Origin: SAR202 cluster bacterium
Lineage (GTDB): Bacteria > Chloroflexota > Dehalococcoidia > UBA3495
Direction of reading: 5' to 3'
Length of the DNA stretch: 38,857 nt
Assembly (NCBI GenBank): GCA_009392775.1
Contig: VFFT01000135.1
Coordinates: forward strand, 1-38,857
Below are positions 1-38,857 of the stretch, piece after piece. The notes below the pieces were generated by a model, which did not search any database, was not told where the DNA came from, and saw only the letters and a list, made by a program, of their open reading frames with translations. The number at the start of each line of letters is the position of its first letter. The first letter of the stretch is position 1. Made by a program: the position numbers and the translations under genes.

Positions 1-1670
1 TCAAAAACAGTTTTACTTATATACTCATCCACACAAATCTTAGGTTTATGTCCTAAATGAGGAGCTACTTTAGAACCTATTAAATCAACTACAGAATCAA
101 GTTGCTGTTTTTTTATAAAAACAGTAGCTATATTTTTTAACTCATCAGCAGAATAATCTTTCCCAGACTGCTTTATTTTCTTAGTGTTTTCTTTTCGTAA
201 CTCCTTGTTAAGTGCTTGTGCACTAATTTTAGGAGCATCTCCGATAGATTTGATTACATCATTAGCTAATCTAGTAGCATGATATGTTCTAAATTTATGA
301 GGAATTATATTTTCTTTACCGCTAGCGGCTTTTAAATAATCTCTAACGGTTCCAGCATCTGTATTGACTATCGTTTTTCCACGACCAAACCCGCCCTGTT
401 TTTTTCTTTTAATAAGCTCTTTAGCTAGAAAAGGATCTTTGATAGGAGAGTTATTAACAACGCCATCCTTACCGGGGAAAACTAAACTCACGTTACCATT
501 GGCATCTTGTTTCACATGCTTAGGTAAAAAATCTGTTATGCCGTATGTAGTGATAGCAGCTTTAGTATATTTAGTTTGATCTATCTTTTTACCTTTATTG
601 GCTCCTCTAATGGCTACAGTCCAGATACGTCCTTTTGAATCCTTAGTAACCTTAGTACCCTTTTTCTTAAGGTCATTCATTGCTTTTTTAGTGGCTACAG
701 CGTCGATCTTAAAACGACGACCTTCTTTGCCATCAAATGTAACCTTACTTTTACCACCACCGCCGCCAATACGTTTATATGTATGATCTATTAAAGCAAT
801 TGCGAAAGCTGACTCACGAACAGTCTTAGATGAAATTACTTCACCTTTTTTTGATCCAAAAATTCTAGTAACTGATTTTGGATTAGTAATATCATTACCT
901 ACACGCGTCATTAAATCAGAATAAACTTCAGATAAAGTATTTAATATATCTGCTTTTTTACCATCTTTAGTGTCCTTATAAAGTCTGTCTTTAACAGTCT
1001 TTTTTTGTAACTTATTTTTACCTGTTGCATTAAAAACCTTGTCATTGGCTTTTAAAAAAGTAGCTTGAGTAACAGCAGTAGCGGAAGTATTAAAACGTGT
1101 ATCTTTCCTTAAGATCTTTCCTTCACTATCCTCTTTATCCGAAACCTCAATAAGCTGACCATCCATCGTAGTGGCATGAGTCATCTTTCCTTCTTTATTT
1201 ACCTGTGCAATAGCTTCAGTAAAAACGGTTCCCTCGTTTGTACCATCACCTAAACCAGCAGCTTTTAACTGTGCTTTAATTATAGAAAGTTCTTTACTTG
1301 TAACCCTTCTATGAGTAGCAGTAAATGTCTGCCAATCCTCAAATACATCGTCACTAGCACTGTCAATCGGAGTAGATTCTGGTATGGCTGGTTGTGCGGC
1401 GGCACGCGCTTCTGCCATTTGAACTACAGATTTATCTCCTGAATAAGAAGCTATATCAGCTTCAGACACACCAGCGGCTCTTGCCATCGAAGCGTTCCAT
1501 TTTCTACCGCCTCGCTCACCTTCCACAACCGGAACACCCGGAGGTGCGGGCTGATTGCTTGTGTAGTACCACTTTTCTTGTTTAACTAAAAGGTCAAACC
1601 TAGAAAAGAGTTCTCTGGAACGCAGAGCCTCTATACTTAAATATTCATCTATTTGTTGAATAATATTCAT
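1..1670 (-). CDS. DNA topoisomerase IB-like protein (C-terminus cut by window edge)
   Basis: An open frame runs from ATG at 1670 to the window edge without a stop, giving 556 residues. All five catalytic positions of type IB topoisomerases can be placed: R300 (IDHTYKRIG), K401 in the beta-hairpin FPGKDG, R461 in KFRTYHAT, H541 in LGHKPK and the nucleophile Y550 in DEYISK. The H-to-Y spacing of nine matches the poxvirus enzyme. These enzymes relax supercoils through a 3'-phosphotyrosine nick. R300 to K401 is 101 residues, against about 37 in the vaccinia enzyme, so an extra module of roughly 65 residues (about 303-370), basic and glycine-rich, sits between them. The first 60 residues include a PPGVPVVEGERGGRKW stretch seen in various phage proteins. 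A tyrosine recombinase is the alternative, since H458 also forms HxxR. The KFRTYHAT and GKDG context favours topoisomerase. The start overlaps the previous gene's stop (ATGA). Confidence 0.85.
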   Translation of the reverse strand, partial: MNIIQQIDEYLSIEALRSRELFSRFDLLVKQEKWYYTSNQPAPPGVPVVEGERGGRKWNASMARAAGVSEADIASYSGDKSVVQMAEARAAAQPAIPESTPIDSASDDVFEDWQTFTATHRRVTSKELSIIKAQLKAAGLGDGTNEGTVFTEAIAQVNKEGKMTHATTMDGQLIEVSDKEDSEGKILRKDTRFNTSATAVTQATFLKANDKVFNATGKNKLQKKTVKDRLYKDTKDGKKADILNTLSEVYSDLMTRVGNDITNPKSVTRIFGSKKGEVISSKTVRESAFAIALIDHTYKRIGGGGGKSKVTFDGKEGRRFKIDAVATKKAMNDLKKKGTKVTKDSKGRIWTVAIRGANKGKKIDQTKYTKAAITTYGITDFLPKHVKQDANGNVSLVFPGKDGVVNNSPIKDPFLAKELIKRKKQGGFGRGKTIVNTDAGTVRDYLKAASGKENIIPHKFRTYHATRLANDVIKSIGDAPKISAQALNKELRKENTKKIKQSGKDYSADELKNIATVFIKKQQLDSVVDLIGSKVAPHLGHKPKICVDEYISKTVF

Positions 1671-1894
1671 CTATTAATATCCAACCCCATTCTACGAGCA
1701 TGCGATACATCAAATAAATCATCTAACAATTGGGATATTATTCCATGTTCTTCATTTTCTACGGAATTTTCTAAATATGCAATTAATGCGTCAGCAATTA
1801 AATCTCTGCCTTCAACAGAAAAAACATACTCTGACGCATTAATAGAGCGAGTCTTAGTAACGCTCTCTATAGCATAATCTTTAATTATCCCCAT
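1667..1894 (-). CDS. Small hypothetical protein, 75 aa
   Basis: I do not recognise this protein. It is acidic in the middle (LENSVENEEHG) with no membrane segment or cysteine motif, and looks helical. Its ATG overlaps the TAA of the histone-like gene (TAATG). Its TGA stop overlaps the ATG of the topoisomerase gene (ATGA), so translation of the three genes is probably coupled. The TGA here is also evidence that UGA is an ordinary stop codon in this genome. Confidence 0.7.
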   Translation of the reverse strand: MGIIKDYAIESVTKTRSINASEYVFSVEGRDLIADALIAYLENSVENEEHGIISQLLDDLFDVSHARRMGLDINR

Positions 1895-2190
1895 TAACCC
1901 TTCTTAGCTGCTTTAGCCCTGTTCGATGCCTTTTTAGCCTTTGGTTTCGCAGTAGCTTTTTTAGCTGTAGGCTTTTTAGCTTTAGCTTTAGGTTTAGCTT
2001 CTTCTTCTTTAAGTGTTCCATTAGGAAGAACTGTTTTAGTGGTAGCAGCCTTAGGAGTTTCCTTAACCTCAGCTTGACCACAAGTGCAGTTACCGCCACA
2101 TGCACAATTATCATCTAAAAGAGAAATTGTTTCCTTACTTTCAGAAGATCCAAAACCTATAGCCTTTTTTATGGAATTAAAAATTCCCAT
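1894..2190 (-). CDS. Small protein with Cys cluster and histone H1-like Lys/Ala tail, 98 aa
   Basis: Three parts are visible: an N-terminal short amphipathic segment (MGIFNSIKKAIGFG), a four-cysteine cluster C29-A-C31-GGN-C35-T-C37, and from about residue 66 a tail almost entirely of Lys, Ala and Pro (PKAKAKKPTAKKATAKPKA). Such tails occur in histone H1-like and bacterial DNA-compaction proteins, and the CxC-x3-CxC spacing could bind zinc or another thiophilic metal. A DNA-binding or packaging-accessory role is inference from composition only. The start is supported by AAAGGAGA about 7 nt upstream of ATG. It lies just before the topoisomerase gene, which fits a DNA-structure role. Confidence 0.75.
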   Translation of the reverse strand: MGIFNSIKKAIGFGSSESKETISLLDDNCACGGNCTCGQAEVKETPKAATTKTVLPNGTLKEEEAKPKAKAKKPTAKKATAKPKAKKASNRAKAAKKG

Positions 2191-2207
2191 GATACGTTCT
2201 CCTTTCC

Positions 2208-2375
2208 TTATCTTAATCTCATACTAAAATACTCTTTCCACGAGAATGGTTTTTCTACCTCGTATGGAATAGATTCAATTTCTTTTTTCAATTCTCTAAC
2301 ATTAAAATATCTTTTAACTGCGACAGCGGTAAGAGATGCAAGGACTGCCCCACCTACAATAGACTTAATTCTCAT
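2208..2375 (-). CDS. Small single-span membrane protein, 55 aa
   Basis: A 55-residue frame starts at ATG 2375, behind a strong GGGAGG Shine-Dalgarno six bases upstream, and ends at TAA 2208-2210. The N-terminus MRIKSIVGGAVLASLTAVAV is a short basic stretch and then one hydrophobic segment. The remainder is charged (VRELKKEIESIPYEVEKPFSWKEYF). It could be an inner-membrane protein with a cytoplasmic tail, or a small lysis accessory protein, but nothing proves a function. The next gene's Shine-Dalgarno begins immediately after its stop. Confidence 0.7.
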   Translation of the reverse strand: MRIKSIVGGAVLASLTAVAVKRYFNVRELKKEIESIPYEVEKPFSWKEYFSMRLR

Positions 2376-2427
2376 ATAGCACCTCCCATATCTTTTATTA
2401 AATAGTTCTCACATGAAATCATTTCTA

Positions 2428-2931
2428 CTAATCACCGTAGCTACCATATGTTCTCTTCTCACCAGAAGGAAGTAATCCTGCAGCATTTATCTGCTTTAGT
2501 ACATCTGCAAAGCCTCCGTGGTCAGACATAATGGTACGCATTTCATTGTCTATAAGAGCTTGAGTAGTCTCTAACTCATCTATATCTTCCAGTATCTCAT
2601 CCAGAGTTGTGTGCCTTATACTTCGTTCTTCATCAACTGAATCTTTTATCAGACCAAGAGATGTTTCTAATCCAGTAATAGATTGTTCAATATCTGACAG
2701 ATCAACATCTTCCCTTTCAGATAATTTTGCTACTTCTTCTATTAGATTGTCTACCTCTGTCTGAAGAACAGCAACATCAACAGTTGCTTGGGACTCCTGC
2801 ATAACAGCTACAGATGAGTCTAAATTAGAAACAGTAGAATCTAACTGTGCTACATACCAGATGATTCCAAAAGCTTGAGCAACTATTGCAATAACTATGC
2901 CGATAGATACCTTCATATTTTTAATATCCAT
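2428..2931 (-). CDS. Membrane-anchored coiled-coil protein, 167 aa (paralogue of the next gene upstream)
   Basis: One N-terminal membrane helix (about residues 8-28, VSIGIVIAIVAQAFGIIWYV) is followed by long heptad-like acidic helices (residues 30-150) rich in Leu, Ile, Asp and Glu. The first 44 residues match those of the 288-aa protein at 2948-3814 at 39 positions, and similarity continues to VAVLQTEVDNL near residue 62. The pair must come from a gene duplication. An N-anchored coiled coil could act in the periplasm or at the inner face of the membrane, for example in lysis or superinfection functions, but the role is unknown. AAAGGA lies upstream of the start. Confidence 0.8.
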   Translation of the reverse strand: MDIKNMKVSIGIVIAIVAQAFGIIWYVAQLDSTVSNLDSSVAVMQESQATVDVAVLQTEVDNLIEEVAKLSEREDVDLSDIEQSITGLETSLGLIKDSVDEERSIRHTTLDEILEDIDELETTQALIDNEMRTIMSDHGGFADVLKQINAAGLLPSGEKRTYGSYGD

Positions 2932-2947
2932 ACCACAATTCCTTTAA

Positions 2948-3814
2948 TTATTCGTGACCGTGCAGTTCCCAAATATCTTTATCTAGTTGAGATATTTTGT
3001 CCGTTATCTCGTCAAATCGCCAACTTGCTGCTCCTCCAGAAGCATCCGAAGTAACAGCGTTTAAGTGATCTATTTGTACCCATAACTCTTCTAATCTTTC
3101 ATCTATATCAGTATCGTTAGATTTTTTAGAATTTTCTTCTTTCGAAATGTCACTGAGTATGTTGCTATATTTATCAAGTCGAGAATCTAGCTCTTCAAGT
3201 AAGCGATAAAGTTCTAAATCTACAAACTCAGCATCATAGCCAGAAGACGCGGCAGGGGGAGGTAGGGCAGGAACAGAATAACCGTGAGTCTCTACGTAAC
3301 CAAAGAATTCTGCAATTTCATCGAATCTTTCTTTTAGATGTTGTACCTCTATATAGATACCATCGTTAGCTTGGAGATTATCAAGTTCATCAACCTTCCA
3401 ATCCATATCTTTTATTTCTTGTTTCCGATCATTTACTGACTCTTTTAGAAGCTGTATCTCAGTATAGAGTCCATCTAAATTAGCGGGCGGTTGAATATTA
3501 TTAAACTCGCTATGGAAATGTGAGTCTGAACTTACAATGTCATACTCAGGATGGAAGTGTTGCTGTTGATCGTGGAAGTGTTCAGGTGCTTGGGGGTTAT
3601 CAGCAATATTCTGTATTCTTTGTTCAAGGCTTTCGACTTTAGTTTGAAGCACAGCAACATTTATAGTAGTTGCTTGCTCTTTCATAACAGATACGGTTGA
3701 ATCAAGATTAGATACTGTGGAATCAAGTTGAGCCACGTACCAAATAATTCCAAACGCTTGGGCAATAATTGCTATAACAATCCCAATGGAAACTTTACTA
3801 TTCTTAAGATCCAT
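2948..3814 (-). CDS. Membrane-anchored coiled-coil protein with His-rich segment, 288 aa
   Basis: It begins with the same anchor as its paralogue (one membrane helix, residues 8-28) and a heptad-rich segment to about residue 72. A histidine-rich stretch at about 77-110 follows, with repeated HFH motifs (EHFHDQQQHFHPEYD and then SHFHSEF). More predicted coiled coil follows (about 113-175 and 195-285), separated by a Pro/Ala hinge (SVPALPPPAASSG). The HFH repeats look able to bind Zn, Ni or Cu ions. Function is unknown. A GAGGGAG ribosome-binding site precedes ATG 3814. The gene follows the glutaredoxin by a short gap and probably belongs to the same transcript. Confidence 0.8.
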   Translation of the reverse strand: MDLKNSKVSIGIVIAIIAQAFGIIWYVAQLDSTVSNLDSTVSVMKEQATTINVAVLQTKVESLEQRIQNIADNPQAPEHFHDQQQHFHPEYDIVSSDSHFHSEFNNIQPPANLDGLYTEIQLLKESVNDRKQEIKDMDWKVDELDNLQANDGIYIEVQHLKERFDEIAEFFGYVETHGYSVPALPPPAASSGYDAEFVDLELYRLLEELDSRLDKYSNILSDISKEENSKKSNDTDIDERLEELWVQIDHLNAVTSDASGGAASWRFDEITDKISQLDKDIWELHGHE

Positions 3815-3832
3815 CGCTCCCTCTACTAGCGA

Positions 3833-4063
3833 TTAACTAATTTTCATCAATGCTTCATCTATTTTTGGTTTATTGTAGCCCACAACAACCTCATCACCGA
3901 TTACTGATACTGGAGTACTTCTGTACCCCATTGATAACAACTCTCTCTGCGAATCCATATCAGTCGATACGTTATGTTCTGTAAAATCAAAACCACTTCG
4001 TGAAAGATACCCTTTCACCATATGACAAGGACCTCAACCATTTGAAGTAAATATTTTAATCAT
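3833..4063 (-). CDS. Glutaredoxin/NrdH-like selenoprotein candidate (UGA at catalytic residue 10), 76 aa
   Basis: The frame starts at ATG 4063, five bases after a GGAGG Shine-Dalgarno. It reads MIKIFTSNG, then TGA (4034-4036), then GPCHMVKGYL and on to TAA at 3833. The TGA takes the place of the first cysteine of a CGPC redox motif, giving U10-G-P-C13. Everything downstream is an intact glutaredoxin fold: RSTPV with cis-Pro P51, IGDEVV strand, and VGYNKPKI helix cap. A hairpin typical of a bacterial SECIS begins 15 nt after the TGA. Reinitiation at ATG 4021 has no ribosome-binding site and would remove the active site. TGA is a stop in at least five other genes here. The gene starts 9 nt after the nrdJ stop, so it is probably the electron donor for the reductase. 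A sequencing error or natural C-to-TGA mutation is the alternative. Confidence 0.82.
4000..4018 (-). promoter_or_regulatory. Putative bacterial SECIS hairpin within the glutaredoxin gene
   Basis: On the mRNA, GUGAAAG pairs perfectly with CUUUCAC around a five-base loop GGUAU. The loop begins 22 nt after the UGA. Bacterial SECIS elements bound by SelB are coding-region stem-loops shortly downstream of the UGA with a G in the first two loop bases; the E. coli fdhF loop also carries an essential GU. Both features are present here. The match is by eye; no folding energy was calculated. Confidence 0.72.
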
Positions 4064-4072
4064 CGTTCCTCC

Positions 4073-6316
4073 TTATCCACATTTAGAATAGCCACATGCT
4101 CTACAAGACTCACAGCCTTCTGCCATGATGAGAGGTGACTGACATACCGGACATTCATCTACACTAGCCATAGCTGCCGCTGCACCTTCAGTAAAGGAAT
4201 CTACTGACGGAGCAGAATCAACTGTAGGAGTATCAATCGCCTCACCAAGTACCTTAGAGATACCATCAGCGATAGATTGAACTAATACACCATTATCCCA
4301 AACTGGATTACTTTGTATTCCAGATAATTGATTAATGATCTCAGCAGTAGGAATTCGGTATTGCATAGCTAATGAAATTAATCTGCAGATAGCTTCAGTG
4401 TTAGCATGAGCAGTTCCACCAGCTTTACCTATAGTTGCAAATACTTCATACAGTTCTCCCATGTCATCACTATTCAAAGTGACATACATAGTCCCCTGAC
4501 CAGTATTCATCTTAGTGGTAGTACCTTGTAAGTTACGTGGACGATTCGCTATACCTTCTGAAGGAATAGGAGAGTCAGAAACTGTCTTTTGGTTAGTAGC
4601 TACAAGAACCTCATCTCTGCGACTACCTTGTCTATAAACAGTAATGCCCTTACAGTCACCGCCCCATGCTTGCATGTAAGCATTATATACATCTTCTTGT
4701 GTAGCACTATTAGCTAGGTTAATAGTTTTAGAAATACCACTATCAACATACTTCTGCCACACAATTTGCATGTTTACATGAGCTTCTGGAGAGATAGTTT
4801 CGGAAGTTTTATACAAACTTGCCAACTTATCGTCCAAAAGATCGCTAATGTCGCCACCATTGTCTAAATATGCATCCAAATTGTCATGATTTAACGCATC
4901 TCTTAGACCTTTAACCGTATAAAACAACTCAACATTCGCCATTGCAGCAGACATATTGTGTTTTTTGAAGGATAAAGAGAAATGTGGCTCAATTCCTGAC
5001 GATGTATCGGCAATCATGCTAATAGTTCCAGTAGGAGCGATAGATAATCGCCATGCGTTACGCATATTCTTCCATTCACCGCCATTCTTCTCATTAAGAG
5101 GAGATTCATCGAAGGCAGGGAAGTCTCCACGCTCTTTTCCTAGTGAACTACTGTAGTTATCAGCAGTTGTTTTAAGAACTGCTCCTATTTTATCTGCTAT
5201 AGATAAAGCTTCAGTAGAATCGTATGGAATTTCCATACTAACCAAGCAATCAGCCAATCCCATCACACCAAGACCGATCTTACGAGTCTGTGCATTAACA
5301 GTCTGAGTCTTTTTAGTTGGATGGTGGTTAACACTAATGACGTTATCAAGTAAACGTGTGCAAGTTTCTATAATTTCTTTGAATCTATCGAAATCAAATT
5401 CCTTACGCTCATTAACAAAGTTACCTAAATTAATACTTCCTAAGTTACAAGACTCTCCTGAAAGCAAAGGCTGCTCACCACAAGGGTTAGTAGCATTTAT
5501 CTGACCAAGTTGGGGTGTTGTGTTATCTCTATTAATACGATCTAACCAAACCATTCCCGGTTCACCGTTTCTCCAAGCACCTTTAGTAATATCGTTGAAC
5601 AAACCACGAGCACTTATATAAGAATCATCTTTTGGAGAATCATAAGAATTCTTATCTAATGGATAAGTTAAATGGAGATACTTATCATCCCTAACAGCTT
5701 TCATGAAGTTACTATCAGCCCCAACACTAATGTTGAAGTTCTTGATCTTGCCTTCTTCGGTTTTACAAGTAATAAATTTCTTTATATCGGGATGATACAC
5801 AGACATGATTGCCATATGAGCGCCGTCTCTCTTACCGCCCTGAGTAATCATCGTGCCAACCTGACTAAGCGTCTCTAAGACAGCGATAGGACCACATGCC
5901 TTACCTTGAGTAGTTTTTATTGGAGTTCCTTCGGGACGAAGATCACTGAGACTAAATCCGATTCCCCCGCCGAACTTCTCGATCATCGCTTGATCATGTG
6001 CAGTCATCATAATGGAAGACATAGAGTCATCTATATCCATAACATAACAAGCAGAAAGGGTTCCTTGACCAGTTCCTGCATTCATTAAGGTAGGACTATT
6101 AGGAATAAAATCTAGATCCCACATAACATTGAAAAATCGATCTGCCCATCTAGCTTGATCTGCTTTCTTTTCAGCACCAGCTAGAGAATTTGATACACGT
6201 TTAAACATTTCTATAGGCGTTTCAATCGGTGAGCCATCTTCACCTTTCTGAAGATACCTCTGTTCCAATGTGAATAATGCGTTATCGGTGAGATTTCCTG
6301 TGTCCTTAATTACCAT
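4073..6316 (-). CDS. nrdJ: Class II (adenosylcobalamin-dependent) ribonucleoside-diphosphate reductase, 747 aa
   Basis: It reduces ribonucleotides to deoxyribonucleotides for phage DNA synthesis, using B12 to form the thiyl radical without oxygen or a second subunit. Visible family signatures are FIPNSPTLMNAGTGQGTLSAC (redox Cys C90), FGGGIGFSLSDLRP, the active-site loop N277-P-C279-G-E281 with radical cysteine C279, partner cysteine C290, PTGTISMIADTSSGIEPHFS, and a C-terminal zinc-ribbon CPVC...CESCRACGYSKCG. That tail is typical of NrdJ enzymes and shuttles reducing equivalents from a glutaredoxin or thioredoxin. Length is usual for the compact NrdJ type. Its ATG overlaps the ruvC-like stop (TAATG). 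Its own stop TAA runs into the GGAGG of the glutaredoxin gene. Confidence 0.97.
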   Translation of the reverse strand: MVIKDTGNLTDNALFTLEQRYLQKGEDGSPIETPIEMFKRVSNSLAGAEKKADQARWADRFFNVMWDLDFIPNSPTLMNAGTGQGTLSACYVMDIDDSMSSIMMTAHDQAMIEKFGGGIGFSLSDLRPEGTPIKTTQGKACGPIAVLETLSQVGTMITQGGKRDGAHMAIMSVYHPDIKKFITCKTEEGKIKNFNISVGADSNFMKAVRDDKYLHLTYPLDKNSYDSPKDDSYISARGLFNDITKGAWRNGEPGMVWLDRINRDNTTPQLGQINATNPCGEQPLLSGESCNLGSINLGNFVNERKEFDFDRFKEIIETCTRLLDNVISVNHHPTKKTQTVNAQTRKIGLGVMGLADCLVSMEIPYDSTEALSIADKIGAVLKTTADNYSSSLGKERGDFPAFDESPLNEKNGGEWKNMRNAWRLSIAPTGTISMIADTSSGIEPHFSLSFKKHNMSAAMANVELFYTVKGLRDALNHDNLDAYLDNGGDISDLLDDKLASLYKTSETISPEAHVNMQIVWQKYVDSGISKTINLANSATQEDVYNAYMQAWGGDCKGITVYRQGSRRDEVLVATNQKTVSDSPIPSEGIANRPRNLQGTTTKMNTGQGTMYVTLNSDDMGELYEVFATIGKAGGTAHANTEAICRLISLAMQYRIPTAEIINQLSGIQSNPVWDNGVLVQSIADGISKVLGEAIDTPTVDSAPSVDSFTEGAAAAMASVDECPVCQSPLIMAEGCESCRACGYSKCG

Positions 6317-6798
6317 TATGAGTCCTCCGTTTTTATACTATTACCGACACGTAAATCTCCCCACTTCGCAATACATAATGCATCTATTGAGTCTTGGCTT
6401 AATTTGGAAAGCTTACTGTCAAATATTTTTAATGCCATTTTCTTTATCTTTTCTTTATCTGCACGCCCATCACCTATAACATCTTTCTTCCAAGTACTGA
6501 CGTTAACACCAAAAAAATCGATGTTATGGTGAATACAAACTACTTTGCACATAGCCTGTACATGCACCAATCTAATAACTGCAGCCCTGTTCTGAACATA
6601 CGGAATGTCTTCTATGAAGACAGTATCTTCCGTTGTAATATTTTCTGCTACATAACCAAAAAACTCATGATATAGCTGCTCGAGACGAGTCTCCCAAGAG
6701 CGAGATTTTGATCGAAATTCTACCACAGAATAGTCACCCATAGACAACTTTGCTATGGCTATTTTTGTAGTAGATATATCTATTCCGTAAACGCTCAT
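6316..6798 (-). CDS. RuvC-like Holliday junction resolvase, 160 aa
   Basis: An RNase H-fold nuclease that would resolve four-way junctions or branched DNA before packaging. The fold signature is clear: GIDIS with D7 in strand 1, VFIEDIP with E63 after strand 4, a basic helix-forming segment WKKDVIGDGRADKEKIKKM, and the C-terminal SQDSIDALCIAKWG with D136 and D139. Length is slightly below E. coli RuvC (173 aa). ATG 6798 overlaps the TGA of the gene before it. It sits between nuclease/recombination genes and nrdJ, fitting a late replication role. Confidence 0.88.
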   Translation of the reverse strand: MSVYGIDISTTKIAIAKLSMGDYSVVEFRSKSRSWETRLEQLYHEFFGYVAENITTEDTVFIEDIPYVQNRAAVIRLVHVQAMCKVVCIHHNIDFFGVNVSTWKKDVIGDGRADKEKIKKMALKIFDSKLSKLSQDSIDALCIAKWGDLRVGNSIKTEDS

Positions 6799-7295
6799 GG
6801 TCGTACTCTTTCCTGTCCTCTTCGAGTGACAATCCTACTGATAGTCTCAAATTGTTGATCATACATATAGTATCGACCTCGCAAAATCTTTAACTGACCT
6901 TGCTTAACGGCGATCCTCATTTTTAATGTCTGAAGTGAAGGATCATCGTTCAAAACCTTACCTTTGATACTATCCTTCAAAAGGCGTTTAGTAGAGGTTT
7001 CTTCTAACTCCGCACCTTGTGTTTGGAGCATCACATCAAATCCTTCTGACAATACAGAAAGCTCTGCTTCTAGCTGACCCACACGGTATGAAGTGTAGCT
7101 TTTCCAACCACCTAAAAATAACAACCACCTATCAATATCCGCATCTGGTAATAGTTCTGCTTCTCCGGGGAATGCATATGATTCCCCATTACTGTCAGGA
7201 GGATCTGCAGGAGGAAAAAACTCATCCTTTAAATTCCTGTCCGTACCGTAAGTTCTAATTTGTTCTGACCTATCCGTAACCTTTCCTGTATCCAT
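6795..7295 (-). CDS. Hypothetical protein, 166 aa, in recombination cluster
   Basis: I do not recognise the family. Residues 1-50 are polar and probably disordered (FFPPADPPDSNGESYAFPGE). Residues about 55-160 look helical with many charges, ending in a basic stretch RIVTRRGQERVRP. There are no cysteines. Position between a RecB/Cas4-like nuclease and RuvC-like resolvase suggests a partner in recombination or DNA end processing, which is inference from context alone. The start is preceded by AGGGA. It ends with TGA inside the next ATG. Confidence 0.75.
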   Translation of the reverse strand: MDTGKVTDRSEQIRTYGTDRNLKDEFFPPADPPDSNGESYAFPGEAELLPDADIDRWLLFLGGWKSYTSYRVGQLEAELSVLSEGFDVMLQTQGAELEETSTKRLLKDSIKGKVLNDDPSLQTLKMRIAVKQGQLKILRGRYYMYDQQFETISRIVTRRGQERVRP

Positions 7296-7296
7296 A

Positions 7297-7992
7297 TTAA
7301 ATCCCTTCTACAAAATGTTCCCTTTCGCATAATTGCTGAAAATTACACCAATCATGGTTTTCTTTAGGACGATAGGGAACCTTGTCACCTTCATCTATAT
7401 ATTTTTTTATTTTCCTTAATTTATTTAATGTCGTATCTAATAACCCTTGATCTCGCTCTACTGGATAAATTAAATAATCTTGAGTGTTCTTATTGATATA
7501 AAAAATTAATCCTTCTTCTAAATCGGTCATCATGGAATATAAATTCCATTGAATAAGGTGTTCCGCACGAGGAAGATACTTCAAAGCATACTTACTCTTA
7601 GGATTAGCCATAGACTTAATCTCAAGAAGAAGATGCTTTCCATCTGAAGGTCGCTCTAAAATCCCATCATAGTGACCCACAATAGGCGGATCATTCCAAG
7701 TGACCTCTTCTTCAGAAGAGACAAGAACCCCAGTTCCTTTTAACTTTTCTTCCAACCACTCATGATAAACCGTTCCTACCATCATCCTACGTAAATTATT
7801 TGCAGGAATCGCATCTTGGGTATATCCCATCATGTAATACCAAATAGCACGAGGACACCAATGAGCACTAGAAGGAGAAAAATAATCCCGCTTCTTAGGA
7901 GGTCTTACTGTAGTTTGATCATACTTATCTAATTCCTGCTCCAACCAAGCCGCAGGATTCATTTGATTTGTTACTTCACTAATTTTAGGCAT
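7297..7992 (-). CDS. PD-(D/E)XK nuclease, Cas4/RecB-like, 231 aa
   Basis: It carries the RecB/Cas4 exonuclease pattern in order: HWC46PRAIWYY, GTVYH77, VGHYD109G, LLLE124IK126S and HLIQ148WNLY. These are the metal-binding and catalytic residues of the PD-(D/E)XK superfamily. C46 plus C216 and C222 near the end recall the Cas4/AddB-type iron-sulphur cluster, but only three cysteines are placed where Cas4 has four, so cluster binding is uncertain. It probably resects DNA ends in recombination with the adjacent RecA. No cas1/cas2 genes or repeats are nearby, so a CRISPR adaptation role is unlikely. ATG overlaps the previous stop. Confidence 0.88.
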   Translation of the reverse strand: MPKISEVTNQMNPAAWLEQELDKYDQTTVRPPKKRDYFSPSSAHWCPRAIWYYMMGYTQDAIPANNLRRMMVGTVYHEWLEEKLKGTGVLVSSEEEVTWNDPPIVGHYDGILERPSDGKHLLLEIKSMANPKSKYALKYLPRAEHLIQWNLYSMMTDLEEGLIFYINKNTQDYLIYPVERDQGLLDTTLNKLRKIKKYIDEGDKVPYRPKENHDWCNFQQLCEREHFVEGI

Positions 7993-8305
7993 CTATCTTT
8001 TTTTCCACTATCTTCCAAAATTCTTTTAAAAACTCTTCTTTATACGAAACCTTGATAACTTTCAAAGGAATTCGCCATGTCTCAATCCCTTGTGAGGCAA
8101 GAATCTCATCACGTTTTTTATCTCTCTTAGAGAGATGTAACGGACCATCTATCTCGATAGCCAAATTTAAATCAGGGACATATACGTCCACTACATATGG
8201 AGGAAAATCTTCCTGAGGATTAGCCCCTATACCAGTATCTCGAACCCAATTAAGAACCATAAGTTCTTGTGGGGTATCCTTCTTACTTAATTCCCCTCTA
8301 GGCAT
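7985..8305 (-). CDS. Vsr/DUF559-like restriction-fold endonuclease, 106 aa
   Basis: A compact nuclease core is visible: FPPYVVD40VYVPDLNLAIE51ID53GPLH57 with a following basic helix LSKRDKKRDEIL and GIETWRIP strand. This D...ExD-GxxH arrangement is that of small Vsr/DUF559-type PD-(D/E)XK endonucleases. It lies directly before the RecB/Cas4-like gene and overlaps it by eight bases, so the two may act together as nickase and exonuclease. That pairing is inference. Substrate specificity cannot be read from sequence. Confidence 0.82.
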   Translation of the reverse strand: MPRGELSKKDTPQELMVLNWVRDTGIGANPQEDFPPYVVDVYVPDLNLAIEIDGPLHLSKRDKKRDEILASQGIETWRIPLKVIKVSYKEEFLKEFWKIVEKKIDA

Positions 8306-8790
8306 TAATCAATGCGTTTCATTGTAGGGTTATTGGTATCCCAACTACTTGGGTCAGGGCTGCCCGCCCTATTCGTAAGCCCACCTCGTTGCAAAGCGTT
8401 ACCTAACATAAGGTCTACGTCCTCACCATCGCTTAGATTCGCTAAAAGACTTTGAGGATTCTCCTCTAACTCTTCAACACCTACTCCCGCATTAGATATA
8501 TCTGTTGTATCTACCGGATCGTTAACTGCTGCCTTAGGTCTGCGACCACGCTTCTTTTTAGGCTTCATTCTCTTAGACGGCTCTTTACCAAGCTCTTCTG
8601 AGATGATAGAAGTCATCTGCACAAAAAGTTTTCGGTAAGACTCCCTCATCCTATTAGAGAAATCGTCAGCAAGAACCTCCGCAAGTTCGGGATCTTGGGT
8701 GTACACACTCTCTAATAAAGATACAAAAGAAGTCAGTTGTCTTCCTATATCATCACCTAATTCAGCTACACTTCTATTACCTTGCGTCAT
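8305..8790 (-). CDS. AT-hook-containing hypothetical protein, 161 aa
   Basis: The N-terminal half (about 1-70) is helical and acidic. A strongly basic run MKPKKKRGRRPKAA at about residues 76-89 contains the AT-hook-like core RGRRP, a minor-groove DNA-binding element. The C-terminal half is polar, acidic and probably disordered (ELEENPQSLLANLSDGEDVDL). I do not recognise the fold. It lies between recA and the nuclease genes and starts with an ATGA overlap, so it may be a recombination or replication accessory DNA-binding protein. Confidence 0.75.
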   Translation of the reverse strand: MTQGNRSVAELGDDIGRQLTSFVSLLESVYTQDPELAEVLADDFSNRMRESYRKLFVQMTSIISEELGKEPSKRMKPKKKRGRRPKAAVNDPVDTTDISNAGVGVEELEENPQSLLANLSDGEDVDLMLGNALQRGGLTNRAGSPDPSSWDTNNPTMKRID

Positions 8791-9725
8791 AATTCCTTCT
8801 CCACTTCTAACTTAACCTTACCTAACAAATCATCTTCTTCTTTAAGAAGATTTATAAAATTCTCTCGTCCTACCGCCGATGTTTCTCCAAAAGAATACTT
8901 CGGACCTGACCTCGTAATAATTCCGACATCGATAGCTACGCTGAATAACTCAGCTATTTCATCTGCTTGCCCCGAATAATAGAATGGTACAGAACAAGTC
9001 AAATTAGGCATATGGGTTTTATTTTTTTCTGTACGAGCATCGATATTAAATCCCTCATCCCTAATGGTTTCTCCTCTTTTTACTCGTACCATAATTCTAC
9101 TAAAGAACTCTTGCCCTTTACCGCCGGGTAATGCGTCTCTAACGATGTATCCACCGATACCCGCACGTATTTGATTAATCAAAATAACCGAGGTCTTTTT
9201 ATTTACAGGAGGTAACTTCCTAAATAACTTATTCATTAATCGAGCATGAACTCCCATAAACTGATCATCCATACCGCCTGCCGCTTCTGCAGTAGGTAAT
9301 AGAGCAGCAATAGAATCTAATACCACTAAATCAACCTCTGCCTCACACAATGCCAAAAGAATATCTAAGGCTATCTCTCCTGTATCAGGACGCGACACAA
9401 CTAAGTTCTCAACGTCTACGCCGATAAGTTCAGCCCACACAGGATCATACGAATACTCTGCATCAATAAATCCACAAGACATTCCTTGTGATTGAGCATA
9501 CGCAATAGCCCTCTGTGCTAAATATGTCTTACCGCTACTTTGATATCCGAATAACTCAACGACTGACTGCCTAGGAAGACCGCCACCAAGCATTTGATCA
9601 AAGGCAGGCATTCCAGTAGAAATGCGATCCATATGAAGAGACTCTGCATTACCAAACGTTATATTTGTTTTTAAACTTTTATTGATGGAAGCTAATATGC
9701 GTTCCATATCTTTATTAGACTTCAA
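8787..9725 (-). CDS. RecA/UvsX-family recombinase, 312 aa
   Basis: An ATP-dependent strand-exchange protein. Seen directly: Walker A GYQSSGKT (residues 60-67), catalytic E90 region DAEYSYD, Walker B DLVVLD137S, ILINQ185 and a following mobile loop GGKGQEFFSR. The sequence is short compared with E. coli RecA (353 aa) and lacks most of its C-terminal domain, as is usual for phage recombinases. The start is probably TTG 9725 with GGGGAG seven bases upstream, overlapping the end of the polymerase gene; an ATG at 9707 lacks a good ribosome-binding site. It ends in TGA inside the next ATG. Confidence 0.95.
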   Translation of the reverse strand: MKSNKDMERILASINKSLKTNITFGNAESLHMDRISTGMPAFDQMLGGGLPRQSVVELFGYQSSGKTYLAQRAIAYAQSQGMSCGFIDAEYSYDPVWAELIGVDVENLVVSRPDTGEIALDILLALCEAEVDLVVLDSIAALLPTAEAAGGMDDQFMGVHARLMNKLFRKLPPVNKKTSVILINQIRAGIGGYIVRDALPGGKGQEFFSRIMVRVKRGETIRDEGFNIDARTEKNKTHMPNLTCSVPFYYSGQADEIAELFSVAIDVGIITRSGPKYSFGETSAVGRENFINLLKEEDDLLGKVKLEVEKEL

Positions 9726-11451
9726 CTAAATCTCCCCAACTCTTTTCACTATGTAAAACATCTACTGACATCGGCATACTAAATGAGAAATTTTCCATTA
9801 TCTTATGAATTTGTGGTATCTGACTCTCATCGATATCATCAAATAACATCTGATCATGAACAGTATTTCTAATCTTTCCGCCATTTTCCTTTAAATATTT
9901 ATGTGCTCGGTACAGACTAATCTTCATACAATCACCTGCTGTACCTTGAACAACATAATTAACAGCCACATAAGGACGTTCTCTATCCACACGTAGTCTA
10001 CGACCAAACAAAGTCTTTACCTCACCATCCTTCTCACCTTTAGAAATAGTGTTATCAACATATCTCTTTATCTCTGGATATGCTTTCCAGAAATTAGCAA
10101 GAAATCCTTTAGCTGCAGGAACGGAACTTTCTAAATTCTTAGCTAGAGTTCCCGGTCCGATGCAATAGATAACCCCGAAGTTAACTCTTTTACCCATCGA
10201 CCTTTGTTTATCAGTCACCTTGTCGAAAGGAATATTAAACATATTCGCAGCAGTCATACGGTGAAGATCAGTATTGTTATTAAATCCATCAATCATGCTT
10301 CTTTGCTTAGAAACATGAGCCATAATTCGTAATTCCATCTGACTGTAGTCCATATCATAAAAATGATTATCAGGAATAAAAATTCCTCTCATTCGATCAT
10401 CTTTAGGAATATTCTGAAGGTTAGGCTCAGAGGAGCTTAATCTACCTGTAACAGTCCCACACGCATTCCATCTAGGATGTATGCGACCATTTTGTTGTTT
10501 CTTTAAAAACGGTTCTAAATAAGTTCCAACTAATTTATCCAACCCACGCCACTTCAATACAAGGCTAACTACCTTACTACCAATAGGATGATTTATATTC
10601 TCTAAATCTTCTTTAGCTGTAGAAGGTCTTCCAGATGCAGTAGTCTTTGCTACAGGAACACCAAGCCGACCATATAGATAATCCCCTAACTTCTGAGAAC
10701 TACTAATCTCTAAAGGCTTACCTACTATCTCGAATATCTCATCCTCAATAGATCGTTTCTCTAAGATCATATCTCTACGAAGATTGTCAGTTCTCTCAAT
10801 ATCTAAACGAATTCCTTCTTTTTCCATCCCATAAATAATGGGAATTAAATTCATTTCAAGATTAAAAAGCTGTGAATTGTTTTCTCTAACTGTAGGAACA
10901 AAAAGTTCTGCTAATGTTTTAGTTAAAACAACATCATTTGTAGCGTAATCATCCATCATATTAGAAGGTATACGAGAGTAATCCTTAATACGATACTGTC
11001 TTTTATAGTCATCTATAACGTCTTCGTGATAAGAAGCTACCGGACCAAATACAGCCTCACCCCAATCTTTTAAAGAGTGGCTCATTCTATTGTGATATAG
11101 ATGTGCCACACGCATGGTATCTATAATCTTTTTAGGAGGTTCTACCCCATAAGACTCTCTAATCATATGCATATCAAACTCAGCGTTGTGATATACGAAA
11201 GTCTTATCACTCTCAAAAATAGCTTGTAGTAAGCGAGTAATATTATCTAAACCGTCTCTATCATTACGAAGAAACACACATTGTTGATCCCATGCAATAG
11301 CTACGCCAAATGCTCTAGCACCTGCGTCCCAAGACAGCCCTGTAGTTTCTGTATCTACTGCAACATACTCATCCTTACTTTGAAGAATAGCTTGTCTTAT
11401 TACATCGATATCAGTTTGCGATTTTGTGTAAGAGGGTAATTGTCGAACCAT
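9715..11451 (-). CDS. Family A DNA polymerase with 3'-5' exonuclease, 578 aa
   Basis: The replicative polymerase. The proofreading domain has D33-x-E35 (VDTET), NAEFD93 and YATND173. The polymerase domain has motif A MDYSQMELR with D368, the O-helix RSMGKRVNFGVIYC with R417, K421 and F425, and motif C VHD533Q. No 5'-3' exonuclease domain is present. F425 matches E. coli Phe762; in marine phages that residue varies between Phe, Tyr and Leu and has been linked to lifestyle. Motif C ends in Gln where many relatives have Glu. Its first 41 bases overlap the end of the sliding clamp gene, so the two are translationally coupled. Confidence 0.96.
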   Translation of the reverse strand: MVRQLPSYTKSQTDIDVIRQAILQSKDEYVAVDTETTGLSWDAGARAFGVAIAWDQQCVFLRNDRDGLDNITRLLQAIFESDKTFVYHNAEFDMHMIRESYGVEPPKKIIDTMRVAHLYHNRMSHSLKDWGEAVFGPVASYHEDVIDDYKRQYRIKDYSRIPSNMMDDYATNDVVLTKTLAELFVPTVRENNSQLFNLEMNLIPIIYGMEKEGIRLDIERTDNLRRDMILEKRSIEDEIFEIVGKPLEISSSQKLGDYLYGRLGVPVAKTTASGRPSTAKEDLENINHPIGSKVVSLVLKWRGLDKLVGTYLEPFLKKQQNGRIHPRWNACGTVTGRLSSSEPNLQNIPKDDRMRGIFIPDNHFYDMDYSQMELRIMAHVSKQRSMIDGFNNNTDLHRMTAANMFNIPFDKVTDKQRSMGKRVNFGVIYCIGPGTLAKNLESSVPAAKGFLANFWKAYPEIKRYVDNTISKGEKDGEVKTLFGRRLRVDRERPYVAVNYVVQGTAGDCMKISLYRAHKYLKENGGKIRNTVHDQMLFDDIDESQIPQIHKIMENFSFSMPMSVDVLHSEKSWGDLVEV

Positions 11452-12475
11452 CTGTTGTCATCCATAACATGCCAGTTTTTTGTTGTCTAACTTCTATATC
11501 AACACCAAGAGGTGCGAGACATTGTATTAATAGGTTTGAAGATAATGTCACATCATCAAACTCGGAGATATCTTTGGCAGTTTCTAAATATATGTCGCTC
11601 TCCATACGACTATCAGCAAAATTAATATTAATCGATCCATCTACGCTACCAAGAGTAATCAGATCGCCATTACTTATATTATCCCCTAAACGAATAGAGT
11701 CCATAAAATCTTTTTTATCACATCTGAATAATAATTCACCCTGCGACTTAACTAATGGTTGAACTTGTGCATGGGGAAAAGACCCATTAAATGATGTAGT
11801 TAATGCTTTTGCACCATAATCGGTATCTATAATCACATGACCTTTTTCATTTAATCCGACCCTAGTGCCAGTACTTGAGAATATCTTTGATAAAGGCTCA
11901 ACACACGAATCAGGCAACATGACATCTAAGTCAAAAGAATAAGCAGAATCTAATTCAAACTCTTTATAAAAGAGCCTAGTGCCATCAGTAGCCATAATAT
12001 ACACACCAGAATCGCTTTTATTGAAATAAACACAAGTCAAATTTACTTGATGTTCTGATTTCGCAATAAACTTACGAGCCACTAAGAATGAATTAAAAAA
12101 ATCTGATGGTACTTCTACTAAATCTCCGTCAGGTTCTTGAGGTATGGAATCAGTAAATGCATCCATAAACTGTAACCTAACGTTAGAACGACCACCTTTT
12201 ACCGTAATAGACTTCTCATTCATCTTTAAATCAATAGTATCTGCAGATAATCGAGATACCACGTTATGGAAATCGTCTCCATTTACAGCAAAAAACTTCT
12301 CTTCTACCTCACCACCAAGAGAAACGCTCTCCCATACGGAGAGATATCCTTCCTGATAAAGGTTTAAAGTGTCGCCTTTAAATATGCCGACTAAGGGATC
12401 TGGTGTACTCCGTTTGACGCTCTGACGTAAGTTCGCCAGAGCATCTTCGAGAGCAGGTCTTGCTACTTCTACCAA
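11411..12475 (-). CDS. DnaN-like sliding clamp (beta clamp), 354 aa
   Basis: Length and layout match bacterial beta clamps (three repeated domains in about 366 aa). Landmarks are YIMATDGTRLFYKEF, the equivalent of the conserved ATDGHRLA at the second domain, NGSFPHAQVQPLV near the FPDYxxVIP motif, and a C-terminal TGMLWMTTDGSTITLLHK beta hairpin in place of the usual YMVMPMRL. Similarity is diffuse and by eye. It would tether the adjacent polymerase to DNA. Start is TTG 12475, inside the preceding gene's last codons, with GAGG ten bases upstream; no ATG lies nearby. TGA stop. Confidence 0.85.
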   Translation of the reverse strand: MVEVARPALEDALANLRQSVKRSTPDPLVGIFKGDTLNLYQEGYLSVWESVSLGGEVEEKFFAVNGDDFHNVVSRLSADTIDLKMNEKSITVKGGRSNVRLQFMDAFTDSIPQEPDGDLVEVPSDFFNSFLVARKFIAKSEHQVNLTCVYFNKSDSGVYIMATDGTRLFYKEFELDSAYSFDLDVMLPDSCVEPLSKIFSSTGTRVGLNEKGHVIIDTDYGAKALTTSFNGSFPHAQVQPLVKSQGELLFRCDKKDFMDSIRLGDNISNGDLITLGSVDGSININFADSRMESDIYLETAKDISEFDDVTLSSNLLIQCLAPLGVDIEVRQQKTGMLWMTTDGSTITLLHKIAN

Positions 12476-12885
12476 TCGTCGTCATCCTCATCGTCTTCGG
12501 TACTCGCAACTGGAGCATCCTCGACAGTAGTAGTGTCTGTAGATTCAACAAGGGCTGACTCCGCAACAGGAGCAGATGTAGCCATACCGTCCATTCGAGT
12601 TTTTAACTCATCTATCTTTTTTCTTAGCTCAATAATGACTTCTTCTTTCTCTATAACTTCTGAAGTTTCAACAATCTGTATCATCGCCTGTTCAACCTCA
12701 GAATAGGTATAGTGGATACCCTGTAGAGCCATCTTTACCTGATTCTCTACGCCTTCGGTATTGTAATTACCATCTGCGTCCTGAGTCTCGATATCAGATA
12801 TAGCCAGTTCGGGACGGAAAAAGTTATAACCGCCACCAGTTGCCATCTTTAATGTCATCCCTAATGTGATATTTATTTTCGCCAT
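12469..12885 (-). CDS. Hypothetical replication-cluster protein with acidic tail, 138 aa
   Basis: Residues 1-60 look folded (MAKINITLGMTLKMATGGGYNFFRPELAISDIE). Residues about 60-98 form a charged coiled coil (VIEKEEVIIELRKKIDELKTRM), and the end is an acidic tail EDDEDDDDW. Acidic tails with a terminal aromatic residue are used by single-stranded DNA-binding proteins to recruit partners, so a mediator or SSB-like accessory role is possible, but I do not recognise the family. The ribosome-binding site GAGGA lies inside the end of the upstream SSB-like gene. Confidence 0.72.
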   Translation of the reverse strand: MAKINITLGMTLKMATGGGYNFFRPELAISDIETQDADGNYNTEGVENQVKMALQGIHYTYSEVEQAMIQIVETSEVIEKEEVIIELRKKIDELKTRMDGMATSAPVAESALVESTDTTTVEDAPVASTEDDEDDDDW

Positions 12886-12887
12886 CT

Positions 12888-13703
12888 TTAAAATTCCTCC
12901 TCGAAGTTAGCCATTTTCTCAAAAGCATCGTCTTCGACTTCTTGTTCTTTCTTCTTAGCGGCAGACTCAAGCACAGGGAAATCAATCTCTGTAATCTTTT
13001 GGGCGCTAATATCAATCATGGGAGGAAAATCTGCTGTAATAACAGCTAGCTGTTCATCAAAGTTAGGAACCTTGATATCACTTGCTACCAACTTATAACG
13101 AACCTGACCCTCTCTAAAAGAACGTCTATATTCATAGACCTTATCTAAGATAGTGCCGCGACGTTTAAAATCATCGGATAAGTCCGTCCAAGTTCCGGGT
13201 GAGAGTTCAAGAACCTGCGGTTGCAGCTTCGTCTCACGGAAATAAACTTGACGACCTACTTCTACGGACTTCCAATCTTGAGTCCATTCTCTCTGTTCCT
13301 TAATATCAGGATTAGACTCGAGATGATAAGTACCATAATGCATGACGTAATATCTAAATCTATTACGTAACTGCGGACGTCCATTCTCATCATTGAGGTC
13401 AGGATTGGCACAATGTACACAAGGCTCCTCAAACACCCGACCTTCTACATTGTTAGCAGAGGCATCACTACAAAACTCATACGATGTAAAAGTCTTACCT
13501 GATGCGGACACGGATGGAACAGAATGGAATAAAGTCTTATCACCATCATCACAATCTTGCAAAAACTTAATTACTGCAAACTCTTCGTTATGTCTCAGTC
13601 GTACATGGTTTCGCCACAAACTCTTTGAATCAGAGAACTGTGTCGTTGTGTTCCTTGCACTACCTTGATCATCACTTACAAATAAATCACCAATTCGTGG
13701 CAT
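12888..13703 (-). CDS. Probable single-stranded DNA-binding protein, 271 aa
   Basis: The gene sits first after a promoter, before clamp and polymerase. The C-terminus is acidic with aromatic residues (EVEDDAFEKMANFEEEF), the protein-interaction tail of gp32 and gp2.5-type SSBs. A cysteine group C78, C95-VH-C98 could bind zinc, as in T4 gp32. The body has an OB-like mix of aromatic and basic residues (RFRYYVMHYGTYHLE, QVYFRETKLQPQVLEL). The call rests on context, tail and zinc-like cysteines, not a clear family match. AAGGAG lies eight bases before ATG 13703. Confidence 0.7.
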   Translation of the reverse strand: MPRIGDLFVSDDQGSARNTTTQFSDSKSLWRNHVRLRHNEEFAVIKFLQDCDDGDKTLFHSVPSVSASGKTFTSYEFCSDASANNVEGRVFEEPCVHCANPDLNDENGRPQLRNRFRYYVMHYGTYHLESNPDIKEQREWTQDWKSVEVGRQVYFRETKLQPQVLELSPGTWTDLSDDFKRRGTILDKVYEYRRSFREGQVRYKLVASDIKVPNFDEQLAVITADFPPMIDISAQKITEIDFPVLESAAKKKEQEVEDDAFEKMANFEEEF

Positions 13704-13737
13704 CTTACAAACTCCTTCAAAACTTACAAATTTATTT

Positions 13738-13757
13738 TACACTAAAAGTATAGTGTA
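13738..13757. promoter_or_regulatory. Palindromic operator candidate over the -10 of the SSB promoter
   Basis: On the minus strand TACACTA and TAGTGTA are perfect inverted repeats around a six-base centre TACTTT. The palindrome covers the -10 hexamer and the expected transcription start of the promoter at 13747-13776, the position where a repressor dimer would block initiation. It might also form a weak hairpin at the start of the transcript. Confidence 0.55.
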
Positions 13758-13776
13758 TGTTATCTACGTTTGTCAA
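13747..13776 (-). promoter_or_regulatory. Sigma70-type promoter for the SSB-clamp-polymerase gene run
   Basis: A consensus TTGACA (13771-13776) and TATACT (13747-13752) are separated by 18 bases in the 74-base gap between primase and SSB genes. The -35 lies within TTGACAAACGT, which recurs in the promoter before the helicase gene. It would drive the genes from 13703 leftwards. Confidence 0.7.
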
Positions 13777-13777
13777 A

Positions 13778-14671
13778 TTATATCCCAGACAACGATTCAA
13801 GATTTTGTCTAAGGGCAGCCATTTTAAAAAAACTATGAGTTCTCATATTCCTAAATGTCTTCACATCACCAAAATCTTTATGTCCGTCTGGTGCAAAGGT
13901 ATAAGAGATATGAAAACCGTACTTCATCAAAAGCTTTGTATTACGGTCTGCAATCCTTACACCACTAGAGTCACGATCAGGACAAAGAATTAGATTCCTA
14001 TTTAAACGACCTAATAACTTAATCTGACCGGGACTAATCGCCCCACCTAAAGTTGCTACGACATTCCTAACTCCTTTTGAATATGCGTTAAGAACATCAA
14101 ATACACCCTCAACTACAATAATTCCATCACTAGTTGGCTCTACAAGATCGAAAGGAAACAAAAGACCATCTCGATCTAAATTCACACTATTTAAATATTT
14201 AGGATTAGTTTTAATATTTCTTCTGACATAACCCTTTAATTCTTTATTCATATAAAGAGGAACGACAATCGCATCAAATGGGCGATGATATTTAATCTGA
14301 AACTCTTCTACCGTCTCATTTGATATACCTCTAGATGCCAGATATCCATTATCTGTAGCAAGAGGCAATGCCTCGACCTCAATCTCATCCTTCTTTGGTT
14401 CGGGTTCCTCATATCTAAGAGCCATAGGAAACATGGCTACATATCTAGTAAATAAATCTTGGTCAGGCTTAATAGCTTTTAAAAAGCCATCCATCCCATT
14501 AGAACCTTTTACACATCCACCAAAACAATGATATTTACCAGTTCTATAATTCACCGCTAATGACGCATTGTTGTCATCATGAAGAGGGCAATACATCATT
14601 AACTCACCGTTACGAGTCTCACGAAGTACTTTTAATCCTGCCTCTTTCTCTAAAAAATCTCTAACTTCCAT
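13778..14671 (-). CDS. DnaG-like primase (CHC2 zinc finger plus TOPRIM), 297 aa
   Basis: It makes RNA primers with the adjacent helicase. The N-terminal zinc finger is visible as C28PLH31 ... KYHC49FGGC53. The TOPRIM part follows: GIIVVEGVFDVLNAY with the catalytic Glu, NVVATLGGAIS, and LILCPDRDSSGVRIA with the DxD metal site. Length is about half that of DnaG and lacks the C-terminal helicase-binding domain, as in many phage primases. I chose ATG 14671 (MEVRDFLEKEAGLK) with GAGG upstream; an in-frame TTG at 14707 would add 12 residues unlike the family. It overlaps the end of the small membrane ORF. Confidence 0.93.
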   Translation of the reverse strand: MEVRDFLEKEAGLKVLRETRNGELMMYCPLHDDNNASLAVNYRTGKYHCFGGCVKGSNGMDGFLKAIKPDQDLFTRYVAMFPMALRYEEPEPKKDEIEVEALPLATDNGYLASRGISNETVEEFQIKYHRPFDAIVVPLYMNKELKGYVRRNIKTNPKYLNSVNLDRDGLLFPFDLVEPTSDGIIVVEGVFDVLNAYSKGVRNVVATLGGAISPGQIKLLGRLNRNLILCPDRDSSGVRIADRNTKLLMKYGFHISYTFAPDGHKDFGDVKTFRNMRTHSFFKMAALRQNLESLSGI

Positions 14672-14813
14672 TAGTTGGGAACCTCGACAATATCTGAATA
14701 CAACCAAACGTCACTATCCCAAGAAAAGACAGTATAAAAAATGCCGATGTCCATGTTCCTATCAACGGATATAAAGTGTTCATCCACATCCCTAAAATAA
14801 CAAATCCCCAAAT
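14661..14813 (-). CDS. Small hydrophobic two-span ORF between helicase and primase genes
   Basis: A frame fills the space between the helicase stop (14830) and the primase start and overlaps the latter by eleven bases. It reads IWGFVILGMWMNTLYPLIG, then TSAFFILSFLGIVTFGCIQILSRFPTNGS, that is, two hydrophobic segments with a short turn. Start is uncertain: ATT 14813 has GGAG eight bases upstream, while ATG 14789 (42 aa) lacks a clear site. A longer reading of this frame to 15221 only overlaps the helicase gene and is not real. Possible small membrane protein, function unknown. Confidence 0.45.
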   Translation of the reverse strand: MWGFVILGMWMNTLYPLIGTWTSAFFILSFLGIVTFGCIQILSRFPTNGS

Positions 14814-14829
14814 TACTACCGCTCCTAAA

Positions 14830-16107
14830 CTAATCAATATCGTCAAAAGAAAAAGCCGCAAGATTAGTACTAGCTGTATCCCCAATAATGCCTTTATCAG
14901 CGTCAAACTGTATCGAAAAGGTTTCAGAAATAGGTTCACCGTTCCTACGAAGAGGAACACCGATTTCTCTAGCCAGAGGGGATATGTCAGACTGACCCAA
15001 CGCCAAGAGGTAATCAAGCCCTCTGTTAACCCCATAACCATGTGCCACATCGGTATGAGAAGGTACTCCTTCAGCTTTTGCACCTTCCCGATTTGTTTGG
15101 TGAGTGATAACCACCAAGCAGTTATTCTGAACTGCCACATTTTTAAGACTATAGACATTTGCTTCTGCTCCTTCCCAAATTGATCTAGCATGGGAAGGCA
15201 ACGACATTTGATAAATCCCATCTACAACAAGCAAATCAGGTTTAGTTTGAGTCGCTATTGCAGATATTTCCTCGGCTGATATAAGCCCAACATTCCCTGC
15301 CGAGTTAATTATTTGCCAATCTTTCCTATCTTGTCCTTGCCATTCCTTTAAAAAATTCTCATATGCGTCCTCATTCGGACCCGCCTGACCTATTTCAATC
15401 GCATTATACGAAAGATCATGACCTAATAACCGCCCCAAAATCACATCCGATCTAATCTCTAACTCTTCTAGAGATAATTCCGGTGACACAATAACTATCT
15501 TCTTACCCTCAAAATAATTCGCAGCAGCTAGTTTTAAAGCTAAATACGATTTTCCTACCTTCGTATCAGCCAAAATCATTACAATCTGTCCTTTTTTAAA
15601 GGAAACTCCCTTTGAATCTAATGGAGAGACACCTGTTGCGAAAACACTTTGGTTCTGTGCGGTATCTCTTCTTTGACGATAAGCCTCTAATCTATTCACA
15701 GGATCACGCGCATCCAACACCGTTTGATGTTGGTCCTCAGCTTGTACTAAATTTTGTAATCTTGATATTAAAAACGGTACTGCTTCCCGAGGAGTCTCCT
15801 CTAATACTTTTTGAGCAGTATAAAAATATGAATTTGCTTGAGAAGTTAAATGTATATCAAAGTATTTTTCCGATATATAGGAAAATTCTTGTCCGGGGGC
15901 TAAATCAAACTCAGGAAACTCTCCCTTAAATAACTCAGCATTAGGAGATTCCCCATACTGTGTAATGTAATCCCAGAGAAATTCCGCAATTTGCGGATAA
16001 TAGGGAAACTTAGTTCGATCAATATTATATTTTCTTCCTAAATCGACCAGATGTTCCGGTGTTTTTAGGGATGAGAGTAGTAGCCTCTCAGCCGTTTCAG
16101 GTTCCAT
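14830..16107 (-). CDS. DnaB-like replicative helicase, 425 aa
   Basis: A hexameric RecA-fold helicase that unwinds DNA ahead of the fork. Residues 1-125 are a helical N-terminal domain. The motor domain from about 155 has Walker A ADTKVGKS (180-187), the Glu motif IVIVSPELSLEEL (E210), Walker B DLLVVDGIYQMS, and sensor motif VVITHQTNREG, followed by a loop with GYGVNRGLDYLLAL. Length is typical. It is the first gene after the promoter at 16196-16225, with a leader of about 80 nt that holds an inverted repeat, and heads the replication run. Confidence 0.93.
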   Translation of the reverse strand: MEPETAERLLLSSLKTPEHLVDLGRKYNIDRTKFPYYPQIAEFLWDYITQYGESPNAELFKGEFPEFDLAPGQEFSYISEKYFDIHLTSQANSYFYTAQKVLEETPREAVPFLISRLQNLVQAEDQHQTVLDARDPVNRLEAYRQRRDTAQNQSVFATGVSPLDSKGVSFKKGQIVMILADTKVGKSYLALKLAAANYFEGKKIVIVSPELSLEELEIRSDVILGRLLGHDLSYNAIEIGQAGPNEDAYENFLKEWQGQDRKDWQIINSAGNVGLISAEEISAIATQTKPDLLVVDGIYQMSLPSHARSIWEGAEANVYSLKNVAVQNNCLVVITHQTNREGAKAEGVPSHTDVAHGYGVNRGLDYLLALGQSDISPLAREIGVPLRRNGEPISETFSIQFDADKGIIGDTASTNLAAFSFDDID

Positions 16108-16133
16108 TTGCAGCGCCTATTTATAAAATTGTT

Positions 16134-16170
16134 GGTACATTCACCGTTTGACGATGAACTCCGGTGTACC
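16134..16170. promoter_or_regulatory. Inverted repeat in the leader before the helicase gene
   Basis: Minus-strand arms GGTACA/TGTACC and inner arms CACCG/CGGTG enclose a loop of about 15 bases. The repeat lies between the promoter and the helicase start, 27 bases before ATG 16107. No U-run follows, so it is not an ordinary terminator. It may be an operator or an RNA hairpin that controls translation. Confidence 0.45.
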
Positions 16171-16195
16171 ATCAATCAATGGGATAATAATCCTA

Positions 16196-16225
16196 ACTAT
16201 ACAGATTAATAAGAACGTTTGTCAA
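16196..16225 (-). promoter_or_regulatory. Sigma70-type promoter for the replication gene run
   Basis: TTGACA (16220-16225, full consensus) and TATAGT (16196-16201) with an 18-base spacer lie in the 121-base gap after the giant tail gene, the largest non-coding gap in the window. The -35 is embedded in TTGACAAACGT, shared with the SSB promoter. Confidence 0.72.
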
Positions 16226-16228
16226 GTA

Positions 16229-19200
16229 CTAATAGTGGCTATTTAATCCACCAGCATTGGAAGATGAATTATACACAACAATATAGTTTATTACAGCACC
16301 ATTAATAGTAGTTCCACCAGAATCTCTAACTGTTAGAGTAACAGTTGTAGTGCTGGTAGATGAGATCGTAAAAGGCGTAATATGAACAAATCCAGCACTT
16401 TCTGATGTAGCCATAATTCTAGGATTGGCAGTCAGCGCAGGCAAAGTAACTGTTGCCTCGCCGACAGAATTACAAGTTACTCTACCACTAAGTCCAACAA
16501 ACACCTCTGATTGAAGTTTAGGGGTATCAGTATCCCACTCATCATAAGTATCAGCGCTATTAAAAATACCTCTATGCGCTAAATATAATCCTCGTCCTTC
16601 ATTAGCGGTGTCAGAATCTCTTAAATAAAGCGTAGCTTCTCCATCGTTAGGATGGAAGTTAGGAGTAGAACCTGTATTGCCAGTTACTTTATCTCTTCCT
16701 ATAAATGTTATTCCCGCACCACCAGAAGCATCCCCAGTATCATCCGCACGTAATCCCTGCATATCAATACGAAGCAAATCTTTATCTACAGTTTCACGAG
16801 TAGGGAAGTTCTCATACATCTTCCACGAAAGACGGAAATCATCAGGAAATGTTTGAGTATGAGTTCCTGCAATAAGACCGGGACTAGGAACATCAATTGA
16901 ATTTGCAAGATTAGTAGGACTCATCTCCATACGTACCGAAGGACGACTAGGACCTTCAGGTAAGAAATCCAATGCCTTTTCAACCGCTTTATCAATAGGC
17001 TGAAAAACCGCGTTAGCTGTTTCTCTAAGGTGAGAAGATAGGTCACGAAGAAGTTGTTTTTCCGCATCACCCGGCTCAGACACAGCAGAAAGATCCCTAA
17101 ATAAGGTTAATTCAACACCGCCATCAACAGCGCCAGTAATAATTGAGTAGACCATCCACGATTCATTCACAATTCCTGCGTTATAAAGAGATACATTTGC
17201 TAAATCTCCTGCCCGCAAAACCTTCGGCATACCGTTTCCATTAAGAAACACAGGAAAACCATCGATTTTAATAGTAGCTTCCCTAATTGAAGTAGGTAGT
17301 AAAACACCATCTGTACCAGCATGCCCTCCAGAAAGATCGGCTGCTATAGCAAAAGTAGTGTCAGTTATTTTCTGTATTGTTCTATACCCATCTATAGATG
17401 GAACAGAATTTGTACCAGTTATTCGAACCGAATCACCAGTCTGTAAATTATGAGGCTCAGCTATATACGCATATCCTAATGTATGTGTTGGAGTAGTACC
17501 CGCACCAATCCCATCTAACTGTATAGAACTACCTTCATTAGAAACCCTTGAAACAGTGCTTAATACATTATTAACCGCGGAATGCGGGGTTGCTACTAAT
17601 CTAACTTTATCTCCTACAGCTAAATCCGTATTAGCCATAGGATGAACTATAGAACCAATAGCGTCCAAACTATTATCTAACACAGTTGTCGTGTCTGGAT
17701 CAGGTGCGGTATTTAATACACTCATTTGGTGGGCTAATGCATAAGTGCCAGTTAAAATTGAATCTGAAGTTTGTACATAAAATTGTTTTTGTCCGGTAAC
17801 CACTATTTTATGAACGTAGTTATAACTCATCGGATTATCGGCAGAAAAAGAACCAATACCATGAAAACGCGGAGCCGTATTAGCGACGTCCGTAATTAAA
17901 ACCCTATCCCCTGTATTTAAGTTATGAGCAGTTCCAGTAGTTATATAAGTACGATTAAATATGTAGACCTCTAAGTTATCTGCATGAGAAGTAGACGTTG
18001 TTCCATTAGCATTCCGTTCAACAATTAAAACGGTAGAACTGGGGATACCCGTAATTAACATCTGTTCTGCGCCTACCAAAATAACATTACCGACAATAAA
18101 ATCAGCCGTTGAATCAACAGTAATGCTACCAACAGAGTTATTAATAGCACCGTCAAGCGCGGTAGTGTTAGTGCTATTCTCCGCAGAGTTGCCAGTAATC
18201 TCTAATCCTTTATTCTCAAATAATGTCACATTCATAGGATTATTATTATCAGTATATGTTAAATACTTATAAGTTCCGCCCGTAGTTATTACAGAAGGTC
18301 GAGCAGCAGTAATATCTAATATATCTATAGGAGATTTAGCCCCTAACTGCTCCAACGAAGCTTTAGCCCTCTGCATACATTGAATGTCATTAACTAGGGA
18401 AGTGTCATCGATAACTTTTTCTTTAACTACACGAAACTTACGAATACTATCTTCGTCCCTAGCTGTAGCATAAGCTCCAGCAATACCACGAACTGTAACA
18501 ACATTTACAAAATCAATTGCATTATCTTTTAACTCATAAGACGTTACTCGAACATTACTACCTTCATTTTGTGTAATTTCTCTATCATCAAGGTTTATCC
18601 CATAAGTAAGAAGATTAGTTGCGTGACGTTTGTCATCAGAACCTGAAATAGTATTTGTTTCTAAATCAGGATTCCAAACATAAGGACCGCCCCAAACACG
18701 AGACAAAGAAATAGCACTTGCTGCCGCTGTCGTAAATCTATATCTAACAAAATAATATTGATTACCGAATGTCTTATTTAAATGCTGTTTTTGATAACCG
18801 TCAGCTTGTGTAGAGGGATCTGTAATACCTGCTTTACAAGATTTCCACATACCAAAACCGGGAACAAAGAAATCTATTTCATGATCGCTATCTACAGAAT
18901 ATCCTTTAAATCCTCCAGATAAATCATTTACATCAAGAGCAGCCCAGTTAGGACTTAATCCAGTATTATCAGCCCGATAATACTCCCACACTCCTACCCC
19001 TAGACCACCATCAGCAAACACAGAAGTTAAAGAATCTATTCTCAACTGAGTAAAAGGCGAATGCCAACCAAAATAGATCGCGTCTCCAGCCGCACTAGGA
19101 ATTGTTGCAGGATCAGTAGTTATATATCCTTGGTTGGCGGTTCCAGTACTAGATATATCTATATTTACTGTAAAAATTCTAGGAGAGAGAACCTCTTTGA

Positions 19201-22200
19201 CATGAGTTGTAGTATTTAAACTACTGATAGATGTTCCAACTATCGTAATAGTCTGACCTTCTTCTAAGTTATGTGGATTCTCAGTAAAGATTCTTCCAGC
19301 ATCTGCTGCCTCACATGCAGCAATGGCTGTATAAGATCGAACCGTACCAGTATCAGTAAGAGCAGAAGTAACATTTACAAATGTTCCATCCTCTTGTCTG
19401 TATTTAAATTCATTTGAATTCACTACCTCGTTAACCCTATACACATTACTTGTGGGAGGAGAACTACTAGTTCCAGTAAATATAACTACATCATTAGGTC
19501 TAAATTCATGTGCCTTATCAGTACGAATAGTACCCGGTTGCCCTATACCTGAAGAAGCAATAGTAAGTGCTTGAGTATCAACAGAATCAGAAGATACATC
19601 AGGAGTAATATCTTTAAACTTAGTGAAATGAACCAAATGTCTGTCAGCAGAAGACCAACCCGATACAAAAAACTTATTTATTACAAATGTAGTAGAAGAA
19701 GGAACACGGTCTACTTTCCAAATACCATCATTATGATCACTGTCGGTTCTTGAGTTGACATCAGACTCTAAATACACATTTGGGGTTATTTGAACCATAT
19801 CACCGACTGAAAGTCCGTGAGCTATAGGATAACCCACAGAGTATCCTGTAGTGAATTCTGTGTAACCAAGAGAAGCTTGTGAAGAATAAATAAAAACTGA
19901 ACTTTGATAAACACTTGAACCACTAGAGTGTGCCGCTGCAGTAGTACCGTTAACCCCTCTAACACAAGTCATCGGATTACCGTCATCTGTTATAAATATT
20001 TCTTCACTATCTATCTTGATAGTCATACCGGGATCGATATTACTATTATTAGCCATAGTAAGAGTTGTTTGGCTAGAGTTCATCGCCGCATTAATAGTAG
20101 TATTTGAAGAAGCAAACCCACCAGAAGCATCATACGTATAAACAGCATCTAAATCTTCATTAGCAGCAGAACCTCTAGGCGAAACAGTTCTATTAGCAGC
20201 CCAAGGCTCCTTACCTCTGTCAAAATATTTAAACCTAGCGTTAGTAGCTGTTCTTACATGCCTTAACTGCATTGGAGTTCTTGGTGTCCCACTAATACGA
20301 ATACGCATCCAATACAAACTTTTGGTATTAGGAGGGCGAGAAACTCTTTTCATCTGTAAAGTGTCATTAGCAGAAAAAGATAGTCCTGTTCTGCCGCAAT
20401 CAAATGTAAATGTATACCGATCTGTAACAGTTTTTACTCTATAAACACCATCCAAATCATTACCGTCAGCATTGGTAAAAATAATGTAATCGCCCACCGC
20501 ACAATGATGTGCAGTAGTAAATGTCATAGCTATATCGGTTGTGCTACCAACATAAGCGGTAGTACTAGCATACATTTGTGCGGTATTAGCATTATTATGG
20601 GTAGCACGAGCACCAGTACCCATAGAATGTGAAGAATAAGGTCCAATTAATGAAGATCGCGTACTCCAAGTATTACTATTTGACATTTGGTATGCCAAAT
20701 CATATTCTGCAACGCCTAACTCACGAGGCGGATTAACCGGAGGAAGTATTCGATCAGGATTTAAATTAGTATCTTTTAAAGCTTGATTATTTCTAGGCTT
20801 ATCCGTATTAAATCTAATTTCGTTATACCAATTAATAACCCCTTCAGTAGCGTGTCCTCCATCAAAACGCCATCTAGTGGGTCCAAAAGGACTAGCAGGA
20901 TACCAAGTGCCATCATAACCAACACTTGAACGAGCGGCCCAAGATATATCATTGTAATTAGCATTTTGAACCTGAAGAGTTCTCCACGCAGTAGTACCAT
21001 CTATACGACCATCAGTATTAGCACCCCAATAATTTCTGGGAAAAGTATCTAAAACATCAAACTTCATAGAAACATTACCGTAGTCAGGAATGCCTGTGAT
21101 CAGACTACCCAGAGTACCAGCCGCAGTATTATTCACAGCTACACTAAATGTCGTAGTAGATATAACAGTTACCTGCCGATAGCCATCTACAGTAGTACCA
21201 CTATTACTACCTGTAATCACAACATAATCACCTGTTGCAAGACCATGCTCCTGTGAAGTTGTAATAACGGCAGGATTAGCTTGTGTTATAGAAGTAATTT
21301 GAATCAACTTTCCTTGTTGAGTACTTAACTCAAGACCATTAAAAGGTTCCTCACTCCCTAAATAAAGCATTTGAGAATTATCAACTAAAGCACCAGCCGT
21401 ATTTGATTCATTACTCCAAAGTAGTATCGAACCAGACCCAGAGTTACCACCAGTTGTATTAAGTGATCTCCATAACCCACCTGTCATATCATGATTACTT
21501 TCACTAAATAACGAAACTGAAACTGTAGCGCCATTGCTATGAGTAGCAGCAGTTGTTCCGCCAAAACCGCGAGTAACAGTAAGAGTATTACTGCTAATTC
21601 CTGTAATTAACATATCTTCAGAATCAACAGTAATGACATCATCCAAAGCAAAAGAGGCTGCAGCCGTCACATCAATACCAGTCTCAGAGGCATCTAAAGC
21701 CTCTGCAAGAGTGGTTGAGTCTATGTTAGAAGAATATCTCCAAACCTCATCAAATGGTTTTGGATCTTCTGCACGAAAATCTCTAAATGTTTCAGGTAGG
21801 GTATACAAAGATACTGTAGCTAGCTGAGCAGGAATAGTGCCATTAACCGCATCGCCGTATGATAAGGCTGCAGCAGTTGTTCCGTTGTAACCTCTAGTAA
21901 CATTTAACTGAGTAGTCCCGCTAATAGAAGTTATAAACATATCCTCGTCGCGTGATGTAATAACCTGCCCATCAGAAAAATCAAGGGCATTATCAATAGT
22001 TGTATGGTTAGCGTGAGGGTGTCTTTCTACATCAATAGCAGTATTAGAAGCAGAGTATCCACTAACATTATTTACATAACCATAACTGTCAGACTTTCTT
22101 ACAAAACATCTAACCCAATATTTATAAGTTCCTCTGCCTTCACCTATATTCATGGAAGGAATAGCAGAACTAGTTACATCATCAGTACGTACTGACCCTC

Positions 22201-25039
22201 CTACCTCAAGAATAGTTTCCGTAGCGGATGCACCAGATTTCTCAGTGACATCTATGGCTCCTGAATTATAGGGATGAGGTGTGGTTGTCCATAACTCACT
22301 CGAATTATCATAGTTCCCAAAGGTATCAATGCCACCATTAGTACCTTTATAGTAATCCCATAAATTAACTGTATAAGGACTAAGAACTTCTACATAGTTC
22401 AACCCGTTTAAAAATCCAGCCTCTCCTACCTCACCACCGGGATACTTATTCTTAATACGAATAGAATGACCAGTAAATTTATATTTTCCACTACCTGTAT
22501 TAAATCCTCCTCCGTTATAAACGGTCAAAGTAGAATCGGTGGTAGTTCCAGTAGTAGATGCAGATTGATGACCAAAACGGAAACTCCAAAGCCCATTTGA
22601 ATTCCCGCTATTATCCTGAACCCATAAACCCTGATGCACGGTCCCATCAAACTGCAGACCTGTACCTTGGTTGTATGTTCTATCACCATTAGTAGTAGAA
22701 TTATATTTGTCAGAGACTGGTTTGCTATACAGCCAAGCAGTATAAAGCCAATCACCGGGAGCAGTACCCATGGTTATAGAAGGCTCATTTCCATTTGTTG
22801 AATATTGATAATTTGCGGCACGATTGTCTGTACCTATATCAGGAGCCGTACTCGTATCAACACCACTAAACAAAGAAGCCTGAATATTATGACCATGATA
22901 ATTTCCTATACCCCCACCACCATTGCCCGGATAAACACTAATGGTTTTTAATCCAGATTCAGGATTCATGACATAAAAAGATTTTATGGCACTTCTTGTT
23001 TGAGACGGAACCCAATCAGCCCCACTATTATAAGATTGACCCCAATCCAATATATGGTTGTTATTGTGATGAGAATTATAACCACCTACAACAGTCATCT
23101 GAGAAACATTCGTCACAGTATTACTAGAAGGATCGTAATCACCAAGATAGGCATACCCATTACTCCCTGACTCAAAAGACTGGGCGGGAATACCATAAAC
23201 CTTAACAAATTCCATTATAGACACTATCAACATAGTGTCTGTTCTACCTTCAGGAATCAAAATTTCTAAATCTAATCTTCCATGAGTATAGTTATATCCC
23301 ACAGCACCAGAGTGGTTTGTCCAACCCGGATCAGCATGAGGACCATACGATCTAAATGCCCCTTCCCATCCAGTAAAATTAGTGCCTCTTAATTTATCTC
23401 CATTACGTAAACCATGAGGTTTAGGATTACCTGTTGGATAAGGACCATCATAAGTAGTTAATTGAGCAGTATTAGGTGGTATTCTAAAATGATCAAACTT
23501 ACTGGAAGCGAAAGGAGTTTTCCAAGCTTTCCATTTAGCATTATCAGTGTGAACTCCGGTAGTAACCGCCCCATCCCCTCCTTGCGAAGTATTTCCATCA
23601 CTATAAGAATGCATATCCACAGATTGTGCTAAATCTCTCTTAGCCCAATCCGCCATACCCTGCTTATGACCGCCAATAACTTTACTATTATCAGCATGAG
23701 CATTACTTGACTCGTTAGCAGTACCCGGATAATTTCTGTAAACGGTAAGTGTATTACCATTAATAGAGATTATCCGCATAGTTTCTGTAGTAGTGTCAGC
23801 CGCACCTACTTGAATAAGCCCACCTACGGATAAATTAGCAGAAGAATCTACAACTATATCTTCAATAGAAAAAGGAACAGTATTTACACTCAAGGCTCCG
23901 TCTAACTGAGTACTTACAGCAGTTGGAGTATTTTTTCCTGCGACAGTATTAGTCATACTAGTGTCGCTTATTAACGAAGACCAGTACGCACGACCAGTAA
24001 CAGTTTCTGTATCTCGAGAATCTGCCTTGAATTTAGTGTCATAATCAGGAACAAATCTAGTCCAATGTTTACCATCCCAATACTGCCACTCTAATTCATC
24101 ATAATTAGATTCATGAATCTTTCCGCCACTCTGTCTGAAGGTATACTCTATTCCGTCAAACTTAGAGTTTGATCCAAAATACATAATGTCATTTTGTTGG
24201 GTAGCGTCTACAGTAGAAGGAAAAGCAGCTTCTTTATCAGGCGTACCTGTAGTAGTACCGTAAACAGATTTGGCATTAACTACATGCCTAGGCGTAGAAA
24301 AAACTTCCGTACCATCGGCTATACCACCAGTATGATCTACCCAATAAGTAGAAGGAAATCTCTTACTATCAGCTAAATAAGCATCACTTGCAGGATCAAC
24401 AGGAGTATCAGTGTAATAAAAAACCTGTAAATCTTGTTGAGCATCTTCAGTAGATACCTGAGACAAAGCCTCTAAAACCGTCGTAGCTCCTCGATAATTA
24501 TAATTAGAAGCAGAACGATCACTAGGATTAATACCATACATTCCACGAATAGAATAGGTTTTAGTAATAGATTCTAAATAATTTCCAGTATCTTGTAACA
24601 TCCTAGGAAGAAGAGTTCTATCCATATCCTGACCGATTTCTGGCTCTTCTGATTCTTCTTCTACTAACTTCGACAAAAGTCCATTTCTAGAAGCGGCGGT
24701 ATATTTACCATCGCCACTCTCTGCCAAAATAACTCTATCTGATAATTCTCCTAGATAATCCCTACATGTAAGAATAAGCTTACTGTCCTGAAAACTAGGC
24801 GTAATAGAAATAATTCTTCCTAAAAAGGCGGTTATTCCAAATGCATCTAAAATCCGCACACGCTGCATAACACTATAAATACGTTCTTTATTATTAAGTG
24901 GATTATTTATAGAAACTTGAGCAATACGGCTTCTATTACCCAGACTATCTACCATAGTCCAATATTCCATACTTGGCTCAGTAGTCCAAGCCTCAGATAT
25001 GGTGTGGTCTAATCGAGAAAGGTGTGAATACTGAAACAT
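16229..25039 (-). CDS. Giant modular tail hub/fibre protein, 2,936 aa
   Basis: The largest gene here. Residues 1-120 look like a tail-hub domain: MQRVRILDAFGITAFLGRI followed by LILTCRDYLGELSDRV, as in baseplate-hub or tail-associated proteins. Two repeated beta modules follow. The first, with end signature VxRGxxGTTAAxHxxG, occurs near residues 440, 1053, 1163, 1698 and 2346. The second, with HxLxxGDxVxITG...YrV...F, an FCCH-like module, occurs near 1268, 1520, 1743, 1848, 1930, 2376 and 2534. Gly/Asn/Ser-rich beta regions lie between (about 520-1000), recalling adhesins. The C-terminal 250 residues include TLYLRDSDTANEGRGLYLAHRG and a beta domain like those of receptor-binding tips. It probably forms the distal tail and contacts the host. 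Being next after the tail proteins supports this. The exact role of each part is inference. Confidence 0.85.
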   Translation of the reverse strand: MFQYSHLSRLDHTISEAWTTEPSMEYWTMVDSLGNRSRIAQVSINNPLNNKERIYSVMQRVRILDAFGITAFLGRIISITPSFQDSKLILTCRDYLGELSDRVILAESGDGKYTAASRNGLLSKLVEEESEEPEIGQDMDRTLLPRMLQDTGNYLESITKTYSIRGMYGINPSDRSASNYNYRGATTVLEALSQVSTEDAQQDLQVFYYTDTPVDPASDAYLADSKRFPSTYWVDHTGGIADGTEVFSTPRHVVNAKSVYGTTTGTPDKEAAFPSTVDATQQNDIMYFGSNSKFDGIEYTFRQSGGKIHESNYDELEWQYWDGKHWTRFVPDYDTKFKADSRDTETVTGRAYWSSLISDTSMTNTVAGKNTPTAVSTQLDGALSVNTVPFSIEDIVVDSSANLSVGGLIQVGAADTTTETMRIISINGNTLTVYRNYPGTANESSNAHADNSKVIGGHKQGMADWAKRDLAQSVDMHSYSDGNTSQGGDGAVTTGVHTDNAKWKAWKTPFASSKFDHFRIPPNTAQLTTYDGPYPTGNPKPHGLRNGDKLRGTNFTGWEGAFRSYGPHADPGWTNHSGAVGYNYTHGRLDLEILIPEGRTDTMLIVSIMEFVKVYGIPAQSFESGSNGYAYLGDYDPSSNTVTNVSQMTVVGGYNSHHNNNHILDWGQSYNSGADWVPSQTRSAIKSFYVMNPESGLKTISVYPGNGGGGIGNYHGHNIQASLFSGVDTSTAPDIGTDNRAANYQYSTNGNEPSITMGTAPGDWLYTAWLYSKPVSDKYNSTTNGDRTYNQGTGLQFDGTVHQGLWVQDNSGNSNGLWSFRFGHQSASTTGTTTDSTLTVYNGGGFNTGSGKYKFTGHSIRIKNKYPGGEVGEAGFLNGLNYVEVLSPYTVNLWDYYKGTNGGIDTFGNYDNSSELWTTTPHPYNSGAIDVTEKSGASATETILEVGGSVRTDDVTSSAIPSMNIGEGRGTYKYWVRCFVRKSDSYGYVNNVSGYSASNTAIDVERHPHANHTTIDNALDFSDGQVITSRDEDMFITSISGTTQLNVTRGYNGTTAAALSYGDAVNGTIPAQLATVSLYTLPETFRDFRAEDPKPFDEVWRYSSNIDSTTLAEALDASETGIDVTAAASFALDDVITVDSEDMLITGISSNTLTVTRGFGGTTAATHSNGATVSVSLFSESNHDMTGGLWRSLNTTGGNSGSGSILLWSNESNTAGALVDNSQMLYLGSEEPFNGLELSTQQGKLIQITSITQANPAVITTSQEHGLATGDYVVITGSNSGTTVDGYRQVTVISTTTFSVAVNNTAAGTLGSLITGIPDYGNVSMKFDVLDTFPRNYWGANTDGRIDGTTAWRTLQVQNANYNDISWAARSSVGYDGTWYPASPFGPTRWRFDGGHATEGVINWYNEIRFNTDKPRNNQALKDTNLNPDRILPPVNPPRELGVAEYDLAYQMSNSNTWSTRSSLIGPYSSHSMGTGARATHNNANTAQMYASTTAYVGSTTDIAMTFTTAHHCAVGDYIIFTNADGNDLDGVYRVKTVTDRYTFTFDCGRTGLSFSANDTLQMKRVSRPPNTKSLYWMRIRISGTPRTPMQLRHVRTATNARFKYFDRGKEPWAANRTVSPRGSAANEDLDAVYTYDASGGFASSNTTINAAMNSSQTTLTMANNSNIDPGMTIKIDSEEIFITDDGNPMTCVRGVNGTTAAAHSSGSSVYQSSVFIYSSQASLGYTEFTTGYSVGYPIAHGLSVGDMVQITPNVYLESDVNSRTDSDHNDGIWKVDRVPSSTTFVINKFFVSGWSSADRHLVHFTKFKDITPDVSSDSVDTQALTIASSGIGQPGTIRTDKAHEFRPNDVVIFTGTSSSPPTSNVYRVNEVVNSNEFKYRQEDGTFVNVTSALTDTGTVRSYTAIAACEAADAGRIFTENPHNLEEGQTITIVGTSISSLNTTTHVKEVLSPRIFTVNIDISSTGTANQGYITTDPATIPSAAGDAIYFGWHSPFTQLRIDSLTSVFADGGLGVGVWEYYRADNTGLSPNWAALDVNDLSGGFKGYSVDSDHEIDFFVPGFGMWKSCKAGITDPSTQADGYQKQHLNKTFGNQYYFVRYRFTTAAASAISLSRVWGGPYVWNPDLETNTISGSDDKRHATNLLTYGINLDDREITQNEGSNVRVTSYELKDNAIDFVNVVTVRGIAGAYATARDEDSIRKFRVVKEKVIDDTSLVNDIQCMQRAKASLEQLGAKSPIDILDITAARPSVITTGGTYKYLTYTDNNNPMNVTLFENKGLEITGNSAENSTNTTALDGAINNSVGSITVDSTADFIVGNVILVGAEQMLITGIPSSTVLIVERNANGTTSTSHADNLEVYIFNRTYITTGTAHNLNTGDRVLITDVANTAPRFHGIGSFSADNPMSYNYVHKIVVTGQKQFYVQTSDSILTGTYALAHQMSVLNTAPDPDTTTVLDNSLDAIGSIVHPMANTDLAVGDKVRLVATPHSAVNNVLSTVSRVSNEGSSIQLDGIGAGTTPTHTLGYAYIAEPHNLQTGDSVRITGTNSVPSIDGYRTIQKITDTTFAIAADLSGGHAGTDGVLLPTSIREATIKIDGFPVFLNGNGMPKVLRAGDLANVSLYNAGIVNESWMVYSIITGAVDGGVELTLFRDLSAVSEPGDAEKQLLRDLSSHLRETANAVFQPIDKAVEKALDFLPEGPSRPSVRMEMSPTNLANSIDVPSPGLIAGTHTQTFPDDFRLSWKMYENFPTRETVDKDLLRIDMQGLRADDTGDASGGAGITFIGRDKVTGNTGSTPNFHPNDGEATLYLRDSDTANEGRGLYLAHRGIFNSADTYDEWDTDTPKLQSEVFVGLSGRVTCNSVGEATVTLPALTANPRIMATSESAGFVHITPFTISSTSTTTVTLTVRDSGGTTINGAVINYIVVYNSSSNAGGLNSHY

Positions 25040-25042
25040 CTA

Positions 25043-26659
25043 CTAACTCTCATCAGATTGATCGTCTGGGTGTGTAAATCTCCAAGCCTCAGACTCTCTT
25101 CTAAAAACTGCTTCATTCTTAACTATGTCAAATGTGAAACTATATTCCCATATATCGGGGCTACCTTCTTTTATATTAAAAGATAAATTTTTAATCAGCC
25201 CTCTATAACGCCGTCGTCCTTTATAATTAGGCTGATAATCCCACACCTCATTAACATGCTCAAATTCATCACTATTTACTTGATATGAATTACCCCTCAT
25301 ATCATCATGAGGCTCATCACCATATCTCCACATATCTATTGATTTACAATCAACATAATTATTGCCATTATTTTCAATAATAATTCTTTCCCCTGCTCCG
25401 CTATTCTCCTCCATAGGATAATGCCTAAGTGCCTTACCTTGATCACCATACTGATTTTCCGTATACATTGGTCCTATAGTAAGAGCAATAAAACGATTAG
25501 GATTGGTATATGTATTATCTTCAGCATTATCTCCCGTAGGGCGAGTAGCATGCCATTGACTACGTGCCATATCCATTAATTGTTGACGTCTAATCCATCT
25601 TTCTCCATTAGGTTGCTGTGCAGGACCATTCGGACTATCGTCCAAAACCCCTTTAATCTGTATAGTTTCACGCATAGCACCCAAATCTATAGCTAAATTA
25701 TTAAGTTGTGCTACCTCTACTACTGAATTTGCAGCAGCTTCTGTACCATATCCGGGTAATGTACTAACAGCAGTAATAGTTTCCCAACTATGAGTAAGGC
25801 TTTGTACATTTAAAGTGTATTCATAACCATACGTATAAACATTACTAGCGCTTGTTCCGACAGAACCTCCCCACCTTAAACCTCTTTGATGAGCTTCAGT
25901 AGGCTGAAGACTCCCATATGTAACACTGGCATGCGACCCATTACTACTAGAAGCCGAAGCACGATCTCCCGGTTTATTTGGATACATAAGTTTTTCTATC
26001 GTAGTGGTAGTATCAAAACTTCCTTGAATAATCGCATCATGAACAGAATCTTGGAAATGATTAGGATAAGTAGGTAAAGCATCAGCGTTAATTGGATTGG
26101 TAGTGCTAGAGCTAACACTCATATTACTACCTGAATGATAACGAAGATCAACAGAAGTTAAATTCGAAGCGCCTCCTCTATAACTAGGATTGGGAATTCC
26201 AGTAAGCCGAACTCTATTTTTTGTATAAGTTAGCGAATTATTCCCGCCTCCAAAACCACCAGAACCTATCGCAACAGTAGAAGCTTGTATATGACCATAT
26301 TGATCAAATACTCGAGGATCACAATCCCATGCAAAATAAGTTGAGTTTCCCCAACCAGAGTTCGATACTTTGGGCCACCACCCCTCATGCTCATCATGGG
26401 CTGAATAATCTCCAGAAGTAGCCTCGGTTCTGTAATACTTATCGCCGTTAATACCTACTCTTCCTGTTCTATAATGACCAATAAAATCAGACTTTTCACT
26501 AGATCGTTGTCCAACACTTCCCTTAAGAGTATAAGGAGCCTGAGAACCGCTCGGCTGAGAAATGGCGTTATCTAGCCACGAAGCAGGACCATTATGAAAA
26601 TTATGATCCCATGCGGGAGCTAATAATATTTTTAAAAATGTTTGTTGTTGTAGTGTCAT
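25043..26659 (-). CDS. Tail protein, paralogue A, 538 aa
   Basis: Its C-terminal region (from about 330) matches the neighbouring 411-aa protein: RETIQIKGVL..., a helix with QQLMDMARSQ, and the ending RGLIKNLSF-x5-GSPDIWEYSFTFDIVKNE. The N-terminal 300 residues are Gly/Ser/Asn-rich beta (YRTGRVGINGDKYY, GSGGFGGGNNSLTY). Location between tape measure and the hub protein suggests a distal tail or baseplate component. TAATG-type overlap with the gene before it. Confidence 0.72.
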   Translation of the reverse strand: MTLQQQTFLKILLAPAWDHNFHNGPASWLDNAISQPSGSQAPYTLKGSVGQRSSEKSDFIGHYRTGRVGINGDKYYRTEATSGDYSAHDEHEGWWPKVSNSGWGNSTYFAWDCDPRVFDQYGHIQASTVAIGSGGFGGGNNSLTYTKNRVRLTGIPNPSYRGGASNLTSVDLRYHSGSNMSVSSSTTNPINADALPTYPNHFQDSVHDAIIQGSFDTTTTIEKLMYPNKPGDRASASSSNGSHASVTYGSLQPTEAHQRGLRWGGSVGTSASNVYTYGYEYTLNVQSLTHSWETITAVSTLPGYGTEAAANSVVEVAQLNNLAIDLGAMRETIQIKGVLDDSPNGPAQQPNGERWIRRQQLMDMARSQWHATRPTGDNAEDNTYTNPNRFIALTIGPMYTENQYGDQGKALRHYPMEENSGAGERIIIENNGNNYVDCKSIDMWRYGDEPHDDMRGNSYQVNSDEFEHVNEVWDYQPNYKGRRRYRGLIKNLSFNIKEGSPDIWEYSFTFDIVKNEAVFRRESEAWRFTHPDDQSDES

Positions 26660-27894
26660 TACTCGATCACATTTGGAGGTGGAGCTTTATTTCCTGAATC
26701 TGCTTTAGCCTCTCCCTCTGCTTGTTGGGCATCATATAAACCTGAGATAGATCGCTTTTCGTTAGAAATGATCTCAAAATCCATAGACCATTGCCAATAA
26801 TCAGGACGTCCAGACTCCATAGTAAATGAAAGATTTTTTATTATGCCTCTGTATATTCGATACGCACCATCAGGTTCAGTCCACCCTTCTTTACCAACGC
26901 CGCCAGAAACATCAGTATCATCACCTGCATCATAACTATCATATCCACGATTAAAAATAGTTAAACAAGGATACGATCTGGGATTTGTTGGACCTGCAAA
27001 TAGCCCTCCCCATTTATTCATAGCCCCCTGTATTTTTCCTAAGGTTCCTTCCGCCTCACTATCTGGTATAGGTGGAGCATTACGAATTTTTAAATATTGA
27101 GTTCTAGCAATAGTTAAAAGATTTTGTCTTCTAGGATTATTTGGAGTAATAGGACCATTATCTATAAGCACTCCACTGAGTTTAATACTCTCTCTTTTAA
27201 ACCCCGGATTAAAAGAAAAATTATCTAACTGCTCTGGTTGCCCGGACTTACCGCTTTCTCCCCAATCAATACCCATTAAAGGAGTAACGGATGATTGGTC
27301 ATTAACAGCTTGTTGAATAGAATTACAACGCAAAGCAAAAGCAGTAGTAGTAGGACGTCTATCTACAAGCCCAAGAGGATCAGAGTCACTTTCATTTCCT
27401 CGCAATTGAGTAACACTAACATCACCCGGACCATAACCACTAGTTATCCATTCGGATCTAGAGAAATCTCTGTGTAAATTCCCCGATGCCACACTATTTA
27501 ACTGCTTGTGACCAAACGCATGTACGGTGTCCCAACGAAGAGATTTTGCCATTTCCGTACCATCTTTATTAAGAGTGCCAGAAAGCATAGACCAAGAATC
27601 ATTTGTAATAAGCTGTACTACAGCATCATGTGTCTTAACATCGCGTGTTGTGGTGTAATCTGGCTCTGCCATCCAATCTGGAGCCACATTCTTAAGAGTT
27701 TGCCATATACCTAAACCTAACTCTCCATTATCATATAAAATTCTATTTGCAGAATAAGTGTGAGGAAGTCCATACATTTTTCTGGTGTCATCATCAGCTA
27801 AGGCAGTACCGCTTGTTTCATTGTCCTGAGTCATAACAGCATCACTAGCTGCCTGAATGGTAATAGTTATCCCACTATCATTAAACTGTGTCAT
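26659..27894 (-). CDS. Tail protein, paralogue B, 411 aa
   Basis: Shares with the 538-aa protein RESIKLSGVLID, RQNLLTIARTQYL and the end RGIIKNLSFTMESGRPDYWQWSMDFEIISNEK. The N-terminal 200 residues differ. The shared domain resembles tail-ring proteins where many copies surround the tube end. Two tandem genes with one domain suggest two rings or layers at the tail tip. Function is inferred from position after the tape measure gene. Confidence 0.72.
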   Translation of the reverse strand: MTQFNDSGITITIQAASDAVMTQDNETSGTALADDDTRKMYGLPHTYSANRILYDNGELGLGIWQTLKNVAPDWMAEPDYTTTRDVKTHDAVVQLITNDSWSMLSGTLNKDGTEMAKSLRWDTVHAFGHKQLNSVASGNLHRDFSRSEWITSGYGPGDVSVTQLRGNESDSDPLGLVDRRPTTTAFALRCNSIQQAVNDQSSVTPLMGIDWGESGKSGQPEQLDNFSFNPGFKRESIKLSGVLIDNGPITPNNPRRQNLLTIARTQYLKIRNAPPIPDSEAEGTLGKIQGAMNKWGGLFAGPTNPRSYPCLTIFNRGYDSYDAGDDTDVSGGVGKEGWTEPDGAYRIYRGIIKNLSFTMESGRPDYWQWSMDFEIISNEKRSISGLYDAQQAEGEAKADSGNKAPPPNVIE

Positions 27895-27897
27895 TAG

Positions 27898-30294
27898 TTA
27901 CACCGAACCAAAGAAAGCGGCATCTTCTAAACTAGCCATTCGATTTAATCTAGATAATAACTCTGATGTATTTTCTGTTGTATAAACAATTACTTGCATT
28001 GGACGATTAACGGTAGGAGCAAAAACACCGCCTCCTCCTGCACCAGCCAAAGAATGACCACCGCTTGAAATCATATTTCCTGCAGTAGCTGCAGCCCAAT
28101 TAGTACCCAGATGAGCAGGAAGTACTACCTCACCGCCGTGCATTATAGTAGGAACAGGCGCACCTACCGGACCGGGAATCATACCGCCCATCTGCCGTCC
28201 GGGCCAGCCCCAACTCGAAGCCTTACTCGCAAGCCAACCGCCCCCGGATATAATGCCGCTTCCTGCGCCCTGAAGTGTGTTAGTTATTGGATTATCCATA
28301 ACGCTGTTCCAACCACCTTCACCCCATCCCTCATCCATACCCCTCCTACTGTCACCCTTTCTAGTAGTAGCAGTCTGGTCATCCTCCCCAGCTAGCCAAT
28401 CCCAACCCTTTTTTATAGTCTTTGCAGCGGTTATCTGTGGGCCTATTATAGGAAGCTTCTCTAATATATTTATACCCGTATCTACCGCTGGCGATTCTAC
28501 TATTTTTTCCATAGTACCTCTGTGGTCTGGATGTGTATCGGGAAGCCAAGGACCATGATCATCTGGATGACTACCGTATGTAGCACCATTACCGCCACCT
28601 AAGCCAAGCCCGCCATAAATATCATCGTAAGTAAATATAGGAGGATGTGATGGGGTTTGGTCCAGCAGGTCTACCCCATAGTACCCATCTGACGATATAA
28701 ATTCGTCTGCATCTCCATAATTAAAATTTGGATCTTTACCTGATCCTGCTACATCCGACCAACTACCAGAAGACGACGGAGCATCACAATCTAGACCAAA
28801 TTTCTTAAGAACAGCTTTGTTATCTACGCCCTTTATATTTGGTAGCACAGAAAGAACAGCATCACATAAACCGCTTTTTACCCAGTCTTTAACTTTACCG
28901 TATATCTCCGCTAAAGCCTTTCCCCAATCTCCGTACCAAGACGTACCATCATTCTCACTTATACCGGGGACCGTGGGAGGTTCTTCATCCTCCCCAAAAG
29001 GCCAAAGCCATCCCCAAACTTTTTCTGCCCATTCCTTGGTTTTACCCCATACAGCAGCCATAGTAGCTCCCCAATCGGGCCACCAAGACTTACTATCTTC
29101 ATCTGTTATACCATCAACTTCTGGATCTAAATACGTCTCTTCTTCAGAATCTGGGTCTTTCTTAAGAGGATTAAGCCAACCAAAAACCTTTCCAGCCCAC
29201 TCTTTAGCTTTATTCCAAGCTAATTTCATCCCATTCCAAACACCTTTAAACAAGTCTCCAATTTTTGACAAAAGTCCGGGTTCTTCCCCTTTACTTTTAT
29301 CTAAATTTTCTTCAGCAGCAGTCTGCATTCCTGTATAAACGCGACCCACACTACTTATTGTGTCGGGTACGATGCTTCCGCCAAGCATGTCGTAATACCA
29401 TCGTTCAAGATTACGTCTAGTACTAATAGATATCTTGTCTGTAGTTGCGGTAACTTTTTTCTGAATAGAGGAAAAACTGTTTGCAGCATCCCCCATTCCT
29501 CCCAAAATGGTCTGGAATATACCTCCTAAACCACCACCAGAACCTCCAGCACCACTCAACGGTATAACTGCCTCAGGACCTGCCTCACCAATAAGAGCAT
29601 TAGTAGGTTGAGTTACAACACCACCTTTAGCCATACCTACCCTGTCTCTTCCAAGCGCCATCCCAATTTTCATAGGAATAGACATGTGGGGGGGAAGCAA
29701 ATTTATAGGATTTTTACGATCTCCTCCACCCACAGAACCACCTACAATGCTAAGTAACTTCGCAAGACCTGCCATAGCTTTTGCTATATTTGGTCCATTT
29801 CTAGCGAGCCAATCCCCAACTTCAGTAGCTTTTTTAGTGCCTTCTCGCAGCCACCACTGAAGAAATCTCATCATATGGGGAATCAGCGGCATAAGAGCCA
29901 TATCTATCATCATAGAAGTCATTTGAAAAAATGTTTTTGACATAGTTCCAAATATCTTGCTCATGCCAAGTAATTGTTTAGCTATACCGACAATGGCTGT
30001 AACTCCAGTTGCAACACCAGCAATTGGCCCACCAGCAGCAAAAGCCTTTCCAACGCTCATCATTGTTCTAGCCATAGGAGCCTGACTAGCTAACCCACCT
30101 AATGCACCTGCTTGAACATTACGTTTAGCAATTGCCTGAGCACGCATACGATTTAAATGAGCTTGACCTGTTGTACCGGAGCCGGGTACTGGAGGAATTG
30201 TTTCAAGAGGACTGCCCAATCCACCAACGGCAGCGCCAACCTGACGCCCACCTTCGTGGATCATCCTCATTACTGCATTTATCTCTAATGCCAT
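27898..30294 (-). CDS. Tape measure protein, 798 aa
   Basis: It sets tail length and passes DNA through the membrane. Two signatures typical of tape measures are present: AKGGVVTQPTNALIGEAGPE with AVIPL at about 222-246, and GGMIPGPVGAPVPTIMHGGE with VVLPAHLG near 710-740. A Gly/Ala/Met-rich hydrophobic segment (about 80-160, MMSVGKAFAAGGPIAGVATG onward) could span the host membrane. Three Trp/Lys-rich repeats (about 350-475), each with WxxAKEWAxKVxGWLxP-like helices, are unusual. It follows directly after the tail chaperones, which fits. By the usual rule of about 1.5 angstrom per residue the tail would be near 120 nm, if all residues count. Shine-Dalgarno GGAG precedes ATG. Confidence 0.92.
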   Translation of the reverse strand: MALEINAVMRMIHEGGRQVGAAVGGLGSPLETIPPVPGSGTTGQAHLNRMRAQAIAKRNVQAGALGGLASQAPMARTMMSVGKAFAAGGPIAGVATGVTAIVGIAKQLLGMSKIFGTMSKTFFQMTSMMIDMALMPLIPHMMRFLQWWLREGTKKATEVGDWLARNGPNIAKAMAGLAKLLSIVGGSVGGGDRKNPINLLPPHMSIPMKIGMALGRDRVGMAKGGVVTQPTNALIGEAGPEAVIPLSGAGGSGGGLGGIFQTILGGMGDAANSFSSIQKKVTATTDKISISTRRNLERWYYDMLGGSIVPDTISSVGRVYTGMQTAAEENLDKSKGEEPGLLSKIGDLFKGVWNGMKLAWNKAKEWAGKVFGWLNPLKKDPDSEEETYLDPEVDGITDEDSKSWWPDWGATMAAVWGKTKEWAEKVWGWLWPFGEDEEPPTVPGISENDGTSWYGDWGKALAEIYGKVKDWVKSGLCDAVLSVLPNIKGVDNKAVLKKFGLDCDAPSSSGSWSDVAGSGKDPNFNYGDADEFISSDGYYGVDLLDQTPSHPPIFTYDDIYGGLGLGGGNGATYGSHPDDHGPWLPDTHPDHRGTMEKIVESPAVDTGINILEKLPIIGPQITAAKTIKKGWDWLAGEDDQTATTRKGDSRRGMDEGWGEGGWNSVMDNPITNTLQGAGSGIISGGGWLASKASSWGWPGRQMGGMIPGPVGAPVPTIMHGGEVVLPAHLGTNWAAATAGNMISSGGHSLAGAGGGGVFAPTVNRPMQVIVYTTENTSELLSRLNRMASLEDAAFFGSV

Positions 30295-30310
30295 TAAATT
30301 ACTCCGTCAA

Positions 30311-30561
30311 CTAACGTGGAAAATTATAAGAAGTTCCTGAAGGACGTTGTCTTACACCTCTTCTAGGAGGAGACGGAGGTTGGGGCGGTCCATATACTTG
30401 TTGAGGCGGCTTATCGTCCCCAGCTAAGAATTTCTGCCCAATGAGAAATCTATACAATATCTGACGATCACTCATCGTATTTATTTCGTCTAAGGTATAT
30501 CCAATCTGCCTTAGAACTATCTCCATCGTAAGTCTTATGCTTAGAACATCTTCCCCAGCAT
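30311..30561 (-). CDS. Tail assembly chaperone frameshift extension (ribosome slip -1)
   Basis: This frame is read mainly after a -1 slip at 30568-30574 from the upstream gene. The slipped frame reads RIDAGEDVLSIRLT and then MEIVLRQIGYTLDEI, continuing 71 residues from ATG 30526 to TAG 30311. It is open from the slippery run to its stop. The fused product would be 243 residues. The C-terminal part is proline-rich and ends in RQRPSGTSYNFPR. Fusion of tail chaperone proteins G and GT by frameshift is conserved among phages, and the location just before the tape measure gene fits. Independent translation from ATG 30526 has no clear ribosome-binding site. Confidence 0.8.
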
Positions 30562-31041
30562 CTATTCTTTTTTTATTTCCTCAGTCTCCTGAGATGTCTC
30601 TACTGGGTTTGGAACTATAGAAATAAGCTGTTCACCAATTCTTCTGTCTAACTTAGCCAGAGTTGTTTCAGTTATAGGTCTAATAGGAGTATCCACTAAC
30701 ATTAAAGAAAGTGCTTTAACATAATATTTATTTACGCTAAATTTAAATTCCCCGTTATCCCATTCCTGAGCTTGGTCAACACAAGCATTTTTATCGCCCC
30801 AATTAAGATCTTTGTAAGTAAAGACCCACTTCTGACCCTTAAAAATAATTTCAAGAGTCTTAGTTTCCTCCGACGCAAAAAGAGATCCCGAATCTGTTCC
30901 AACTGGAAAATCTTCTACAATCGTTTCCGTTTCCTGTACCATGTCCTCTGAACCCTCCTGATCCTTTACCTGTTGTGTGGCTTCCGGGTTTTTCCTCGGT
31001 CTGCCCCTTTTCCTTCCTGTACCTTTACCTTCCTGTACCAT
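30562..31041 (-). CDS. Tail assembly chaperone (G-like, zero-frame product), 159 aa
   Basis: It would coat the tape measure protein during tail assembly. The position immediately upstream of the tape measure gene and the A7 run at its 3' end support this. Residues about 30-158 are the conserved-like body (FKGQKWVFTYKDLNWGDKNACVDQAQ). Residues 1-33 add a basic AT-hook, GRKRGRPRKNP, unusual for a chaperone. A 19-base direct repeat including Shine-Dalgarno and ATG occurs at both the first and an in-frame internal ATG (30942), so two start forms (159 and 126 aa) are possible. Confidence 0.82.
   Translation of the reverse strand: MVQEGKGTGRKRGRPRKNPEATQQVKDQEGSEDMVQETETIVEDFPVGTDSGSLFASEETKTLEIIFKGQKWVFTYKDLNWGDKNACVDQAQEWDNGEFKFSVNKYYVKALSLMLVDTPIRPITETTLAKLDRRIGEQLISIVPNPVETSQETEEIKKE
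30568..30574 (-). promoter_or_regulatory. A7 slippery site for -1 frameshift
   Basis: The zero frame reads ATA AAA AAA GAA TAG. A tandem slip on the seven A bases yields AGA ATA GAT..., which is open through the downstream frame. The stop comes one codon after the slip. A weak hairpin (ATGCT ... AGCAT, 15-base loop) lies just downstream. Homopolymeric A slips are efficient in bacteria. Confidence 0.75.
30931..30949 (-). repeat. 19-bp direct repeat, internal copy
   Basis: AGAGGACATGGTACAGGAA on the minus strand. It carries GAGGAC before an in-frame ATG at 30942, 99 bases after the matching copy at the gene start (31030-31048). Confidence 0.85.
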
Positions 31042-31048
31042 GTCCTCT
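31030..31048 (-). repeat. 19-bp direct repeat, copy at the start codon
   Basis: Identical to the copy at 30931-30949 and holding the Shine-Dalgarno and annotated ATG (31041) of the tail chaperone gene. The two copies bound the AT-hook segment, which suggests it arose by duplication or insertion between repeats. Confidence 0.85.
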
Positions 31049-31062
31049 CCTTATTTCATAAA

Positions 31063-31347
31063 CTACTCACCAGTATAATCTGACTGGCTATTTATGCTTA
31101 TCTGATTAGGCATATAACCTAATAATCCAGCGGCTATACCGCTACTACTAGCTACTACCTTTTTAATAATCCTGTTGCCAGAATCATCATATTCAGGAGT
31201 CACTACTTCAAAAATATATTGACGTAGATCAGCCAATGTAGGAGCTAGTTCTTGAATAGCATCATACTTTGGCTTAGCCGACTTCGATTTACGTTTCGGA
31301 GTCGCAGAAACTTCTTCTACTGTTTCTTCATTATTCTCATTTACCAT
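31063..31347 (-). CDS. Hypothetical protein between tube and chaperone genes, 94 aa
   Basis: I do not recognise this family. The N-terminus is acidic then basic (ETVEEVSATPKRKSKSAKPK), probably disordered, followed by a folded-looking part ELAPTLADLRQYIFEVVTPEY and a Gly-rich end. Placement between the tail-tube and chaperone genes suggests a small tail accessory or assembly factor. AGGA precedes ATG. Confidence 0.7.
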   Translation of the reverse strand: MVNENNEETVEEVSATPKRKSKSAKPKYDAIQELAPTLADLRQYIFEVVTPEYDDSGNRIIKKVVASSSGIAAGLLGYMPNQISINSQSDYTGE

Positions 31348-31359
31348 AACTAATTCCTA

Positions 31360-33141
31360 CTAAACTGGAGCAGTATTATCATAAAGCTCTATAGATATAG
31401 AAGAAGCAAATCCATCTATATCCATTGCTTGATGAATTTGTGGAGGACCAGCTATATCCATACTAGCTGATCTCATAATTAAACCGGGAGTACTGGTAGT
31501 AGGATCGCCTCCTCCAGCAGGGAGGCTAAAGACCATCCTATCTACACCATTCGATCCATCTGAAGCATCTGTAGTTCTCTCTAAAGAGATCTGTATACCT
31601 ATACCTGTCATAACAGGATCATCTCTCATGTCTGCACCTGAAGTACTATTAGCAAAATCTCCACCTTGGTTCAAAACATACTGGAGAAGTTGAGCATCTA
31701 CAGGATTGCCGTCAGCAAGAGTATTATCAGAAGTAGCATCTACATCCAATGATCCGCTAAAGCTGATATTACGACGACCTTCAAGTATTTCCGAAATAAC
31801 CTGTCTGTTAGCTCCAGAAGTGCCCTCATCATTCTGTCTTATGTAATACCTAGGATCTAAACCATTGTCTATAGATATATTAAAAGATCGGAATCTGGCA
31901 AATGACACCCCGCGTAACGTTAGAGTTGCTTCAGAGAAAAAATATGGCTGCTCAAGAACTCTTGTATCCGCTACAGGAGCAGGTTCTAATGTCTGAGTAG
32001 TAGGTCTTGTTTTAGCAACAGTGTCCCAATTTGCCTCTGTATATTTATCGGCATACTTCATAACAGCTTCTGCTGCTCGTGTAGATGTGACACCATCCTC
32101 TTGACCTATGTTATGTCGCATATCTTTTCCGACAAAACTGGTAGTGTATGTAACAGGCTCACCTTCCGAAAAAGCGAAGGCTAATGAACCAACTTTATTA
32201 CCAAAATAAGTAGTAGAAAAACTACTACCATCGTCTGCGTTAAATTTAGCTGCTAACGTAAACGAATGCTGAGTCAGAGCCTCTCTAATAAAGACCCTGT
32301 TTCCTCCAGCAGCATTATTATTTTTATCTATAAATCTAAACTGGGCATCTTCCCCAGAATTTAGAGGGTTATTTGATGCAGTTGTATCATTAACGATAGG
32401 TTGACCAGTAGTCAAAGCTGCACGCTCAATATTATAAATACCGTATTCAGTGGAAGCACCACCTACAGGTTTTTTTCCATTCCACCCCGGAACACTTAAA
32501 TCCCTGTCTTTCCAAACATAAAATGTATTACTAGATCCATCTTCCACACCTATATAAGCCCAAGTATCTCTAGCTATATTTAAGGTAGCGCCCGGATAAG
32601 GAGCTATTATTATTATGTTTCTTGGAATGGATTGCCCCGTTGCTACGACACCGTCAGCGCCATTTTCAATATTGGTAGCGGCGACATAAGCATCTATATC
32701 AGCAGGAGCGGAAGTTTCGGCGTTGCCAACCTTGTTATAAGTAGTAGTAATAGTGGCACTAGCTGCACCTGAATTAAAAGTAGTTGCATGTGCAGCAAGA
32801 TTATGTCTATTAAAAGCTACCCCTAAACCTACTTCTAACATATATCTACTAGAGTTATGGCAAAGCATAACTCCGCTAACCGTACCTTCCATAGTCTGGG
32901 GTCCACGAATCGGGAATAACATGTTACGGCTATCAACACCGATACCCATGTATTGCTGGAACTCATATCTAGGATTAGGAAGAGTTATTCCACCTGCAAC
33001 AAGTCCCCACTGCCGCATCAACTTGCCCTTAGTACGACTTGTCGTCTGACCTAATTCAGTAAAATTAGGTAGAGTAGCATATGAATCTTCTATACCCCAA
33101 GCTACATCTGTTAATTCAGTTCTAAATCTACTAGTAACCAT
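31360..33141 (-). CDS. Tail tube-like protein, 593 aa
   Basis: The N-terminus VAWGIEDSYATLPNFTEL recalls the start of many tail tube proteins (IGxExxYGT). The rest is beta-rich with many Gly/Thr/Asn (SYATLPN, GVMLCHNSSRYMLEVGLG, ISFSGSLDVDAT). The order connector - small protein - this gene - chaperones - tape measure is the usual siphovirus order, so this is the best candidate for the main tube subunit. It is larger than a standard tube protein (150-250 aa), so extra surface domains are likely. GAGG precedes ATG. Confidence 0.7.
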   Translation of the reverse strand: MVTSRFRTELTDVAWGIEDSYATLPNFTELGQTTSRTKGKLMRQWGLVAGGITLPNPRYEFQQYMGIGVDSRNMLFPIRGPQTMEGTVSGVMLCHNSSRYMLEVGLGVAFNRHNLAAHATTFNSGAASATITTTYNKVGNAETSAPADIDAYVAATNIENGADGVVATGQSIPRNIIIIAPYPGATLNIARDTWAYIGVEDGSSNTFYVWKDRDLSVPGWNGKKPVGGASTEYGIYNIERAALTTGQPIVNDTTASNNPLNSGEDAQFRFIDKNNNAAGGNRVFIREALTQHSFTLAAKFNADDGSSFSTTYFGNKVGSLAFAFSEGEPVTYTTSFVGKDMRHNIGQEDGVTSTRAAEAVMKYADKYTEANWDTVAKTRPTTQTLEPAPVADTRVLEQPYFFSEATLTLRGVSFARFRSFNISIDNGLDPRYYIRQNDEGTSGANRQVISEILEGRRNISFSGSLDVDATSDNTLADGNPVDAQLLQYVLNQGGDFANSTSGADMRDDPVMTGIGIQISLERTTDASDGSNGVDRMVFSLPAGGGDPTTSTPGLIMRSASMDIAGPPQIHQAMDIDGFASSISIELYDNTAPV

Positions 33142-33177
33142 GTGCTACCTCATTTATTAAATAAACGAATTAAAAGG

Positions 33178-33564
33178 CTATGCATTATCAAAAGCCTCTT
33201 CTATAATTTGCTCTAATATCTCATCAGGTATTGTTTCACTTGTAATGTATTCTCCGTCAGGAAGTCTAAAAACTCGTTTATCAATATATTCACGTTGATG
33301 TCCAGCTACAGCACTACCCATTCTATTATAATCTCGGACATCTAATACCTGAGTTCCTGTTATTTTACCTGATTCCACATGAATATCAATAGAAACCTCC
33401 TCACCACCAGCCCCGACATAGTAAGTAACAGATACTTCTGTACCATCTAGTGACTGATCGCCCATATCATAGCTAGCGAGAGCTTCCTCTATCAACGATC
33501 TTATCCCCTCAGTTATCTGAGGTGCGATCTCACCCGCTATTTTTGAATTTATATCTTGTGCCAT
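33178..33564 (-). CDS. Small tail completion/terminator candidate, 128 aa
   Basis: Helical N-terminus (IAPQITEGIRSLIEEALASY), then beta strands (VSVTYYVGAGGEEVSIDIHV), then an acidic helix (PDEILEQIIEEAFDNA). I do not recognise it. Position between neck and tail-tube genes is where tail terminator or joining proteins are encoded in siphoviruses. Function is inference. Confidence 0.65.
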   Translation of the reverse strand: MAQDINSKIAGEIAPQITEGIRSLIEEALASYDMGDQSLDGTEVSVTYYVGAGGEEVSIDIHVESGKITGTQVLDVRDYNRMGSAVAGHQREYIDKRVFRLPDGEYITSETIPDEILEQIIEEAFDNA

Positions 33565-33565
33565 C

Positions 33566-34519
33566 TTAAGATAATTTGCTTACAGCCTCTCCATGTGACC
33601 TGTATTGAGCTTTTAAAGTTCCCTGAAAGTACTGAAAATTATTAGTATTCTCTCTAAAAGATTTATATTCCAACATCTGAAACTCAGTTGTCGCTAAATC
33701 AATATGATCTATATCAAAAGTTCTACCTGTAGCTAAATTAGTAAACGCTATCTCATCTATTAATGTAGGGTCCCATGTACCTGCGGAAGCGTTAGCAGTA
33801 TTAGTTAAATTAACAGAATAAAGATTCCAATCCGTACTAGTCACATTCACATTCCAAGTACGATATAACCCTGAACGATTACTAGCGTCCCGTAAAGTGA
33901 CGCCTATAGTATCTGAACCTGAATCTATTTTAGCATAAAATGTTATTTTCTTTAGACGTTGAGGATATGGACGTAGCTCCCAATCCGTTGTTCCGTGCAT
34001 ATATGTAGGAAATCCTCTATAAATATCCCCATTACCACCACTTACAACCACTCTCATAGCATTAGTGCCGTACTTTCTAGTGTCAGTTCTAAGCGTTAAA
34101 GTAGCATTTGCAGCCGAAGACCATGTCGAATTTAATGCAGTACTGTCCGAATATCCCTCAAAACCATCCAAAAGTATGTCAGTTGGAGTGAATTGTTTCG
34201 AAAAAATGATCCTTCTAACCTCATCTATCATGTCGTAGAAGCGTTGTCGGGACGTAAAAACGTTAAATTCAGCAGAAATATCGGCATATAAAGCACGATG
34301 TTGGTATGCAATTGTTATGTATTCTTCTCTAAAACCATCTAATTGGAAAAGAATAGTGTCCCCCATATTACGAGCATCTACTCTCTGATATTGAGGTAAT
34401 GGTTTCTCTGCAATCATAGGTTTAGGAATGTTTCCATTACGAGTATCCCAATAAGATTCCACAATATTAGCTAATAACTGTGAAGGAAGCGCCGCTGGAG
34501 TATAAGCAAGAGTGGTCAT
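33566..34519 (-). CDS. Neck/connector protein with inserted jelly-roll-like domain, 317 aa
   Basis: Residues about 1-105 and 265-317 look like one neck domain (YITIAYQHRALYADIS, and REEYITIAYQ ... REN-NNFQYFQGTLKAQYR). Between them (about 110-262) a beta domain is inserted: DGFEGY, WSSAANATLTLRTDTRKYGT, RVVVSGGNGD, KKITFYAKIDSG, NVTSTDWNLYSV, and IDHIDL. This pattern is that of galactose-binding/carbohydrate-binding jelly rolls. The insertion suggests a surface decoration on the neck. Start: ATG 34519 overlaps the previous TGA (ATGA); a longer TTG start at 34528 is less likely. Confidence 0.75.
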   Translation of the reverse strand: MTTLAYTPAALPSQLLANIVESYWDTRNGNIPKPMIAEKPLPQYQRVDARNMGDTILFQLDGFREEYITIAYQHRALYADISAEFNVFTSRQRFYDMIDEVRRIIFSKQFTPTDILLDGFEGYSDSTALNSTWSSAANATLTLRTDTRKYGTNAMRVVVSGGNGDIYRGFPTYMHGTTDWELRPYPQRLKKITFYAKIDSGSDTIGVTLRDASNRSGLYRTWNVNVTSTDWNLYSVNLTNTANASAGTWDPTLIDEIAFTNLATGRTFDIDHIDLATTEFQMLEYKSFRENTNNFQYFQGTLKAQYRSHGEAVSKLS

Positions 34520-35616
34520 GGAACCCAAAGCCTTGTGGAGCGCAGTTCTTCTAACCTTTCCTCAGCACTTTCACGCCATTGAGCAACTTTTTGATCTAAT
34601 GAAAACCTATCTGTACCCTGCGGAACCATAGTTGTGTAGTCATAGTTGGAAATTATGTCAGATGAAACTAATTTTGTAGCGACATCTTCGACCATACCAG
34701 CCGCAACATCATCATCTTCGTCTCTTCCCCACACATAATTAACCCGAATCGCTCTTTTAAACTCCCCAAATCCCCAAGTATAAGCATTACGTGTATATGT
34801 AAAAGGAATACTCAACAATCTAGTAAGAGGAACTACACCTGTAGCGTTATCGCAATAATAATCACTGCTTCTACCTTCTGATAGAACGTTATAGGTAGAT
34901 CCATCCCAAATAGCCAACTCTAAAAGCTTTATAACTGGATGTCTTTTAAGAACAAATCCAAATCTACTAAACTCATAAAGCTCTTCATGACGGTAATTAG
35001 GTCGCCATGAGTTAGTAGAGTAACGTTCTATACGACTTTCTATTCTACGGATAATATCCTCTACTTCTGAAATAGAAGGAGATGTTGTAGTTGAAAAGTT
35101 TTGTCGTAGTTGCAAAAACGCGGCAATCTTTGTTGGAGTAGTGTAGTTATAAGCAGGAAATGGAAATGATCGCTTCATAGTCGCCGCTGTAGTGGCGGTA
35201 GAACAACTTACCCGAACCCAATATCTAGCTGTCCCGCTAGTATGATCACCAGTAGTTCCGGTCTTAAGATTAGTATTAGAAGCCTCTACATCAGTTAGTA
35301 AAACGGTTGCCCAATCACTGGGCATTCTCCACTGCACCACACCATCAGAGTCAAATGCATAGGTTTTAGAGAGTGGAAGGTTTTTCCAAGTAGACCCATT
35401 ATAGTATTCGTAATCAGGAGTAGCATTGTAAGCTCCCTGAGTGTCTAACTCGAAATAAGCAGAATCAAACTTTTGATCCAATCCCATATAAATCTTATCT
35501 GTGGTTTCTCCGATAAGACTTGTTGCAGCGCCTACCAGATCGGCGGCGGCGAATTCCAGATCAACATACTCACTAGCACTGTTGTCCCATAAATAGATTG
35601 AATCCCAAGATCTCAT
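34516..35616 (-). CDS. Head-tail connector with N-terminal beta domain, 366 aa
   Basis: The C-terminal half (about 175-366) has the features of a gp6-like head-tail adaptor: helical EVEDIIRRIESRIERYS, then FVLKRHPVIKLLELAIWDGS, beta strands, and helices VEDVATKLVSSDI and SAEERLEELRSTRLW. The N-terminal half (about 1-165) is a beta module (KIYMGLDQKFDSAYFELDT, DYEYYNGSTWKNL, YWVRVSCST) found also in the giant tail protein. The gene joins to the next through an ATGA overlap and follows the 199-aa gene directly with AGGA upstream. Confidence 0.75.
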   Translation of the reverse strand: MRSWDSIYLWDNSASEYVDLEFAAADLVGAATSLIGETTDKIYMGLDQKFDSAYFELDTQGAYNATPDYEYYNGSTWKNLPLSKTYAFDSDGVVQWRMPSDWATVLLTDVEASNTNLKTGTTGDHTSGTARYWVRVSCSTATTAATMKRSFPFPAYNYTTPTKIAAFLQLRQNFSTTTSPSISEVEDIIRRIESRIERYSTNSWRPNYRHEELYEFSRFGFVLKRHPVIKLLELAIWDGSTYNVLSEGRSSDYYCDNATGVVPLTRLLSIPFTYTRNAYTWGFGEFKRAIRVNYVWGRDEDDDVAAGMVEDVATKLVSSDIISNYDYTTMVPQGTDRFSLDQKVAQWRESAEERLEELRSTRLWVP

Positions 35617-35619
35617 TCA

Positions 35620-36219
35620 CTATTCCTGTGGGTCAGATGACTCCAACTGCTCTTGCAAAGCTTCCCGAGCCGCTGCTTGCTCCTCAGGAGAAGCTTCTAT
35701 TGTTATTCCTAACAACCCATGCATCCAAGTAGGAAGAACTAAAAGCTCAGATCTGGTTAAAAAGGCTACTCCCTTCAATTGAGGGAAAGCATCTTTAATC
35801 TCACCTTCAATAAAATCAACCGATTTCTTCAATCTAGAAGCTGATTCTATTAAACCGTCTTTTCTCTGATCTTGAGGATCTCCACTAATCTCAGATTCTA
35901 TCTTCCAAAGCTTATAATTAGCTTTAACTTGCGACATAGCCTGTTTATACTCATGCCATGCAGCGATCATGGGACGAATATCTCTAGCTATTGCTACCCT
36001 GTTATCTACATATGACTCTTCCGAAGAATCTAGTTCCTCTTCTTCATCCTCTGCTTCCAAAAAAGCTATTACATCATCTGCAGATGCTGGGGCATTATCT
36101 GTTGCTTCTTCTACCATATTCCTTACCTCTTCTAATTCCTTATCCTGTATTAACGGACCTCTATCTTCGGTGGCTTCATTCCCATCAGAGATCACATTCA
36201 TTTCCTGATCTGTAGCCAT
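35620..36219 (-). CDS. Acidic helical hypothetical protein, 199 aa
   Basis: Strongly acidic first third (FLEAEDEEEELDSSEESY), then long helices (RPMIAAWHEYKQAMSQVKANYKLW, ASRLKKSVDFIEGEIKDAF), ending in an acid-rich tail. There is no known motif. It starts the run of neck/tail genes after a putative promoter (36269-36297). It could be a scaffold-like or assembly protein, which is guesswork from its composition and place. Confidence 0.7.
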   Translation of the reverse strand: MATDQEMNVISDGNEATEDRGPLIQDKELEEVRNMVEEATDNAPASADDVIAFLEAEDEEEELDSSEESYVDNRVAIARDIRPMIAAWHEYKQAMSQVKANYKLWKIESEISGDPQDQRKDGLIESASRLKKSVDFIEGEIKDAFPQLKGVAFLTRSELLVLPTWMHGLLGITIEASPEEQAAAREALQEQLESSDPQE

Positions 36220-36268
36220 CTAAACCAAACCTCGCCTTTTTATATATAAATGAATATATTTATCCCTC

Positions 36269-36297
36269 ATTATACTCATAATCAAAATTAACGACAA
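36269..36297 (-). promoter_or_regulatory. Possible sigma70-type promoter before the neck/tail genes
   Basis: TATAAT (36269-36274) matches the -10 consensus exactly and is preceded at 17 bases by TTGTCG (36292-36297), a 4/6 match to -35. It lies in the 100-base AT-rich gap between the 117-aa and 199-aa genes. AT-richness makes chance matches likely, so confidence is moderate. Confidence 0.45.
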
Positions 36298-36319
36298 TAA
36301 AAACTCATCCTTCTTCCAC

Positions 36320-36673
36320 CTAAACGTCTGTTGTTCCTGTTGTCCAATCAATATCCAAACCTACGTCATTTTGCGTCTTGAGCCATGTGTACGCTTGACC
36401 CCATAATGATTTGTCAGCAGGAAGCAAAACAGAATCTGCAAAATAGGTAGCAATGTCATCGGCAGGAACCATATAAGTACCTCCCATAATTGGCATCTGC
36501 CTCGCCTCATCATTCCCTTTACTTCTTGCAGCAGCGTTTGCATAACTTTCCCAAGCTATTTGGACATGATGCTGAGTATTTAGAGTGGTTATTCTAATTT
36601 CAGCTATTTGGGTATAAGCATTCGCATGAGTAACTCCGCCTATATTCGCAAGCATACTTTTCTGTATTGCCAT
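36320..36673 (-). CDS. Small putative virion protein, 117 aa
   Basis: No family recognised. Alternating beta/alpha pattern (AEIRITTLNTQHHVQIAWESY, MPIMGGTYMVPADDIATYF). It is the last of three short genes each joined by a TAGGAGA stop/ribosome-binding-site junction, so it probably is co-expressed with the two larger putative fibre-associated proteins before it. Confidence 0.7.
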   Translation of the reverse strand: MAIQKSMLANIGGVTHANAYTQIAEIRITTLNTQHHVQIAWESYANAAARSKGNDEARQMPIMGGTYMVPADDIATYFADSVLLPADKSLWGQAYTWLKTQNDVGLDIDWTTGTTDV

Positions 36674-36682
36674 ATTCTTCTC

Positions 36683-37312
36683 CTAAAAATATTCGATGTA
36701 TGAAATAATATAATTTGCCTCAAGGTTCTGCCCGACAACCCCTTGGCTAGTACCGGGGTTGCTATTATTCCACATATTAATTGCATCACCTGAGTTTAAC
36801 CAGATAGGACCATCATCTTTACTGAGAACCCTCATACCCGAACTATTATTCCATGAACCGTCTCCATTCGTATTACTCCCTTGCCCAGAATAAAGCATAT
36901 ATTGAGTTCTTCCTCCATACGCTGTAGATGCGTTTTGGTCATGACGGAAGCCCATGTGATAGGACTGGTTATTCATTACAACCTGTCTATTATCGTTGTA
37001 CCCTGCTGAGTTTGTAGGGGCCATTTGAACCTCTGGGTACTGCACATAGAAAGCGTGGTTCTGGTGTCCAGAACCACTCTGCCATACGTTTGCGTTTAAT
37101 GACCTACTGATTCCAACATATAAGCCATTCAAATAACCTTGTATCCCTGTAGTAACTCTAATCATTTCAATTTTATAAGTTCTGCCGTATGGAACAATCA
37201 AACATTCTGACTGAAAATACTTATTTGAAGTCCAAGCCCCAGAGCCATACGGAACGGAGCCAGTTATCGTGTTTGGCAACGCATATTCATAATCATTTAA
37301 ATTCAAACCCAT
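36683..37312 (-). CDS. Putative virion surface or fibre-associated protein, 209 aa
   Basis: Rich in Gly, Asn, Ser and Tyr with beta patterning (TGIQGYLNGLYVGISRSLN, NHAFYVQYPEVQMAP, QSYHMGFRHDQNAS). There are no cysteines of note and no helices predicted by eye. Such composition is common in receptor-binding and tail-tip proteins. I do not recognise the family. AGGAGA lies eight bases before ATG. Confidence 0.7.
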   Translation of the reverse strand: MGLNLNDYEYALPNTITGSVPYGSGAWTSNKYFQSECLIVPYGRTYKIEMIRVTTGIQGYLNGLYVGISRSLNANVWQSGSGHQNHAFYVQYPEVQMAPTNSAGYNDNRQVVMNNQSYHMGFRHDQNASTAYGGRTQYMLYSGQGSNTNGDGSWNNSSGMRVLSKDDGPIWLNSGDAINMWNNSNPGTSQGVVGQNLEANYIISYIEYF

Positions 37313-37321
37313 CGGACTCTC

Positions 37322-38539
37322 CTACGTAATTATTTCAAAATCTGCAACTATCTGGCAGGACTTATTTAACCATTCTGGATACGACTCATCTGCCACAACT
37401 TTTGCTTTCACAATATCGCCCTCAGTTAAAAGTATCGGGCGTTTCATAGCAGGGACAGCTTTACCACTTTTGGCTCTCAACATTTTACAAACTGTAGTGG
37501 TGGCAATCGTGCCTTCTGAGTTAATCACTGGACTCCCCGAGGAATTTAAAATACCTGTTGTTCCTGTTGGCAATCCCTCAATGTCAATGCTAACGTGCAA
37601 CCCCGAAATCTCAGGATTTTCAATGTAGAGGTTATTCAGCTTTATTACCTTTCCAGATGGAACCTCAAATAAAGTGGTTTTTGTTCTAGGGGACTGAACA
37701 TTGATAACTGACCATGTGTTGTTTTGAGATCCACCACCTGCACCCGATGAGTGCTCTGGATATCCATTTTCCACCTGTTGCAATACGTGTTCTTCGTAAG
37801 AACGTGGATTGATGTAACTCATATGGGTAGAGTTGCTGTACCAAGTTGTGCCATTGGTGTTAGCGACTGCGCCAATGAGATGGCTGTTAGCATTTCTTAT
37901 CTGAACCCTAGAATGATAAATACCCGCCCAACAAACAATTACCATATCGCCAATCTGAGTAGGGATTGGCTCAAAAAATGGTGGATTGCGATTAGAATAT
38001 TGCGATGTAGTCCATACTGGATAGTTCGCCCGAATATTATTAAAAGGAGTTGTCTGGTCAACATTAGCTAAATACGCACTTGCCGCCGTTGAGCCGTATT
38101 GGACATTTCCATAATTTTGCCAATCATAGTTTGCATCTAAGTTCTTTGGTGAAGGGTTTGTTCCTGATGTGTGGTTTATTTCAGAATCTTTCCAATACCA
38201 CATATCTGTCGAACCCGTATACATCGGAACCCATAGATGATGAGCACCCGGAATTTGTGTCCCAGCAACATTGTCATAATCAGCAGAAGAAACTGGCCTT
38301 GAATTTCCTTGATAAGACCAATAAGCAACCATCAGCGTATTCTGCAAAGTATAGTCGCCATCTCTTAACTTCCACACTTCAGGGGTTAGCGGTGATGAAC
38401 GACTTTTCTGTTGGGCTTGCGTTCCAGTATATTCAGCGTAAACATTCCCCCAGATTAGAGCGACTCCATCCTGTACGATTTCCCAAGCAAGTGTCCCGAC
38501 ATTTAATTCGGTCATTGCCGCTATATTTGGATTCGCCAT
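37322..38539 (-). CDS. Putative virion/tail-fibre-associated protein, 405 aa
   Basis: Beta-rich, with many aromatic residues in the first half (HHLWVPMYTGSTDMWYWKD, NYDWQNYGNVQYG). The C-terminal part (about 285-405) looks like a separate beta domain (TTLFEVPSGKVIKLNNLYIE, VSIDIEGLPTGTTG, LLTEGDIVKAKVV), similar in style to domains that coat or cap fibres. Follows the fibre-like gene by a TAGGAGA junction. Function not proven. Confidence 0.7.
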   Translation of the reverse strand: MANPNIAAMTELNVGTLAWEIVQDGVALIWGNVYAEYTGTQAQQKSRSSPLTPEVWKLRDGDYTLQNTLMVAYWSYQGNSRPVSSADYDNVAGTQIPGAHHLWVPMYTGSTDMWYWKDSEINHTSGTNPSPKNLDANYDWQNYGNVQYGSTAASAYLANVDQTTPFNNIRANYPVWTTSQYSNRNPPFFEPIPTQIGDMVIVCWAGIYHSRVQIRNANSHLIGAVANTNGTTWYSNSTHMSYINPRSYEEHVLQQVENGYPEHSSGAGGGSQNNTWSVINVQSPRTKTTLFEVPSGKVIKLNNLYIENPEISGLHVSIDIEGLPTGTTGILNSSGSPVINSEGTIATTTVCKMLRAKSGKAVPAMKRPILLTEGDIVKAKVVADESYPEWLNKSCQIVADFEIIT

Positions 38540-38548
38540 GCTGTTCTC

Positions 38549-38857
38549 CTAGTTCCTATTTTTTCCGAAAAATGAATTAATTGCGTATGAAGTTCCAAAT
38601 CCGCCACCACCAGCGGCATCTTCCCATGTAGCAAGTCCATTAGCATCAGATGTTAGAACTTTATCTGCACCCGGACCTCCACCAGCAATAGTAACTTGTC
38701 CAGTCTCACTCACAGAAAACACATCACTAGTAGAGGCATTAGCCCCAATAGAAAATGTCTTATCGGTATTATTTGCATTAGTATCTAGATTTACACGAAC
38801 ACCGCCTTGAGAATCAAAGTGTATTTCACCTGTACTGGCATGTTTTCTTATGTATGC
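38549..38857 (-). CDS. Tail-fibre-like protein, C-terminal end (start outside window)
   Basis: The last 102 residues before TAG 38549. They read GEIHFDSQGGVRVNLDTNAN, FSVSETGQVTIAGGG and the typical fibre signature GADKVLTSDANGLATWEDA. The gly-rich end is GGGGFGTSYAINSF. Tail fibres and spikes of many phages end in such DKVLTSDAxGxAxW repeats. The start is beyond the right edge. Confidence 0.75.
   Translation of the reverse strand, partial: AYIRKHASTGEIHFDSQGGVRVNLDTNANNTDKTFSIGANASTSDVFSVSETGQVTIAGGGPGADKVLTSDANGLATWEDAAGGGGFGTSYAINSFFGKNRN

What the first reader, a model, noticed from the sequence alone, without database searches (positions are those of the whole stretch)
3833..4063. Phage glutaredoxin with in-frame UGA at the catalytic cysteine (candidate selenoprotein) next to nrdJ
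Seen: ATG with a strong GGAGG site, then nine codons, then TGA where the first Cys of CGPC is expected, then a full, otherwise intact glutaredoxin of 76 residues (C13, cis-Pro P51). A perfect 7-bp hairpin with loop GGUAU begins 15 nt after the UGA, the place and form of a bacterial SECIS. TGA is an ordinary stop in at least five other genes (1667, 6795, 8787, 11411, 34516), so it is not reassigned to Trp. Sec at this position is known to raise reactivity in thiol-disulphide enzymes. The gene follows nrdJ by nine bases, so the selenoprotein would recharge the phage reductase. I know of no established phage system of this kind; novelty is not proven.
Basis: partly seen in the sequence, partly recalled or inferred. 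Interest (0 to 1): 0.95.

Follow-up and report, generated by a model that had tools for sequence, protein, structure and literature searches.

The report
Phage glutaredoxin carrying selenocysteine
Several lineages of uncultured bacterial viruses appear to carry a small redox enzyme whose key residue is selenocysteine, inserted by the host's selenium machinery at a stop codon, often next to the viral enzyme that makes DNA building blocks.

Summary
Window 3833-4063 (-) is an intact glutaredoxin with an in-frame TGA at the first position of its UGPC active site, a Shine-Dalgarno site, and a 7-bp hairpin 15 nt after the TGA. It starts nine bases after a class II ribonucleotide reductase. It is no base error: all 25 IMG/VR contigs found with this motif (S[N/S]G-x-GPC) have TGA there, in six protein clusters, each with a possible stem-loop downstream; a pattern that also allowed Cys or Trp found no such viral copy. 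One more distant viral relative (L019, other motif) has Cys. In 74 bacterial loci the codon is TGA (20) or Cys (54). The hairpin goes with TGA, not with Cys. The nearest cellular relatives (66-73%) are eight Chloroflexota of SAR202 type, all with TGA and the same hairpin; with one Cys relative their nine genomes have selA, selB, selD (9 of 9) and tRNA-Sec (8 of 9). Best reading: a phage selenoprotein decoded by host Sec machinery, probably a reductant for the phage reductase. Sec-glutaredoxins are known in bacteria; my searches found no phage selenoprotein in print. Not shown: Sec in the protein, the host, the substrate.

The parts
3833..4063 (-). Glutaredoxin-family selenoprotein gene, 76 aa with Sec at residue 10 (UGPC active site); TAA stop at 3835-3833
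   Evidence: PF00462 50.9 bits, cut-off 22.9; AlphaFold2 mean pLDDT 96.6; Foldseek best PDB match 7c10, titled Dithiol cGrx1
4034..4036 (-). In-frame TGA, read as the selenocysteine codon (residue 10)
   Evidence: TGA in 25 of 25 IMG/VR contigs with this motif
4000..4018 (-). SECIS-like hairpin GUGAAAG-GGUAU-CUUUCAC, 15 nt after the TGA; G at loop position 2
   Evidence: no synonymous change here among 7 SAR202-type genomes or between the window and L012
4068..4072 (-). Shine-Dalgarno GGAGG of the glutaredoxin
4073..6316 (-). nrdJ, adenosylcobalamin-dependent class II ribonucleotide reductase, 747 aa; Cys-rich C-terminus (CESCRACGYSKCG)
   Evidence: (TIGR02504 634 bits, cut-off 400); C-terminal codons read

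Best explanation
The gene encodes a selenoprotein glutaredoxin (UGPC redox motif) of a tailed phage. Shown by sequence: the frame is intact and changes mostly by synonymous substitutions, its UGA sits where relatives have Cys or UGA, and a SECIS-type stem-loop with a conserved apical G follows at the right distance. Inferred: during infection the host's SelB-tRNA-Sec complex binds the stem-loop and inserts Sec at the UGA. No tRNA-Sec was found in the phage pieces seen, so the phage depends on the host's selA, selB, selC and selD. For this clade the host is most likely a SAR202-type Chloroflexota (my estimate 0.75), from whose Sec-glutaredoxin the phage copy probably derives. The enzyme is most likely an NrdH-like reductant for the C-terminal cysteines of the adjacent phage class II ribonucleotide reductase (my estimate 0.6). 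The confidence given here is for the first claim, a phage-encoded selenoprotein.
For: UGA conserved: 8 of 8 contigs matching a TGN-tolerant pattern; 21 of 21 true glutaredoxins among 60 stretches matching a looser one. Together 25 contigs (some with identical genes), six clusters at 70% identity. Bacterial site codons: TGT 33, TGC 21, TGA 20 of 74. Hairpin: 25 distinct Sec sequences have 6-7 of 7 pairs at the place, 52 distinct Cys sequences 1-5. A bSECIS-style score is 13-18 in 18 of 18 distinct phage sequences (20 of 26 names given) and 0-10 in the 52 Cys ones. G at loop position 2 in 36 of 36 Sec sequences, both-side changes at pairs 1, 2, 3, 5 and 6 among the phages. Synonymous variation among 7 SAR202-type genomes in 44 of 71 codons, but in none of codons 15-21, the hairpin (Met15 cannot vary). 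Nine Chloroflexota genomes: SelA, SelB, SelD 9/9, each SelD with one in-frame TGA; tRNA-Sec 8/9 over cut-off, ARAGORN reading anticodon tca in the 5 of these looked at. Tree: both GPCHMVK phage clades lie with the SAR202-type sequences (90/77). RNR upstream on the same strand in 11 of 25 contigs and in the window.
Against: No protein evidence. The host is inferred from one gene: phage NrdJ is only 43-45% identical to NrdJ of these Chloroflexota, and the 120 RecA relatives listed name no organism. Only three of the nine nearest loci carry SAR202 in their titles; the others are titled Dehalococcoidia or Chloroflexi. In the second clade the full 54-nt fold prefers a 12-13 bp stem that includes the UGA, without the short hairpin. 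One phage hairpin (L147) is ordinary for its codons: 633 of 4000 recodings do as well. If any stem in the stretch counts, stems as long are common by chance (1143 of 10,000 for the window, 4021-4621 for second-clade members), and 4 of 52 Cys sequences have a 6-7 bp stem somewhere. Five Desulfosporosinus-type Sec sequences score 10, like the three best Cys ones. On the 24-row alignment only one pair changed on both sides, no more than in shuffles. The six second-clade contigs and L150 have no RNR in at least 2.8 kb upstream. L019, a viral relative at 40%, has Cys.
Confidence: 0.92

Rival explanations
1. Pseudogene or base error: the TGA is a nonsense mutation or sequencing artefact in an ordinary Cys glutaredoxin.
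For: A single TGA in one contig would look like this; databases hold 62-aa proteins that start at Met15, after the TGA.
Against: TGA at this codon in 25 of 25 viral contigs with the motif, in six clusters. Window against L012: 18 synonymous and 6 non-synonymous codon changes. The frame before the TGA is kept, with a start codon.
Confidence: 0.02
2. UGA is reassigned (to Trp, Gly or Cys) or read through by an ordinary tRNA in this phage's host; no selenium is involved.
For: P0008 and P0009 are deposited with Trp at this site, which would fit UGA=Trp.
Against: Five genes of the window end in TGA and a 2936-codon ORF has no in-frame TGA. Among 74 bacterial homologues the site is Cys or TGA, never TGG. 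The hairpin goes with TGA. The likely hosts have the Sec pathway. Most of P0009 is nearly identical to bacterial copies that have TGA, so its Trp is probably a code-4 gene call (inference).
Confidence: 0.03
3. Translation starts at an internal ATG just after the TGA, giving a 62-aa protein without the active site; the hairpin is incidental.
For: Databases hold such 62-aa proteins, and the viral copies read all have a Met at residue 14 or 15.
Against: It would drop the first strand and residues 10 and 13 of a confident glutaredoxin fold. In the window GGAGG lies before the upstream ATG, and GGAGG-like sites lie there in most, not all, of the other copies. The codons before the TGA keep the (F/Y)TS(N/S)G sequence across the six clusters.
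Confidence: 0.03
4. It is a selenoprotein, but its substrate is not the phage reductase: for example a peroxiredoxin, a methionine sulphoxide reductase or host thiols.
For: The second clade and L150 have no RNR nearby. A characterised bacterial Sec-glutaredoxin serves selenoprotein MsrA (title of Kim 2011 seen in a reference list; the paper itself was not held). No model places it in NrdH over the cut-off (TIGR02194 51 bits, cut-off 86).
Against: RNR lies upstream on the same strand in 11 of 25 contigs and in the window, adjacent in the window clade and L183. NrdH-redoxins are among the closest solved relatives.
Confidence: 0.35

Closest known systems
Bacterial selenoprotein glutaredoxin (Grx, PF00462, UxxC), e.g. 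Clostridium oremlandii cGrx1 and the ten Grx sequences of the Sargasso Sea selenoproteome
   Same: UxxC motif, glutaredoxin fold, in-frame UGA, SECIS with apical G. The best structural match is cGrx1, PDB 7c10, TM 0.91/0.94. Family listed in PMC1088965 and PMC13188914 (passages).
   Different: Those are described as bacterial genes; here the gene lies in phage contigs, in six clusters, often beside a phage ribonucleotide reductase. That 7c10 comes from C. oremlandii and that cGrx1 is the Sec-containing one is recalled.
Phage and bacterial NrdH / glutaredoxin that reduce ribonucleotide reductase
   Same: Size, fold, position next to RNR; Pfam Glutaredoxin and PHROG 22.
   Different: GenBank phage relatives are below 60% identity in all 299 and 533 records matched, 39-46% in the rows listed; the three that I read have Cys at the site.
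UXX-star (seleno)protein families (NCBIfam NF041212 and kin)
   Same: Glutaredoxin-like selenoproteins; weak match (47.9 bits).
   Different: Below every cut-off (66-100 bits for NF041212, NF041211, NF047338, NF041114); not a member by those models.
Poxvirus selenoprotein glutathione peroxidases (molluscum contagiosum, fowlpox)
   Same: Virus-borne selenoproteins that use host Sec machinery (passages of PMC8310308).
   Different: Eukaryotic viruses and eukaryotic SECIS; another enzyme family.
tRNA-Sec reported in Basilisk-like Bacillus phages (PMC6145125)
   Same: The only phage-selenocysteine link that I saw in the searches (passage).
   Different: A tRNA gene, not a selenoprotein gene; here no phage tRNA-Sec was found over cut-off.

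Membership tests
Bacterial-type selenoprotein | In-frame UGA aligned with a redox-active Cys of homologues | tested here: met
   Site codon TGT 33, TGC 21, TGA 20 of 74 bacterial loci; TGA in 25 of 25 viral contigs with the motif
Bacterial-type selenoprotein | SECIS stem-loop just downstream, apical loop 16-37 nt from UGA, G at loop position 1 or 2 (rule recalled; small apical loop with G seen in PMC1088965) | tested here: met
   Loop starts 19-23 nt after UGA in 18 of 18 distinct phage sequences; G at position 2 in 36 of 36 Sec sequences; Cys controls lack the stem at that place. L147's stem is not more than its codons would give
Bacterial-type selenoprotein | Sec machinery in the translating cell (selA, selB, selC, selD) | tested here: inconclusive
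   Present in the genomes with the nearest homologues (SelA, SelB, SelD 9/9; tRNA-Sec 8/9), but that these are the hosts is inferred
Bacterial-type selenoprotein | Sec found in the protein (75Se or mass spectrometry) | not testable with these tools
   no proteome or culture
Glutaredoxin (PF00462) | Pfam score over cut-off, thioredoxin fold, cis-Pro, CxxC-type motif | tested here: met
   50.9 bits against 22.9; fold E-H-E-H-E-E-H, pLDDT 96.6; T-P51-V and UGPC in sequence
NrdH-redoxin (TIGR02194) | Score over the curated cut-off | tested here: not met
   51.3 bits against 85.75
UXX-star (NF041212) | Score over the curated cut-off | tested here: not met
   47.9 bits against 66
Physiological reductant of class II RNR | Reduces oxidised NrdJ in vitro or in vivo | not testable with these tools
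   gene order only

The most novel reading that the evidence does not exclude
Phage-encoded selenoproteins are a real and recurrent class: several phage lineages keep a Sec-glutaredoxin of the SNG-U-GPC type, with no Cys version of that type seen, often beside a B12-dependent ribonucleotide reductase, so that viral DNA-precursor synthesis depends on both the selenium and the cobalamin supply of the host, and the UGA ties the phage to Sec-decoding hosts such as SAR202.
Probability: 0.55. Interest if true: 0.92.

Novelty: new variant of a known kind. Interest (0 to 1): 0.87.

Why it matters
Selenoproteins are rare and costly, and I found none in print for bacteriophages. Here six clusters of phage glutaredoxins keep UGA at the catalytic residue, and no viral Cys copy with this motif was found, which suggests that Sec itself is selected. 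It would link the viral lytic programme to the host's selenium supply, offer a possible host marker (phages of Sec-decoding bacteria), and show why such genes are missed: databases hold them as fragments that start after the UGA.

Tried and rejected
Own assembly: not held. The nearest virus record G001 lacks the gene; it overlaps window 29575-38857 at 99.97%, so it is the neighbouring stretch of the same or a nearly identical phage, not a counter-example. tRNA-Sec inside the phages: none in the window or G001, none in G020 and G021, one sub-threshold hit in L132's record (23.9 bits, cut-off 47). Rfam on the window at gathering cut-offs: 0 matches. Other selenoprotein candidates in the window and G001 (TGA with Cys at -3, -2 or +3 and open frames): five listed, of which only this gene looks real by eye. 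Host from NrdJ and RecA: uninformative. Hairpin-only pattern: 9 stretches, 8 the known glutaredoxins, L122 an unrelated gene. In one search, 39 of the 60 stretches were set aside as not glutaredoxin; one of them (L159, TGT) passed my regular expression but is not a glutaredoxin by eye, and L135 (TGA, cut by the contig end) failed it but is one. L019 (40% identity, motif CAPC) is a viral Cys glutaredoxin outside this motif group. Of 201 Chloroflexota genomes (200 drawn evenly, and G002) 5 matched the P0136 type at E 1e-8, 2 of them with TGA. A plasmid search with P0136 gave one NrdH. While checking this report I withdrew a claim that some phage copies lack a Met after the TGA: those read all have one.

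Full report
What is there. The window is 38.9 kb of a tailed phage genome (DNA polymerase A, RecA-like, DnaB-like, primase, tail genes). On the minus strand at 4063-3833 lies a gene reading MIKIFTSNG[TGA]GPCHMVKGYLSRSGFDFTEHNVSTDMDSQRELLSMGYRSTPVSVIGDEVVVGYNKPKIDEALMKIS. It has GGAGG at 4072-4068 and follows the nrdJ stop by nine bases. With the TGA taken as a Cys-like residue it is a Pfam glutaredoxin (50.9 bits, cut-off 22.9), folds with high confidence (mean pLDDT 96.6; residue 10 lies just before the first helix) and is closest in the PDB to 7c10, titled Dithiol cGrx1 (TM 0.91/0.94).

The TGA is conserved. A DNA pattern that allows any TGN codon at the site found 8 IMG/VR contigs, all TGA. 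A looser pattern (SNG-x-GPC) found 60 stretches; the 21 that are glutaredoxins all have TGA, and the other 39 are unrelated frames, judged by eye after a regular expression that wrongly kept one and wrongly dropped one. Together that is 25 distinct contigs besides the window, some with identical genes, in six clusters at 70% identity (single linkage), with the motifs GPCHMVK, GPCAMTK, GPCMATK and GPCKMTK. Profile searches added no other viral relative with TGA beyond these contigs, and one viral Cys glutaredoxin of another motif (L019, CAPC, 40% identity), so Cys glutaredoxins do occur in phages outside this group. In GenBank phages the relatives are below 60% identity in all records matched and 39-46% in the rows listed; the three that I read have Cys.

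Bacterial relatives. One scan of GTDB genomes gave 74 loci: TGT 33, TGC 21, TGA 20, nothing else. The best nine are titled Chloroflexi, Dehalococcoidia or SAR202 (three bear the name SAR202). Eight have TGA and 66-73% identity to the phage protein; the ninth (L028, 54%) has Cys. I call the group SAR202-type; that all eight belong to SAR202 is inferred from the similarity of their proteins. Three further Chloroflexota loci (UGSC), eight loci of the UPYC type (Desulfosporosinus and relatives) and one Symbiobacterium locus also have TGA. In a tree of 31 sequences the two GPCHMVK phage clades lie with the SAR202-type sequences (support 90/77, modest).

SECIS. In the window the hairpin GUGAAAG-GGUAU-CUUUCAC starts 15 nt after the TGA. 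SAR202-type glutaredoxins have GUGAAAG-UGUAU/C-CUUUCAC in exactly the same place. Over 25 distinct Sec sequences (7 phage, 18 bacterial) 6-7 of 7 pairs form; over 52 distinct Cys sequences only 1-5, though 4 of the 52 have a 6-7 bp stem elsewhere in the stretch. A score for a perfect stem with a short loop and an early G is 13-18 in 18 of 18 distinct phage sequences (20 of 26 names given), 10-21 in 18 bacterial Sec ones (five at 10) and 0-10 in the 52 Cys ones (three at 10). When the loops are centred (a register that I chose after seeing the stems), pairs 1-6 form in 105 of 108 phage cells and 102 of 108 bacterial Sec cells, against 143 or 169 of 312 Cys cells in the two registers. Loop position 2 is G in 36 of 36 Sec sequences, and five stem positions change on both sides among the phages. 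Part of that change follows amino-acid changes. On the earlier 24-row alignment, cells paired were 94% against 32-60% for slid partners, but only one pair changed on both sides, no more than in shuffles. Seven SAR202-type genomes vary synonymously in 44 of 71 codons but in none of codons 15-21, the hairpin (Met15 cannot vary); window against L012 shows none in codons 13-22 out of 18 synonymous changes. Synonymous randomisation of the score gives 2 to 120 of 4000 for 17 of the 18 phage sequences, and 633 of 4000 for L147. If any stem of the same length anywhere in the stretch counts, chance gives it often (1143 of 10,000 for the window, 4021-4621 for two second-clade members). In the second clade the full 54-nt fold prefers a 12-13 bp stem that includes the UGA; this would have to open on the ribosome before the short hairpin forms (inference).

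Machinery. In the nine genomes behind L020-L028, SelA, SelB and SelD are over the curated cut-offs in 9 of 9, and tRNA-Sec over cut-off in 8 of 9 (the miss, G004, is a 1.6-Mb assembly). ARAGORN reads tRNA-Sec with anticodon tca in 10 of 10 loci examined, five of them from the nine genomes. Among 14 control genomes the over-cut-off counts were 5 (tRNA-Sec), 2 (SelB), 1 (SelA) and 2 (SelD); weaker hits are general, so only over-cut-off hits are counted. Each SelD has one in-frame TGA, so SelD is itself probably a selenoprotein there. No tRNA-Sec over cut-off was found in the phage pieces.

Role. RNR lies upstream on the same strand in the window and in 11 of 25 contigs: adjacent in the window clade (L005, L006) and in L183, about 1.6-1.8 kb away in the GPCAMTK and GPCMATK phages. 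Seven contigs have under 1.4 kb upstream and cannot tell. Seven (six of the second clade and L150) have at least 2.8 kb upstream and no RNR. A metagenome contig of 11,273 bp, labelled Candidatus Pacearchaeota, seems to hold both a 75% identical NrdJ (P0018) and a 62-aa fragment of the glutaredoxin (P0011) (that it is one contig is inferred from the length and label). The phage NrdJ ends in a Cys-rich tail of the kind that class II reductases use to pass electrons (recalled). Reduction of NrdJ is therefore the likeliest job (my estimate 0.6); it is not shown.

Known and new. Sec-glutaredoxin is a listed bacterial selenoprotein family (passages of PMC1088965 and PMC13188914). The 2026 review has no occurrence of phage, virus or viral in its main text. 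A marine survey says that the families it does not name lack or have only very few viral sequences (passage of PMC9402790), which leaves room for a few but reports no phage selenoprotein. Searches for phage or viral selenoproteins showed poxvirus cases (passages), Basilisk tRNA-Sec (passage) and otherwise listings that I did not open or that are on other subjects. The library lacks most subscription journals and all bioRxiv preprints, so priority is not proven. Some of the marine Grx selenoproteins reported since 2005 may in fact be phage genes (speculation).

Noticed in passing
window 29575-38857 and G001 (L114, L115): Virus record G001 (37,384 bp) overlaps the window end at 99.97% over 9283 bp, so the phage continues about 28 kb beyond the window.
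   Followed up: partly
L132 / L153 (IMGVR_UViG_3300032820_000003, 85,063 bp): Long phage contig with UGA-glutaredoxin, an RNR upstream and a protein with a sub-cut-off match to phage portal downstream; a good candidate for a fuller genome study.
   Followed up: partly
G002-G010, SelD loci (L112, L113): All nine genomes have SelD with one in-frame TGA, with a GGU-containing hairpin downstream in the two read; these bacteria may have a wider selenoproteome.
   Followed up: no
L081-L084, L086, L089, L090, L092: Desulfosporosinus and related genomes carry a UPYC glutaredoxin with TGA and a GCGAA/UUCGC hairpin.
   Followed up: no
window 2428-2931 and 2948-3814: Two neighbouring ORFs downstream of the glutaredoxin match the same PHROGs (19911, 8909) at their N-termini, a likely tandem duplication.
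   Followed up: no
   Followed up: no
P0011 and P0018: A contig with NrdJ and a glutaredoxin fragment like the phage ones is labelled Candidatus Pacearchaeota archaeon, probably a binning error.
   Followed up: no
window 16229-25039: ORF of 2936 aa without in-frame TGA; I ran no family search on it.
   Followed up: no
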